Assembly: GCA_003241875.1 (NCBI GenBank)
Contig: QBLU01000029.1
Location: 1 to 54,388 of the forward strand
Reading direction: 5' to 3'
Source of the DNA: Alphaproteobacteria bacterium
Lineage (GTDB): Bacteria; Pseudomonadota; Alphaproteobacteria; Sphingomonadales; Sphingomonadaceae
Length of the DNA: 54,388 bases
Positions 1-54,388 of the stretch are shown one piece after another. The translations under genes and the position numbers were made by a program. Numbering within the stretch: the stretch's first letter is position 1; every line of letters begins with the position of its first letter. The notes beneath the pieces were generated by a model that did not search any database, was not told the origin of the DNA, and saw nothing but the letters and a program-made list of their open reading frames with translations.

Positions 1-312
1 ACCGCCACCGGGATAACCACCGCCGCCGGGATAGCCGCCGCCACCGCCGCCGCGCTGCACGACATCGAAAAAGGCGCGGCAGCCGTTCTGCACGAACACC
101 ATACGCCGGTCCCAGCGCCAGTCATTGCCCTGGCAGCGGCCGCCGATGACCTGCGAAATCCGCACGTCGGCGGCATCGCCGATGGCGCAGCTCGCGGGGC
201 GATAATTCTGCGATTCGCACTTGATGCGGTTGGCATATTGCGCCGCCGCGGGGCTGGCGACGCCGAGCGTGGCGAGCAGCGCCGCCGCCCCGGCGAGCAG
301 GATCTTCAACAT
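1..312 (-). CDS. DUF3011 domain secreted protein (3' end beyond window)
   Basis: The gene starts at ATG 312 and reads 104 codons to the window edge without a stop, so its C-terminus is missing. A good ribosome site (AAAGGGGAG) lies just upstream. The first 23 residues form a signal peptide ending in PAAAQ. The mature part carries IKCES near residue 30, WRWDRRMVFV near 68 and NGCRAFF near 80, the cysteine/tryptophan pattern of DUF3011 proteins. The visible end is a low-complexity tail of glycine runs with Tyr-Pro (GGYPGG units), probably a flexible extracytoplasmic region. DUF3011 proteins are exported and of unknown function. The family call is fairly sure; the role is not known. Confidence 0.75.
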   Translation of the reverse strand, partial: MLKILLAGAAALLATLGVASPAAAQYANRIKCESQNYRPASCAIGDAADVRISQVIGGRCQGNDWRWDRRMVFVQNGCRAFFDVVQRGGGGGGYPGGGGYPGGG

Positions 313-375
313 GGCAAACTCCCCTTTGTCATTACCGCGACAATCTGACCGGTTCGTCGTCGCGAGTCGAGGCCG

Positions 376-1191
376 TTACGAGATCGCGACGCCCGCGGCG
401 CCCGCCGTCTCGACGGTGAACTGCCAGGCGATCCGCCCCGATCGCGCCCCGCGCCCGGCTGCCCAGGTCAGCGCCGCCTGCGGGTCGAATGCCAGGCCAA
501 AGGCGCGGGCGTAGTTTTCGCAGATGGCGAGGTAGGTCGGCTGGTCGCAGGCGTGGAAGCCCAGCCGCAGCCCGAAGCGGTCGGCGAGCGCCAGCCGGTC
601 GTCGGCGACATCGCGTGGGTTGATCGCGTCGACGTCGTTTTCGGCCATCGACCGCGGCACCAGGTTGCGGCGGTTCGACGTCACCACCAGCCGCAGATTG
701 TCGGGTCGCGCCATCACGCCGCCATCGAGCAGCGAGCGCAGCGCATGGACCTCGCCGCCGTCGCCATCGAGCGACAGGTCGTCGAGGAACACCGTGAAGC
801 GGCGCTGCGTATCGGCCAGCCGGGTGAACAGCGCCGGCAGCCCGGCGAGGTCGGGCTGGCCGACCTGGACCAGGGCGACATCGGCGCCATCGGCGACCAG
901 TTGCGCGTGGACGGCGCGGACCAGCGAGCTCTTGCCCATGCCGCGCGCGCCCCACAGCAGGACATCATGTGCCGGCAGCGCGGCGGCGTGGCGGCGGGCG
1001 TTTTCGACGAGTTGCGCACGCTGGGCATCGACGCCGGCATAGAGCGGCAGCGGGTTGCAGCGCGGCGGCCGCACCGTCTCCAGCCCTCGCGGCGTCCAGA
1101 CGAACCACTGGCCCTGGCCGGGATCGGCGCTGGCGGGCGGCGGCGACAGGCGTTCGAGTGCGGCGGCGATGCGGAGCAGGGGGTCGGTCAT
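376..1191 (-). CDS. DUF815 family P-loop ATPase
   Basis: A 271-residue cytoplasmic protein. Walker A is GARGMGKS at residues 81-88, a Walker B-like strand VFLDDLS is at 134-140, and a sensor-like VVTSNRRNL at 169-177. This is the layout of the DUF815 AAA-like ATPases, which sit beside yajC-secDF in many Sphingomonadales. The reading frame stays open upstream, but the ATG at 1191 (MTDPLLRIAAALERL) starts the conserved part and the upstream residues look like intergenic translation. It is divergent from yajC with about 200 bp between them, which holds a perfect 14-bp inverted repeat. The substrate of the ATPase is unknown. Confidence 0.85.
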   Translation of the reverse strand: MTDPLLRIAAALERLSPPPASADPGQGQWFVWTPRGLETVRPPRCNPLPLYAGVDAQRAQLVENARRHAAALPAHDVLLWGARGMGKSSLVRAVHAQLVADGADVALVQVGQPDLAGLPALFTRLADTQRRFTVFLDDLSLDGDGGEVHALRSLLDGGVMARPDNLRLVVTSNRRNLVPRSMAENDVDAINPRDVADDRLALADRFGLRLGFHACDQPTYLAICENYARAFGLAFDPQAALTWAAGRGARSGRIAWQFTVETAGAAGVAIS

Positions 1192-1216
1192 GCCGACGTT
1201 ATATCCGCTTTCGGAT

Positions 1217-1262
1217 GTCGCGGCCACAACGCCTGCAGTTCGGGTGGAGTTGTGGCCGCGAC
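1217..1262. promoter_or_regulatory. 14-bp perfect inverted repeat between divergent DUF815 gene and yajC
   Basis: GTCGCGGCCACAAC at 1217-1230 is repeated exactly in inverse at 1249-1262, with 18 nt between. The dyad centre lies about 48 bp from the DUF815 start codon. It could be an operator for the divergent promoters or a hairpin in the DUF815 leader RNA. No regulator is identified. Confidence 0.45.
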
Positions 1263-1337
1263 GGGGGTGGAACGCGGCGTTCGTCCAGGTGTTGCATGGG
1301 GCTGGCGAATTTGGTCCACCGTTGCGCGCGCGCCGCC

Positions 1338-1362
1338 GACAAGCTAGAGCGCGCAGCTTGTC
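1338..1362. repeat. 8-bp inverted repeat upstream of yajC
   Basis: GACAAGCT at 1338-1345 and AGCTTGTC at 1355-1362 form a perfect dyad with a 9-nt spacer, ending 29 nt before the yajC ATG. A weak promoter-like TTGCGC-N17-TAGAGC overlaps it (1322-1350). It may be an operator or a leader hairpin; nothing decides between these. Confidence 0.3.
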
Positions 1363-1391
1363 CAACCCGGACGCTGCGGAAAGCCATACCG

Positions 1392-1745
1392 ATGTTCGAA
1401 ACCCCGGCCTTTGCCCAGGCGGCTGCAGGCGCCCCCGCCAGCGGCTCCGTCGGCCTGATCGCCTTTGTGCCCTATCTCGCGATTTTCGCGATCTTTTATT
1501 TCCTGATGATCCGCCCGCAGCAAAAACGCGCCAAGGTGCAGCGTGATCTGATCGGCGCCGCGACCAAGGGTGACACCGTCGTCACCGCCGGCGGCGTCGT
1601 CGGCAAGATCGTCCGCGTCATGGATGCCGAAGGCGAAGTCGAGATCGAGATCGCGCCCAACGTCAAGGTGCGGGTCGTCAAGGCCATGCTCGCCGATGTC
1701 CGCAATCCCAAGCTGCCTGCCGCTGCAAACGACGTGAAGGGCTGA
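1392..1745 (+). CDS. yajC: Sec translocon accessory subunit YajC
   Basis: A 117-residue protein with a short periplasmic N-terminus, one membrane segment at about 20-40 and the hallmark RPQQKR directly after it (41-46). A small cytoplasmic domain follows with GDTVVTAGGVVGKI. YajC associates with SecD and SecF in the holotranslocon at the inner membrane and helps protein export. The ATG at 1392 is preceded by GGAAAG and gives the usual family length. secD follows two bases after its stop, so the three genes form one transcription unit. Confidence 0.96.
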   Translation: MFETPAFAQAAAGAPASGSVGLIAFVPYLAIFAIFYFLMIRPQQKRAKVQRDLIGAATKGDTVVTAGGVVGKIVRVMDAEGEVEIEIAPNVKVRVVKAMLADVRNPKLPAAANDVKG

Positions 1746-1747
1746 TC

Positions 1748-3343
1748 TTGCTCGACTTTCCGCCCTGGAAGATCTGGACGATCATCGGCACCATCGTGCT
1801 CGGTTTCCTGTTCGCCGCGCCGAATTTCGTTTCCGAACGCCAGGCCGCCGCAATCCCGTCGTTCCTGCCGCAAAAGCAGTTGAGCCTCGGGCTCGACCTG
1901 CGCGGCGGCTCGCACCTGATGCTGGAGGCGGACACCAACGATGTCCGCAGGGCCAAGCTCGAAAGCCTCGAGGACACCGTCCGCAGCGAATTGCGCCAGG
2001 TCGCCGGCGGCGCCGTCGCCTTTACCGACATGTCGACCGCCGGCGGCCGGCTGAGCCTCGTCATCACCGATCCGAGCCGGCTCGATGCCGCCGTCGAGGC
2101 GCTGCGCAAGGTGACGCGGCCCCTGTCCGGCCTGTCGGGTGGCCGTGATGTCGACGTCAATGTCGTCGACGGCAACAAGATCGTCCTCAACGAAACCGAT
2201 GCCGGGGTCGCCCAGTCGATCGACAATGCCATGGCGCAGGCCGTCGAGGTCATCCGCAAGCGCATCGACGAGCTCGGCACCCGCGAGCCGACCATCGTGC
2301 GCCAGGGCGCCAACCGCATCGTCGTCCAGGTCCCCGGCCTGCAGGACCCGTCGGCATTGAAGGCGCTGCTCGGCAAGACCGCCAAGCTCGAATTCAAGAT
2401 GGTCGACGTGACCGCCGATCCGACCGAAGCCGCCCAGGGCCGCGCCCCTCCCGGCAGCCAGATCCTGCAGCGCGTCGAAGGCGGCATCTCGGTCGTCAAG
2501 CGCCGCGCCATCATCACCGGCGACCAGCTCGTCGACAGCCAGATCACCAGCGACCAGAACGGTGCCCCGGCGGTCAGCTTCCGCTTCGATTCGACCGGTG
2601 GCCGCCGCTTTGCCCAGGCGACGCAGGAAAATGTCGGCAAGCCCTTTGCCATCATCCTCGACAACAAGGTGATCTCGGACCCGCGCATCAACGAACCGAT
2701 CCTCGGCGGTTCGGGCATCATCTCGGGCAGCTACACGACGGCGACGGCCAATGAACTCGCCATCCTGCTGCGCTCGGGCAAGCTGCCGGTCGAACTGAAG
2801 GTCGTCGAGGAACGCACCGTCGGTCCCGACCTCGGCGCCGATTCGATCCGCGCCGGCACGATTGCCGCCATCGTCGCCGTGATCGCCGTGTCGGTCCTGA
2901 TGATCGCCACCTATGGGCGCTTCGGCGTCTATTCGGTCATCGCGCTGGTCATCAACGTCACCCTCATCCTCGGCGTCATGTCGGTCGGCGGCTTCACGCT
3001 GACGTTGCCGGGCATCGCCGGGCTGGTGCTGACCATCGGTGCCGCCGTCGACGCCAACGTGCTGATCAACGAACGCATCCGCGAGGAACAGCGCAAGGGC
3101 AGGGGCGTCATCCCCAGCGTCGAAGTCGGCTTCCGCGACGCGACGCGGACGATCTGGGACGCCAACAGCCTCAACATCATCGTCGCCGTCATCATGTTCG
3201 CCTTCGGCTCGGGCCCGGTGAAGGGCTTTGCCGTCGTGCTGTCGATCGGCATCGCGACATCGGTGTTCACCGCGGTCACCGTCGTCCGCCTGATGGTGTC
3301 GCGCTGGCTGGCCAAGGGCCGACCCGCGGCATTGAGCATCTAG
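1748..3343 (+). CDS. secD: Protein translocase subunit SecD
   Basis: A 531-residue inner-membrane protein. After the first membrane segment comes the periplasmic-domain motif GLDLRGGSH (48-56). The C-terminal half has five membrane segments, including the conserved GAAVDANVLINERIREE stretch of the RND-like channel part. SecDF uses proton motive force to pull exported proteins out of SecYEG on the periplasmic side. The start is TTG at 1748 with AAGGGC seven bases upstream, overlapping the yajC 3' end; no ATG fits better. secF follows 11 bp downstream. Confidence 0.97.
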   Translation: MLDFPPWKIWTIIGTIVLGFLFAAPNFVSERQAAAIPSFLPQKQLSLGLDLRGGSHLMLEADTNDVRRAKLESLEDTVRSELRQVAGGAVAFTDMSTAGGRLSLVITDPSRLDAAVEALRKVTRPLSGLSGGRDVDVNVVDGNKIVLNETDAGVAQSIDNAMAQAVEVIRKRIDELGTREPTIVRQGANRIVVQVPGLQDPSALKALLGKTAKLEFKMVDVTADPTEAAQGRAPPGSQILQRVEGGISVVKRRAIITGDQLVDSQITSDQNGAPAVSFRFDSTGGRRFAQATQENVGKPFAIILDNKVISDPRINEPILGGSGIISGSYTTATANELAILLRSGKLPVELKVVEERTVGPDLGADSIRAGTIAAIVAVIAVSVLMIATYGRFGVYSVIALVINVTLILGVMSVGGFTLTLPGIAGLVLTIGAAVDANVLINERIREEQRKGRGVIPSVEVGFRDATRTIWDANSLNIIVAVIMFAFGSGPVKGFAVVLSIGIATSVFTAVTVVRLMVSRWLAKGRPAALSI

Positions 3344-3354
3344 GACCAACTGAA

Positions 3355-4299
3355 ATGCCGCTGAAACTTGTACCCGACAACACCAACATCGGCTTTGTCC
3401 GCGTCCGCTACATCGCGTTCGCGCTGACGTTGCTGCTGACGCTGGGCTCGCTGGCGCTGCTCGCCACCAAGGGGCTGAACCTCGGCGTCGACTTCAAGGG
3501 CGGGCTGACCATGGAGGTCGAGTTCGCCGCGCCGCCGCCGCTCGACACGCTGCGCGGCAAGGTCGATGCGCTCGGCGTCGGCACCTCGGCGCTGCAGGAA
3601 TTCGGCAACCCAAAGAACATCCTGATCCGGCTGCCCTTGCCCGAAGGCGACCAGTCGGCGGTGCAGAAGGTCGTCGCCAGGGTGCAGGCCGGGCTCAAGG
3701 CCGATTATGGCGACGTCAAGTTCCGGCGCGTGGAATCGGTGTCGGGCAAGGTTTCGGGCGAGCTCATCACCAGCGGCACGCTCGCCGTGCTGGCGTCGAT
3801 GGCGGCGGTGGCGCTGTTCACCTGGTTCCGCTTCGAATGGTTCTTCGGCGTGTCGACGGTGGTGGCGCTGGTCCATGACGTCATCGTCACGCTCGGCTTC
3901 TTTGCACTTACCCAGCTCGAGTTCGACCTGAACGTCGTCGCCGCGGTACTGACGATCATCGGCTATTCGCTCAACGACAAGGTCGTCATCGACGATCGCA
4001 TCCGCGAGAACCTGCGAAAATACCGCACCATGGACATCGGCCCGATCATCGACCTGTCGGTCAACGAGACCCTGCCGCGCACTGTGATGACGTCGGTGAC
4101 GCTGCTCGCGGCGCTGGCCTCGATGCTGCTGCTCGGCCCCGACATCATCTTCGGCTTCACCGCGGCGATGATGCTCGGCATCGTCATCGGCACCTATTCG
4201 TCGGTGTTCGTGTCGTCGTCGCTGCTGATCTCGCTGGGCGTCAAGAGCCGCGCGGCACCCGTAGTCGAAAGCCGGGCCGAGCGCGTCACGAGGCGCTAG
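3355..4299 (+). CDS. secF: Protein translocase subunit SecF
   Basis: A 314-residue partner of SecD. It has an N-terminal membrane segment, the SecF motif GVDFKGG at 44-50, and the signature SLNDKVVIDDRIREN in the membrane half, a close match to the family consensus. It forms the SecDF complex in the inner membrane. The ATG at 3355 has AGGACC about eight bases upstream. It ends the yajC-secD-secF operon; the following 122 bp to the amidohydrolase show no clear terminator. Confidence 0.97.
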   Translation: MPLKLVPDNTNIGFVRVRYIAFALTLLLTLGSLALLATKGLNLGVDFKGGLTMEVEFAAPPPLDTLRGKVDALGVGTSALQEFGNPKNILIRLPLPEGDQSAVQKVVARVQAGLKADYGDVKFRRVESVSGKVSGELITSGTLAVLASMAAVALFTWFRFEWFFGVSTVVALVHDVIVTLGFFALTQLEFDLNVVAAVLTIIGYSLNDKVVIDDRIRENLRKYRTMDIGPIIDLSVNETLPRTVMTSVTLLAALASMLLLGPDIIFGFTAAMMLGIVIGTYSSVFVSSSLLISLGVKSRAAPVVESRAERVTRR

Positions 4300-4421
4300 C
4301 CCCACGGGCGGATACCGCCGAACAACGGTACCGCCGGCTATGGCTGGCCCACGACAATGATGCTGTTGGCGCCGCCGCTGGTCCTGTATCACAGGCGGTC
4401 GTCGAAGCAGGGGTCGGGGCC

Positions 4422-6014
4422 ATGAATTCCAGACGGGCGCTTTTCGGGATGGCATCCGCCTTGGCGGTCGTCATGGCGTCTCCGGCGCTGGCGCAGCCCG
4501 CCGCCGACGTGCTGATCCGGGGCGGCACGATCTATGACGGCTCGGCGAACATGACACCCTATGTCGGTGATGTGGCGATCAGCGGCGACCGGATAACCTA
4601 TGTCGGACCCGGCGGGAGCGTCACCGCCAGGCGCATCATCGAAGCGGCGGGCAAGATCGTCGCGCCGGGCTTCATCGATCCGCACACTCACGCCCAGCAT
4701 TTCCTCGATTCCGCCGATCCGAAACTGCGCCAGACTCCGGCGTGGCTGGCGCAGGGCGCCACGACGGTGTTCATCGGCCTCGATGGCCGCGGTGATCCCA
4801 ATGTCGCGGCGACCTTCGACAAGCTTCGGCAGCAGCGGGTGGGGGTGAACGTCGCCGCCTATGTCGGTTTCGGTACGATCCGCGAGAGCGTGATCGGCGC
4901 GGTTGCGCGGGCGCCCACGGCAGCGGAACTGGAACGGGAAAAGGCGCTGGTCGTGCAGGGCATGTGCGAAGGCGCGCTCGGCCTGTCGTCGGGGCTGTTC
5001 TATGTGCCGCAAAGCTATTCGAAAACCGACGAGGTGATCGCGCTTGCCCGGGAGGCGGGGAAGCTCGGCGGCATCTATGACACCCATACGCGCGATTATT
5101 CCGACTTTACCGTCGGCGCGATCAAGTCCTTCCAGGAAGCGCTCACGATCGGCAAGGAAGCCGGCATTCCGGTCAACCTGACCCATATCAAGATCATCGG
5201 CCCCAAGGTCTGGGGCAAGTCGGTCGAGGTGATCAAGATGGTCGAAGCTGCGCAGGCGGCCGGGCAGAAGGTCACCGCCAGCCAATACCCCTACACCGGC
5301 AACGGGACCAGCATCACGGCGATGTTCGTGTCGAACTGGGCGATGGACGGCGGGCGCGAGGCGCTGCTGAAGCGGCTCGACAACCCAGAGACCTTTGCCC
5401 GGATCAAGGCCGAGATGGCGCAGAATATCGAACGCACCGGCGGTCCGAGCAAATTCCTGTTTCGCGGGCGTGGCGCGCCGCATTCGGGCAAGTTCCTCGA
5501 TGTCGTAGCCAAGGAATGGGGCGTCACACCCGTCGAAGCGTCGCTGCGGATCCTGAAATCGGGTGGCAACCAGTCGATGATCGGCTTCGTCATGGGCGAG
5601 GCCGACATCGCCAACTACATGAAGCAGCCCTGGACCCTGACCGATTCCGACGGGGGGGACGGCCACCCGCGCGAATATGGCACGTTCCCGATGAAGTACC
5701 GCAAGTACGTCGTCGAGGAGAAGGTGATCACCTTGCCCTTCTTCATCCGCAATTCGACGGGCGCGACCGCCGACGCCTTCGGGATCGTGGAACGCGGCTA
5801 TCTGAAGCCGGGCTATTTCGCCGATGTCGTGGTTTTCGACCCCGCCACCTTCCAGCCAAGGAACGATTTCAACAACTATGACGTGCTGGCTGAAGGCGTC
5901 ACCGATCTGTTCGTCAACGGGACCGCTGCAATCGACGCGGGCAAGATGACGGTGGCGCTGTCGGGCGTGCCCTTGCCGCACGTGCCGCCGGCGGGGCGTT
6001 GCCCGACCGGCTGA
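4422..6014 (+). CDS. Exported D-aminoacylase-type amidohydrolase (copy 1)
   Basis: A 530-residue amidohydrolase of the N-acyl-D-amino-acid deacylase group. The N-terminus (SRRALFG, then a hydrophobic stretch ending ALAQ) resembles a Tat signal, so the enzyme probably acts in the periplasm. Metal-ligand motifs are DPHTH (H88, H90), YDTHTRD, NLTHIK, and TDSDGG near the C-terminus. D-aminoacylases normally have a zinc-bridging Cys in GNCG; here that place reads GLDG, with Asp121 instead. It hydrolyses N-acyl or peptide-like amides by family; the actual substrate is unknown. It is convergent with batD (10 bp apart) and has a homologue in the window at 12701. A half-site GGCTATGGC like the LysR dyads lies at 4336-4344. 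Confidence 0.85.
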   Translation: MNSRRALFGMASALAVVMASPALAQPAADVLIRGGTIYDGSANMTPYVGDVAISGDRITYVGPGGSVTARRIIEAAGKIVAPGFIDPHTHAQHFLDSADPKLRQTPAWLAQGATTVFIGLDGRGDPNVAATFDKLRQQRVGVNVAAYVGFGTIRESVIGAVARAPTAAELEREKALVVQGMCEGALGLSSGLFYVPQSYSKTDEVIALAREAGKLGGIYDTHTRDYSDFTVGAIKSFQEALTIGKEAGIPVNLTHIKIIGPKVWGKSVEVIKMVEAAQAAGQKVTASQYPYTGNGTSITAMFVSNWAMDGGREALLKRLDNPETFARIKAEMAQNIERTGGPSKFLFRGRGAPHSGKFLDVVAKEWGVTPVEASLRILKSGGNQSMIGFVMGEADIANYMKQPWTLTDSDGGDGHPREYGTFPMKYRKYVVEEKVITLPFFIRNSTGATADAFGIVERGYLKPGYFADVVVFDPATFQPRNDFNNYDVLAEGVTDLFVNGTAAIDAGKMTVALSGVPLPHVPPAGRCPTG

Positions 6015-6024
6015 TCGACGGGCG

Positions 6025-8139
6025 CTACGGCCCCCAGACCGGCACCAGTTCACGGCGGCGAACCCAGCCGGCGCGGCCGTCGGCGAGCGTGAGGTGCGAC
6101 CAGCCGAGAAAGCCTGCGTCGCGATGGCCGACCGTCCCCGGGGCCAGAACAAGGATCGCGTCGGGTTCGGGCGTTTCAACAGGCAGCGGTCGCAGCGCGA
6201 CCTGCCGCCAGGTGATCGCGGCATCGGGCGCCGCTGAAGCGCCATAGCAGGCGACGCCTGCCCAGCCGATGCCGCCGCCGATCGTGCCGATGCCGGCCGC
6301 GGCGACGCCGAACAGCATTGCGGCGCGGGGTACATGGCCGAAGCCGACCAACAGCAGGGTGCCATAACCGCCGACGACAAGCAGCGCGCCGGCCAGGGCG
6401 ACCCATTGCCAGCCGAGCGGCGGCAACAGCCCGGTCAACTGCCCGCGGCGATCGTTCGGCACCGGAAGGCCGCCCGCAGCACGGCCCGCCACCCCGGCCT
6501 CGCGCGCGGCCAGCGTCCAGAGCGCCGTCGTTTCGGCCGATCGTGGCGCCTGCACCCAGGCGATGCCGGCATGCGCCGCCGCCATCGGCCAGTTGCTGGC
6601 CTCGGCGGCGGCGCGGCCCCGGTTGTACTGGCCGACCCAGTCGAGCGCTGCAGCCGTGCTGCGGCGCGATTGGTCGGCAGCGCCGAGCGGCGCGGGCAGG
6701 CTCGCCAGCACCACAAGCAGCACGGCGGCCATGGGACAGAGATTTGCAGGCGCAAGGATCCGTCGCACCGCAAAGCGCGGTGGCCCACCACGTTCGGCGA
6801 GCGCGGCCCCGGCGCGTGTCGGCCAATCGGCGGGCAACGGCATGTCGACGCCATACAGATGCCGGTCCGCTTCGTCCCACAGCTGCGCCCAATCGGCCTC
6901 GCGGACGATGCCGGGGGTCGGGGCGGCATGACCGACATTCAGCCGGATGCCGGCATCGCGTTGCCAGTCGCGCACCAGCTTGCGGCGCAGCGGTTCATTC
7001 GGCCCGCTCGCCAGGATCGAGAGCGTACGGCGCAGCCGGGCATCGGCGCGGCGTGCTGCTCGATCGGGATCGGTCACCACGGCGCAATGGGTGGCAAGTC
7101 CGAGCCACAGCAGCGCCAGCGTGACGCCGGGCAACAGCAGCATGGTGGACCAGACCCGGCGCGGCAGCGGCGCCCGGGCGTGGCCGACGCCCGTCAGTGC
7201 CGGCGGCAGGCGCGCGTCGGGCGGCGCCGTTTCCGGCTCGGGTGTGTAGGCGGGCTGGCGGCTGCTTGCGGCCCCCGGCTTGATGACCAGCGCCACCGCG
7301 GGGGCGGCGATCGTCCGGTAACGGCCCGCCTGGGGATCGAAGATGGTCATCTCGACAGGCCCCAGGGTGAAGCTGCCGGCCGTGCGCGGCACGATGGTGA
7401 TGCTTTCGGCGACCGAGCGTTCGAACAGGCTGCTGGTGGCGCCCGACTGTCGGGGCTTGCCGACGACATCGAAGGCGCGCGGCAACGGGCGCGACGGGAC
7501 GCCGCCGAACCCCGGCCAGTTGCCGGTGCCCGACAGGGTGACCGTCCAGACCATGGGCTTGCCGACCTCGGGTGATGACTTGTCGAACGTCGAGGCCAGC
7601 ACGAATGCGCCGACCGCGCCGGAGAATGTCGGCGGCGCCGGCGGCAGCGGCCGAATTTTCGGCGTGGCACGGGCGCTTCTGGCCAGCACCGGGCCTATTG
7701 TGGCGATGGTGACGCCGCTGGTTTCATAGGCGCCGGTGACGATCTGCAGTTGCTGGGTGGCGGGCTGGAGGGTGATCGACCCCGGCGCGAGGCTGACGGC
7801 GCGCGTCGTGAAGCCGAGGTCGGCGACCGTGCGGCCGGCGAGCGGCCGCGGCTGGCCGAGCGGCGCGCGGGTCCAGCCTTCGATGACCAGCGGATCGGGT
7901 GTCCAGCCAAGGTCGCCTTCGAGATAGCGGAACAGATCCCAATCGACCTCCCAGACCAGGCCGAGGGTGAAGACTTCGCCGGCCCAGGGCGGACGATCGG
8001 GCAGCACGAAGCGGCCCGAGACAACGCCCGGGGGCGGCGGCGGCACGATTGGCGCCGGATCGGCTGCCGCCGTTGCCGCCGTTGCCGCCGTTGCCGCCGA
8101 CGCGGCCAATGCGATCAGGCTGGCAAGGAGCCGCCTCAC
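6025..8139 (-). CDS. batD: BatD-like protein (oxygen tolerance family)
   Basis: About 704 residues. After a signal peptide rich in Ala/Thr repeats there are Ig-like beta domains (FVLPDRPPWAGEVFTL, then VGKPMVWTVTLSGTGN), a membrane segment near residue 350, and a C-terminal membrane region followed by an SH3-like tail (GWVRRRELVPV). This is the BatD arrangement, with the beta domains outside the membrane. The start is a GTG at 8139 overlapping the batB stop (GTGA); a second GTG at 8142 is equally possible. It is the last gene of the MoxR-Bat operon. Bat proteins work with MoxR AAA+ ATPases in maturing or protecting envelope proteins; the client here is not known. Confidence 0.75.
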   Translation of the reverse strand: MRRLLASLIALAASAATAATAATAAADPAPIVPPPPPGVVSGRFVLPDRPPWAGEVFTLGLVWEVDWDLFRYLEGDLGWTPDPLVIEGWTRAPLGQPRPLAGRTVADLGFTTRAVSLAPGSITLQPATQQLQIVTGAYETSGVTIATIGPVLARSARATPKIRPLPPAPPTFSGAVGAFVLASTFDKSSPEVGKPMVWTVTLSGTGNWPGFGGVPSRPLPRAFDVVGKPRQSGATSSLFERSVAESITIVPRTAGSFTLGPVEMTIFDPQAGRYRTIAAPAVALVIKPGAASSRQPAYTPEPETAPPDARLPPALTGVGHARAPLPRRVWSTMLLLPGVTLALLWLGLATHCAVVTDPDRAARRADARLRRTLSILASGPNEPLRRKLVRDWQRDAGIRLNVGHAAPTPGIVREADWAQLWDEADRHLYGVDMPLPADWPTRAGAALAERGGPPRFAVRRILAPANLCPMAAVLLVVLASLPAPLGAADQSRRSTAAALDWVGQYNRGRAAAEASNWPMAAAHAGIAWVQAPRSAETTALWTLAAREAGVAGRAAGGLPVPNDRRGQLTGLLPPLGWQWVALAGALLVVGGYGTLLLVGFGHVPRAAMLFGVAAAGIGTIGGGIGWAGVACYGASAAPDAAITWRQVALRPLPVETPEPDAILVLAPGTVGHRDAGFLGWSHLTLADGRAGWVRRRELVPVWGP

Positions 8140-9776
8140 CACGTCTGGCCGCCCTGGCGCGGCGGTGCCGGGTCCTGGCGCTGCAGGAGCCGGAACAGCG
8201 TGCCCGGCTGATCGGCGGCGCGCAGCCTTTCCAGGATGAAGGCGGGTTTGACGAGCGAGGGGACGCGCCATTCGGCATTGTCTGTCGCGGTGCGCTGGGT
8301 GCCCCCGACGCGGCGTGTGTCCGGGGGCGCGCCATTGGGGTCATGGCCGGCCTCGTCCGCATCGGGCGCTTCCCCGGGCGCGCCCTCGCCATCGGGCGCG
8401 CCATCGCCTTCCTCGGGATCATCGGCGGTACGCGGCGGCCGCAGCAGGCGTTGCAACCGGGCGCGCAGCGGCGCCCATTCGCGGCGATCGGGGGCGCGCG
8501 CCGCGCCGGCTTCGACGGCGACAAGCCCGTCCTGCAGGACGCCGATCTGGAGAGGATGGGTATGCTGGCGGTGCGCCTCGCCATAGCGCGCGGTGGCTTC
8601 GGCAAGGGCCAGGTAATCGGCGGCGCCAGGCTGCGGCCTTGCGACCAGCGTGCCGACGACCTGCTTGACGTCGCGCAGCGGATCGGGTTCGGCGGGCAGG
8701 GCAGGTCGCCTGACCGCCGCGCCAGCCGTGCCGAGCAGCGCCAGGACCGCCGGCAGCAGCAGGATTGCTGGCTGCACGGCGCGGCGGCGTAGGGGCCGGC
8801 GCGGCAGGGCGGGCCATTCGACCAGCGCGCTCCACAGGAGGAACAGCAGCGCCGGCACCAGCACCCAGGCGAAGCGATCGACCTTGGCGCGCCCCTGGCC
8901 GGCGGCCGTCGGGCCGGTCGCCTGCCGGCCGAGCGCATCGATGCGAGCCGGCAGGTCGCGAGCGTCGCCGGCATCGAGATAGGTGCCGCCGGTTGCCGCC
9001 GCGAGCGCGCGCAAGGTGGCGGTGTCGAGGCGCGAACGCACTTCGGTGCCGCCGGCGTCGACAAGATTGCGGTCGCCGGCGATGGGAACGGGCGCCCCGG
9101 CGGGGGTGCCGAAACCGACGGCGACGACGCGTATCCGGCGCGCGGTCAGTCGCGGCAGGAGCTGACGCCACGGCGTCGGGTCGGCCTCCCCGTCCGATAG
9201 CAGCACGAGGGTGCGCGGCGCAGGACTGGCGCCGAAGCTGTCGAGCGCGACGGTCAACATTGCTGCCAGGTTGCTCCCCGGCACGATCATCTGCTCGGGA
9301 TGCACCGCAGGCAGGAACGTGTCGAGCAACGTCCGGTCGGGGCTTGGCGCGGCGAGCAGAAAGGCGCGGCCGGCAAAGCCGATCAGGCCGATGTCGGCCG
9401 TCGGCGCGCGGGCGACGAGGTCCGCGGCGATGGCCTGTGCCCGGGCGATCCGCGTCGGGACGGCGTCCGCCGCCGTCATGCTTTTCGACAGATCGAGCGC
9501 AATCACGATCTGCTGGCGGACCTGGCTGTCGTCGGGCCTGGTGCCCCATTGCGGGCGACCGATGGCGAGGGCGAGCAGCAGCAGCCCGATGCCGAAGCGC
9601 CACGGCGACCGCGGCAGCGCCCTGCCGACGCCGACCCGGCTACCGGCGACAACGGCGTGCAGCACCGCGGGCGGCGGGTCGGCATCGCGGGCGGGGCGCC
9701 GGATGCGCCAGTGCAGCAGCAACCCCAGCGTCGCCGCCAGCGCGGCAAGCAGCAGCCCGGGTGACGCGAAGCTCAT
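8136..9776 (-). CDS. batB: BatB-like von Willebrand A membrane protein with BatC-like tail
   Basis: A 546-residue protein. Two N-terminal membrane segments flank a cytoplasmic linker, followed by a VWA domain with the MIDAS motif DLSKS near residue 94 and TLVLLSDGEAD near 190. Two membrane segments at about 290-340 follow. The C-terminal 200 residues contain a helical, TPR-like part and an acidic Asp/Glu/Pro/Gly-rich linker, as in BatC, so this may be a BatB-BatC fusion. It overlaps batA upstream by ATGA and batD downstream by GTGA, so the genes are translationally coupled. Confidence 0.8.
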   Translation of the reverse strand: MSFASPGLLLAALAATLGLLLHWRIRRPARDADPPPAVLHAVVAGSRVGVGRALPRSPWRFGIGLLLLALAIGRPQWGTRPDDSQVRQQIVIALDLSKSMTAADAVPTRIARAQAIAADLVARAPTADIGLIGFAGRAFLLAAPSPDRTLLDTFLPAVHPEQMIVPGSNLAAMLTVALDSFGASPAPRTLVLLSDGEADPTPWRQLLPRLTARRIRVVAVGFGTPAGAPVPIAGDRNLVDAGGTEVRSRLDTATLRALAAATGGTYLDAGDARDLPARIDALGRQATGPTAAGQGRAKVDRFAWVLVPALLFLLWSALVEWPALPRRPLRRRAVQPAILLLPAVLALLGTAGAAVRRPALPAEPDPLRDVKQVVGTLVARPQPGAADYLALAEATARYGEAHRQHTHPLQIGVLQDGLVAVEAGAARAPDRREWAPLRARLQRLLRPPRTADDPEEGDGAPDGEGAPGEAPDADEAGHDPNGAPPDTRRVGGTQRTATDNAEWRVPSLVKPAFILERLRAADQPGTLFRLLQRQDPAPPRQGGQTW

Positions 9777-10822
9777 GCTGCCGGCCGGCGCGGCGAGGGC
9801 GTGCCGCGCCGCAACCCTTGCGCCGCCAGCAACAACAGGACCAGCGCCGGCACGGCTGCCCAGGCGAAAAATTCGCTGACGCGCACGCTGCGCCGGATCT
9901 GGAACTGCGCCTTGCGCGCGGCGTCGATCGCGGCAAAGGCGGCCCGCAGTGCCTCGGTATCGCCCGCCATGAAAAAGCGCCCGCCGGTCTGTGCCGCGAT
10001 CGTCTCGAGGGCGTCGATATCGAGCGTCGAGGGTTGCAGGCTGGTGCCGACGCGCCGGCCACGGGCGTCGAACACCGGAAACGGCACCATGCCGTTGCGC
10101 CCGGTGCCGATGGTATAGATCGGGATCTTGCGATACCGTGCCAGGGCCGTCGCTTCGGCCGGGGTGAGTTCGCCGCTGTTGTTGCTGCCGTCGGTCAGCA
10201 GCACGATGAAGGCGCCGACGCTGTCGGGCGCGCTGCCCGGCGCGGTTCCGGGCGGCGGGCCGGTGCGTGCCGCCGCGATGTCGAGCAGCGCAATGCCGAC
10301 CCCGTCGCCGATCGCCGTGCCATCGTCGATCAGCCCGGTCTGCAGCGCCGCGACCTGGCGCGCCAGCCAGCCATGGTCGGTGGTCAGCGGCGCGAGGGTC
10401 AATGCCTGCCGGGCAAAGACGGCGATGCCGATGCGATCGCCGGGACGGTTCCTGACGAACTGCTGGATGATCGGGCGGATGGTCTCCAGCCGGTTGATCG
10501 GGCCCTTTGCACCCTTGTAATCCTCCGACAGCATCGAGGTCGACAGATCGACGACAAGCATCAGGTCATAACCCTGCTGCACGACACGCTGGTCGTCGGA
10601 GACTTGCTGGGGCCGTGCCAATGCAATGACGATGAGAACGCAGGCGGCGTAAAGCGCCGCTATCCACGGCGGCCGTGCCGGCCCGGGAGCGCTCGCCCAG
10701 GCCGCCGCATGAGGCACGATGCGAACGGCGCTGCGGCCGCGATAATGCCGCCAGAGCATGACGGCCGGCACGACCAGCAACGCAAGCAGGGCGAGCGGCT
10801 GGTCGAAGCGCAGGCCGGTCAT
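9773..10822 (-). CDS. batA: BatA-like von Willebrand A membrane protein
   Basis: A 349-residue protein. Two membrane segments lie near the N-terminus (PLALLALLVVPAVML and AALYAACVLIVIALA). The VWA domain has MIDAS DLSTSM and the downstream VLLTDGSNN, and one membrane segment (VPALVLLLLAAQG) closes the protein, leaving the VWA domain in the periplasm or cytoplasm between anchors as in BatA. The frame is open further upstream, but the ATG at 10822 shares one base with the stop of the DUF58 gene (TGATG), the expected coupled start. A functional metal-dependent adhesion site is retained. Confidence 0.85.
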   Translation of the reverse strand: MTGLRFDQPLALLALLVVPAVMLWRHYRGRSAVRIVPHAAAWASAPGPARPPWIAALYAACVLIVIALARPQQVSDDQRVVQQGYDLMLVVDLSTSMLSEDYKGAKGPINRLETIRPIIQQFVRNRPGDRIGIAVFARQALTLAPLTTDHGWLARQVAALQTGLIDDGTAIGDGVGIALLDIAAARTGPPPGTAPGSAPDSVGAFIVLLTDGSNNSGELTPAEATALARYRKIPIYTIGTGRNGMVPFPVFDARGRRVGTSLQPSTLDIDALETIAAQTGGRFFMAGDTEALRAAFAAIDAARKAQFQIRRSVRVSEFFAWAAVPALVLLLLAAQGLRRGTPSPRRPAA

Positions 10823-11727
10823 CACGACCGGGCCGCCGTGCCGCGCCTTTCCCGTGCGCGCAGGAAACCGGCCAGCGCGGCAAGCGCGTCCTCGGACGGA
10901 CCGATCACCAGCCGGTCGGCAGGGTTCGACCACCACGCCCGCCAGCGTGCCTCGCGCGCCGCGCGCCACACCGCATGATTGGCGCGGGTTGCGGCGTTGT
11001 CCTCGAGCTCGACGACGCAGCCTGCGACGGGATCATAGACGGCCAGTGGCCCGGTGCCGGGGCCGTCGCGATCCCAGGCATCGTCGGCGCGGATGCCGAT
11101 GACGCGGTGGCGCCGCTGCCAGCCGCCCCATTCCGCCGGCGGCGGCGCATCGGGCACATCGCCGAGATGGATCACCAGCGCCCCGCGCGGGATCCGTTCC
11201 CGGACGATCGGCGAAATCGGCACGGCGGCAGCGAGCGGGTCCGGCGGCGTCGCCGCGAACAGCGCGTTGATGACGGTGAGAATGCGCGCCCGCTCGCGGG
11301 TCGGCGGGAAAATCTGCGATCCCGTTGCCGACTGGCGGATGACCATGACCCGTTCACGGTTCGCAGCGCTGAACAGCATGACCAGCGCCGCCGCTTCGAG
11401 CAGCACGTCGCGCCTGGTCACGTCGCCCGATCCGAACTGCAAGGCCGAGGAATCGGCGAAAACGATGACGATGTTGATCTCGCGATCTTCGACAAAGACC
11501 TTTCGGTACACGTCGCCGAGCCGGGCCGTGACGTTCCAGTCGATCTCGCGGATGTCGTCGCCGAATTCGAAGCGGACGACCTGGTCGAATTCGATGCCGC
11601 GCCCCCGGAAGATCGAGCGATGATCGCCGGCCAGGCTCGTGTCCACCCGGCGCCCGCGCAGTCGCCATTCGAGCCGTCGCAGCGTTGCCCGCGCCCGCTC
11701 ATCGATGACAGGCGGCCGGCTCGCCAT
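10822..11727 (-). CDS. DUF58 domain protein of the MoxR-Bat operon
   Basis: A 301-residue soluble protein with the DUF58 signature FRGRGIEFDQVV, FGDDIREIDWNVTAR and a degenerate VWA core starting VIVFADSSAL. DUF58 proteins nearly always lie between moxR and bat genes and are thought to link the ATPase to its VWA partners. The ATG at 11727 lies five bases after the MoxR stop; the ribosome site is weak, which suggests translational coupling. The MIDAS is DSSAL rather than DxSxS, so metal binding is uncertain. Confidence 0.88.
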   Translation of the reverse strand: MASRPPVIDERARATLRRLEWRLRGRRVDTSLAGDHRSIFRGRGIEFDQVVRFEFGDDIREIDWNVTARLGDVYRKVFVEDREINIVIVFADSSALQFGSGDVTRRDVLLEAAALVMLFSAANRERVMVIRQSATGSQIFPPTRERARILTVINALFAATPPDPLAAAVPISPIVRERIPRGALVIHLGDVPDAPPPAEWGGWQRRHRVIGIRADDAWDRDGPGTGPLAVYDPVAGCVVELEDNAATRANHAVWRAAREARWRAWWSNPADRLVIGPSEDALAALAGFLRARERRGTAARS

Positions 11728-11732
11728 GGTGT

Positions 11733-12704
11733 TCAGCCGGGAATGGCGACGGTGGCGATGCAGTCGGCGATGATGGCGTCGGCGGTCAGCCCTGCCGCCT
11801 CGGCCTCGTAACTGAGCCCGATGCGGTGGCGCAGGATGTCGGGCGCCACCTCCTGCAGCAGCGCCGGGGTGACGTGATCGGCACCGCGCAGCAGGCCGAG
11901 GCCGCGGCTGGCCTGGTAGAGCGCCAGCGACGCCCGCGGCGAGGCACCGAACAGCAACGGCCGCACGCCATCGACGGCGATCGTCGCCCGGCGCCGGGTT
12001 TCGCGGACGAGGGCGAGAATATAGGCTTCAAGCTCGGCGGCGATGTGGACATCATCGACCAGCGCGCGCAGCGACAGCAGTTCGGCCCCGCTGGTGACAC
12101 CTAGGATTTCCGGGCTGTGGACCGCCGATCCCCAGCGATGCAGCATCTCGAGCTCGTCGGCATGGTCGGGATAATCGAGCAGCAGCTTGAACAGGAAACG
12201 GTCGGTCTGGGCCTCGGGGAGGGGATAGGTGCCCTCCTGTTCGACCGGATTTTGGGTCGCCATGACGAGAAACGGCACTGGCAGCGCGTGGGTCACGCCG
12301 CCGACCGTCACCTGGCGTTCCTGCATCGCTTCGAGAAGCGCACTTTGCACCTTGGCCGGCGCGCGGTTGACCTCGTCGGCGAGCACCAGATTGGCGAAGA
12401 TCGGGCCGTGGTGTGGCGCGAAACTGCCCGTCGCCGGCGAATAGATCATCGTGCCGACGACATCGCTCGGCAACAGGTCGGGGGTGAACTGGATGCGCTC
12501 GAAATCGAGCCCCATGGCGCGCGCGAGCGACTTGACCAACAGCGTCTTGGCCAGGCCCGGCATGCCTTCCAGCAGGACATGGCCGCCGACCAGCATCGCG
12601 ACCAGCAACCGCTCGACGATGGCCCGGTTGCCGAGCACCGCCTTGCCGATCTCACCCGAAACCCGGGCAGCCCATTCGGTGGCACGGGTTTCGGGCACCG
12701 TCAT
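11733..12704 (-). CDS. MoxR family AAA+ ATPase
   Basis: A 323-residue cytoplasmic ATPase. Walker A is GMPGLAKT at 47-54, Walker B LVLADEVNRA with the MoxR-typical ADEVNRAP, followed by QSALLEAMQERQVTVGG and a sensor VMATQNPVEQEGTYPLPEAQ region. MoxR ATPases act as chaperones that insert metals or remodel client enzymes together with VWA proteins. The ATG at 12704 overlaps the stop of the upstream amidohydrolase gene (ATGA), so the ATPase is coupled to an enzyme gene. That coupling points to the amidohydrolase or the BNR protein as possible clients. Confidence 0.93.
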   Translation of the reverse strand: MTVPETRATEWAARVSGEIGKAVLGNRAIVERLLVAMLVGGHVLLEGMPGLAKTLLVKSLARAMGLDFERIQFTPDLLPSDVVGTMIYSPATGSFAPHHGPIFANLVLADEVNRAPAKVQSALLEAMQERQVTVGGVTHALPVPFLVMATQNPVEQEGTYPLPEAQTDRFLFKLLLDYPDHADELEMLHRWGSAVHSPEILGVTSGAELLSLRALVDDVHIAAELEAYILALVRETRRRATIAVDGVRPLLFGASPRASLALYQASRGLGLLRGADHVTPALLQEVAPDILRHRIGLSYEAEAAGLTADAIIADCIATVAIPG

Positions 12705-14302
12705 CGCTCGCGCAGGATGATGCGGCCGGCACGCCCGGGCACGATCCGGCCGTCCGCGACCGCCGCCTTGCCGTTGACGAAGACATCGTCGATGCCCTTC
12801 GCATAGCTGTGCGGCCGCGTGTAAGTCGCGGTGTCGGTCACCGTTGCCGGATCGAAGACGATGACGTCGGCAAAGGCGCCGGGCCTGAGAACGCCGCGAT
12901 CGGGGATGGCGAACACCTGCGCCGGCAATCCGGACGAGCTGTGGACCGCCTGTTCGAGCGTGACGACGCTCTTGTCGAGGCTGTAGCGCCGCAGCTTGCG
13001 CGGGAAGGCGCCATAGGCGCGGGGGTGTTCATTGCCGGCGCCAAAGGGAACCAGGCCGCCATCGGTCGAGGTCATCGTCCAGGGCTGCTGCATCAGCGCT
13101 TCGAGGTCCTTCTCGCTCATGTTGAACGAGTTGATCCCGGCGCCACCCTTCTCCATCATCTCGATCGCCACATCGAGCGGGTCCATCAGCCGCGCCTTGG
13201 CAATCTCGTCGAGCCGCTTGCCCTCCAGCGACGGATCGGGCTTGTAGGTGCGGATCATGATCGCATTGGCGCCGGCGCGGCGCTCGAGGTTGGCAACCAT
13301 TTCCTTGCGGATCCGGGCGCGCTGCTCGGGGTTTCGCAGCCGTTTGGCAAGCGCCGCGGCGCCGCCTTCCTGGGCCCAGCCGGGCACCAGCGCAGGCTGC
13401 AACCCCGATCCCGATGCCGCATAGGGATATTGATCGGCCCAGATCGACAGGCCCTCGGCCCGCGCACTGTTGATCAGCGCGATGGCCTCGGCCGATTTCC
13501 CCCACACGGACGGCCCCAGCATCTTCATATGGGTGACGACGCCGGTCAGCTTTGCCGCGCGCGAGATCGCGATCAGCTCCTTGATCGCCCCGATGACCCC
13601 CAGGTCATAGCTCGATTCGTCGCGGATATGGCTGGTATGAAAGCCATGGGGATAGCGCGCGACGACCTTGGCCAGCCCGATCATCTCGGCCGTGTCGGAA
13701 TATTTGCCGGGCACATAGAAGGGCCCGCTCGACATGCCACAGACGCCGCTGTCCATCGCCTGCTTGACGAGCACTTCCATGCGCGCCTGTTCGCTGGCGG
13801 TCGGCTTGCGATTGGCGAGGCCCAGCACCGCCCGACGGACGCCGTTGTGGCCGATCATCGGCAGGACATTGACGCCGGGCCCCAGGCTCCGGATGCGGGC
13901 GATCTGCGGGGCAAGATCGCCGTCGCCGCCACCGTCGGGGTTGATCATCACCGTCGTGATGCCCTGCGACAGGATCGGCCTGGCATCGGCAAGCGCCGCC
14001 GTCTCAATGCCCGGGGCGGCGTGCGAATGCGGATCGATGAAGCCCGGGGCAACGATCCGCCCGGTTGCATCGACCTGGCGGTTTGCCGTTGCCCCAGCCG
14101 GAATGGCGCCGACGACGGCGATCCTGTCGCCCTTGATCGCCACGTCGGCGCTGCGGCGCGGACTGCCGGTGCCGTCGATCAGCGTGCCGTTGCGGATGAT
14201 GACATCATAGTCCGGCGCCGGCTGGGCAGGGCCCGGCGCGGCGAACAGCAACGCCGTCACGGTCAAGGCAGCGAACAGCTGCGGCCTCGCGGGCATCGTC
14301 AT
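12701..14302 (-). CDS. Exported D-aminoacylase-type amidohydrolase (copy 2), in MoxR operon
   Basis: A 533-residue protein homologous to the product at 4422. It has a signal peptide ending near GPAQP, then the metal motif DPHSH (H92, H94), FHTSHIRDE, VVTHMKMLGPSVWGKS and TSTDGG. The Cys ligand of classical D-aminoacylases is again replaced by Asp (NPDGGG, Asp123). The ATG at 14302 is preceded by GGGAGG at proper distance; an upstream in-frame ATG at 14341 has no such site. It is separated from the BNR gene by 48 bp and overlaps moxR by four bases. Likely a periplasmic amidase on N-acylated or D-configured residues; substrate unknown. Confidence 0.85.
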   Translation of the reverse strand: MTMPARPQLFAALTVTALLFAAPGPAQPAPDYDVIIRNGTLIDGTGSPRRSADVAIKGDRIAVVGAIPAGATANRQVDATGRIVAPGFIDPHSHAAPGIETAALADARPILSQGITTVMINPDGGGDGDLAPQIARIRSLGPGVNVLPMIGHNGVRRAVLGLANRKPTASEQARMEVLVKQAMDSGVCGMSSGPFYVPGKYSDTAEMIGLAKVVARYPHGFHTSHIRDESSYDLGVIGAIKELIAISRAAKLTGVVTHMKMLGPSVWGKSAEAIALINSARAEGLSIWADQYPYAASGSGLQPALVPGWAQEGGAAALAKRLRNPEQRARIRKEMVANLERRAGANAIMIRTYKPDPSLEGKRLDEIAKARLMDPLDVAIEMMEKGGAGINSFNMSEKDLEALMQQPWTMTSTDGGLVPFGAGNEHPRAYGAFPRKLRRYSLDKSVVTLEQAVHSSSGLPAQVFAIPDRGVLRPGAFADVIVFDPATVTDTATYTRPHSYAKGIDDVFVNGKAAVADGRIVPGRAGRIILRER

Positions 14303-14350
14303 TGGCGCCCTCCCGTCCCCATCAGCCGCGCCGGCGCCCAAGTCAGGCCC

Positions 14351-17300
14351 TCACTCCACGCCGGCGCCTGCCGTCGCCGGACTTGTCGCGACCTGCGGCG
14401 GGCCGAGCAGCTTGTCGATGTCCGCGGTCACGTCGTCGATCTGCTTGCGCAATTCGGTGAAGCGGTCGGCGGCGTCGCGGCCGATCTTCTGGTCGGCGCC
14501 CGCCGTCTGGTTGTACAAATAGCTGACATGGGTTTGCAGCCCCGGTGCGCTGTAGCGGATCGGCGGGGTGATCAGCCGCGCCGCAAGCGGTTCAAGCGCC
14601 TTGGCTTTTGCCGGATCGGGCGTCGCCTTGAGGGCTGCCTGCGCCTGCCGGACCCGCGCCACCGCACCGTTGGTGTCGTGGACGAGCTTCAGGACGCGCC
14701 GGTTGTGGTCGAACTGCGCGGCCAGATCGGCCTGGGTGACGCCGCTGGCCAGGACGCGCGGGTCCGCGACGACCTGCAACGGCTGGCGGTCGGTGACATT
14801 TCCCGATGTCATGACGACCGTATAGGCGCCGGGAAGCGCGACGGGCCCGACCGGGGCTCGCCCCGAAGCCGGCGCAGCGCCGGCCACTTCGCCCGAATAG
14901 CGCAGGTCCCAGATGAAACGGTGCATGCCGGGCGTCGCGTCGAGCCGGGTGGGATAGGTCGGGCGATAGCGGCCGCTCTCGTCGTCGGTGCTGCCCCGGC
15001 CACCCGATCCGGCTGGGCCGGCGCTCGAAAAACTGCGCACGACAGTGCCGGCGGCATCGAGGATCGTCAGCGTGACCGGCGAGCCCTGTGCCGCAGAGGC
15101 CACGAAATAATCGATCTGGGCGCCCGGCAGCTGGAACTCCGGCCCTTCGCCGGGGTCGCCGCCCTTGTCACCCGAAGCATTGACGCGCACCGCCGGTGCC
15201 GGCGTGTACAGACGGCTCGCGGTCGGCATGGCGGGCTTTGCCGGCAACTGTCGCAGCACCCCGAGATTGTCGACGACGTAAAAGCCGCGCCCCTGGGTGG
15301 ACAGCACCATGTCGCCATGGGCAAGGCGCAGATCGGTGACCGGCACCGCGGGCAGGTCTAGCTGGAAGCTCTGCCAGTTGGCGCCGCGATCAAAGGAGAT
15401 GTGCATGCCGAATTCGGTGCCGGCGTAAAGCAGCCCCGGGCGCTCGGGATCCTCGCGGATGACGCGCGTCGGCTCGTCGGCAGCGATGCCGTTGCGGCCG
15501 TTGGTCAGCTTGGTCCATGATCTGCCGTAGTCGTCGGTGCGATAGAGATAGGGCGAAAAGTCACCGAGCAGGTAGCGGTAGATGGCGACATAGGCGGTGC
15601 CCGCATCGCGCACGCCGGGGTCGATGTTCTGCACGCGGCCGCCGGGGGGCAGACCCTTGGGGGTCACGTTCTTCCAGCTCTTGCCGGCGTCTTCGGTCAC
15701 ATGGACTAGGCCGTCGTTCGATCCCGTCCAGATGACGCCCGGTTTCACCTTGCTTTCGCGGATGGCATAGACCGTCGAATAGACTTCCTCGCCGGTGGCA
15801 TCGCGGGTGATCGGGTCCCCCGAAGCCAGTCGCCCCTCGGGCGGATTGAGCGTGAGATCGGGGCTGATGACATCCCAGGAGACGCCGCCGTCCTTCGACC
15901 GGTGCACAAACTGCGAGCCGTAATAGATGGTGTTGGGCTCGACCGGCGAGATCTCCAGTGGTGCGACCCGCTGAAAGCGGTAGCGCAGGTCCTTGGGATC
16001 GCTGCCATAAAGCGACTCGCTGCCGACCCAATATTGTTGTTCGTTGCCGTTGGTGCGCAGATCGACGCGGCTGAACTGGCCCTTGCAGCCGCCCCAGACG
16101 ACCAGCGGATCATCGAGCTTGGGGATGATCGGCCCGGTTTCGCAACCCGGCCCGATGCGATAGCCCTGCTGGTCGCCGAGCGGCTGCGACGGCACGATGA
16201 CGGTCGTGTTGTCCTGTTGCGCGCCGTACAGGCGATAGGGATATTGGTCGTCGGTCGTGACCTGGTAGAGCTCGGACGTCGGCTGGTTGGACTGGACGGT
16301 CCACGTCTTGCCGCCATCGAGCGAGACATTGGCGCCGCCGTCATTGGCCTGGACGATCGCCTTCGAGTTGCGGGGGTTGATCCACACATCGTGGTTGTCG
16401 CCGTGCGGGGTGGCCTCGGTCTTGAAGCTCTTGCCGCCGTCGATCGACTTGAACCAGCCTTCGTTGCCGACGAAGACCAGATCGGCGTTGTTCGGATCGA
16501 CGCCCAGGGTCGTGTAATAGAAGGGGCGGGTGATCAGCCGGTTCTCGGCATTGACGTTGGTCCAGTTGGCGCCGCCATCCTCCGACCGGTAGAGGCCATG
16601 GCCGGGCTTGGCCTCGATCAACGCATAGAGCCGGTCGGGGGCGGCTGCGCTCACGCCGACGTTGGCGCGGCCGAACAGGCCGGTCGGCAGGCCGCCACCC
16701 AGCTTTGTCCAGGTGTCGCCACCATCGATGGACTTGTAGAGGCCGCCATCCATGCTGCCCGAGGTGATCGTCCACGGCCGGCGCTGGCCGTGCCACATGG
16801 CGGCGTAGAGCACCTTGGCATTGCCGGGCTGGAACTCGAGATCGGCGGCGCCGAGCGAATCGTTGATATACAGGATTTTCTGCCAGGTCTTGCCGCCGTC
16901 GCGCGTGCGATAGACGCCGCGATCGGCCGAATTCTTGAACGGGTTGCCCGACGCGGCGACAAAGACCTCGTCGGGATTGGCCGGGTTGATGCGGATCGTG
17001 GCAATCTGCCCGACATCGCGCAGCCCGGTGAATTGCCACGTCTTGGCGCCGTCGACCGATTTGTAGATGCCGCGGCCGATCGAGACGTTGCTGCGGATCT
17101 TCGACGATCCGGTGCCGGCATAGAGAATGTCGGGGTTGGTGTCGGCGACCGCGACAGCGCCCATCGAGCCGACCGAAATCTGGCCGTCGGTGGTGTTCGA
17201 CCAGCTATGGCCGGCGTCGGTTGTCTTCCACACGCCGCCACCGACGGTGCCCATGTAATAAGTGTCGGACTGCGACGGCACGCCGGTCACGGTGGTGACC

Positions 17301-17437
17301 CGGCCGCCGCGCCAGGGGCCGACGTTGCGATAGTGCAGCCCCGACCATTGCGACGGATCCTGCGACTGGGCGTGCAACCCCTGGCCGGTGGTTGCCAGCA
17401 AGGCCGCGACAAGGGACCGGGCGAACGCAACGTTCAT
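14351..17437 (-). CDS. Large secreted BNR/sortilin-type beta-propeller protein (copy 1)
   Basis: A 1028-residue exported protein (signal peptide to about residue 24, GLHAQ). The first 700 residues hold many BNR/Asp-box blades, seen as GGGVWKTTDAGHSW, GIYKSVDGAKTW, GVYRTRDGGKTW, GLYKSIDGGDTW, GLYRSEDGGANW. A C-terminal part with FnIII-like strands (RFIWDLRYSGE) and a helical end follows. Proteins of this family are often labelled glycosyl hydrolase or exo-alpha-sialidase, but the propeller alone proves no catalysis. It is the first gene of the MoxR-Bat operon and has a homologue at 38292. It could bind or process an outside polymer. Confidence 0.8.
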   Translation of the reverse strand: MNVAFARSLVAALLATTGQGLHAQSQDPSQWSGLHYRNVGPWRGGRVTTVTGVPSQSDTYYMGTVGGGVWKTTDAGHSWSNTTDGQISVGSMGAVAVADTNPDILYAGTGSSKIRSNVSIGRGIYKSVDGAKTWQFTGLRDVGQIATIRINPANPDEVFVAASGNPFKNSADRGVYRTRDGGKTWQKILYINDSLGAADLEFQPGNAKVLYAAMWHGQRRPWTITSGSMDGGLYKSIDGGDTWTKLGGGLPTGLFGRANVGVSAAAPDRLYALIEAKPGHGLYRSEDGGANWTNVNAENRLITRPFYYTTLGVDPNNADLVFVGNEGWFKSIDGGKSFKTEATPHGDNHDVWINPRNSKAIVQANDGGANVSLDGGKTWTVQSNQPTSELYQVTTDDQYPYRLYGAQQDNTTVIVPSQPLGDQQGYRIGPGCETGPIIPKLDDPLVVWGGCKGQFSRVDLRTNGNEQQYWVGSESLYGSDPKDLRYRFQRVAPLEISPVEPNTIYYGSQFVHRSKDGGVSWDVISPDLTLNPPEGRLASGDPITRDATGEEVYSTVYAIRESKVKPGVIWTGSNDGLVHVTEDAGKSWKNVTPKGLPPGGRVQNIDPGVRDAGTAYVAIYRYLLGDFSPYLYRTDDYGRSWTKLTNGRNGIAADEPTRVIREDPERPGLLYAGTEFGMHISFDRGANWQSFQLDLPAVPVTDLRLAHGDMVLSTQGRGFYVVDNLGVLRQLPAKPAMPTASRLYTPAPAVRVNASGDKGGDPGEGPEFQLPGAQIDYFVASAAQGSPVTLTILDAAGTVVRSFSSAGPAGSGGRGSTDDESGRYRPTYPTRLDATPGMHRFIWDLRYSGEVAGAAPASGRAPVGPVALPGAYTVVMTSGNVTDRQPLQVVADPRVLASGVTQADLAAQFDHNRRVLKLVHDTNGAVARVRQAQAALKATPDPAKAKALEPLAARLITPPIRYSAPGLQTHVSYLYNQTAGADQKIGRDAADRFTELRKQIDDVTADIDKLLGPPQVATSPATAGAGVE

Positions 17438-17649
17438 GATAAACCCCCGAAAACGCGGCTGCAGGACAAAGCGCGCTGCACGCCGGAGCGATCGACATGA
17501 AAGACGACGCCCACGGCGATGACAAGTCCTTCATCGAGCGGCGGCCGCCAAATTTCGTTTTGTCTTCCATAGACGAAGGGGCAGTTGCTCAGCCGGCAGG
17601 GGGCGTCCAAGGTGCCCCGGCATTGCAACGCCACGATGGAACATTGGCC

Positions 17650-19614
17650 ATGAAATTTCGCCTTTGGGCCATGGCGACCGCGGCGAGCATCGTCGTTGCG
17701 CCTCTGACGGCCGCCGTTGTCGAGGAGGATGCCGAAATCATCGTGACCGCGGCCGAGATGGACGACCGCATCATGCCGCCGCGCCTGACCGCCGACGCGG
17801 CGTTTCTCATCGAGCGGCAACCGCGCAACGTCGGCGAGATGCTGCGCTTCCTGCCCGGCATTTCGGCCAAGACCAACTCGCGCGGCGAGACCATCGCGCG
17901 GGTTCGCGGCGCCGAGGAGCGGCAGACGCAGGTGTTCCTCGATGGCGCGCCGCTCGCCGTGCCCTGGGACGGTCGCATCGATATCGGCGTCCTGCCGGCA
18001 GGGCTGGTGCGATCGGTCGAAGTCGCAAAGGGGGCCGTGCCGATCGAATATGGCACCAATGCCGTTGCCGGGGCGATCGACCTGCGCACCACGGGGGATG
18101 ACGCACAGGCTGCGGGGGGCATGGTGCAGGCCGGATCGGGCGGTTTCGGCACCGCTTCGGTGTTTGCCGGCGGCGATGCGGGACGCTTTCATGTGCAAGC
18201 CGCGGTCGCCGGCGTGACGCGCGATGCCGAGCCGGTGGCGCGGCTCGGCGCACTGCCGTTCAGCCAGGCGACCACCGGCGGGCGGACGAACACCGATCTT
18301 GATTCGCTGAGCCTGTTCGGCGCCATCGGTTACACCGGAGCGCGCGTCGCGGCGCGCGCCAGCCTGTTGCAGGTGACCACGCGCCGCGGCATCGCGCCCG
18401 AATCCGATCGTGACCCGGCGGTGGCGGCGCCCCGCTATTGGCGATACCCCGACATCGACCTGACCCAGCTGACCGTCAACGCCCGTGCCGAGCTTGGCGC
18501 CGCGACGACACTGCGCGCCGTGGGCTGGCGGCAGTGGTTCGGCCAGTCGATCGATTCCTATGGCGATGCTGGCTATACGCTGCGGCAGGCGCGGCAGGAT
18601 GACGACGACGATACGCTCGGTGCCCGGCTGACGCTGGCGACGGCCGCCGCGCCCTTCACCATGCGATTGACCGGCAGCGCCCAGACCTCGCGGCATGCCC
18701 AGGTCGAAACCGATCTGCGGGTCGGCACCGCCGGGCCGCGGCGGGTCTATCGGCAAAATCTGTTTACCCTCGGTGCCGAACTCGATGCGCCGGTCGGCCC
18801 GGCACGGGCAACCATCGGTGTCGCCTATGACCGTGCGACGACCCCCTTGACCGGCGACAAGCCCGCCCAGGGCGCCATCGATGCGATGGCCTTTTCGGTT
18901 GCGGTGGCAGGCGAGGTTGCCGACGCGACGACCTTGACCGTTTCGGGCGGGCGCCGGACCCGGTTTCCCTCGGCGCGCGAGCTTTTCGGCGAAGCGCTCG
19001 GGCGGTTCCTGATCAACCCCGAACTGCGGCCGGAAACGGCATGGATGGCCGATGCCGCACTGGTGTGGCGGGGGGACGCCGCCAATTTTACCCTCAATCC
19101 CTTCTACCAGCGGGGTGAGGACACCATCGCGCAACGGGTCGTGCGGGTCGATAACGTGGCTTTGCGGCAGCGCTACAACCAGTCGGGAACGCGGGTTTTC
19201 GGCATCGATGCCATGGCCGATTTCACGCTGGCGCCCGGGCTCGACGTCGAATTGTTCGGCACGGCGCTCAGCGCGCGTGCCGATCCCGGCGACGCGGCCT
19301 TCCGCACCCTGTTGCAGCGCCCATCCTACGAGGTCGGGGGGGCGCTGCGCTACCGGCCGGTCGAGGCGCTGCTGCTGCGCGCGGAGTATCGCCGCGTCGG
19401 TCCGGCGACCGATCTGGATGCGTCAGGCAATCGCGTCGCGCTGGCCGCTGGCGACGAGGTCAATCTGCGTGGCCAGTGGCGGATCGCCGACGTCGGTGCC
19501 CGCGCCGTTTCGATCACGGTCGCGGTCGACAATGTCGGCAATGACATCATCACGCCGCAGGCCGGGCTGCCGATGGCCGGCCGCGCCGTGCGCATGGGAC
19601 TGCGCGTCGACTGA
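17650..19614 (+). CDS. TonB-dependent outer-membrane receptor (about 654 aa)
   Basis: The ATG at 17650 begins a signal peptide (MKFRLWAMATAASIVVAP). A TonB-box-like EIIVTA follows, then a plug domain (GEMLRFLPGISAK, TQVFLDGAPL, SVEVAKGAVPIEYGTNAVAGAIDL) and a 22-strand-type barrel with NPELRPETAWMAD and a C-terminal beta strand (AVRMGLRVD). It imports a ligand across the outer membrane by TonB energy. The frame is open back to 17497, but those residues do not look like a leader. It is divergent from the BNR-amidohydrolase-MoxR operon over 212 bp, so joint control is possible. The ligand is unknown. Confidence 0.88.
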   Translation: MKFRLWAMATAASIVVAPLTAAVVEEDAEIIVTAAEMDDRIMPPRLTADAAFLIERQPRNVGEMLRFLPGISAKTNSRGETIARVRGAEERQTQVFLDGAPLAVPWDGRIDIGVLPAGLVRSVEVAKGAVPIEYGTNAVAGAIDLRTTGDDAQAAGGMVQAGSGGFGTASVFAGGDAGRFHVQAAVAGVTRDAEPVARLGALPFSQATTGGRTNTDLDSLSLFGAIGYTGARVAARASLLQVTTRRGIAPESDRDPAVAAPRYWRYPDIDLTQLTVNARAELGAATTLRAVGWRQWFGQSIDSYGDAGYTLRQARQDDDDDTLGARLTLATAAAPFTMRLTGSAQTSRHAQVETDLRVGTAGPRRVYRQNLFTLGAELDAPVGPARATIGVAYDRATTPLTGDKPAQGAIDAMAFSVAVAGEVADATTLTVSGGRRTRFPSARELFGEALGRFLINPELRPETAWMADAALVWRGDAANFTLNPFYQRGEDTIAQRVVRVDNVALRQRYNQSGTRVFGIDAMADFTLAPGLDVELFGTALSARADPGDAAFRTLLQRPSYEVGGALRYRPVEALLLRAEYRRVGPATDLDASGNRVALAAGDEVNLRGQWRIADVGARAVSITVAVDNVGNDIITPQAGLPMAGRAVRMGLRVD

Positions 19615-19692
19615 GTGGCGGGTGATTGCATTCCCGTCATGCTCCAGCGTCAGTATCTCGTTTATTTCCAATGGTTTGAAGGGAATAGTCAA

Positions 19693-19713
19693 GCCATAGC
19701 CCGCAGTTATGGC
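19693..19713 (+). promoter_or_regulatory. LysR-type dyad site 1 (upstream of receptor-CapA-M20-M20 operon)
   Basis: GCCATA (19693-19698), nine bases (gcccgcagt) and TATGGC (19708-19713) form a dyad containing ATA-N9-TAT, the spacing of LysR-type boxes. It ends 193 nt before the ATG at 19907. It matches site 2, read in the direction of its own gene, at 19 of 21 bases. Confidence 0.65.
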
Positions 19714-19752
19714 AAGGCAAAGTTATAGGTGCGGTTGAACCAAACCGTCATG

Positions 19753-19780
19753 TTGACCGGCAAGTCGCGACTGATAAGCT
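19753..19780 (+). promoter_or_regulatory. Candidate promoter of the receptor operon
   Basis: TTGACC (19753-19758) and TAAGCT (19775-19780) with a 16-base spacer lie 40-67 bp after dyad site 1. That puts the dyad near -84 if this is the promoter, a reasonable place for a LysR activator. The 5' leader would be about 120 nt. The match to the consensus is moderate. Confidence 0.35.
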
Positions 19781-19906
19781 GAGGGTCAAGTTGGGGCAGG
19801 AACGTGCGGCTTGAAAAGCGGCGATGCGACTGTCGGGCATTCGCTGACAGGGCCAGAAGGCCCGAAGCGAAAGGGTTCAGGTTGCGCCGCCGAAAAGGGG
19901 GTCTAG

Positions 19907-22828
19907 ATGCGCGTTTTGGTGTGTTCGAATGTTTTGGGTCGCAAGGCGATGGTCGCCGCGTTCCTGCTGTCGGGAGCGAGTGCCGCCTACGCACAGACGC
20001 CCGCCGCGCCGGCGCCGGCTGAGCCGTCCGTCGCGGTCGCCGAAGCCGCTACCGATGAAATCACCGTCACCGGCTCGCGCATCACGCGCAGCGGCTTCGA
20101 TCAGCCGACGCCCGTCACCGTCATCGGCACCGCCGACATCCAGGCCGCGGCGCCGGCCAACATCGCCGATTTCGTCAACCAGATCCCCTCGGTCGCCGGC
20201 AGCGTGACGCCCGCCAACAGCCAGCGCAACCTCAGCGCCGGTACCGTCGGCGTCAACACCATCAACCTGCGCAACCTCGGTTCCAACCGCACCCTGGTGC
20301 TGCTCGATGGCAAGCGCTCGGTCGGATCGACCGCGACCGGCACCGTCGATGTCAACACCATCCCGCAAGGCCTGGTGAAAAGCGTCGAAGTCGTTACCGG
20401 CGGCGCCTCGTCGGTCTATGGCTCGGACGCCGTCGCGGGTGTTGTCAATTTCATCCTCGACCGCACCTTCACGGGCCTCAAGGGCGAGCTCAGCTATGGC
20501 GAGACGACTTACGGGGACGACAACAGCCACCGCATCTCGCTCACCGGCGGTTTCGACTTTGCCGATGGCCGCGGCCATATCCTGATCAACGGTGACTATC
20601 TCCGCCGTGACGGCGTGTTCGGCGCACCGCGGCCCTGGGCCGAGCGGGGCATGCACCTCATCCAGAACCCCGGCTATACGCCGACGAACGGCGCGCCGGA
20701 GCTCATCGCCAGCGAGCGGTCGGGCCTCAACACCACGACGGGTGGCGGCATCATCACCTCCGGTGTCGCGCGCGGAACCTTTTTCGGGCCGGGCGGCAGC
20801 ATCAACCAGTATAATTATGGCGAAAATCGTCTCAACAACAGTCCCTGGACGGTTGGCGGCTCCTTCCGCGAGAGCCTTCAATATTTTGGCACCTCGATCC
20901 AGCCGGCCGAAGCGATGGAGGGCCTTTTCGGCCGCGCCAGCTTCAAGCTGTTCGACAATTTCGAAGTCTTTGCCGAGGGCACCTACAACCGCAGCAAATC
21001 GACCAACGAAGGCGGCTATGGCACCGACAAGGCCAATGTCACCATCCGGTCGGACAATGCCTTCCTTCCTGCCGCCGTGCGCGCGCAACTGCAGGCGGCG
21101 GGCCAGACAAGCTTCCTGCTGGGCACCTGGAACGCCGACCTGCCGACGCGCACGAGCAGGAATGTTCGTGAAGTGCAGCGTTATCTGGTCGGCTTCCAGG
21201 GCGACTTCAAAGTCATCGGGCTCGATTTCAACTGGGATGGCTATTACCAGAAGGGCAAGACGGTCAGCGACGAGAATGTCGAGGCCACCAACCGGACCCA
21301 GATGGGTTTCGCCCAGGATGCGGTGCTGGACAGTTCCGGCCGGATCGTCTGCCGCGTCACCCGCGACGGCAGCACCAATCCGCTCGCTGCCGGCTGCGTC
21401 CCGTTCAACCGCATGGGTATCGGCGTCAACTCGCCCGAGGCGGTCGACTATGTGACAGGCATTCCGAGCCGCCAGCAGATATTCAAGCAGGATGTCGCAG
21501 CGCTCAATTTCAATACCAAGATTCCGAACAGCTTCGTCGAGGACATCGGCCTCGCCTTCGGCATCGAGCACCGCAAGGAGCAGATTTCGGGTACCGTCGC
21601 GCCGGGATCGGAAAGCGGCTGGATCGCCGGCAACTATCTCGCCACCAACGGATCCTACACCGTCACCGAAGGCTATGTCGAAACGCTGGTGCCATTGCCG
21701 GCGGGGTTCGAGGTGAACGGTGCCGCCCGCCTGACGAGTTACAGCGAGTCGGGAACGGTGGTGACATGGAAGGCCGGGCTGAGCTGGCAGCCGATCGACG
21801 ATATCCGCGTCCGCGTCACGCGCTCGCGCGATATTCGCGCGCCCAATCTGTCGGAACTGTTCCAGGCCGGATCGCGCAACACCAATTCGGTATCGGACCC
21901 GTGGCTGAATCGAGCGGCCGTCCGCTATACCCAGACCATCACCGGCAATCTCGATCTCGATCCTGAAAAAGCCGACACCTGGGGTCTCGGCGTCGTTTTC
22001 CGGCCCTCGTTCGCGCCCGGCTTCGGCTTCTCGGTCGATTATTACGACATCAAGATCAATGGCGCGATCGGCACGCTGGGGCCGCAGGCGGTCGTGGACC
22101 GCTGCTTCGACGGCAATCTCGAGCTTTGCCAGCGGCTGCAGGCGGTCGTCGGCGGGACGCCCATTGCATTCGGTGCGCCGGGCTTTTCGCTCGCCGGCGG
22201 TGCTCCCGGTGTCCAGGAGTATCTGATCGCCAACAGCCCGTTCAATTTCCTGCAGAACCGCTCGCGCGGGCTCGATTTCGAAGCCAGCTACAGCTTCGAT
22301 CTCGCCGATGTCTTCGGCAATGCCCCCGGCGCCGTCAGCATCCGCGGGCTCGCCACGCGGTTCCTCGAAGCGTCGGAATCGAACGGCATCGATCCGGCAA
22401 CGGACACGTCGGGCGAGAACGCCTTCGGCGGCCCGCCGAAATGGACCTTCCGGGCCACGCTGGCCTACAGCGTCGATGATTTCGCGTTCCAGCTCGTCGG
22501 CCGCGGCCTCAGTTCCGGTGTCTACAACAATCAGTTCGTCGAATGCGCGAGCAGCTGCCCGGCAACCAATGCGATCAACCGCACCATCGCGAACAACCGG
22601 ATTGCCGGCGCCTTCTACCTCGATACCTATTTCGCCTACACGCTGCCCATCGAACGCGTGAAACCGCAGCTGTTCCTGCGCGTCAACAACCTGCTCAACA
22701 CCGATCCGGTGCTGATCGGCAAGGGACCTTCGGACAATTCGAACGTCGATGTCGGGATCAACCAGACGCTGTACGACTTCCTCGGCCGCACCTTCCGCGT
22801 GGGCCTGCGCTTCAACTTCGGCGGCTGA
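19907..22828 (+). CDS. Large TonB-dependent receptor, first gene of peptide-utilisation operon
   Basis: A 973-residue receptor of the large Sphingomonas/Caulobacter type. The signal peptide ends at AYAQ (residue 30), a TonB box DEITVTGSRI follows, and the plug carries LRNLGSNRTLVLLDGKR, SVEVVTGGASSVYGSDAVAGVVNF. The barrel shows RDIRAPNLSELF and LDPEKADTWGLG and ends FRVGLRFNFGG. The ATG at 19907 has AAGGGGG at good distance. Downstream are capA (32 bp gap) and two M20 peptidases in the same direction, which implies import of a peptide-like compound that those enzymes process. The LysR dyad 193 nt upstream suggests induction by the substrate. Confidence 0.92.
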   Translation: MRVLVCSNVLGRKAMVAAFLLSGASAAYAQTPAAPAPAEPSVAVAEAATDEITVTGSRITRSGFDQPTPVTVIGTADIQAAAPANIADFVNQIPSVAGSVTPANSQRNLSAGTVGVNTINLRNLGSNRTLVLLDGKRSVGSTATGTVDVNTIPQGLVKSVEVVTGGASSVYGSDAVAGVVNFILDRTFTGLKGELSYGETTYGDDNSHRISLTGGFDFADGRGHILINGDYLRRDGVFGAPRPWAERGMHLIQNPGYTPTNGAPELIASERSGLNTTTGGGIITSGVARGTFFGPGGSINQYNYGENRLNNSPWTVGGSFRESLQYFGTSIQPAEAMEGLFGRASFKLFDNFEVFAEGTYNRSKSTNEGGYGTDKANVTIRSDNAFLPAAVRAQLQAAGQTSFLLGTWNADLPTRTSRNVREVQRYLVGFQGDFKVIGLDFNWDGYYQKGKTVSDENVEATNRTQMGFAQDAVLDSSGRIVCRVTRDGSTNPLAAGCVPFNRMGIGVNSPEAVDYVTGIPSRQQIFKQDVAALNFNTKIPNSFVEDIGLAFGIEHRKEQISGTVAPGSESGWIAGNYLATNGSYTVTEGYVETLVPLPAGFEVNGAARLTSYSESGTVVTWKAGLSWQPIDDIRVRVTRSRDIRAPNLSELFQAGSRNTNSVSDPWLNRAAVRYTQTITGNLDLDPEKADTWGLGVVFRPSFAPGFGFSVDYYDIKINGAIGTLGPQAVVDRCFDGNLELCQRLQAVVGGTPIAFGAPGFSLAGGAPGVQEYLIANSPFNFLQNRSRGLDFEASYSFDLADVFGNAPGAVSIRGLATRFLEASESNGIDPATDTSGENAFGGPPKWTFRATLAYSVDDFAFQLVGRGLSSGVYNNQFVECASSCPATNAINRTIANNRIAGAFYLDTYFAYTLPIERVKPQLFLRVNNLLNTDPVLIGKGPSDNSNVDVGINQTLYDFLGRTFRVGLRFNFGG

Positions 22829-22860
22829 ACACGACCACGGCAGCAAGACAGGGGGCGTCC

Positions 22861-24285
22861 ATGATCCGATTTCAGCCAGCGGCCAAGGCATCGAAACGGG
22901 GCATCGGGACGCGCCACTTCCTTGCTGCCCTTGGTATCGCTCTCGCGGCCGCAGGGGCAGCATCGGCCCAGTCGGCCGATCCGCTGCCGGTCAGGCCGGT
23001 GCCGAGTTCGCCGATCGCTGACGGGTTCACGCTCGCGGCGGTCGGCGATCTCATTTACCTGCGGCCGATGCTGGCGACCATCGAGAAGCGCTCGCCGGCC
23101 ATGCTGAAGATCCTGCGCGATGCCGATGTCACCTTCGGCAATTTCGAAACGACGGCGCTCGATCTGGCCAGCTTCAAGGGTTCGCCGCAGGCCGAGTCCG
23201 GCGGGACCTGGATGCTCGCCGACCCCCGCGTCGTGCCCGATATCGCCAGGATGGGCTTCGACATCGTCAGCCATGCCAACAACCACGCGACCGACTGGGG
23301 CGTCGAGGGCATGGCCGAGACGCTTGTGCTCCTCGACAAATCGGCGATCGTCTATGCCGGCACCGGCCGCAACCTGACCGCGGCCCGGGCGCCGCGCTAT
23401 TTCGATGCGCCCGCCGGCCGCGTTGCGCTGGTTGCGGCGACGTCGAGCTTCACGCCGATGTCGCGCGCCTCCGATCCGCTCGGTGAAGTGCCGGGTCGGC
23501 CGGGCGCCAATACGCTGCGTACCGAGCGCGTCGGGCAGGTTTCGACCGCCGATCTTGCCACGCTGGCACGGCTTGCCGGCACCCGCGACGGGGCGCCGGT
23601 GCGTTTCAACGGCATGCGCTACGAGGCTGTAGCGAACGCCGCGACACCGATGGCCACGGCCTATATCACCAACGTGCGCGACGAGAAGGCCAACCTCACC
23701 GCGGTCCGCCAGGCGCATCAGAACGGTAATTTCGTCGCCTTCTCGCTCCACAACCACGAGCCTGGCAATGGCAGCCAGGTGCCGGCACCCTTCGCTGTCG
23801 ATTTCGCCCGCAAGGTCATCGACGCCGGCGGCGATGCCTTCATCGGCCATGGCCCGCACCAGCTGCGCGGCATCGAGATCTACAAGGGCAGGCCGATTTT
23901 CTATTCGCTCGGCAATTTTGCCATGATGAACAACTCGCTCGATGCCATCCCGGCGGACTTCTACGAACAATATGACGCCGACCCGGCCACGATCACCGCG
24001 CCGGAGCTTCTCCAGTCGCGCGGCGAGCGCTCGTTCGGTGATCCCAATCTTTATGAATCGGTGATCGCCGTCAGCCGTTACGTCGGTGGCAAGGTCGTCG
24101 AAATCCGGCTCTACCCGATCGATCTCGGGGTGTCGGCGCAAGGCGCTGCCAAGGGCGTGCCGGGGCTTGCCGATGCCACCGTCGGCCGGAGAATTCTCGA
24201 ACGCATGCAGCGGCTTTCGGAACCGCTCGGCACGACCGTCGCGATCGAAAACGGTGTCGGCGTCATCCGGGTCTCGGCAAGATAG
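22861..24285 (+). CDS. Secreted CapA/PgsA-type metallophosphatase-fold protein
   Basis: A 474-residue protein with a signal peptide ending ASAQS (about residue 37). CapA-family motifs in order are AAVGDLIYLRP, FGNFETTALD, VSHANNHATDWG, SLHNHEPG and GHGPHQLRGIEIYKGRPIFYSLGNF. CapA is known for poly-gamma-glutamate capsule synthesis or export, but capB and capC, which would make a polymer, are absent here. Its position between a TonB receptor and peptidases points instead to handling of an imported gamma-glutamyl or peptide substrate, which is inference. The ATG at 22861 follows an AGGGGG site. It lies 32 bp after the receptor and 38 bp before the first M20 gene. Confidence 0.88.
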   Translation: MIRFQPAAKASKRGIGTRHFLAALGIALAAAGAASAQSADPLPVRPVPSSPIADGFTLAAVGDLIYLRPMLATIEKRSPAMLKILRDADVTFGNFETTALDLASFKGSPQAESGGTWMLADPRVVPDIARMGFDIVSHANNHATDWGVEGMAETLVLLDKSAIVYAGTGRNLTAARAPRYFDAPAGRVALVAATSSFTPMSRASDPLGEVPGRPGANTLRTERVGQVSTADLATLARLAGTRDGAPVRFNGMRYEAVANAATPMATAYITNVRDEKANLTAVRQAHQNGNFVAFSLHNHEPGNGSQVPAPFAVDFARKVIDAGGDAFIGHGPHQLRGIEIYKGRPIFYSLGNFAMMNNSLDAIPADFYEQYDADPATITAPELLQSRGERSFGDPNLYESVIAVSRYVGGKVVEIRLYPIDLGVSAQGAAKGVPGLADATVGRRILERMQRLSEPLGTTVAIENGVGVIRVSAR

Positions 24286-24323
24286 GGCGCTGCGTGGCGG
24301 CGCTGTCACAAAGGATGAATGAC

Positions 24324-25613
24324 ATGAGACTGGCCCGATCCATCGCGGCGCTGCTGCTGGCGGCAACCGCGCTTCCCGCAGCGGCGCAGGACGTCGCTCC
24401 GGCGCAGGTTGCGGCGATGAAGAAGCTCATGGCGAGCAAGAGCTTTGCCACGGCGCGCGCCTCGCTCGATGGCGATTACGACCGGATCATAAAGGATGTC
24501 ATCACGCTGACCGAAATCGCCGCGCCGCCATTCAAGGAGGAGACCCGCGCGCGTGCCTATCTCGAAATGTTGCGCGCCGAAGGGCTGGCGGACGTGGAGA
24601 TCGACGCCGAAGGCAATGCCATGGGCCTGTGCAAGGGGACCGGCGGCGGGCCGCTGCTCGTCATCGCCGCCCACCTCGACACGGTGTTCCCGGCCGGGAC
24701 CGATGTGAAGGTGCGCCGCGAGGGCAACAAGCTGCTGGCGCCGGGGGTCGGCGACGACACCTGCAGCCTGCCGGTCCTGCTCGCCTTCATCCGCGCCATG
24801 AAGGCTGCCGACATCAGCACGAAAAGCGACATCCTGTTCGTCGGCAACGTCGGCGAGGAAGGGCCGGGCGATCTGCGCGGCGTCCGCTACCTGCTCACCA
24901 AGGGCAAGTACAAGGACGTCGACAAGCAGTTCATTTCCTTCGAGCCGGGCCGTGCCCGCGTGACCAACGCCGGCGTCGGATCGAAACGCTACAAGGTCAT
25001 CTTCAGGGGGCCGGGCGGACATAGTCTGGGGGCTTTCGGGCTGGTCAGCCCGGCCTATGCAATGGCAGCGGCGATGGTCGAGTTCGGCAAGATGCCGGTG
25101 CCGACCGAGCCGCGGACCGTGTACAATGTCGGCATTGTGGAAGGCGGCACTTCGGTCAATTCGATCCCCTTCGAGATGGCGATGACCGTCGACATGCGTT
25201 CCGAAAGCGCGACCGCGCTGCAGGCCGAAAAGGATTATCTGTTCGCGCTGGTGCCCAAGGCCGTGACCGCGGAAAACGCCACCCGGTCGACCGTTAAAGG
25301 CGCCATCACCGCCGAGATCAAGGCAATCGGCGACCGCCCCGTCGGCGCCACGCCGATGAAGTCGAACATCGTCCAGACTGCCGGCGCCGCGATGGCCGCC
25401 GCTGGCGTCACGCCGCGCTTCGGCGCCAGCTCGACCGATTCCAACCTGCCGATGAGCATCGGGATACCCGCCGTGACGCTGGGATCGGGCTTTGAAACCG
25501 AGCGCAGCCACTCGCTCGACGAGGCGCTGATCCTCGATCGCCCCGAGACGGTCAAGCACATGGCGATCGGGCTGGCGACGGTGCTCTCGCTCGCCGGCGC
25601 GTCCGTGAAGTAG
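24324..25613 (+). CDS. Secreted M20 family metallopeptidase (tandem copy A)
   Basis: A 429-residue protein with a signal peptide (to about PAAAQ, residue 22). M20 metal ligands are visible: AAHLDTVFPAGT (H117, D119), GVGDD (D144) and GEEG (E178/E179), followed by the dimerisation domain with GPGGHSLGAFG. It should be a two-zinc exopeptidase or dipeptidase in the periplasm. The start at 24324 is chosen because AAGG at 24311-24314 lies at good distance; the nearer ATG at 24315 overlaps that site. It is clearly homologous to the next gene, ten bases downstream, so the pair arose by tandem duplication. Confidence 0.9.
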   Translation: MRLARSIAALLLAATALPAAAQDVAPAQVAAMKKLMASKSFATARASLDGDYDRIIKDVITLTEIAAPPFKEETRARAYLEMLRAEGLADVEIDAEGNAMGLCKGTGGGPLLVIAAHLDTVFPAGTDVKVRREGNKLLAPGVGDDTCSLPVLLAFIRAMKAADISTKSDILFVGNVGEEGPGDLRGVRYLLTKGKYKDVDKQFISFEPGRARVTNAGVGSKRYKVIFRGPGGHSLGAFGLVSPAYAMAAAMVEFGKMPVPTEPRTVYNVGIVEGGTSVNSIPFEMAMTVDMRSESATALQAEKDYLFALVPKAVTAENATRSTVKGAITAEIKAIGDRPVGATPMKSNIVQTAGAAMAAAGVTPRFGASSTDSNLPMSIGIPAVTLGSGFETERSHSLDEALILDRPETVKHMAIGLATVLSLAGASVK

Positions 25614-25622
25614 GACCATCCG

Positions 25623-26906
25623 ATGCGTTGCCATCATCGTTCGTTTGTCGCCGCGCTGTTGCTGGGGTCTGCACCGCTGACGGCGGCGCCGCCCACGCCG
25701 GCAGCGGTCGCGACGATCAAGCGGATCGAAGCCAGCCCGGGCTTTGCCAGGGCGATGACGGCGATCGAGTCCGGTCACGACAAATGGGTCGGCGACATCA
25801 TCACCCTGACCGAAATTCCGGCGCCGCCGTTCAAGGAAGCCGCTCGCGCCAAGGCCTATCGCGACATGTTCGCCGCCCGGGGTCTGGAGGACGTCGAGAT
25901 CGATGCCGAGGGCAATGTCCTCGGGCTTCGAAGGGGCGGCGGCGACGGCCTCATCATCGTGTCGGCGCACATCGACACGGTTTTCCCCGAGGGCACGCCC
26001 GTCAAGGTCCGCCGCGATGGCGACAAGCTTCATGCCCCGGGTGTCGGTGACGACAGTACCGGGCTTGCGACCCAACTGGCCTTTATCGACGCGATGAACG
26101 CCGGCGGCATTCGCACCCGGGCCGACATCCTGTTCGTCGGGACCGTCGGCGAGGAAGGCCGCGGCGACCTGCGCGGGGTCCGTCACCTGTTCACCAAAAG
26201 CAAGTACCAGGGCCGGGCCAAGGCGTTCTTCTCCATCGACGGCGGCGGCATGAACAGCCTGACGACCGGCGGCGCCGGATCGAAACGGTATCGGGTCGTG
26301 TTCAAGGGGCCGGGCGGCCACAGCTATGGCGCCTTCGGGCTCGTCAACCCGATGACAGCGATGTCGCAAGCCGTCGTCGATTTCTACAAGATCGAGGTGC
26401 CCGCCGATCCCAGGACGACCTATAGCGCCAGCGTTGTCGGCGGCGGCACTTCGGTCAACGCCATCCCGCGCGAAGTCTGGATGGAGTTCGACATGCGATC
26501 GGCAAGCGCTGCCGAACTGGCAAAGGTCGAGACGCGGTTTCTGGCCATCCTGCAGTCGGCCGCCGAAGCCGAGAACAGCGCCCGTTCAACCCGCGAGGGG
26601 CGGATCACGGTCGAGCCCAAGCTGGTCGGCGACCGGCCCGCCGGCCAGACACCGCTGACTGCCGACATCGTGCAATTCTCCACGGCGGCGCACGCTGCCG
26701 AAGGCATCGAGGTCAGATACAGTTCGGGATCGACCGATTCCAACATCCCGATCAGTCTGGGCGTCCCCGCGATCACGATCTCGCGGGTCGCCACCAGCGG
26801 TCGCAACCATTCGCCGGACGAATGGATCGGCATCGAAAAGGCCAACAACGTCAAGGTCAAGCGGATCGGGCTGGCGACGATCCTGGCGTCTGCCGGAATG
26901 GAGTGA
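25623..26906 (+). CDS. Secreted M20 family metallopeptidase (tandem copy B)
   Basis: A 427-residue paralogue of the preceding gene, sharing blocks such as TEIxAPPFKE, VEIDAEGN, APGVGDD, GEEG, GDLRGVR, GSKRY and GPGGHS. The signal peptide is short (MRCHHRSFVAALLLG to about TAAPP). Ligands are in SAHIDTVFPEGT, GVGDDSTG and GEEGRGD. The copies differ around the metal and substrate region (DDTCSLP in A, DDSTGLA in B; SFEPGRARV against SIDGGGMNS), which suggests divided substrate preference. It is the last gene of the receptor operon; a GC-rich hairpin follows before the convergent M14 gene. Confidence 0.9.
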   Translation: MRCHHRSFVAALLLGSAPLTAAPPTPAAVATIKRIEASPGFARAMTAIESGHDKWVGDIITLTEIPAPPFKEAARAKAYRDMFAARGLEDVEIDAEGNVLGLRRGGGDGLIIVSAHIDTVFPEGTPVKVRRDGDKLHAPGVGDDSTGLATQLAFIDAMNAGGIRTRADILFVGTVGEEGRGDLRGVRHLFTKSKYQGRAKAFFSIDGGGMNSLTTGGAGSKRYRVVFKGPGGHSYGAFGLVNPMTAMSQAVVDFYKIEVPADPRTTYSASVVGGGTSVNAIPREVWMEFDMRSASAAELAKVETRFLAILQSAAEAENSARSTREGRITVEPKLVGDRPAGQTPLTADIVQFSTAAHAAEGIEVRYSSGSTDSNIPISLGVPAITISRVATSGRNHSPDEWIGIEKANNVKVKRIGLATILASAGME

Positions 26907-26911
26907 GGCGG

Positions 26912-26945
26912 CCGGCGGCCCGGGGCATCATCGCCCGGCCGCCGG
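26912..26945. terminator. Bidirectional GC-rich hairpin between M20-B and M14 genes
   Basis: CCGGCGGCC (26912-26920) and GGCCGCCGG (26937-26945) are exact inverse copies, with further GGG/CCC pairing inside the loop. It sits in the 45-bp gap between two convergent genes. There is no clear T-run, so it is a terminator candidate only. Confidence 0.5.
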
Positions 26946-26951
26946 TCTCGC

Positions 26952-29762
26952 TCAGTCGCGTCCGCTCGCCGCGCCGGCCTGGCTCGGGCCATAATAGAGC
27001 CCGTTGAGCAGGAACCTGAAGGTCCCATAGGCCTGGCCGCGCTGGGTGACTTCGGGGGCCAGGACAAAGACCTTGCCCTTGCCGACATCGGCATCGATGA
27101 CGCCGCTGGTGTCGTTCAGTGCCTTTTGCCCCCAGGCCCAGCCCGATTTCAACGGATCTTCGCTGGCGAACCAGGACACCCGCTTCACATTCGCAGCGCC
27201 CGCGGTGATCATGTACGTCGGATTGTTGTTGTAGAAGACCATCGCGGTCTCCGGCATGCCATAGGCGAGCGGGTTGCTGGGATCGACCTTGGCTTCGAGC
27301 ACCGATCCCGGGACATAGTATTTGGTGCTCGGCAGCATCGTGCGCTTGCCGCTGGCATCGACGGCTGACAGCGCGTTGACGATCGGCACGCCGAGGTCGG
27401 CCGCCATTGCGGAGGCATTGCCGACGGTGATCACCGTGCCGCCGGCGCGCGCGAACGTGGCAAGCTGGGGCAGGGTCTTTTCCGGCGTGATGTTGCCCAG
27501 CGCCATGTGCCATTGCGCCGGAATATCCTCGGGCTTCGGCTGGCTGCGCACGCGGCCTTCGCGGCCCATCAGGTCGCCCTGGAACACCAGCACATCGTAT
27601 TTGCGATTGAGGCCGCCCTTGTCGAGTTCCTGCGGATAGACCTTGGTGTAGGGGAACTCATATTGTTCGAAGATCCAGCGGGTATGGCCTGATGCCATCG
27701 ATCCGCCATAGATATCGACGAGGCCGATGCGCGGCTGCTTGACCGAAATCGTGCTGCCATCGGGCTTGGCGGCGACGGCATAGACATCGAGACCGAGCGA
27801 GCGGGTGGCTTCGTCGAGGATCGGCCTGGCCTTGGCGCTGGCCGGAATCCACAGCGCGCCCGGCGCCATTGCGGCTCCGGCGACAGTCGTCGCTTCCTTG
27901 ATCCAGTACATCGGCACGCCGGCCTTGAGCAGCCGGTTGGTCAGCGTGAAGCTGTTGTTGGACGCGTGGCTGACGACATGGCCGGCACTGCCCGAGCCCA
28001 GCATCTTGCCCGCCGGCGGTGTTTCGATCAGGTCGGGAACGAGCGGGAAGTGCGGCGGTGCGCCGTCGAGCATGCGATCGACGCCGACGTTCATCTGGTA
28101 GGCGAGTGTATAGCCGGTGACGTCATAGGGACGCACAGGGGGCCCGCCGGGATAGGCGAAATCCTGCGGGTGGTCCTGGGGTTCGAACATGTCGAGGACG
28201 TGCGGGCGGAAGGCCTGGTCGGTGCGGACGACATACGACCCGGCGGGATAGGTCTTGCCGCCGAAGCTGAACTCGGAATCGGCTTTTTCGACCTCGATAC
28301 CCGTCTTGATCAGCGCGTTGAGGAACTTGATCGTCGTCGGCATGTCGCGCTGCCCGGTCGCCGACATGATATAGGCACGCGGCGCGCGCATTGCCGGATC
28401 CTGCAACACCGACTTGTACAGCGACGACGGGATGATGGCGCGGGTGTCGTAACCGACCAGCCCGTCGAGCGGGCTGCCGCTTGCCGGCTTGGCCATCTTG
28501 GCGGCTTCGGCCTTGGCGGCGTCGATGCGCTTGGGCGTGACCACCCAGCTGTCCTCGCTGCCCTTCCGGATCTGGTTCCGGCCCATGATGTAACGGTTGT
28601 AGAGAACCGTCTCGCGATAGCGCGACGCATAGTCGAGCACGGCGCGATCCATCTCCTTGATGTAATCGAGCGACTGCTGGAAATGCCACTTCTGCGGCGC
28701 GATCGTCATCACCTGGTCCTGGCGATTGAGCTGGTTGGCCGGCACGAACGGAATTTCCATCGGCGTCGGGCTGCCTATGATCTCGGTCAGGATGCCGATC
28801 TGGTTATGAAAATAGCCGATCGTGCGAATGCCGCCGTTGAACCAGGTCGAATAGGGCGCGCCCGAACGCGAAATCGATCCGCCCTTGCCCTGTGCCACCA
28901 GCCGCGCATGCATGGCCGTGCCGACGGCATCGGTCTGGTTGATGACCAGCGGCTCGTTGTTGTAGTTATAGGGATCGCGGAATGGCGGAATGAAGACGAC
29001 GGTCCCGACCGGGCCGGTCTGGTGTTCATTGTACAGGATCTGCGGGAACCAGTCGCGGTACGCCGCCTTGTTCATGTTGGTGGTTTCGGGCTGGTTCGAA
29101 ATGAAGCTGTCGCGGTTGTTATCATGACCGATGTACTTCTGGTACAACAGCGGGATCGAATTGGTATCGCGCTTGGTCTTGTCGGTCGGGCGCATGTACC
29201 AGTCGGCCACGAGCTCCAGTCCATCCGGGTTGGCAAAGACAAACAGCATGATGTCGTCGTTGAGCAACCGCAGCGTCTCGGGATCGTTCTGCGTCAGCAT
29301 TTCATGGATGATCTGGATGTGCGTCTGGACGTTGGTCACTTCGGTCGCGTGCAGACCGGCGTCGATCCAGACGACCGCCTTGCCTTCGGCGGCGAGCGCC
29401 TTTGCCGATTCATCGGTCAGGCCCTTGGCGAGCGCGAGCTTCTTGGCGATGTCGCGATACTTCTCCAGGTTGCGGATGTTATCGGGCGACGAGATGACCG
29501 CCATATATTGCTCGCGCCCCTCGGCGGACTTGCCGATGCTGACGAGCTTCATGCGGTCGCTTTCGACGGCGACGGCCTTCAACCATTTTTCAAGCTGGGT
29601 GTTGTTGGCGAGGAAATAGTCGGTCCCCGGGGCAACCTGCATGACAGTGACGGGTGCGGTGATCCGCGCCGCCGTCGCAGGCGCCAGCTGCGCCAGGGCC
29701 GGCGCCATCGCCACGCTGGAGGCGACGGCCAGCATCGTCGTGGTGAGCAGAATAGCGCGCAT
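26952..29762 (-). CDS. Secreted M14 family zinc carboxypeptidase-like protein, long form
   Basis: A 936-residue protein with signal peptide ending ALAQ (residue 25). M14 zinc ligands are GLHATE (H138, E141) and YNEHQTG (H247); DNNRD at 214-218 is typical of substrate binding in this family. The C-terminal two thirds is an extra region that includes a Rossmann-like, glutamine-amidotransferase-like part near residue 680 (PRIGLVDIYGGS, then YDVLVFQGDLMGREGR) and a beta-rich end. The length is two to three times that of classic carboxypeptidases but known for bacterial M14 proteins of this type. The ATG at 29762 follows AAAGGGAGAG. It has its own promoter region with dyad site 2, 192 nt upstream, and is convergent with the M20 genes. 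Confidence 0.9.
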   Translation of the reverse strand: MRAILLTTTMLAVASSVAMAPALAQLAPATAARITAPVTVMQVAPGTDYFLANNTQLEKWLKAVAVESDRMKLVSIGKSAEGREQYMAVISSPDNIRNLEKYRDIAKKLALAKGLTDESAKALAAEGKAVVWIDAGLHATEVTNVQTHIQIIHEMLTQNDPETLRLLNDDIMLFVFANPDGLELVADWYMRPTDKTKRDTNSIPLLYQKYIGHDNNRDSFISNQPETTNMNKAAYRDWFPQILYNEHQTGPVGTVVFIPPFRDPYNYNNEPLVINQTDAVGTAMHARLVAQGKGGSISRSGAPYSTWFNGGIRTIGYFHNQIGILTEIIGSPTPMEIPFVPANQLNRQDQVMTIAPQKWHFQQSLDYIKEMDRAVLDYASRYRETVLYNRYIMGRNQIRKGSEDSWVVTPKRIDAAKAEAAKMAKPASGSPLDGLVGYDTRAIIPSSLYKSVLQDPAMRAPRAYIMSATGQRDMPTTIKFLNALIKTGIEVEKADSEFSFGGKTYPAGSYVVRTDQAFRPHVLDMFEPQDHPQDFAYPGGPPVRPYDVTGYTLAYQMNVGVDRMLDGAPPHFPLVPDLIETPPAGKMLGSGSAGHVVSHASNNSFTLTNRLLKAGVPMYWIKEATTVAGAAMAPGALWIPASAKARPILDEATRSLGLDVYAVAAKPDGSTISVKQPRIGLVDIYGGSMASGHTRWIFEQYEFPYTKVYPQELDKGGLNRKYDVLVFQGDLMGREGRVRSQPKPEDIPAQWHMALGNITPEKTLPQLATFARAGGTVITVGNASAMAADLGVPIVNALSAVDASGKRTMLPSTKYYVPGSVLEAKVDPSNPLAYGMPETAMVFYNNNPTYMITAGAANVKRVSWFASEDPLKSGWAWGQKALNDTSGVIDADVGKGKVFVLAPEVTQRGQAYGTFRFLLNGLYYGPSQAGAASGRD

Positions 29763-29954
29763 GTGACTCTCCCTTTGGCGCTCGGCGCCCATCGAACACG
29801 GCAATGTTGCGCCAGCCCTGGCGCGTGTCGATAGCCTGGCCGGCCGGGAGCGATTGCCTGTGTCGCGCTGCCGCCGCTCCCGCTGCGAGGATAGCCTGGA
29901 GCGACGGTAAAGCGAGTTGGCATCGGAATGCCTGTCCCACCAAGCGTGATGTGC

Positions 29955-29975
29955 GCCATAGCCGCGGGCTATGGC
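29955..29975 (-). promoter_or_regulatory. LysR-type dyad site 2 (upstream of M14 gene)
   Basis: GCCATA (29955-29960), nine bases and TATGGC (29970-29975) form the core of a perfect 11-bp inverted repeat (29953-29977, 3-nt loop). It ends 192 nt before the M14 ATG, matching site 1 (193 nt) in distance and orientation. It also lies 10 bp after the stop of the upstream PLP gene, so a terminator hairpin is an alternative reading. Confidence 0.65.
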
Positions 29976-29987
29976 GCCGATCCCGGC

Positions 29988-31001
29988 TCAGGCCGCCTGC
30001 GCCGTCGCCCCCAGGATGCCCTGGTTGGCGTAGAGGACCGGCGAACCGCCGGTATGGAGAAACAGCACCTGTTCATCGCGTGAAATTTCGCCCGATCGGA
30101 CGAGGGCGATCAGGCCGGCGGCCGCCTTGCCCGTGTAGACCGGATCGAGCAACACGCCCTCGGTGGCGGCGAACAGCCGGACCGCGGCGATCATCTCGGG
30201 CGTCGGCAAGGAGTAGCCGGGGCCGACCCATTCGTCGCGACAGACGATCGCGTCGCGCGGCACGGGCGCCGAGGCGCCGGCAAACGCCGCGACTTCGACG
30301 GCGAGCTTGTGGACATTGGCCTCCTGCTCGGCGCGGGGCCGGCGGACGTTTATGCCCGTGACCGGGATGCCGGCGCTGTTGCCGACCAGACCGGCGACCA
30401 GGCCGGCGTGGGTACCGGCGCTGCCGCTGGCGACCACGATGCGATCGATCCGGAGCGATTGTTCAAAGGCTTGCTGCAGGATTTCCTCGGCGCAGGCGAC
30501 ATAGCCGAGCGACCCGAGCGGGTTCGATCCACCCCCGGGAATGATATAGCCGCGGCGGCCCTGGGCGGCGAGCGCCGCCTGCATGGCCGCCATTGCCCCG
30601 GCCAGATCGGCACCGAGATCGACGACCTCGATCTTTTCGACGCCGAGCAGGTCGAACAGGAAGTTATTGCCCGACGCGTCGGCGTGATAGCTGCCCGGAA
30701 CCCGCTGTTCGAGCACGAGCTGGCATTTCAGGCCTTCGCGCACCGCTGCGGCGGCGGTCAGCCGGCAATGGTTCGATTGCACGGCGCCGACCGTGATCAG
30801 CGTGTCGGCCCCCTGCGCCAGTGCATCGGCGACAAGGAATTCGAGCTTGCGGGTCTTGTTGCCACCGCCCGCCAGCCCGAGCAGATCGTCGCGCTTGATC
30901 AGCAACCGGGCGCCGCCAAGTTCCCTTGCAAGGTGCGGCATCGCCTCGATCGCGGTGGGATGCGGGGTGTAACGCCGACGTTCAAATCGCGCGAGGTTCA
31001 T
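29988..31001 (-). CDS. dcyD: D-cysteine desulfhydrase / ACC deaminase family PLP enzyme
   Basis: A 337-residue cytoplasmic enzyme of the fold-type II PLP group. The lysine motif GGGNKTRKLEF (K49) followed by TVGAVQSNHCRLTAAAA, and ASGSAGTHAGLVAGL for phosphate binding, are the signature of D-cysteine desulfhydrase and ACC deaminase. The GNKTRKLE form favours D-cysteine desulfhydrase or a broad D-amino acid deaminase. It would yield ammonia and a 2-oxo acid from D-amino acids. The ATG at 31001 has GGAG eight bases upstream; residues before it in the open frame are not conserved. It lies between the M14 gene and the LysR gene on the same strand, with dyad site 3 250 nt upstream. Confidence 0.82.
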   Translation of the reverse strand: MNLARFERRRYTPHPTAIEAMPHLARELGGARLLIKRDDLLGLAGGGNKTRKLEFLVADALAQGADTLITVGAVQSNHCRLTAAAAVREGLKCQLVLEQRVPGSYHADASGNNFLFDLLGVEKIEVVDLGADLAGAMAAMQAALAAQGRRGYIIPGGGSNPLGSLGYVACAEEILQQAFEQSLRIDRIVVASGSAGTHAGLVAGLVGNSAGIPVTGINVRRPRAEQEANVHKLAVEVAAFAGASAPVPRDAIVCRDEWVGPGYSLPTPEMIAAVRLFAATEGVLLDPVYTGKAAAGLIALVRSGEISRDEQVLFLHTGGSPVLYANQGILGATAQAA

Positions 31002-31250
31002 GCGTTCGCTCCATGGCGTCAGATCGGGCGCTTCCCGCACAGGCGCGACACGATCCGGCTGGAACGGGCCGGTCCTGCACCCTCGTTGCCGACGGTGTGC
31101 CGCGAATCGGCAGCCGGGCTGCCAGTCCCGGATTCGGCGTGCCATCGATGCCCAAGGGCAGCACGCAGTCCCCCAAACTGCCAGACTGGCGCCTTTCTGG
31201 TAGATCGGGCGCTGCGCAGCAAGTGAGCGCCTATTCAGACTGTGCCGGTG

Positions 31251-31271
31251 GCCATAGCCTGGGGCTAGGTC
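31251..31271 (-). promoter_or_regulatory. Degenerate LysR-type dyad site 3 (upstream of dcyD-type gene)
   Basis: On the plus strand GCCATA (31251-31256), nine bases and TAGGTC (31266-31271); read towards the PLP gene it matches site 2 at 17 of 21 positions. It ends 249 nt before the ATG at 31001 and overlaps the last codons of the LysR gene. The remaining 250 bp to the PLP gene hold no recognisable gene. Confidence 0.45.
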
Positions 31272-32197
31272 ACGACCTGAACCTCCGCGACGCTTTCGGG
31301 CTCGATCGGCGGCGTGGCGATCGACTCGCGCATCACCAGCCGCTGCAGATCGAGGAAGCTCCGCGCCAGCCGCGACAGCGGTTGTTCGATGAGGTGGAGT
31401 GCCTTCAGCTCGAAGGTCACCTCGGGCGCGAGCAGGCGGAACTCGAGCTCGCTGTCGACAAAGCCGCGCGCGGTGAATTCGTCGACCAGCGCGATGCCGG
31501 CGCCGTGTCGCGCCATGCCGGCGGCGATGTACACCGAGTGGACGACGATCGCCGGCTGCACGGCTTCAGGCCCCGTTTCGGTGCTGACGAGGTCGGCGAT
31601 GGCGACCCCCGGGGCCAGCCCGATGACATCCTGGCGCTGCAGATCGCGCAGGCTGATCGTGGTGCCCGGCACCGGCAAAAGGCCGCGTTTGAAAAGCGCC
31701 CCGACATGGCCCAACCCCAAGGGAACGCTGGCGAATTCAGGATCCGGAAGGAGGTGGTGGCCGATGACGAAATCGCATTCGCGCGACACCAGTGCGTCGC
31801 GAAAACGGTCATGGTGAATAGCGCTGACGTCGAAGGCGATCCCCGGCAACCGACGGCGGAAGCGCGCCACGACTTCGGGCGTGATCGACAGCGCCAGCGA
31901 AGGCAGCACGCCCATCCGGATCTTGCCGGCCAGCGAGGAGCGCAGGTTGCGCGCTGTCCGCTGGAAGGTGTCGATGCGGGCGTGGAGATCGTCGACTTCG
32001 CGGAACAGCACATGCGATTCCTGGGTCGCCATCAGGCGCCCCTTGACCAGCTTGAACAGCGGGAAGCCCAGCCGCGATTCCGCGTGGCGGATGACCTTGC
32101 TCACCGATGGTTGCGAGACATTGAGAAGGCGTGAGGCGCCGCTGATCGACCCGACCGAATAAACGGCGTGAAACACCTCGATCTGCCGGAGATTCAA
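31265..32197 (-). CDS. LysR family transcriptional regulator
   Basis: A 310-residue regulator. The N-terminal winged helix-turn-helix (RQIEVFHAVYSVGSISGASRL and LNVSQPSVSKVIRHAE, residues 4-45) is followed by a linker helix and a periplasmic-binding-like effector domain (IRMGVLPSLALSITPEVV). The start is TTG at 32197 with a strong AAAGGAGGAG site; no ATG fits. The N-terminus resembles OccR/NocR-type regulators of opine and amino acid catabolism. It is flanked by the PLP gene and divergent from the efflux genes. A TGATA-N9-TATCA dyad lies 54 bp upstream of its own start, suggesting autoregulation. Confidence 0.92.
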   Translation of the reverse strand: MNLRQIEVFHAVYSVGSISGASRLLNVSQPSVSKVIRHAESRLGFPLFKLVKGRLMATQESHVLFREVDDLHARIDTFQRTARNLRSSLAGKIRMGVLPSLALSITPEVVARFRRRLPGIAFDVSAIHHDRFRDALVSRECDFVIGHHLLPDPEFASVPLGLGHVGALFKRGLLPVPGTTISLRDLQRQDVIGLAPGVAIADLVSTETGPEAVQPAIVVHSVYIAAGMARHGAGIALVDEFTARGFVDSELEFRLLAPEVTFELKALHLIEQPLSRLARSFLDLQRLVMRESIATPPIEPESVAEVQVVT

Positions 32198-32250
32198 TTG
32201 CTCCTCCTTTCCGCGTTGCGAATGTGCTGCCCAACCCGGTCCTGACCGAT

Positions 32251-32269
32251 TGATACACGGAGGTTATCA
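32251..32269. promoter_or_regulatory. LysR-type dyad in the regulator/efflux divergent promoter region
   Basis: TGATA (32251-32255), nine bases and TATCA (32265-32269) form a perfect ATA-N9-TAT dyad. It ends 54 bp before the LysR start codon, the normal place of an autoregulatory LysR box, and about 208 bp before the efflux adaptor start. Outer bases differ from sites 1-3. Confidence 0.5.
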
Positions 32270-32477
32270 GTTAAGCACGAAATGCCAACGCCCCTGTCAT
32301 TGCGCTGCAACAAAACATCGACGTGCGGCGTTTTCACCACACCTGGCGCGGCCGGGCCGAGCGCCCACGCCGCGGCGGCCGCCGCCGGAAATTCGCATTG
32401 CAGGACATTGGAAACTGTGGCGCTCTGCACGGGCTCGGCGGCAGCGCCGTAACGAATCACCGTCATCGGAACCGAAA

Positions 32478-33644
32478 ATGCGCCTTGCGATGAAACCGCC
32501 AAAGCGATCGCGCCCGGCCCGCCTTGCAGCTTCGGCTTCGGCTTCGGCTTCGGCTTCTGCTTCGGCCTCGGCGTTCGCGGGCGGCCGCGTGGCGCTGTGC
32601 GGATCCTTCATGATGCTGGCGGTCGCGCTCGCCGGCTGCGGTGCCGATGGCGCCAGGGGCGCGGCCAAGGCCGGCGGCAAGCAGCCGCCGCTGGTCGCGG
32701 TGGTGACACCCCGGCCGCACCGTTTCATCAGTCGCATCGAAGCGGTGGGAACGGCGCGCGCCAACGAACAGGTGACATTGTCGTCGGCGGTCACCGAGCG
32801 CATCGACCGGCTGTCGTTCCGCGATGGCGGCTTTGTCCAGAAGGGCCAGATCATCGCCATGCTGGCGCAGGGCGAGGAACAGGCCGCGCTCGCCGGTGCG
32901 CGGGCCGAGGCGAAGCAGGCGCAGCACCAGCTCGAGCGTGTCCAGGCGCTCGGCGCCCGCGGCTTTGCCACTGGCGCGCTCGTCGAATTGCAGGAGGCGA
33001 CCGCGCGCCGGGCGCAGGCACAGGCGGCGAGCGCCGAAGCCCAGATCGCCGATCGTGTCATTCGCGCGCCCTTCGCCGGCTTTGCGTCGCTGCGCACGAT
33101 TTCGGAAGGCGCCATCGTCAACAGCGGCGCGCCGATCGCCACGATCAGCGACCTGTCGCGGATCAAGCTCGATTTCACGGTTCCCGAAACGGCGTTGCGC
33201 AGCTTGCGGCGCGGCCAGCCGATCATCGCCACCGCGGCGGCCTGGCCCGACCAGCCGGTGCGCGGCACGATCGAAACGATCGATCCGGTGATCGACCCGG
33301 CCACCCGCGCGGTCACGGTGCGCGCCGTCCTCGCCAACCCCGACACGCGGCTGAAACCCGGCATGCTGTTGACCATCGCCATCGAGGCGGAAGCGCGCGA
33401 GGGCTGGGCGGTGCCCGAAATGGCGATCACCGGCGACGGCGCCGACCGCTTTGTCCATGTCGTCGATGCGGCCGGCAAGGCCCGCCGCAAGCGTGTGGTG
33501 GTGGGGGTGCGCGATGCCGGGCTGATCGAGGTCACCGGCCTCCCAGCCGATGCGCGCGTCATCACCGAAGGCGTCGTCAAGGTCAGCGACGGCAGCCGTG
33601 TCCGCATCCGTGGCGGCGAACCGAAGGTCGTGGCCGCGCCATGA
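32478..33644 (+). CDS. RND efflux periplasmic adaptor (membrane fusion protein), lipoprotein
   Basis: About 388 residues. The adaptor core has VAVVTPRPHRFISRIEAVGTAR, a barrel-sandwich lipoyl part, a coiled-coil hairpin (AGARAEAKQAQHQLERVQAL to ARRAQAQAASAEAQIADRV) and GTIETIDPVIDPATRAVTVRA. A lipobox MLAVALAGC makes it an inner-membrane-anchored lipoprotein. The N-terminus is odd: a long basic stretch and then (Ala-Ser)n encoded by a hexanucleotide repeat before the lipobox. Start choice is uncertain: ATG 32478 (GGAA six bases upstream), ATG 32490, or an ATG at the lipobox. It overlaps the pump gene by ATGA. Confidence 0.85.
   Translation: MRLAMKPPKRSRPARLAASASASASASASASAFAGGRVALCGSFMMLAVALAGCGADGARGAAKAGGKQPPLVAVVTPRPHRFISRIEAVGTARANEQVTLSSAVTERIDRLSFRDGGFVQKGQIIAMLAQGEEQAALAGARAEAKQAQHQLERVQALGARGFATGALVELQEATARRAQAQAASAEAQIADRVIRAPFAGFASLRTISEGAIVNSGAPIATISDLSRIKLDFTVPETALRSLRRGQPIIATAAAWPDQPVRGTIETIDPVIDPATRAVTVRAVLANPDTRLKPGMLLTIAIEAEAREGWAVPEMAITGDGADRFVHVVDAAGKARRKRVVVGVRDAGLIEVTGLPADARVITEGVVKVSDGSRVRIRGGEPKVVAAP
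32529..32570 (+). repeat. Hexanucleotide repeat (GCTTCG, seven units)
   Basis: Seven consecutive GCTTCG units (unit five is GCTTCT, unit seven GCCTCG) encode Ala-Ser repeats at the N-terminus of the adaptor. Such arrays can change length by slippage. A change by whole units keeps the frame and would only alter the signal region. Confidence 0.85.
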
Positions 33645-36600
33645 TGCTTTCCGATGTCTCGGTGAAGCGGCCGGTGCTGGCTGCCGTCGGGGCGATCCTC
33701 ATCACGTTGCTCGGCGCCGTCGGCTATCTCAACCTGTCGGTGCGCGAATATCCCGAGACCGACCCGCCGGTGGTTTCCGTCAGCACGATCTACACCGGCG
33801 CTGCCGCGTCGGTCGTCGAAAGCCGTGTCACCCAGCCGCTCGAGGAACGCCTTGCCGGGATCGAGGGGATCGAGACGATCTCGTCGCGCTCGTCCGATGG
33901 TCGTTCCGACATCAGCATCGAATTCAAGCCGTCGAGCAATGTCGACAATGCCGCCAATGACGTCCGCGACCGCGTCGCCGGCGCGCAGCGCGACCTTCCC
34001 GATGAAGTCCTCGCGCCCGAGGTCCGCAAGGTCGATGCCGATGCCCAGCCGATCATCTATGTCGTCATCCGGGCGCCGGCCTGGGAAAAGACGCGGCTGT
34101 CCGACTGGGTCGAACGCTTCATGGTCGACCGCTTTTCGACGCTCCCCGGCGTTGCACTCGTCCAGTTCAGCGGCCAGGCGCGCCCCTCCATGCGGGTCTG
34201 GCTGGATATCGACAGGCTCGCCGCATTTCGCCTGACGCCGAATGACGTCGAAGCGGCGCTGCGCCGGCAGAATGTCGAACTGCCCGCCGGCCGCATCGAA
34301 TCGACCCAGCAGAACGTGTCGTTGCGCGTCACCCGCGGGTTCCAGACGCCGGCGGACTTTCGCAGCCTCGTCATCGGTCGCGGCGTCGATGGCTATCTCG
34401 TCCGGCTCGGCGATGTCGCCCGCGTCGAACAGGGTGCCGAGAACCCCTATACGTCGTTCCGCTTCAAGGGCGAGACGGCGCTCGGGCTGGGCATGGTCCG
34501 CCAGTCGGGCGCCAACACGCTCGAGGTCGCGCGCGCGGTCAAGGCGCTCGTCGCCGAGCTCGAACCGGGGCTGCCGGATGGCGTATCGATTGCCCTTGGC
34601 TCCGATAACTCGCTGTATATCGAACGCGCCATCGACGAAGTCTGGAAGACGCTCGCCGAAGCCACCCTGCTTGTGGTGCTCGTCATCTTCATCTTCGTCG
34701 GCAGCTGGCGCGCCACGCTGATTCCGGCGATCACCGTCCCGATCTGCCTGCTCGGCACGTTCGCGGTGCTGTGGCTGTTCGGTTATTCGATCAACCTGCT
34801 CACCTTGCTGGCGCTCGTCCTGGCGATCGGGCTGGTCGTCGATGACGCGATCGTCGTCCTGGAGAACGTCCACCACCGCATCGAACAGGGTGATACGCCG
34901 CTCGTCGCCGCCTATCGCGGCACCCGCCAGGTCGGTTTTGCGGTCATCTCGACAACATTGGTCGTCTGCGCCGTCTTTGTCCCGCTGATGTTCATCGCCG
35001 GACAGACCGGGCTGCTGTTTCGCGAACTGGCGGTCGCCATGATCGCCGCGATCGCGCTGTCGGGCGTGCTGGCGCTCACGCTCGTGCCGATGCTGTGTTC
35101 GAAGCTGCTGCGCCGCGGCGAGGGCGGTCGCATGGCGCAGCTTGTCGATCGCAATTTCCAATGGCTCGAAGGGCGCTACAAGCAGGGTCTGCAGGCCACG
35201 CTCGCGCGTCCGCTGGCGCCGCTGCTGTTCGTCGCCGCCTTCCTCGGCCTTGCCGGCTGGCTCTTCACCACGCTCAATCTCGAACTGATCCCGGCCGAGG
35301 ACACCAGTGTTCTCGAAGTCCGCCTCAACGCCCCCGAGGGCACCAGCTTTGCCCAGCTCGATCGCTATACGAGCGAGGTCGAAACGCTGCTGCTGCCGAT
35401 GACCGCGGGCCAGGCGCCGGTGCGCGGCTTCAACGCGCGGTTGCCGGCGTCCTTTGGCGCCTCGGAGGATTTCAACGCCGGCGGGATGACCGTCTATCTG
35501 CGGCCCTGGGAGGAACGTACCCAGCAATCGGCCGAGGTGGCACGCGCAATCACCGCCCGGCTGCAGGACGTCGCCGGGGTTCGGGGCAACGCCACCGTCC
35601 GTTCGTCGCTCGGCCGCGGCCGTGGCCAACCGGTGAATTTCGTCATCGCCGGCGCCAGCTATGAACAACTCGCCCGTGCGCGCGACCGGCTGCTCGCCGC
35701 CGCCGAAGCCAATCCCGGGCTGGTCAACATCGACGCCGACTATGTCGAATCGAAACCGCAGATGCTCATCGATGTCGACAGTGGCCGCGCCGGCGATCTC
35801 GGCGTGTCGGTCGACGATGTCAGCCAGGCGCTGCAGACGCTGATGGGCTCGCGCCGGGTGTCGACCTATGTGGAGAATGGCGAGGAATATCGCGTCATCG
35901 TCCAGGCCGATGCCGCCGAGCGCGATACCGAAGGCCGGCTCGATGCGGTCTATGTGCGTTCGCGATCAGGGGCGCTGGTGCCGCTCGGCAATGTCGTCCA
36001 CACCCGCGACAGCGCGTCGGCGCGCGAGCTCGGCCGCTTCAACAAGATGCGCGCCATCACCCTGCAGGGCGGGCTGGCGCCGGGCTATCCGCTGGGCACG
36101 GCTCTGGCGTTCCTGGAGGCGGAGGCCGCCAAATCGCCCGAAGTGCTGGCCATCGGCTATCGCGGCGAAAGCCAGTCATTGAAGCAGACCGACAGCGCGA
36201 TCTGGGTGGTCTTCGGCGTCACCATCCTCGTCATCTACCTGCTGCTCGCCGCGCAGTTCGAAAGCTTTGTCCATCCGGCGATCATCATCACCACGGTGCC
36301 GCTGGCGGTCGGCGGCGGGATCATCGGGCTGGCGGCGGCAGGCCTGACGCTCAACCTCTACAGCCAGATCGGCATCGTCATGCTCGTCGGCCTCGCCGCC
36401 AAGAACGGCATCCTGATCGTCGAGTTCGCCAACCAGCTTCGCGACGCGGGGCGCGCCTTCGACGAGGCGGTTGTCGAGGCGGCGGCACGGCGGCTGCGCC
36501 CCATCCTGATGACGTCGATCGCGACCGTCCTCGGTGCCGTGCCGCTGGCGGTGAGCAGCGGCGCCGGCGCCGGCGCGCGTTCGGCAATCGGTGTCGTCCT

Positions 36601-36751
36601 GGTCGCCGGCGTCTCGATCGCGACGCTCATCACGCTGTTTCTCATCCCGCTGCTCTATTCGCGGCTGGCGCGGCGCACCGGTTCGCCGCTGGCTGTCTCG
36701 CGGCGCCTCGACACCGAATTGGGCCCGGTGCCCGTGCCGGAAGCCGCCTAG
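33641..36751 (+). CDS. RND efflux pump, HAE1-type inner-membrane transporter
   Basis: A 1036-residue proton-driven transporter. It has the N-terminal segment SVKRPVLAAVGAILITLLGAVGYLNL, the ISTTLVVCAVFVPLMFIAG and GLVVDDAIVVLENVHH stretches, and VGLAAKNGILIVEFANQL in the second half, all RND hallmarks including the Asp-Asp pair for proton relay. It pairs with the adaptor encoded just upstream (ATGA overlap) and needs an outer-membrane channel, which is not in this window. Substrates may include antibiotics or metabolites; the neighbouring LysR gene might control it. Confidence 0.95.
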   Translation: MMLSDVSVKRPVLAAVGAILITLLGAVGYLNLSVREYPETDPPVVSVSTIYTGAAASVVESRVTQPLEERLAGIEGIETISSRSSDGRSDISIEFKPSSNVDNAANDVRDRVAGAQRDLPDEVLAPEVRKVDADAQPIIYVVIRAPAWEKTRLSDWVERFMVDRFSTLPGVALVQFSGQARPSMRVWLDIDRLAAFRLTPNDVEAALRRQNVELPAGRIESTQQNVSLRVTRGFQTPADFRSLVIGRGVDGYLVRLGDVARVEQGAENPYTSFRFKGETALGLGMVRQSGANTLEVARAVKALVAELEPGLPDGVSIALGSDNSLYIERAIDEVWKTLAEATLLVVLVIFIFVGSWRATLIPAITVPICLLGTFAVLWLFGYSINLLTLLALVLAIGLVVDDAIVVLENVHHRIEQGDTPLVAAYRGTRQVGFAVISTTLVVCAVFVPLMFIAGQTGLLFRELAVAMIAAIALSGVLALTLVPMLCSKLLRRGEGGRMAQLVDRNFQWLEGRYKQGLQATLARPLAPLLFVAAFLGLAGWLFTTLNLELIPAEDTSVLEVRLNAPEGTSFAQLDRYTSEVETLLLPMTAGQAPVRGFNARLPASFGASEDFNAGGMTVYLRPWEERTQQSAEVARAITARLQDVAGVRGNATVRSSLGRGRGQPVNFVIAGASYEQLARARDRLLAAAEANPGLVNIDADYVESKPQMLIDVDSGRAGDLGVSVDDVSQALQTLMGSRRVSTYVENGEEYRVIVQADAAERDTEGRLDAVYVRSRSGALVPLGNVVHTRDSASARELGRFNKMRAITLQGGLAPGYPLGTALAFLEAEAAKSPEVLAIGYRGESQSLKQTDSAIWVVFGVTILVIYLLLAAQFESFVHPAIIITTVPLAVGGGIIGLAAAGLTLNLYSQIGIVMLVGLAAKNGILIVEFANQLRDAGRAFDEAVVEAAARRLRPILMTSIATVLGAVPLAVSSGAGAGARSAIGVVLVAGVSIATLITLFLIPLLYSRLARRTGSPLAVSRRLDTELGPVPVPEAA

Positions 36752-36781
36752 GCGATGGGCCGCGTCGCGCCGACCCCCGCA

Positions 36782-37165
36782 TCAAAGCGCGATCATCTCG
36801 ATTTCGATCAGCACGCCGAAATGCAGCTCGGGAACGGGCACGATCGAACGCGCCGGCCGGTGATCGCCGAAGGCCCGCGCAAAGGCCGCATTGGCTTCCC
36901 CCCAATTGCCGACCCCGGCGATGTAGAGCGTCGCCTTGGCAACCTGCGCCGGCGTCTTGCCTCCGGCACGAACCACCGCGAGCGCATTGGCAAGGGCAAG
37001 CTCGGCCTGTTCGGCAAAGGGCGCCGTGCTGTGAACGGTTCCGTCGGGCGCGATCGGCAACTGCCCGGAAACGAACAGCCAGTCCCCGGCGAGCATCCCC
37101 TGGGCATAATGGCCGCCGGGGCGCGGCGCCTGATCGGTGACGATCGCCTGGTGGGGTATTGTCAT
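36782..37165 (-). CDS. ridA: RidA family reactive intermediate deaminase
   Basis: A 127-residue protein with the family pattern LFVSGQLPIAPDG, ALAVVRAGGKTPAQVAKATLYIAG and PARSIVPVPELHFGVLIEIEMIA. The key active-site arginine (R106 in PARS) and the C-terminal Glu (EIEMIA) are kept, so it can hydrolyse enamine/imine intermediates such as 2-aminoacrylate. The ATG at 37165 has GGGAG about nine bases upstream. It is divergent from a PLP dehydratase gene, a functional pairing since such enzymes release the toxic intermediates that RidA removes. The paralogue group within the RidA/Rid family is not determined. Confidence 0.9.
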   Translation of the reverse strand: MTIPHQAIVTDQAPRPGGHYAQGMLAGDWLFVSGQLPIAPDGTVHSTAPFAEQAELALANALAVVRAGGKTPAQVAKATLYIAGVGNWGEANAAFARAFGDHRPARSIVPVPELHFGVLIEIEMIAL

Positions 37166-37279
37166 CGCTGCTGCTCCCATGGGCGGCGGCGCGCCGCCCC
37201 GTGCGGCGAGGATAGAATGAAACGCCCGGCCGCGATAACCCTGCGCTTGCGGCGCGCCAATCCAGTGGTGAGGTGACTC

Positions 37280-38269
37280 TTGGACGTGGCAGACATTGCG
37301 GCGCTCCACGCCGAAATCCTTCAGGCGGCGGCGCGCATCAAGGGCGTCGCCGTCCGCACCCCGCTGCTCGCTTCCGCCGCGCTCGATGCGCGCGTCGGGG
37401 CCCGGGTGTTCATCAAGGCCGAAAACCTGCAGCACGCCGGCTCGTTCAAGTTCCGCGGCGCCTATAACCGGCTGTCGCAGCTCGTGGGTGCGGAACGCCG
37501 CTCGGGCGTCGTCGCCTGGTCGTCGGGTAACCACGCGCAGGGGGTGGCGCTCGCGGCCCGACTGCTCGGCATGCCCGCGGTGATCGTGATGCCGGCCGAC
37601 GCGCCGGCGGTGAAGATCGCCAGTACCCGCGCGCTCGGCGCCGATATCCGGTTTTATGATCGCTATACCGAAAGCCGCGAGGCGATCGGTGACCGTCTGG
37701 CCGCCGATCGCGGCGCAACCCTGGTCCCGTCCTTCGACGACCCGCACATCATCGCCGGCCAGGGAAGCTGCGGACTGGAGATCGCCGAACAGGCCCGCGC
37801 ACGAGGCGTGGCGCTCGACGCGCTGCTCGTCTGCTGCGGTGGTGGCGGGCTCGTCGCCGGCATCTCGGCGGCGCTTCATGTCGAGAGCCCGGCGACGCGT
37901 GTCTACAGTGTCGAGCCGGCGGATTTCGACGACCTTGCGCGGTCGCTCGTCTCGGGCCGGCGCGAGACCAACCGGGCCGACGCGCGCTCGATCTGTGACG
38001 CGCTGCTGGCGCCGCAACCCGGCGAAATGACCTTTGCCGTCAACCGCCAGACCCTCGCCGGCGGGCTTTCGGTGACCGACGACGAGGTCAGGGCGGCGAT
38101 GCGCTTTGCCTTTGCCGAATTGAAGCTCGTCGTCGAACCGGGGGGCGCGGTGGCCCTGGCGGCGCTGCTCGCCGGCAGGATCGATGTCGCCGGCACGACG
38201 GTGGGTATCGTCATCAGCGGCGGCAACGTCGATCCCGGCCTGTTCGCCGCGATCATCGAGGGCGCCTGA
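37280..38269 (+). CDS. Threonine dehydratase / serine racemase-type PLP enzyme
   Basis: A 329-residue fold-type II PLP enzyme. The lysine motif is GSFKFRGA (K57), followed by SSGNHAQGVALAA and the phosphate-binding CCGGGGLVAG. It lacks the C-terminal ACT regulatory domain of biosynthetic IlvA, so it is a short catabolic dehydratase, a serine racemase or a hydroxy-aspartate dehydratase. The start is TTG at 37280 with GAGGTG upstream. It is divergent from ridA and leads into the BNR gene 22 bp downstream. Substrate not settled by sequence. Confidence 0.88.
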   Translation: MDVADIAALHAEILQAAARIKGVAVRTPLLASAALDARVGARVFIKAENLQHAGSFKFRGAYNRLSQLVGAERRSGVVAWSSGNHAQGVALAARLLGMPAVIVMPADAPAVKIASTRALGADIRFYDRYTESREAIGDRLAADRGATLVPSFDDPHIIAGQGSCGLEIAEQARARGVALDALLVCCGGGGLVAGISAALHVESPATRVYSVEPADFDDLARSLVSGRRETNRADARSICDALLAPQPGEMTFAVNRQTLAGGLSVTDDEVRAAMRFAFAELKLVVEPGGAVALAALLAGRIDVAGTTVGIVISGGNVDPGLFAAIIEGA

Positions 38270-38291
38270 AACAGCGGGAAGGGGACAAGCG

Positions 38292-41200
38292 ATGCGTACC
38301 GACACAGCGGCCGATCACTGGCATTTTCAGCCCTTGTTCGCTGTGCTGGCGCTCGCCCTTGCCGGCCTGTTCGCCGATCGCGTCCTCGCCGCCCCCAGCC
38401 TCGAAAGCGCCTATTCGATGCTCGAATGGCGCGACGTCGGCCCGAACCGCGGTGGCCGATCGATCGCGGCGGCCGGCCATGCCGACCGGCCGTTCGAATA
38501 TTATTTCGGCGCCGTGGGCGGCGGCCTGTGGAAGACCGAGGATGGCGGCACGCGCTGGCGCCCGGTCACCGATGGCAAGATCGGCAGCGCCTCGGTCGGC
38601 GCCGTGGCGGTTGCGCCGAGCAACCCCGATATCGTCTATCTCGGCATGGGCGAGGGCCAGTTGCGATCGAACGTCATGCAGGGTGACGGCATCTATCGCT
38701 CGGTCGATGCCGGCAAGAGCTGGACCCACCTCGGGCTGGCAGCGACGCGGACGATCACCGCGCTGCGGGTGCACCCGAAGAACCCCGACATCATCTATGC
38801 CGCCGCGCTCGGCGATCCCTTTGCCGACAACGTCGATCGCGGCGTCTTCCGCTCGCGCGATGGCGGCAAGACCTGGATGAAGGTGCTTTACCGATCGGCC
38901 AAGGCGGGTGCGATCGATCTGGTGATGGATCCGAACGATCCGGACACGCTGTATGCGACGCTCTGGCAGGTCTATCGCAAGCCGTGGAAGCTGTGGAGCG
39001 GCGGGCCGGGTTCGGGGCTGTTCAAATCGACCGACGGTGGCGACAGCTGGACCGAGATCACCCGCAATCCGGGGCTTCCCGCCGGCGTCCTCGGCAAGAT
39101 GACGATCACCGTCGCGCCCGCCGATTCAAGGCGCCTTTATGCCAACATCGAGGCGGCCGATGGCGGGCTGTATCGCTCCGACGACGCCGGGCAAAGCTGG
39201 ACCCATATCAACGGCGATCGCAAGCTCTGGCAAAGATCGTTCTACTTCATGCGTCTGCGTCCCGATCCGGCAAACCGTGACACGCTTTACGTGTTGAGCT
39301 TCAAGCTCGAGAAATCCACCGATGGCGGCAAGACCTTTGCCGAGGTTCGCACCCGCCACGCCGATGTCCATGATCTCTGGATCGATCCGGCCAACCCCGG
39401 GCGCATGATCGTCGCCGACGATGGCGGCGGCAGCGTCTCGGTCAATGGCGGCACGAGCTGGACCGAGCAGGACTTTCCGACCGCGCAGATCTACCGCCTC
39501 GCGACGACGCGCGGCTTCCCCTATAAATTGTGCGGTGCGCAGCAGGACAATTCCACCGTCTGCGTGCCTAGCCGTTCAGAGGCTCGCGGTGGCCAGCCGC
39601 ATGTCGACAGCTTCGCCGATTTCGAAGTCATCGCCGGTAGCGAAAGCGGCTATGTCGCCCCGCATCCGGCCGACGAGAATATTTTGTTCGTCGGCGAAAC
39701 CAACGGCCTCGTCCGCGTCGACACCGCGCGCGGCGTGGAGCGCGATGTCCAGCCCTATCCCTATGCCGTGATGGGCCAGCCGGCCAGCACGATGAAGGAG
39801 CGCTGGAACTGGACCTACCCGATCATGTTCTCGGAGATTGCGCCGCACCCGCTTTTCATCGGGTCGCAGCATCTGTGGCGCAGCACCGACCAGGGCCTGA
39901 ACTGGGCGAAGATCAGCCCCGACCTGACTCGCGCCGATCCTGCAACCCTTGGTGAAACCGGCGGGCCGATCCGCCCCGACCAGGACGGCCCCGAAGTCTA
40001 TGCCACGATCTTCACCATCGCGCCGTCGCCGCGCGATCCAGGGCTGATCTGGACCGGCTCCGATGACGGTCTCGTCCACATCACCCGCGACGCCGGCAAA
40101 TCATGGCAGGCGGTAACCCCCAGGGGCTTGCCGCAACCGGCCCGTATCAGCTTCATCCACGCCTCCGATCATGATGCGGGGACGGCCTATCTTGCCGCCA
40201 AGCGCCACGAGCTCGGCGACCGCCGGCCCTGGTTGTTCCGCACCACCGACCATGGCGCGTCGTGGACACGGATCGATACCGGTCTGCCCGCCGAAGCCTT
40301 CACCCATGCCATCGTGGAGGACAAGCACCACAAGGGGCTGTTGTTCGCCGGCACCGAACATGGCGTGGCGGTGTCGTTCGACAATGGCGGGTCGTGGCAT
40401 TCGCTGTCGCTCAACCTTCCCGACACCCATGTGTCGGGCCTGAAGGTCGTCGGCAACGAGCTCGCCATTTCCACCCACGGCCGGTCCTTCCATGTGCTCG
40501 AAGGGCTGGAAACGCTGCGGCACCTGGCGGCCGAGGGGCCCCCCGCCGCGGCAACGCTGTTCACCCCGGCGCAGGCCGTGCTGGGGGCGATCCCGGCGCG
40601 GCTCGATTTCTATCTCGACCGGCCTGCCGATGCCGCACGGATGACGGTGACCGATGAAAGCGGCACGATCGTGCGCCGGCTGGCACTGCCGCCGCGCCTC
40701 GAAACCGGTGCGCACAGCGTCCAGTGGAACCTGCGCCACGACGGCGCGACGGTTTTCCCGAACATGATTCTCGAGGCGCCGAACCCCGCTACCGGCCCGA
40801 CGGTGCTGCCCGGCACCTACAAAGTGGCGATCGATCTCGGCGACCGGCAATTGACGCGCAGCCTGGTCGTCGCCGCCGATCCACGGCACGGCACGGCCGA
40901 CATGGGCGCCCTCGCGGCGCAGCACGATCTCGCGCTCGCGCTGCGCGACGCGATTTCCGCAGCGAACCAGGCGGTGATCGACATCCGCGCGCTGCGCGAA
41001 ACGCTGGAGAGCCGGCAGCTCGACGGCGCGCTGGCGCGCAGTCGGGCGCAGATCGTCGAGGCAATCGGCGCGGTCGAAGCGACGCTTTACCAGGTTCGCA
41101 ACCAGAGCCCCAAGGACAAGATCGCCTATCCGATCCAGCTCAACGACCGGCTGGCGCATCTGATGGCGTTGGTGGGCACCAACGGCGGCGCGCCGACCGC

Positions 41201-41345
41201 CGGGCAACGCCAGGTCTATGCCGATCTGCGCGTCGAACTCGACGCGGCGCTCGGGCGCTACAAGGCGGTGTTGTCGGACGACCTGCCAAGGTTCAATCGC
41301 GCGCTGGCCGCCGCCGGCGTCGCGCCTGTCGATGCGAGGCGGTGA
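38292..41345 (+). CDS. Large secreted BNR/sortilin-type beta-propeller protein (copy 2)
   Basis: A 1017-residue exported protein with a hydrophobic leader (LFAVLALALAGLFADRVLA). BNR/Asp-box blades are seen as GGGLWKTEDGGTRW, GIYRSVDAGKSW, GVFRSRDGGKTW, GLFKSTDGGDSW, GLYRSDDAGQSW, with C-terminal beta strands (SVQWNLRHDG) and a helical end. It has the same architecture and near the same length as the product at 14351, so they are paralogues. The ATG at 38292 has AAGGGG upstream. It shares a strand and probably a transcript with the PLP dehydratase, an unusual partner. Confidence 0.82.
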   Translation: MRTDTAADHWHFQPLFAVLALALAGLFADRVLAAPSLESAYSMLEWRDVGPNRGGRSIAAAGHADRPFEYYFGAVGGGLWKTEDGGTRWRPVTDGKIGSASVGAVAVAPSNPDIVYLGMGEGQLRSNVMQGDGIYRSVDAGKSWTHLGLAATRTITALRVHPKNPDIIYAAALGDPFADNVDRGVFRSRDGGKTWMKVLYRSAKAGAIDLVMDPNDPDTLYATLWQVYRKPWKLWSGGPGSGLFKSTDGGDSWTEITRNPGLPAGVLGKMTITVAPADSRRLYANIEAADGGLYRSDDAGQSWTHINGDRKLWQRSFYFMRLRPDPANRDTLYVLSFKLEKSTDGGKTFAEVRTRHADVHDLWIDPANPGRMIVADDGGGSVSVNGGTSWTEQDFPTAQIYRLATTRGFPYKLCGAQQDNSTVCVPSRSEARGGQPHVDSFADFEVIAGSESGYVAPHPADENILFVGETNGLVRVDTARGVERDVQPYPYAVMGQPASTMKERWNWTYPIMFSEIAPHPLFIGSQHLWRSTDQGLNWAKISPDLTRADPATLGETGGPIRPDQDGPEVYATIFTIAPSPRDPGLIWTGSDDGLVHITRDAGKSWQAVTPRGLPQPARISFIHASDHDAGTAYLAAKRHELGDRRPWLFRTTDHGASWTRIDTGLPAEAFTHAIVEDKHHKGLLFAGTEHGVAVSFDNGGSWHSLSLNLPDTHVSGLKVVGNELAISTHGRSFHVLEGLETLRHLAAEGPPAAATLFTPAQAVLGAIPARLDFYLDRPADAARMTVTDESGTIVRRLALPPRLETGAHSVQWNLRHDGATVFPNMILEAPNPATGPTVLPGTYKVAIDLGDRQLTRSLVVAADPRHGTADMGALAAQHDLALALRDAISAANQAVIDIRALRETLESRQLDGALARSRAQIVEAIGAVEATLYQVRNQSPKDKIAYPIQLNDRLAHLMALVGTNGGAPTAGQRQVYADLRVELDAALGRYKAVLSDDLPRFNRALAAAGVAPVDARR

Positions 41346-41372
41346 CGCCAGGGAGGTGTCGGTCCCGGCGTG

Positions 41373-41789
41373 TCAGCCGATAGTACCGATGCCGGTGCAC
41401 GTCAGCCCAAAGGCCGCCAAGCCGCTTTCCAGATCGGTGCTGAACGCCGGCTGGTCGAGGATCCAGTCGGCGGTGGCCTCGACATGCTCGTCCGCGGCTT
41501 CAAGGGCGTCGTCCCATTCCGAAGCGTCGAAGGCATCGCCGCCGATCAGCGCCAGCGCGATGACCTCGGCCTGCTCGTCATCGGCGAGATCGTCGATGAT
41601 GGCGCGCAACTCCTCTTCGGCAGGGTGGGGGTCGCCATCTTCGTCGAGCCCGTCTTCCAGCGCATCGATCCCGCCATCATCGACCGCGTTGGAGGCGTCG
41701 TCCGGATCGCTTTCGGGCACCAGCGCTTCATATTCGCGGGCACGCAACATGATGCGGCAAACGGTTTCGAGCGGGACGTTCAGCTCCAT
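41373..41789 (-). CDS. DUF3775 family small acidic protein
   Basis: A 138-residue acidic protein starting MELNVPLETVCRIMLRAREY, with LVPESDPDDASNAVDDGG, and EEELRAIIDDLADDEQAEVIALALIGGD, the DUF3775 pattern. The frame is open a little upstream, but the ATG at 41789 begins the conserved part. The function of DUF3775 is unknown. It is the first gene left of the IS66 element; before the insertion the 42-residue membrane protein gene lay about 90 bp upstream on the same strand. The insertion may have cut it from its transcript. Confidence 0.75.
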   Translation of the reverse strand: MELNVPLETVCRIMLRAREYEALVPESDPDDASNAVDDGGIDALEDGLDEDGDPHPAEEELRAIIDDLADDEQAEVIALALIGGDAFDASEWDDALEAADEHVEATADWILDQPAFSTDLESGLAAFGLTCTGIGTIG

Positions 41790-41893
41790 GGCGGGCGCTT
41801 TCGTTGCGGAGGGGGTACGCGCCCTCAACCCGCGTCGGACAAGGTTGTTCCCGCCGAATTCGATGACAATCCCGCGTCTTAGATGCCCGGCGC

Positions 41894-43612
41894 GTAACCG
41901 GGGCAGATTCCTGTGAGGGGCTCTTCCCAGATTGGTCTGGGTGTGGTTCAGACTGCCGGTGACTTCTTCTGGCTCAGACCGGGTTAATGCCCTGCCGCTG
42001 GCGGATTTGCGGCGTTTGGTTTCGGCGCTGGTCGCACAGGTGGCGACGCTTCAGGGATCCGTCGACAGGCTGACCATCGCGAATGCCGCGCTGCAGGCCG
42101 AAAACATCGCGCTGAAGGACGAGATCGCGCGGCTGAAGGGACTGCCGCCGCGGCCCAAGTTCAAGGTGAAGCCCTCTGGGATGGAGCAGGCGACATCGAA
42201 GTCGCCAGGCAAGAAGGGCCACCGGCGCGGCCGGGGCTCCTTGCGTGACAGATTGTCGGTGACTTCGGAAGTGAAGCTTAAGGTGGCAGTGCCGCCGGGA
42301 TCACGCTTCCGGGGCTACGAAGACGTGCTGGTCCAGGATCTGCAGATCGGCGTGGCGGTGACGCGCTATCGCCGCGAGCGCTGGGAGACAGCGACAGGAG
42401 AACGGATCGTGGCCTCCCTGCCGCCGGGTATCCTGGGCGGCTTTGGTCCCGAGCTGCGCCGCTTCATCGCTGCTGGTCACTTTCAGGGTCAGGTCACCAG
42501 CGAGCGGCTGACGGCGCTGTTGAACGGCATGGGACTGCAGATCTCCAAGCGCCAGGTTGTGCGGCTGCTGAGCAAGGGGCTGGAGGCTTTGGCAGCCGAG
42601 GACCAGTCAGTCTTTCGCACCGGGCTCGAGACGGCACGCTGGATCAGCGTCGACGACACGTCGGCGCGGCACGCCGGCAAGGATGGCTTTGTCACCCAGC
42701 TCGGCGACAGGCGCTTCACCATATTCCGCACCGCGATGTCGAAGTCGCGCCGCGCCTTCCTGTCGCTGCTGCAGGCCGGGCGCACGGATTATGTCGTCAA
42801 CGACGCCGCCCTCGCCAAAATGCGCACGATGAACATGGCGGCAGCGCAGGTCGCCGCGCTGGCGAACCACGCCGAGACCCGCTTTGGCGACGAGGCCGCC
42901 TGGCGGGCGCATTTGCACAGGCTCGGCTTCGACACGCTCAAGGTCACGCCCGATCCGATCAAGGTTGCCACCGAAGCCGCACTATGGGGCGCGATATGCC
43001 AACAGGACCTGTTGCGTGACACCGTGATCGTATCCGATGGTGCGGGCCAGTTCCGGGTCGGCGACCACGCCTTGTGCTGGGTGCATGCCGAACGCCTCGT
43101 CCACAAGCTGCAGCCGCTGTGCGCCGCGCATCGCCGCGCCGTCGACCTCAAGCGCAGCCTCATCTGGTGGTTCTATGCCGACCTGAAGGCCTATCAGCGC
43201 GACCCCGATCCAAGGCGGGCCCGGAGCCTGCGGGTGCGCTTTGACCGGATCTTCACCAAACAAACCGGCTACGTCATGCTCGACCGCCAACTGGCCCGCC
43301 TCCACCGGCTCAAGCCCGACCTGCTGCGCGTTCTCGACCGGCCCGAGATCCCGCTGCACACCAACGGTTCTGAAAACGACATCCGCACCGTCGTCACCAA
43401 GCGCAAAATCTCCGGTGGCACCGTCAGCGAGGCGGGCAAAGGCGCCCGCGACACCATGCTCGGCCTGCTCAAGACCTGCAGCAAACTCGGCGTCTCCTAC
43501 TACCAGTTTCTAGGCGATCGCTTCGCTGTCCCAGGCGCCGACTTCGTCCCGCCGCTGCCCGAACTCGTCAGGCTCACAAAAGCCTGATCGCACCGGAATC
43601 TGCCCCGGTTAC
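41894..43612. mobile_element. Intact IS66-family insertion sequence with 8-bp target duplication
   Basis: The ends carry inverted repeats beginning GTAACCGGGGCAGATTCC (41894-41911 and its inverse ending at 43612), the GTAA tip usual in IS66. The 8-bp sequence CCCGGCGC flanks both sides (41886-41893 and 43613-43620), the size IS66 elements create. At 1719 bp it holds only one transposase gene, as in the single-gene (ISBst12-like) subgroup. The perfect duplication suggests a fairly recent insertion. Confidence 0.93.
41932..43587 (+). CDS. IS66-family transposase (single-gene element)
   Basis: About 551 residues, with an N-terminal coiled coil (LVAQVATLQGSVDRL to ALKDEIARLKG), a zinc-ribbon-like/RPG-rich linker and the DDE catalytic core: VDDTSARHAGK (first Asp), VIVSDGAGQF (second Asp) and NGSENDIR (Glu). 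All three acidic residues are present, so it may be active. No tnpA or tnpB is present. The start at TTG 41932 is uncertain; later GTG codons are possible. Confidence 0.9.
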   Translation: MVWVWFRLPVTSSGSDRVNALPLADLRRLVSALVAQVATLQGSVDRLTIANAALQAENIALKDEIARLKGLPPRPKFKVKPSGMEQATSKSPGKKGHRRGRGSLRDRLSVTSEVKLKVAVPPGSRFRGYEDVLVQDLQIGVAVTRYRRERWETATGERIVASLPPGILGGFGPELRRFIAAGHFQGQVTSERLTALLNGMGLQISKRQVVRLLSKGLEALAAEDQSVFRTGLETARWISVDDTSARHAGKDGFVTQLGDRRFTIFRTAMSKSRRAFLSLLQAGRTDYVVNDAALAKMRTMNMAAAQVAALANHAETRFGDEAAWRAHLHRLGFDTLKVTPDPIKVATEAALWGAICQQDLLRDTVIVSDGAGQFRVGDHALCWVHAERLVHKLQPLCAAHRRAVDLKRSLIWWFYADLKAYQRDPDPRRARSLRVRFDRIFTKQTGYVMLDRQLARLHRLKPDLLRVLDRPEIPLHTNGSENDIRTVVTKRKISGGTVSEAGKGARDTMLGLLKTCSKLGVSYYQFLGDRFAVPGADFVPPLPELVRLTKA

Positions 43613-43737
43613 CCCGGCGCCGCGCAGGCGCCATAGTTTACGCACCACTGGCTGGCCGCGCCGAGGGCGAGCGCCGCCATCAGCCAGAACAGCCGGCCGC
43701 GCCGGGTGAGTTCGATGTTGCCGGGGGTCATGTCCAT
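43609..43737 (-). CDS. 42-residue single-span membrane protein, stop codon supplied by the IS
   Basis: The gene starts at ATG 43737, two bases after the nitronate monooxygenase stop (a second ATG at 43731 is possible). It encodes a short hydrophilic N-terminus and a hydrophobic segment (LFWLMAALALGAASQW), then CVNYGACAAPG. Its TAA stop is made by the IS66 right end (43609-43611). In the uninterrupted sequence the frame would read one more residue (Ile) before TAA, so the insertion changed only the last codon. No family is recognised. Confidence 0.6.
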   Translation of the reverse strand: MDMTPGNIELTRRGRLFWLMAALALGAASQWCVNYGACAAPG

Positions 43738-43739
43738 CC

Positions 43740-44705
43740 TCATTCCGCTGCCATTGCCGCTGCCGGCGTGCCGACCAGCCGCGCCTTGGCCGCCATGTAT
43801 TCACGGCGCAACCGGGCGACGAGTTCGCCGGCGGGCAGCACGTCCTTGACCGCGCCGATGCCCTGGCCGCAACCCCAGATGTCTTTCCAGGCCTTGGCAT
43901 CGGTGTTGCCACCGCTGCCGAAGTTCATCGCGCTCGGGTCCGACACGGCGAGATTATCGGGATCGAGGCCGGCGTTTACAATGGAGGGGCGCAGGTAGTT
44001 GCCGTGCACGCCGGTAAACAGGTTGGAATAGACGATGTCGGACGAGGCGCTGCCGACGATCATCTCCTTGTAGCCGTCGACGGCGCGCGCTTCGGTGGTG
44101 GCGATGAAGGCCGAGCCGATATAGCCGAAATCGGCGCCCATCGCCTCGGCGGCGAGGACCGCTTCACCCGTCGCGATGCTGCCCGACAGCGCCAGCGGGC
44201 CGTCGAACCATTCGCGGATCTCGCGAACCAGCGCGAACGGCGAGGTGGTGCCGGCATGGCCACCGGCGCCGGCAGCGACCGCGATCAGGCCATCGGCGCC
44301 CTTTTCCACGGCCTTGTGCGCGAACTTGTTGTTGATGATGTCGTGCATGACGACGCCGCCATAGCTGTGGATCGCGGCGTTGACGTCCTCGCGGGCGCCC
44401 AGCGACGTGATGATCATCGGCACCTTGTACTTCACGCACAGGTCGAGGTCGGCCATCAGCCGGTCGTTCGACTTGTGGACGATCAGGTTGACGGCATAGG
44501 GCGCGTCACTGGGGCCAAGCTCGGTATTCAGCCGCTGCAGCCATTCCTCGAACTGGGGCAGGGGGCGGGCATTGAGGCTGGGGAAGCTGCCGATGATGCC
44601 GGCCCGGCATTGCGCCATGACCAGCTCGGGGCCGGAAATGATGAACAGCGGCGACCCGATGACCGGGATCGACAGGCGGTTCTGGAACTGGGCGGGGATG
44701 GACAT
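43740..44705 (-). CDS. Nitronate monooxygenase (2-nitropropane dioxygenase family)
   Basis: A 321-residue FMN-dependent enzyme with a TIM barrel. Seen are PVIGSPLFIISGPELVMAQ at the start, AAGAGGHAGT for flavin phosphate binding, and GSIATGEAVLAAEAMGADFGYIGSAF. It oxidises nitronates such as propionate 3-nitronate. The ATG at 44705 gives the normal length. It is operonic with the small membrane protein downstream. Whether nitronates or another substrate is oxidised cannot be read from the sequence. Confidence 0.9.
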   Translation of the reverse strand: MSIPAQFQNRLSIPVIGSPLFIISGPELVMAQCRAGIIGSFPSLNARPLPQFEEWLQRLNTELGPSDAPYAVNLIVHKSNDRLMADLDLCVKYKVPMIITSLGAREDVNAAIHSYGGVVMHDIINNKFAHKAVEKGADGLIAVAAGAGGHAGTTSPFALVREIREWFDGPLALSGSIATGEAVLAAEAMGADFGYIGSAFIATTEARAVDGYKEMIVGSASSDIVYSNLFTGVHGNYLRPSIVNAGLDPDNLAVSDPSAMNFGSGGNTDAKAWKDIWGCGQGIGAVKDVLPAGELVARLRREYMAAKARLVGTPAAAMAAE

Positions 44706-44738
44706 CGGCGGCGTGCTCCGTTGCGGTTGACGCGGACG

Positions 44739-45689
44739 TTAGCCTTCGTCGTCGTAAATCGCCACTATCGGGTTTGAGGTGCTGCTCACCGCCGCACGGA
44801 ACATGCCGAGCGTGTTCAGCGACCAGCCGAAGCTGCCGTCGGCGCCGACGAAGATCACCCCGCCATCGCCATCCACGGCCTTCAGCTCGTGCTGCACGAC
44901 GATGTCCGCGGCATCCTGCGGGCGTTCGCCGAGCATGCGGATGCGGGCGCCGATCTCGTGTGCGGCGGCGAGGCGGATGAAATCCTCGCCGGATCCGGTG
45001 GCCGAGATCGCGACCGCCCGGTCATCGGCCCAGGTGCCGGCGCCGATCAGCGGCGAATCGCCGATGCGGCCCCAGCGCTTGCCGGTCAGCCCGCCGGTGG
45101 AGGTCGCCGCCGCCAGGTGCCCGGCGGCATCGCGTGCCACCGCACCGACGGTGCCGTATTTCAGCGACTTGTCGAACACCGATTCGCCCGCCGCTGCCGC
45201 AGCCTTCATTGCCTCCAGCGCCTGCCAGCGCTCGTCGACGCGGAACCAGCCGGGATCGATCTGCTCGACACCGTGTTCGACGGCGAAGCGGTCGGCGCCT
45301 TCGCGGGCCAGCAGCACATGCGGGCTGTGTGCCATGACTGCGCGCGCCAGGCTGACCGGGTTTTTTGTCCGCGTCACGCCGGCGACGGCACCCGCGGCCC
45401 GGGTCGCGCCGTCCATGATCGCCGCATCGAGCTCGTTGTGTCCCTCGGCGGTAAAGACTGCTCCGCGCCCGGCGTTGAAGCGCGGGTCGTCTTCCAGCGC
45501 GCGAACCGCCGCCTCGACGGCATCGACGGCGCTGCCGCCGGCCTCCAGCACAGCGCGGCCCGCCGTCAGCGCTGCCGCCAGCCCGGCACGATAGCCGGCG
45601 TCGTGCTCGGCATCGATGCCGGCGCGGGTCATGCGCCCGCAGCCGCCATGGATGACGAGGGCCCAGCCGGGCGTGGGTTGGTTGGTCAT
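44739..45689 (-). CDS. iaaA: Isoaspartyl peptidase / type III L-asparaginase
   Basis: A 316-residue Ntn-hydrolase precursor. The start WALVIHGGCG, the FNAGRGAVFT loop and the autocleavage site YGTVGAVARD with the nucleophile T180 are classic. It is cleaved into two subunits and then hydrolyses L-asparagine and isoaspartyl dipeptides. The ATG at 45689 has AGAGG upstream. It lies just downstream of tRNA-Met. Another amide-hydrolysing gene in a window already rich in them, though not linked to the LysR dyads. Confidence 0.92.
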   Translation of the reverse strand: MTNQPTPGWALVIHGGCGRMTRAGIDAEHDAGYRAGLAAALTAGRAVLEAGGSAVDAVEAAVRALEDDPRFNAGRGAVFTAEGHNELDAAIMDGATRAAGAVAGVTRTKNPVSLARAVMAHSPHVLLAREGADRFAVEHGVEQIDPGWFRVDERWQALEAMKAAAAAGESVFDKSLKYGTVGAVARDAAGHLAAATSTGGLTGKRWGRIGDSPLIGAGTWADDRAVAISATGSGEDFIRLAAAHEIGARIRMLGERPQDAADIVVQHELKAVDGDGGVIFVGADGSFGWSLNTLGMFRAAVSSTSNPIVAIYDDEG

Positions 45690-45752
45690 CGCCGCCTCTC
45701 GCCAGCCGGGCACCTGCGGGGCGCACGGGCTGGACTGGCGCGCGATCGCCCC

Positions 45753-45829
45753 TGGTAGCAGCGGGCAGATTTGAACTGCCGACCTCCGGGTTATGAATCC
45801 GGCGCTCTCACCAACTGAGCTACGCTGCC
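45753..45829 (-). tRNA. tRNA-Met (CAT anticodon), elongator type
   Basis: A 77-nt cloverleaf with encoded CCA. Acceptor GGCAGCG pairs with CGCTGCT, D arm GCTC/GAGC, loop TTCATAA with CAT, and T arm GGCAG/CTGCC. The anticodon stem closes with A31 opposite C39. It lacks the GGG/CCC anticodon stem of initiator tRNA. A lysidine tRNA-Ile also reads CAT, so identity between Met and Ile2 rests on overall resemblance. Confidence 0.9.
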
Positions 45830-45849
45830 ATGGGGTGCGGTGAGGCGCC

Positions 45850-45879
45850 CCTATAGTCGGGCGCGCGCCGGGGGGTCAA
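45850..45879 (-). promoter_or_regulatory. Sigma-70-type promoter of tRNA-Met
   Basis: On the minus strand TTGACC (45879-45874) and TATAGG (45855-45850) are 18 bases apart, giving transcription from about 45844, 15 bp before the tRNA. The -35 abuts the last codon of the DUF481 gene. Confidence 0.6.
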
Positions 45880-46764
45880 CTAGAACGCGTAGACGAGGGT
45901 GAAACGGCTGGTCGTGTCGGTGTTGTCGCGGCCGAACGGCGGGTTCGATTCGCTGTTGAACTGGAACGAGGCGCGGGCCGACAGGTCGCCGCCGAGCTTG
46001 GCGGTCAGCGCGGTGATCGACTGGAAGCTGGTGTTGAAACTGTCGTAGAACACCGTCGCATTCTCGGTGAATTCGGTGGTCGGGCTGATCACCCAGCGCA
46101 GATTGCCGGCACCGCGCACGGCAAAGGCGTTGCTGGTGACGCCGTCGGTAAAGCGCGTCTGCCGCAGCGCCGGGCCGGCCTCGACGGCGAGCTTGAAGCT
46201 GTCGCTGTTGATGATCCGATAGCCGATGCCCAGCGATTCGGCGAAGCGCCGGTTGAAGCCCGAAAACACGTCGCGTTCATAGGCCAGCGTCAGCAGCGCA
46301 TAAAGGTTGGGGCTGATGTTGTAGTTGCCCTCGTACCCGGCGAAAAAGCGTTCGCGCGTGGTGATGCCGTCCTGCCGCTGGTAGTCGACAAAGCCGCGCA
46401 GGCCGTGCTTCCACTTCAGGGTTTCCTTGGTCAGCGTCACGCCGACGGCGACGCCCCGGGTGCTGGTGTTGCCGCTGGTCAGAAAGGCGCCGGCTTCGCC
46501 CGATCCGCTCCAGCCGTCCATGAAGCCCTGGCTGGCTAGCTTTTCGGTGCGGGCGTCGGCCTGCGCCTTGTCCAGTGCCGCCACCCGCGCATCGATTTCG
46601 GCGGCCGACGCCGGGTTGGTCTTCTTTGCGATGTCGGCGATGGTCTTCAACTGGGCAGCGTCGCCGGCGGCCGCGTCGATCATGGCCGCAACGGCATCGG
46701 GGATCGGCGCGGCGCTGGCGGCCCCTGCCAGGGTGACGGACAGCAGGGCAATGGCGGTCTTCAT
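45880..46764 (-). CDS. DUF481 (YdiY-like) outer-membrane protein
   Basis: A 294-residue protein with a signal peptide ending ASAAPIP, a short helical stretch (residues 25-75), then a beta barrel: GEAGAFLTSGNTSTRGVAVGV, WKHGLRGFVDYQ, RFFAGYEGNYNI, and the last strand RFTLVYAF ending in Phe. DUF481 proteins form outer-membrane barrels of unknown function. The ATG at 46764 has GAGGACG upstream. It has its own start and is followed by the tRNA. Confidence 0.88.
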   Translation of the reverse strand: MKTAIALLSVTLAGAASAAPIPDAVAAMIDAAAGDAAQLKTIADIAKKTNPASAAEIDARVAALDKAQADARTEKLASQGFMDGWSGSGEAGAFLTSGNTSTRGVAVGVTLTKETLKWKHGLRGFVDYQRQDGITTRERFFAGYEGNYNISPNLYALLTLAYERDVFSGFNRRFAESLGIGYRIINSDSFKLAVEAGPALRQTRFTDGVTSNAFAVRGAGNLRWVISPTTEFTENATVFYDSFNTSFQSITALTAKLGGDLSARASFQFNSESNPPFGRDNTDTTSRFTLVYAF

Positions 46765-46893
46765 GGTCGTGACGTCCTCGCGATGTCGTTCCGGTCATGA
46801 TACGAGAAAAGTCGTTACGCGATTGCGGCAAACTGGACAATTGCCCGCCGCGGCCCTGTCATTTTGCGCCGGCCTGGGGCAGAAGGCGGCGCC

Positions 46894-47817
46894 ATGAGCC
46901 GTGCCGATATCCAGCCGATTCCCCTCCAGCTCGTCGACAGCGACCTGGACGCCGCCGCGGCGGCGTTCGGCGATGCCTTTGCCCGCACCGGTTTTGCCGT
47001 CGTGTCGGACCATGGCATCCCGCAGCCGCTGATCGATCGCGCGCTGGCCGCCACCCGCGCGTTCTTCGCGCTGCCCGAGGCGGTGAAGGCCGCCTATGTC
47101 GTCCCCGGCGGCGGCGGCCAGCGCGGGCTGACGCCGTTCGGGGTCGAAGCCGCCAAGGGTGCCGAGACTTCGGACCTCAAGGAATTCTGGCACGTCGGGC
47201 GCACGCTGCCGCCGGGGCATCGCTTTGCCGCCATCATGCCGGACAATCTGTGGCCGGCGGAGGTCGCGGAATTCGAACCCGCCGTGCAGGCGCTGTACGA
47301 CGCGCTCGACGGCGCCGGCCGGCGCATGCTGCGCGCCATTGCCGTTCACCTGGGCCTGGCGCCCGATTTCTTCGACGATCCGGTGGCCGACGGCAATTCC
47401 ATCCTGCGCCTGCTGCATTATCCGCCCGTGCAGGCGGCGCGGGCCGGGGCGATCCGCGCGGGAGCGCACGAGGACATCAACGTCATCACCCTGCTGCTGG
47501 GTGCGGAGGAGGCCGGGTTGCAACTGCTGACCCGCGACGGCGAATGGCACGATATCGCCGCGCCCGCGGGCAGCCTCGTCTGCAACATCGGCGACATGCT
47601 GCAGCGGCTGACCGGCGGCCGGCTGCCGTCGACCACTCACCGCGTCGTCAATCCGTCGCCCGAACGCGCGGCCTTCCCGCGCTATTCGACGCCGTTCTTC
47701 CTGCATTTCCGGCCCGATTACCGCATCGAGACGATGCCGGGCGGCAACCGCGACTGGCCGGCGATCACCGCCGACGAATTCCTGCGCGAACGGCTGCGCG
47801 AGATCAAACTGCTGTAA
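46894..47817 (+). CDS. 2-oxoglutarate/Fe(II)-dependent oxygenase, isopenicillin N synthase-like
   Basis: A 307-residue cytoplasmic enzyme. The iron triad is H192, D194 (AHEDIN) and H249 (STTHR), and RYST (263-266) binds 2-oxoglutarate. The N-terminal FARTGFAVVSDHGIP is the usual DIOX_N domain. The ATG at 46894 has AAGG upstream. Substrates of this family are varied; nothing nearby names one. An alkaline phosphatase gene follows 47 bp downstream. Confidence 0.88.
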   Translation: MSRADIQPIPLQLVDSDLDAAAAAFGDAFARTGFAVVSDHGIPQPLIDRALAATRAFFALPEAVKAAYVVPGGGGQRGLTPFGVEAAKGAETSDLKEFWHVGRTLPPGHRFAAIMPDNLWPAEVAEFEPAVQALYDALDGAGRRMLRAIAVHLGLAPDFFDDPVADGNSILRLLHYPPVQAARAGAIRAGAHEDINVITLLLGAEEAGLQLLTRDGEWHDIAAPAGSLVCNIGDMLQRLTGGRLPSTTHRVVNPSPERAAFPRYSTPFFLHFRPDYRIETMPGGNRDWPAITADEFLRERLREIKLL

Positions 47818-47864
47818 CAATCGCGGCCGACAGGGTCGTGGCAATCAATTACCGGAGACCGACG

Positions 47865-49358
47865 ATGCGCACCCTGCTGACGGCCCTGATGCTCGGTGTC
47901 GCCGCACCCGTGCTGGCGGCGCCGGTGCTCGATACGCCGGTCAAGGACGTCTATTGGGCCGACGGCCGGGCCCAGGTCGCGGCGCGGCTGAAGGCGGTCA
48001 ACCGGCCGAAGCGGGCAAGGAACGTCATCCTGATGATCGGCGACGGCATGGGCATCGCCACCATCACCGCGGCGCGCATCTATGACGGGCAGAACCCCGG
48101 GCCCGGCCAGCCCCGGCGCAGCGGCGAGGAGAACAGCCTGGCGTTTGAGGCGCTGCCGCATGTCGCGCTGGTCAAGACCTACAACACCAACGCCCAGGTC
48201 GGAGACAGCGCCGGCACCGCCAGCGCGATGAACACCGGCATCAAGACCGATATCGGCGTCATCAACTTCGGTCCCGACCAGGATGCAGCGGCCTGCGCGA
48301 CACCTGCCGCGCTGCCGCGCAGCTTTGCCGAAATCGCCAAGGCGCAGGGCATGGCGGTCGGCGTGGTGACGACGACCCGGGTCACCCATGCCACGCCGGC
48401 CGCGGTGTTCGGCCATGTTCCCAATCGCAACTGGGAAGGTGCCGACCGCGCCTATCCGGCCGCCGATCGCGCAGCGGGCTGTGCCGACCTTGCCACCCAG
48501 CTCGTCGACTTCAAGCCCGGCGGCGGCCTCGACCTGGTGCTCGGCGGCGGCCGCGCCCGCTTCCTGCCGACAGCCGCCAAGGGGATGCGCGACGATGGCG
48601 TCGACCTGGTCGCCAGATGGCAGCAGCGCCACCCCGATGGCCGCTATGTCGCCGACGCGGCGGCGTTCCGCGCCCTCGATCCCAAGGCGGCGGGCCCGGT
48701 GCTCGGCCTGCTCGCCAACGACCATCTCAGTTACGAGGCCGATCGCGATCCGGCGCAGGAGCCCGGCCTCGTCGACCTCGCCAAATTCGCCGTGGCCCGG
48801 ATGCAGGCGGCGACCCGCGGCAAGCCCGGCTATTACCTGATGATCGAGGGCGGGCGCATCGACCATGCCCATCACGCCACCAATCCCTATCGGGCGCTGA
48901 CCGACGCGCAGCAGTTCTCGCGGGCCGTCGCTGCCGTGCTCGCGTCCGTCGATCTCGACGACACGCTGGTGCTGGTCACCGCCGATCACAGCCATGTCAT
49001 GACGATGGCCGGCTATCCGGCGCGCGGCAACGACATCCTTGGCTATCTGAAGAACGTCAAGGGCGGCGAATCCGAAGGGCCGGCCGGGCCGGAGGGTGCC
49101 GCGCTCGACGACGAGAAGCGGCCGATGACGACGCTCAGCTATGCCAACGGCCCGCGCGCTGCGCCCACCCTGTCGCACATGCTGGCGCCGACCGAAAAGA
49201 ACTATTTGGCCAGCAAGCTGCACGGCACCGGCGGCGAAACCCATGGCGGCGAGGATGTCGCCCTGTTCGCCGACGGCCCCGCCTCCAACCTCGTCGGCGG
49301 CGTCATCGAGCAGAACGTCATCTTCCACATCATGGCGGAGGCACTGGGCTGGCGCTAG
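47865..49358 (+). CDS. Exported alkaline phosphatase
   Basis: A 497-residue protein with signal peptide ending LAAP (about residue 20). VILMIGDGMG (D60, metal) and GDSAGTASAMNTG with Ser115 as the phosphoserine nucleophile are the alkaline phosphatase signature; the DSAGTA form is like the animal enzymes. Further ligands appear in IDHAHH, TADHSH and ETHGGED. It releases phosphate from esters in the periplasm or outside. The ATG at 47865 has GGAG upstream. It lies in the same direction as the oxygenase gene, perhaps on one transcript. Confidence 0.92.
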   Translation: MRTLLTALMLGVAAPVLAAPVLDTPVKDVYWADGRAQVAARLKAVNRPKRARNVILMIGDGMGIATITAARIYDGQNPGPGQPRRSGEENSLAFEALPHVALVKTYNTNAQVGDSAGTASAMNTGIKTDIGVINFGPDQDAAACATPAALPRSFAEIAKAQGMAVGVVTTTRVTHATPAAVFGHVPNRNWEGADRAYPAADRAAGCADLATQLVDFKPGGGLDLVLGGGRARFLPTAAKGMRDDGVDLVARWQQRHPDGRYVADAAAFRALDPKAAGPVLGLLANDHLSYEADRDPAQEPGLVDLAKFAVARMQAATRGKPGYYLMIEGGRIDHAHHATNPYRALTDAQQFSRAVAAVLASVDLDDTLVLVTADHSHVMTMAGYPARGNDILGYLKNVKGGESEGPAGPEGAALDDEKRPMTTLSYANGPRAAPTLSHMLAPTEKNYLASKLHGTGGETHGGEDVALFADGPASNLVGGVIEQNVIFHIMAEALGWR

Positions 49359-49381
49359 CAGCGAGTGCCTTCGACGGGATT

Positions 49382-49457
49382 CGCTCAGGCTGAGCTTGCC
49401 CCAGTCCCTGCATGCACCGCCCTGCGAGCCGGCTTCGACAAGCTCAGCCTGAGCGGG
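49382..49457. repeat. Inverted repeat after alkaline phosphatase gene
   Basis: CGCTCAGGCTGAGCTTG (49382-49398) is inverse to 49439-49455. The sequence is a Sphingomonadales-type intergenic palindrome. It can form a hairpin just after the phosphatase gene and may end its transcript. The gap 49359-49683 (325 bp) contains no gene. Confidence 0.6.
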
Positions 49458-49597
49458 CATCGTGGTTCAACCAGGCTGAAAGCGATCCGGAATCGATCGC
49501 GATGGGGCGTTGCCGATTGCCTGGACTGCAATCGACCTGGACCTGCTTTCAGTTCAGCTCAACCACAAAGCCCGCTCAGGCTGAGCTTGTCGAAGCC
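49431..49597. repeat. 167-bp unit with 27-bp perfect inverted ends (MITE-like)
   Basis: The 27 bases at 49431-49457 (ggcttcgacaag to gcggg) are repeated exactly in inverse at 49571-49597. The interior has a second imperfect inverted pair (GTGGTT..CTGAAAGC against GCTTTCAG..AACCAC), so the whole could fold into one long stem. No clear target duplication was found. A non-mobile repeat is as likely. Confidence 0.55.
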
Positions 49598-49642
49598 GTG
49601 TCGCGGGGCGCCTGAGCTTGTCGAAGCCGTGTCGCAGGGCGC
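49581..49642. repeat. 31-bp tandem direct repeat (two copies)
   Basis: 49581-49611 and 49612-49642 match at 30 of 31 positions (ctgagcttgtcgaagc onwards; a G to A difference at base 25). It begins inside the right inverted end of the 167-bp unit, so the duplication arose there. Confidence 0.8.
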
Positions 49643-49683
49643 TTGAGCGGATCAATTCGAATGTAACCAACCATCGCTCGCGA

Positions 49684-49800
49684 TCAGGCGCTCGACAGCG
49701 CGACCGCGGCGATCACGCCGGAGACAACGCCGACCAGCAGGCCGGCAATCCAGAAGATCCGGCCGGGTCCGGCCGTCGGGGGCATATTGTCTGCAGCCAT
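49684..49800 (-). CDS. 38-residue single-span membrane protein
   Basis: The ATG at 49800 follows GGTGGATCG at good distance. The product has a short polar start (MAADNMPPTAGPGR) and one hydrophobic segment (IFWIAGLLVGVVSGVIAAVAL), then SSA and stop. No family recognised, but the ribosome site and clear membrane segment support it. It lies downstream of truA on the same strand with a 121-bp gap. Confidence 0.55.
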   Translation of the reverse strand: MAADNMPPTAGPGRIFWIAGLLVGVVSGVIAAVALSSA

Positions 49801-49921
49801 CTGCGATCCACCCTCTGGCCGGTCTCGGTGCCGGTCCTTCGCCGATGGCCAAGCAAATATCGTGCCACATTCGCAACGACCGCGAAGCGCCTGTATTCGC
49901 GGCAGCCGGCGCCGGCGGTCG

Positions 49922-50689
49922 TCAGCCCGGTGTAAAGCCTGCCGACATTTCGGGATAATGCGCCGCCCGAAACGTCAGCCCGTCGGGCGGCGCGTTCAGC
50001 CCCAGCGCGGTGCGGTCGCGGGCCGCCAGCGCCGCCGCCAGGTCGTCGGCCGACCAGCGACCCTGGCCGACAAGCTTGAGGCAGCCCGTCATCGATCGCA
50101 CCTGGTGGTGGAGGAACGATCGCGCCGCCGTCTCGATGATGACGTTTTCCCCCTCGCGCCGCACGCTGATCCGGTCGAGCGACTTGACCGGCGATCGCGA
50201 CTGGCAATGCGCAGAGCGGAAGGTGGTGAAATCATGCTGGCCGACGAGCTGCTGGGCCGCGGCGTGCATGGCATCGGCATCGAGCGGCGCCGGCACCCGC
50301 CACGCCAGCCCCGCCTGCCAGGTCAGCGAGGCGCGGCGATTGACGATGACATAGCGGTACGATCGCCCGATGCAGTCGAAGCGGGCGTGAAACCCCGGCG
50401 CCACGACACAATCGAGGATGGCGACGGGCAACGGCCGCAGCGCCGCGTTGATCGCTTCCTTCAGCCGGAATGGCGTCATCGGTCGCTCGAGATCGAAATG
50501 CGCCACCATCGCATCGGCATGGACGCCGGCATCGGTGCGGCCGGCGCCGTGGACCGCCAGCGTCTCCCCGGTCAGCCGGTGGATCGCCGCCTCGATGGCG
50601 CCCTGCACGCTGGCGCCGATGGTCTGGCGCTGCCAGCCGACAAAGGGCCGGCCATCATATTCGATGCTGACGCGAAAGCGCGTCGTCAT
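49922..50689 (-). CDS. truA: tRNA pseudouridine38-40 synthase TruA
   Basis: A 255-residue enzyme. [13 protein letters not shown] at the start and [11 protein letters not shown] with the catalytic Asp53 are diagnostic; [13 protein letters not shown] follows in the C-terminal half. It makes pseudouridine at positions 38-40 of the tRNA anticodon arm. The ATG at 50689 overlaps the fmt stop by four bases (ATGA), so the two are coupled. The open frame further upstream is antisense-like read-through. Confidence 0.96.
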
Positions 50690-51618
50690 GCAGCGCCCGT
50701 GCCGTCGACGATGGTGCCGTCGGCGATGGCCCAGCCGTTCAGCGCGTCGCGGACCGGCATGGCGGGCTTGCCGGCGCGCTGGATGATGGTCGGCTGCAGG
50801 ATGCCGTCGCCGGTACCGATGGCGAGCCCGGCGGCGTCGCGGCGGATGACGCCGGCGGGGAGCGCCCCGGCCGGCGTACAAGGCAGGGCGGTCGCGGCAA
50901 GGATCTTCACGCGCTCGCCGGCCAGCTCGACGAACGCCCCGGGGGCCGGGTTGTAGGCGCGGACGGCACGCTCCAGCGCCACCGCGCCGAGCTGGAAATC
51001 AAGCCGCGCCTCGGCCTTGCTGATCTTGGCGGCGTGGGTGGCCTCGGCGTCCGGCTGCGGCGTCCCCGCCAGTGCTCTGGCCAGCGCAGTGACCAGCATC
51101 TCGGCCCCCATGCGGGCGAGTTCGCCGGTCAGATCGCCGGCGGTCTTGCCGGCGATCGGCGTCGCGGCCTTCAGGATCATCGGGCCGGTGTCGAGCCCGG
51201 CCTCCATGCGCATGATGGTGACGCCGGTCTGGGCATCGCCGGCGAGGATGGCGCGCTGGATCGGCGCCGCCCCGCGCCAGCGCGGCAGCAGCGACGCGTG
51301 GATATTGATGCAGCCGAGCGCCGGCGCGTCGAGCACCGCCTGGGGCAGGATCAGGCCATAGGCGGCAACGACGGCGATGTCGGCGCCCAGCAGGGCCAGT
51401 TCGGTCTGCGCATCGGGATCGCGCAGCGTGCGCGGGGTGCGGACCGCTATGCTTAGCGCCTCGGCGGCAAGATGCACCGCCGATTTCTGCAGCGCCTTGC
51501 CGCGGTTGGCCGGCTGCGGCGCGCGGGTATAGGCCGCGACGACATTGTGGCCGGCAGCCACGAGAGCCTGCAACGCCGGCACCGCGAACGGCGGCGTGCC
51601 CATGAAGATGATCCGCAT
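50686..51618 (-). CDS. fmt: Methionyl-tRNA formyltransferase
   Basis: A 310-residue enzyme. [16 protein letters not shown] at the start, [19 protein letters not shown] (catalytic N105, H107) and GLDTGPM (D143) mark the formyltransferase domain, and an OB-fold C-terminal domain follows. It formylates initiator Met-tRNA. The ATG at 51618 has no clear ribosome site. truA follows with a 4-bp overlap. No def gene is in the window. Confidence 0.97.
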
Positions 51619-51660
51619 GGGCGCTGGCTAATGCGAAACGCGTCGGGTGGAAAGCGGAAT

Positions 51661-51752
51661 GCACGGTCATCCCGGGCTTGACCCGGGACCCAGCTGTCTT
51701 CCTTTGCCAGCCAAGAAAACTGGGTCCCGGGTCAAGCCCGGGACGACCGTGC
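51661..51752. terminator. 33-bp inverted repeat between pal and fmt
   Basis: Arms 51661-51693 and 51720-51752 pair over 33 bases with one mismatch and a 26-nt loop. The core GGTCATCCCGGGCTTGACC is an alphaproteobacterial intergenic repeat. It lies just after the pal stop, so it probably ends the tol-pal transcript. The sequence is also a dispersed repeat. Confidence 0.65.
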
Positions 51753-51755
51753 GGC

Positions 51756-52313
51756 TCAACCGGCGCTGGCGACCACGCTGACGGCGCGGCGGTTCTGGGC
51801 CCACGAGCTCTCGTCGCTGCCCTCGACCGACGGGCGTTCCTTGCCATAGCTGATCGTCGTCATGCGATTGGTATCGACACCCTGCGCGGCAAGGAAGTTC
51901 TTGGCGGCGGTGGCGCGGCGGTCGCCGAGCGCGAGGTTGTATTCGCGGGTGCCGCGCTCATCGGCATGGCCTTCGACGGTGATGCGGATCTGCGGATAGC
52001 GCGCCAGCCATTCGGCCTGCTTCCCGAGGATGGTGCGTGCCTCCTCGTCGAATTCATAGCTGTCATACTGGAACAGCACATGGTCCGATCCGGACTGGGC
52101 GGCGAAATCGGCGGCCGAGCCCGGGACGTTGGCGTTGCCGACATTCGACGGCGGCGGCACGTTGTTGTTGCCGGCGTTGGGATCGATGCCAGGCTGCACC
52201 GGGGTCGTCGCGCTCGGCGGCGGCGGCGGCAGGTCCTTCTTCTTGGTGGCGCAGGCCGAAACGCCCAGCGCCAGCGCGGCAATCAGGGGCAGGGTGAGCG
52301 AACGATTGGCCAT
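51756..52313 (-). CDS. pal: Peptidoglycan-associated lipoprotein Pal
   Basis: A 185-residue outer-membrane lipoprotein. The lipobox VSAC (Cys21) follows a signal peptide; a Pro/Asn-rich linker (21-70) leads to an OmpA-like domain with VLFQYDSYEFDEEA and EGHADERGTREYNLALGDRRA, where Asp118 and the following Arg bind diaminopimelate. It links outer membrane and peptidoglycan with TolB. The ATG at 52313 has AAGGAAG upstream. It comes after tolB (128-bp gap). Confidence 0.97.
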   Translation of the reverse strand: MANRSLTLPLIAALALGVSACATKKKDLPPPPPSATTPVQPGIDPNAGNNNVPPPSNVGNANVPGSAADFAAQSGSDHVLFQYDSYEFDEEARTILGKQAEWLARYPQIRITVEGHADERGTREYNLALGDRRATAAKNFLAAQGVDTNRMTTISYGKERPSVEGSDESSWAQNRRAVSVVASAG

Positions 52314-52441
52314 CGGTATCTTCCTTCTCGAAACACGGCCCCCACCGAGGCCTTTCTAGCTGCAATACTGGTTAAGGCAACACCACCGCTTCGGTTCCGT
52401 TACGGCGACGAATATCCCGAATTCAGGGCAATAGAGGCCGT

Positions 52442-53755
52442 TCAGGGCAACAGCGGAGACCACGCGGGGTCGGAGCCGTCGAGCGGCGTCGGCACCTTGC
52501 GCTCGTTCTGCCCCGACAGGTCGACCGACCACAGGTCGACCGGCCCGCCGCGTGCCGACCGGAAGAACAGGATGACCCGGCCGTTGGGCGACCATGTCGG
52601 GCCCTCGTCCTGATAGGCGTTGGTGAGCAGCCGCTCGCCCGAGCCGTCGGGCTTCATGACGCCGACCGAAAAGCGGCCGCCGCCCATGCGGGTAAAGGCG
52701 ATCAGGTCGCCGCGCGGGCTCCACACCGGCGTCGCGGCGCGGCCGTCGCCGAAACTGATGCGCTGCTGGCCCGAGCCATCGGCATTCATCACGTAAAGCT
52801 GCTGGCTGCCGCCGCGATCGCTTTCGAAGACGATGCGGCTGCCGTCGGGCGAATAGCTCGGCGCCGTGTCGATGCCGGCCTGGCTGGTCAGCCGGGTCAG
52901 CCGCCGGCTGCCGATATCGAGCCGGAAGATGTCGGTATTGCCGCCGGTCGACATCGAGAAGATCAGGTTCGACCCGTCGGGCGAAAACCGCGGCGCAAAG
53001 CTCATGTTGGGAAAATCGCCGATCGCCTGCTGGCGGCCCGACCCGAGCGTATACAGCCAGACCCGCGGGCGGTTGCCCTCGAACGACATATAGGTGATCG
53101 TCTGCTGGTTCGGCGCAAAGCGCGGCGTCAGCACCAGGTTCTGGCCCGACGTCAGGAACCGGTGCCCGGCGCCATCCTGGTCCATCACCGCCAGCCGCTT
53201 GATGCGCTTGGTCTTGCGGCCGGTTTCCGAGACATAGACGATGCGGCTGTCGAAATAGCCGGTTTCGCCGGTCAGCCGCGAATATACGAGATCGGCGCAT
53301 TTGTGCGCGGCGCGGCGCCAGCCGGCGGCGGTGGTGACGAAACCGTTGCGCGCCAGCTCTTCGGCCGAAAACACGTCATAGGCATAGCAGCCGACGGTGA
53401 TGCCGCCATCCGGGTTGGCAGTGACGGTGCCGGTGACCAGCGCCTGCGCCGCCACGGTCCGCCAGCTGGCGAACTGCGGGCGCAGCACGTCGGCCGGGGT
53501 GACGCTGGTCGTGAACGCCGCCGGATCGACCGGCCGGAACAGCCCGGAGGATTTCAGGTCGTTGGAAATCACCTGCGCCACCTGCGCGCCGAGCGCCGCG
53601 GTGCTGCCCGCCTCGGTATTCGCCGCCGCCGGCGTGGCAAAGGCCGGCACCGCAATCGGCAGCGGCTGGGCAATGCCGGAATTGATATCGACCCGGATCG
53701 GGGCAGCGAAAGCCGGGGCAGCGAGGGCGAGGGCGGCGAGAAACAGGATACGCAT
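52442..53755 (-). CDS. tolB: Tol-Pal system periplasmic protein TolB
   Basis: A 437-residue periplasmic protein. The signal peptide ends AFAAP; the N-terminal domain (to about 150) has [17 protein letters not shown]; then a six-bladed propeller with [53 protein letters not shown] and [12 protein letters not shown]. It connects TolA to Pal in cell division and membrane constriction. The ATG at 53755 has AAGGACC upstream. Confidence 0.97.
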
Positions 53756-53795
53756 GGGAAGGTCCTTAGCAGCGGTTTGCAGCCCGGGGGAAGTC

Positions 53796-53813
53796 CTCCC
53801 CCTCAGGGGGGAG
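53796..53813. terminator. Hairpin between tolA and tolB
   Basis: CTCCCCC (53796-53802) and GGGGGAG (53807-53813) pair over seven bases with a 4-nt loop, just after the tolA stop. There is no T-run, so it is at most a partial attenuator inside the tol operon. Confidence 0.3.
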
Positions 53814-53816
53814 TCA

Positions 53817-54388
53817 TCACGTCATGCTCTCCGGGTCGAAGTTGATCTCCACCGATTTCCACAAATCATACTGGTTCGCCGGCAGCTTCAGCGGCGAGCA
53901 GCGCAGCACCGCGCGTCGCGCCGTTTCGGCAAAGGCGCGCGAGTAATCGGCGTTGCCCGCCGTCACCCCGGTCTGCCCGGCGACGGTCGGATTGCCCAGC
54001 ACCCGGCCATCGCGGCCATAGTCGGCGCGGATCACCACGGTCATGCGCTTCACGTCGCTGCCACCGATCGGCGGGTTCCAGCAGGGCGCCACCTGGGCGC
54101 GGATCGCCTGCGCCAGCGTCGCTGCGGCACGCGGGTCGATGCGCGCCTGCTTCGGCGCCGGATTGCCCAGCGTCTTGGCCAGTTCCGACACATCGAGCGG
54201 GCGCGTCTTCGCCTTGGGCAGCGCCTTGTCGATCAGGCTGTCGAGCGTCGACACGTCGAGCGGCTTGGGCTCGGGCCTGGGCTTTTCGGCGGCCTTCTTC
54301 GGCGGCTCCGGCCTGGGCTCCGGCTTCGGTTCCGGCGGGGGCGCCGCGTCGGTCGGCGGCGTCGGGGGCGGCCCGGGCGGGGCGGGGT
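53817..54388 (-). CDS. tolA: TolA C-terminal part (5' end beyond window)
   Basis: The frame is open from the window edge to the stop at 53817-53819, 190 codons. It begins with a Pro/Glu/Lys-rich linker ([19 protein letters not shown]), followed by the C-terminal domain with [41 protein letters not shown] and [17 protein letters not shown]. This is TolA domain III of the TonB-like fold, which contacts TolB. The N-terminal membrane anchor and the rest of the linker lie outside the window. Its position upstream of tolB is canonical. Confidence 0.9.

Follow-up and report, generated by a model that had tools for sequence, protein, structure and literature searches.

A candidate LysR operator shared with dgcN loci and its apparent promoter shift in one clade

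LysR-type transcriptional regulators usually recognise a T-N11-A site near position −65 and use a second, activating site around −35, and T-N11-A boxes are common to many proteins of this family. DgcR reportedly regulates the dgcN-dgcA genes of D-glutamate catabolism in Pseudoalteromonas. Passages in PMC10845958 and PMC12363236 deal with DgcN. A literature search on LysR proteins linked to DgcR/dgcN, DadA, CuyA or D-cysteate, with subscription papers mostly outside its scope, returned no description of the operator considered here. We compare with these systems a locus in a 54,388-nt stretch of sphingomonad DNA, the whole of which we refer to as the window. Judged from sequence, what seems new at this locus is a shifted promoter geometry, and what seems familiar is the operator itself, which is common to the dgcN-linked LysR family.

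Dyads and genes in the window

A preliminary description of the window had reported three copies of GCCATA-N9-TATGGC. Two are exact, dyad 1 at 19693–19713 (forward strand, centre 19703) and dyad 2 at 29955–29975 (reverse strand, centre 29965), and the third, site 3 at 31251–31271 (reverse strand), carries two mismatches. Dyads 1 and 2, both predicted LysR recognition sites, belong to longer dyads with 9-bp arms, GCCATAGCC-N3-GGCTATGGC; the arms are perfect in dyad 2 and have two changes in dyad 1. As described, dyad 1 ends 193 nt from the ATG of the TonB receptor gene (19907) and dyad 2 ends 192 nt from that of the M14 gene (29762, reverse strand). The reported agreement of 19 of 21 bases between them holds if each is read toward its own gene and drops to 16 of 21 on the forward strand, and their shared orientation says little because the dyad is a palindrome. 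The match in position goes deeper than the distance to the ATG: the centres of both dyads lie exactly 72 nt ahead of a −10-like hexamer.

Dyad 1 precedes four forward-strand genes, encoding a TonB-dependent receptor (19907–22828; PF00593, PF07715), a CapA-like protein of the PGA_cap type (22855–24285, start codon not fixed; PF09587) and two M20-family peptidases (24294–25613 and 25623–26906; both PF01546). The CapA-like protein also has a distant NCBIfam match to the lasso-peptide epimerase MslH, which scores 255 bits where the cut-off is 700. On the reverse strand are an M14-family zinc carboxypeptidase (26952–29762; PF00246), a PLP enzyme (29988–31001; PF00291) and the LysR-type regulator (31265–32197). 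The PLP enzyme scores 508.4 bits against the equivalog cut-off of 450 for NCBIfam NF052482, which places it by sequence in the CuyA (D-cysteate sulfo-lyase) family. The regulator matches PF00126, the N-terminal HTH_1 domain (52.5 bits), and PF03466, the LysR substrate-binding domain (96.3 bits), both above cut-off, and is thus of the LysR type; a search with this protein and a Vibrio-type LysR returned no solved-structure match at limits of 1e-15 and 1e-20.

Several other features surround these genes. An RND-type efflux pair (HlyD-like adaptor and AcrB-like pump; 32610–36751, forward) is divergent from the LysR gene, and homologues of the pair adjoin LysR in loci L073 and L074 too. Two large related sortilin/BNR-repeat proteins flank the locus (14351–17437, reverse; 38292–41345, forward), and some 10 kb separate the LysR gene from an IS66-family transposase gene (41932–43587, forward).

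The nearest orthologous loci are in two genomes of the same genus. One (G017) shares the TonB receptor (81% identity), CapA (79%), M20 (80–82%), M14 (83%), CuyA (86%) and LysR (84%) with the window and carries one M20 gene only, the second copy not having been found there; the other (G012), whose contig ends inside the M14 gene, shares M14 (89%), CuyA (88%) and LysR (87%). The dyad ahead of M14 is kept in both genomes and the dyad ahead of the TonB receptor in G017, in surrounding DNA that has largely drifted.

Site 3 spans the LysR stop codon, 249 nt upstream of the likely CuyA ATG (31001). Its only sound arm is the GGCTATGG half, the other arm being degenerate. A GYTATGG half in the gap after LysR is kept in all eight related loci examined, as read from upstream stretches, and in 6/8 if the search is restricted to the gaps proper; in L074 and L077 it sits within the end of LysR. 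It precedes cuyA in seven of these loci and, in G314, another gene upstream of cuyA. An element with TGAA follows the half at a near-fixed distance in 7/8. The proposal that the PLP gene answers to the same regulator is thus retained in part, with one half-site and a second element upstream across the eight related loci examined; a −10 box could not be assigned for this half-site. Sites at the LysR stop codon and ahead of the next gene are frequent among family members (L106, L116, Vibrio and Sphingobium are examples), so site 3 could be what is left of an ancestral one.

Ahead of the LysR gene a repeat TGATA-N9-TATCA is present as described (32251–32269, reverse strand), 53 nt rather than 54 from the start codon (32197). 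It does not make a convincing operator, and the self-regulation proposed through it was abandoned: its left half is part of the likely LysR −10 box, and its symmetry, kept bar one base in G012, is lost in G017, L073 and L074. The likely promoter, read by eye, has −10 TAACCT (32261–32266) and −35 TTGGCA (32283–32288). Among twelve upstream stretches this layout recurs in five, as TTGGCA-N16-TANNNT in the window, G012, L073 and L074 and with TTGAAA in G017. Other branches of the family do have a dyad upstream of their LysR gene.

Distribution of the dyad among LysR relatives and dgcN loci

Relatives of the window LysR were sought in one genome per species across 84,980 species, and the best 80 of 110 were kept. 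Removal of four duplicates of loci already included (L075, L080, L081 and L124) and addition of nine further loci and the window gave a set of 86 loci. Among these 86 loci (best 80 of 110 relatives), in which related loci are not independent and genes were called with our own simple hexamer-score caller, the relaxed motif YATARC-N5-GYTATR occurs 73 times between genes and twice inside them, with called genes making up 1.54 of 1.70 Mb. Sixty scrambled palindromes run on the same best-80-of-110 loci gave means of 0.35 intergenic and 0.25 genic matches, the largest counts being 12 and 2.

An intergenic site at no more than one mismatch is present in 72 of the 86 loci (best 80 of 110). In the same set, sites lie upstream of the DadA-like dehydrogenase gene in 23 of 32 cases, of dgcN in 16 of 18 and of LysR itself in 21 rows; they also precede genes for TonB receptors, gamma-glutamyltransferase, RidA, CapA, M20 and M14. 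The 14 loci of this best-80-of-110 set without a site at this threshold comprise seven from Achromobacter/Bordetella, at 31–32% LysR identity, together with G211 (two mismatches), L079, L082, L085, L109, L117 and L118. L139 and L149 share only 28% LysR identity yet carry exact sites, so the reach of the motif is not fixed by LysR identity alone. Nineteen LysR loci came from other genomes; eleven of these (L049–L059), with short flanks, were scanned for the motif only, and two match with one mismatch. A T-N11-A dyad is therefore conserved ahead of the linked genes, at loci of LysR relatives in both Alpha- and Gammaproteobacteria, and it is well supported by these sequence comparisons that the dyads are operators of the LysR family encoded alongside.

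We also approached the motif from dgcN. A search for dgcN matched at E ≤ 1e-120 in 68 of 398 Pseudomonadota genomes, 62 of them above cut-off, and 20 dgcN regions were fetched by choice, mostly from other families (one, G113, was also met through its LysR). Sixteen of the 20 have a site at no more than one mismatch, which in 14 lies about 100 nt before dgcN. L203, L206, L214 and L215 have none at this threshold, and L203 and L206 have a LysR relative nearby. The 30 top-scoring dgcN loci (L167–L196, 1.5-kb flanks), 22 of them from one alphaproteobacterial family, contain neither the dyad at this threshold nor a LysR relative, and control of dgcN may therefore be different in them. Vibrio fortis, V. 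pelagius and Sphingobium yanoikuyae have annotated LysR-dgcN-dgcA loci, and in each of the three one exact dyad is located at the LysR stop codon and before dgcN. The motif is thus a candidate operator for a large D-amino-acid-linked regulator family extending from Sphingomonadales to Vibrio, with regulons that could be read from genomes. Additional exact dyads at L202:1638, L202:8578 and L207:2345, in two gammaproteobacterial loci and 2.4–4.5 kb from the dgcN dyad, suggest wider regulons there.

A LysR tree built from 67 rows places the window in a group of 13 clade members with SH-aLRT 100 (a quick tree, with some long branches elsewhere). By our own clustering of the best-80-of-110 set, the window-type M14 gene is found at 12 of 13 clade loci versus 1 of 73 outside, CuyA at 9/13 versus 0/73, CuyB at 5/13 versus 0/73, and the window-type M20 gene at 8/13 versus 0/73. 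Conversely, DadA, DgcN and RidA are found at none of the 13 clade loci and at 32, 18 and 12 of the 73 outside. A different M14/AstE-like cluster is present at 12 outside loci of this set, so the mere presence of peptidases is no novelty. In L074, CuyA and CuyB lie side by side, both above their cut-offs. Clade-specific LysR residues cluster at 71–78, 126–167 and 196–222; by analogy with the usual layout of LysR proteins, the first would belong to the linker helix and the other two to the ligand-binding domain.

The window encodes two Amidohydro_3 proteins of a single sequence cluster (12701–14341, reverse; 4473–6014, forward). A member of this cluster occurs near the LysR relative at 29 of the 73 loci outside the clade (best 80 of 110), as if these amidohydrolases were common partners of the LysR family.

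Spacing between dyad and promoter

We determined the distance from dyad to promoter by reading −10 boxes as TANNNT at a fixed offset from the dyad centre; these boxes are predicted, and a strict promoter scan reported no promoter in the TonB and M14 upstream stretches of the window. The predicted TonB-operon promoter (19753–19780, forward) consists of TTGACC (19753–19758), a 16-nt spacer and TAAGCT (19775–19780), with the −10 box at +72 from the dyad centre, and G017 has a similar layout, TTGACG-N16-TACTCT, with the −10 box at +73. The predicted M14 −10 box, TATCCT (29888–29893, reverse), also starts at +72; in G012 and G017 it is TATTCT at +73. Elsewhere in the clade the offset is +72 or +73 in four Sphingomonas M20 loci, +74 for the TonB gene of G314, and +72 for the M14 gene of L076 and the TonB gene of G211.

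In the wider family a −35-like ATTG lies near +27 to +30 and a −10-like TANNNT at +51 to +53. Within the best-80-of-110 set, TANNNT is present at +71 to +75 in 12 of 18 clade rows versus 1 of 116 others, at 51–53 in 57 of the 116 non-clade rows, and at 50–54 in 1 of the 18 clade rows. Two of the clade rows (L076 M14 and G211 TonB) had failed the distance or mismatch filter and were added by hand, their tree labels also being hand-set; without them the count at 71–75 is 10 of 16. In 2000 shuffles of the clade rows the mean at 71–75 was 0.65 and the count was never above 4. At the sites reached through dgcN, TANNNT lies at 51–54 in 12 of 14. The LysR tree requires one switch of spacing label among its 44 labelled rows, the other 23 of 67 rows being uncounted for want of a single spacing label. 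The dyads of the clade thus seem to lie about two helical turns (20–21 bp) further from the gene start than those of relatives, which from the predicted −10 boxes corresponds to positions near −85 in the clade and near −65 in relatives.

There are exceptions on both sides. Within the clade, G007, G051, the cuyA half-site and three weak sites in L077 and L078 depart from +72. Outside it, TANNNT is missing at +52 and present at +75 in S. yanoikuyae; L198 and L201 show it at +71, and in L201 it also stands at +52. The second element after the dyad, which in the wider family is largely the −35-like ATTG, has a mixed place in ten clade rows, where a shift of 0 fits best on average and a weaker rise occurs at +21/+22.

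An alternative explanation is that the dyads are operators of the linked LysR and the two-turn shift is an artefact, the hexamer at +72 not being a −10 box or the clade promoters all descending from a single inherited one. The start points are predicted ones, the clade contributes 18 rows only, two of them hand-added, and the exceptions above would fit this explanation. The M14 and M20 promoters may also be related: both have CTCG near −35 and could have arisen from a single ancestral promoter, and for this reason do not count as independent. However, the same offset is found in ten loci and at two window promoters that are dissimilar outside the dyad (TTGACC-type for TonB, CTCG-type for M14), and +72 is nearly empty outside the clade just as +52 is nearly empty inside it. 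We consider an artefact unlikely.

If the displacement is real, it makes it possible to study how activation geometry changes jointly across the promoters of a single regulon. A broader reading, which we put forward tentatively and hold at somewhat below even chances, is that the clade moved the operators of its main promoters by two turns in step with the changes in the LysR linker and ligand domain and with a pathway swap, from oxidation of D-glutamate and D-amino acids to uptake and cleavage of a peptide bearing cysteate or D-cysteine. The possibility that the M14 and M20 promoters are one, and the misfit of cuyA, G007 and G051, reduce the odds of such concerted rewiring; if true, it would be a natural case of activation geometry rewired in concert.

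Specificity of the sites and comparison with described systems

We then considered what is expected by chance within single genomes. At up to three mismatches to the dyad the window has 25 matches, versus 12.8 ± 3.3 in shuffles, and weak dyad matches are therefore mostly noise. In the window's own genome a single place, dyad 2 at 29955, matches the 18-base dyad perfectly, and six places match with two mismatches, dyad 1 and site 3 among them; at up to three mismatches there are 37 places versus 10 for the pattern read backwards. Across the 3.82 Mb of this genome the relaxed motif is exact only at dyads 1 and 2. This compares with three exact matches for the backwards control, and at one mismatch the motif has 28 places versus 47. 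Since the relaxed motif does not exceed its control, its number proves nothing, and it is the comparative evidence that carries the case. The place of the exact sites within the genome is nonetheless unusual: they are at most 10.3 kb apart and each lies ahead of a gene. Counts of the relaxed motif per genome were tried as a test of co-occurrence and set aside as uninformative; the motif occurs at least once in 105 of 197 relatives' genomes, often below the backwards control, and is too common to separate genomes.

The window's own genome has a second CuyA-like gene (G000:C51:17136–18125), 68% identical and similar to the version that most genus mates carry. It also has a dgcN-like gene that scores below cut-off (G000:C34:20426–21382). 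The exact relaxed motif is found near neither of them, and the 18-kb region around the dgcN-like gene contains no LysR relative and no site at up to one mismatch.

The dyads might instead serve another regulator, for example an OxyR-like protein recognising ATAG-N7-CTAT. T-N11-A boxes are widespread among LysR proteins, the OxyR half-site resembles a half of the window dyad, and sites are missing from the Achromobacter/Bordetella relatives and from two dgcN loci with a LysR relative. However, the intergenic enrichment was obtained at loci picked solely for the LysR family, where sites often fall at the LysR start or stop, and for a global regulator one would anticipate a number of exact genomic sites above two; we regard the involvement of another regulator as quite improbable. 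A last reading, as transcription terminators or REP-like palindromes in 3' flanks, would suit a dyad 2 that starts 13 nt past the CuyA stop codon, a site 3 that overlaps the LysR stop, the many LysR-stop sites of relatives and arms that could pair as hairpins, but we rejected it as very remote, as no T-run follows the dyads, a terminator scan made no report of them, their distance to a −10-like box is constant, the dyad is not a dispersed repeat in its own genome, and in L127, L129, L131 and L133 the site lies between divergent genes, 21–29 nt before LysR and 55–56 nt before CapA.

The dyads are very probably binding sites of the adjacent LysR-type protein. On the observed sites, their conservation, their −10-like spacing and the gene content, we further consider it highly likely that they are primary LysR recognition sites governing the TonB operon, the M14 gene and cuyA, with a clade geometry near −85. 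The preliminary description had one regulator drive this whole set and itself; comparison supports this for the TonB operon and the M14 gene and partly, through the half-site, for the PLP (CuyA) gene, and gives no support to it for the regulator itself.

We infer binding, activation, an inducer and the start points as follows. The LysR protein would control a local set made up of the TonB receptor-CapA-M20-M20 operon, the M14 carboxypeptidase and, via the half-site, the CuyA-type lyase. It would occupy the dyad, and an inducer derived from an imported substrate would trigger activation of the downstream promoter; activation is favoured over repression because the dyad lies upstream. The TonB operon and M14 would be activated from about −85, on the same DNA face as −65, and cuyA from its half-site; with the dyad near −85, the protein should contact RNA polymerase over a longer range. 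Candidate substrates are D-amino acids, sulfonated amino acids (cysteate being one example) and peptides that contain them. Cysteate is a better guess than D-cysteine because CuyB adjoins CuyA in L074, although the CuyA-family enzyme of the window could act on D-cysteine instead.

Three described systems offer comparisons. The window enzyme resembles CuyA of CuyA/CuyB cysteate catabolism (NF052482, NF052483) in scoring above cut-off, and the CuyA-CuyB pair is present in L074; it differs in that the window gene is linked to a TonB receptor and peptidases, at a locus without CuyB. Classical LysR-type regulators share the ATA-N9-TAT core, and the dyad centre in the wider family, about 52 nt before the −10 box, falls near −65 as in those regulators, whereas the centre in the window clade lies about 72–73 nt before the predicted −10 box, near −85. 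With the DgcR system, as judged by gene neighbourhood, several features are shared: in Vibrio and Sphingobium a LysR gene lies directly before dgcN-dgcA, these regulators fall in one tree with the window LysR (a quick tree, several deep forks of which are weak or flagged for long branches), and the dyad before dgcN is the same as the window dyads. Unlike that system, the 13 clade loci contain no dgcN cluster member, and thus no sign of dgcN-dgcA control, and no DadA; they have M14, M20, CuyA and CuyB instead, and their dyads appear to be set back from the −10 box by some two additional turns.
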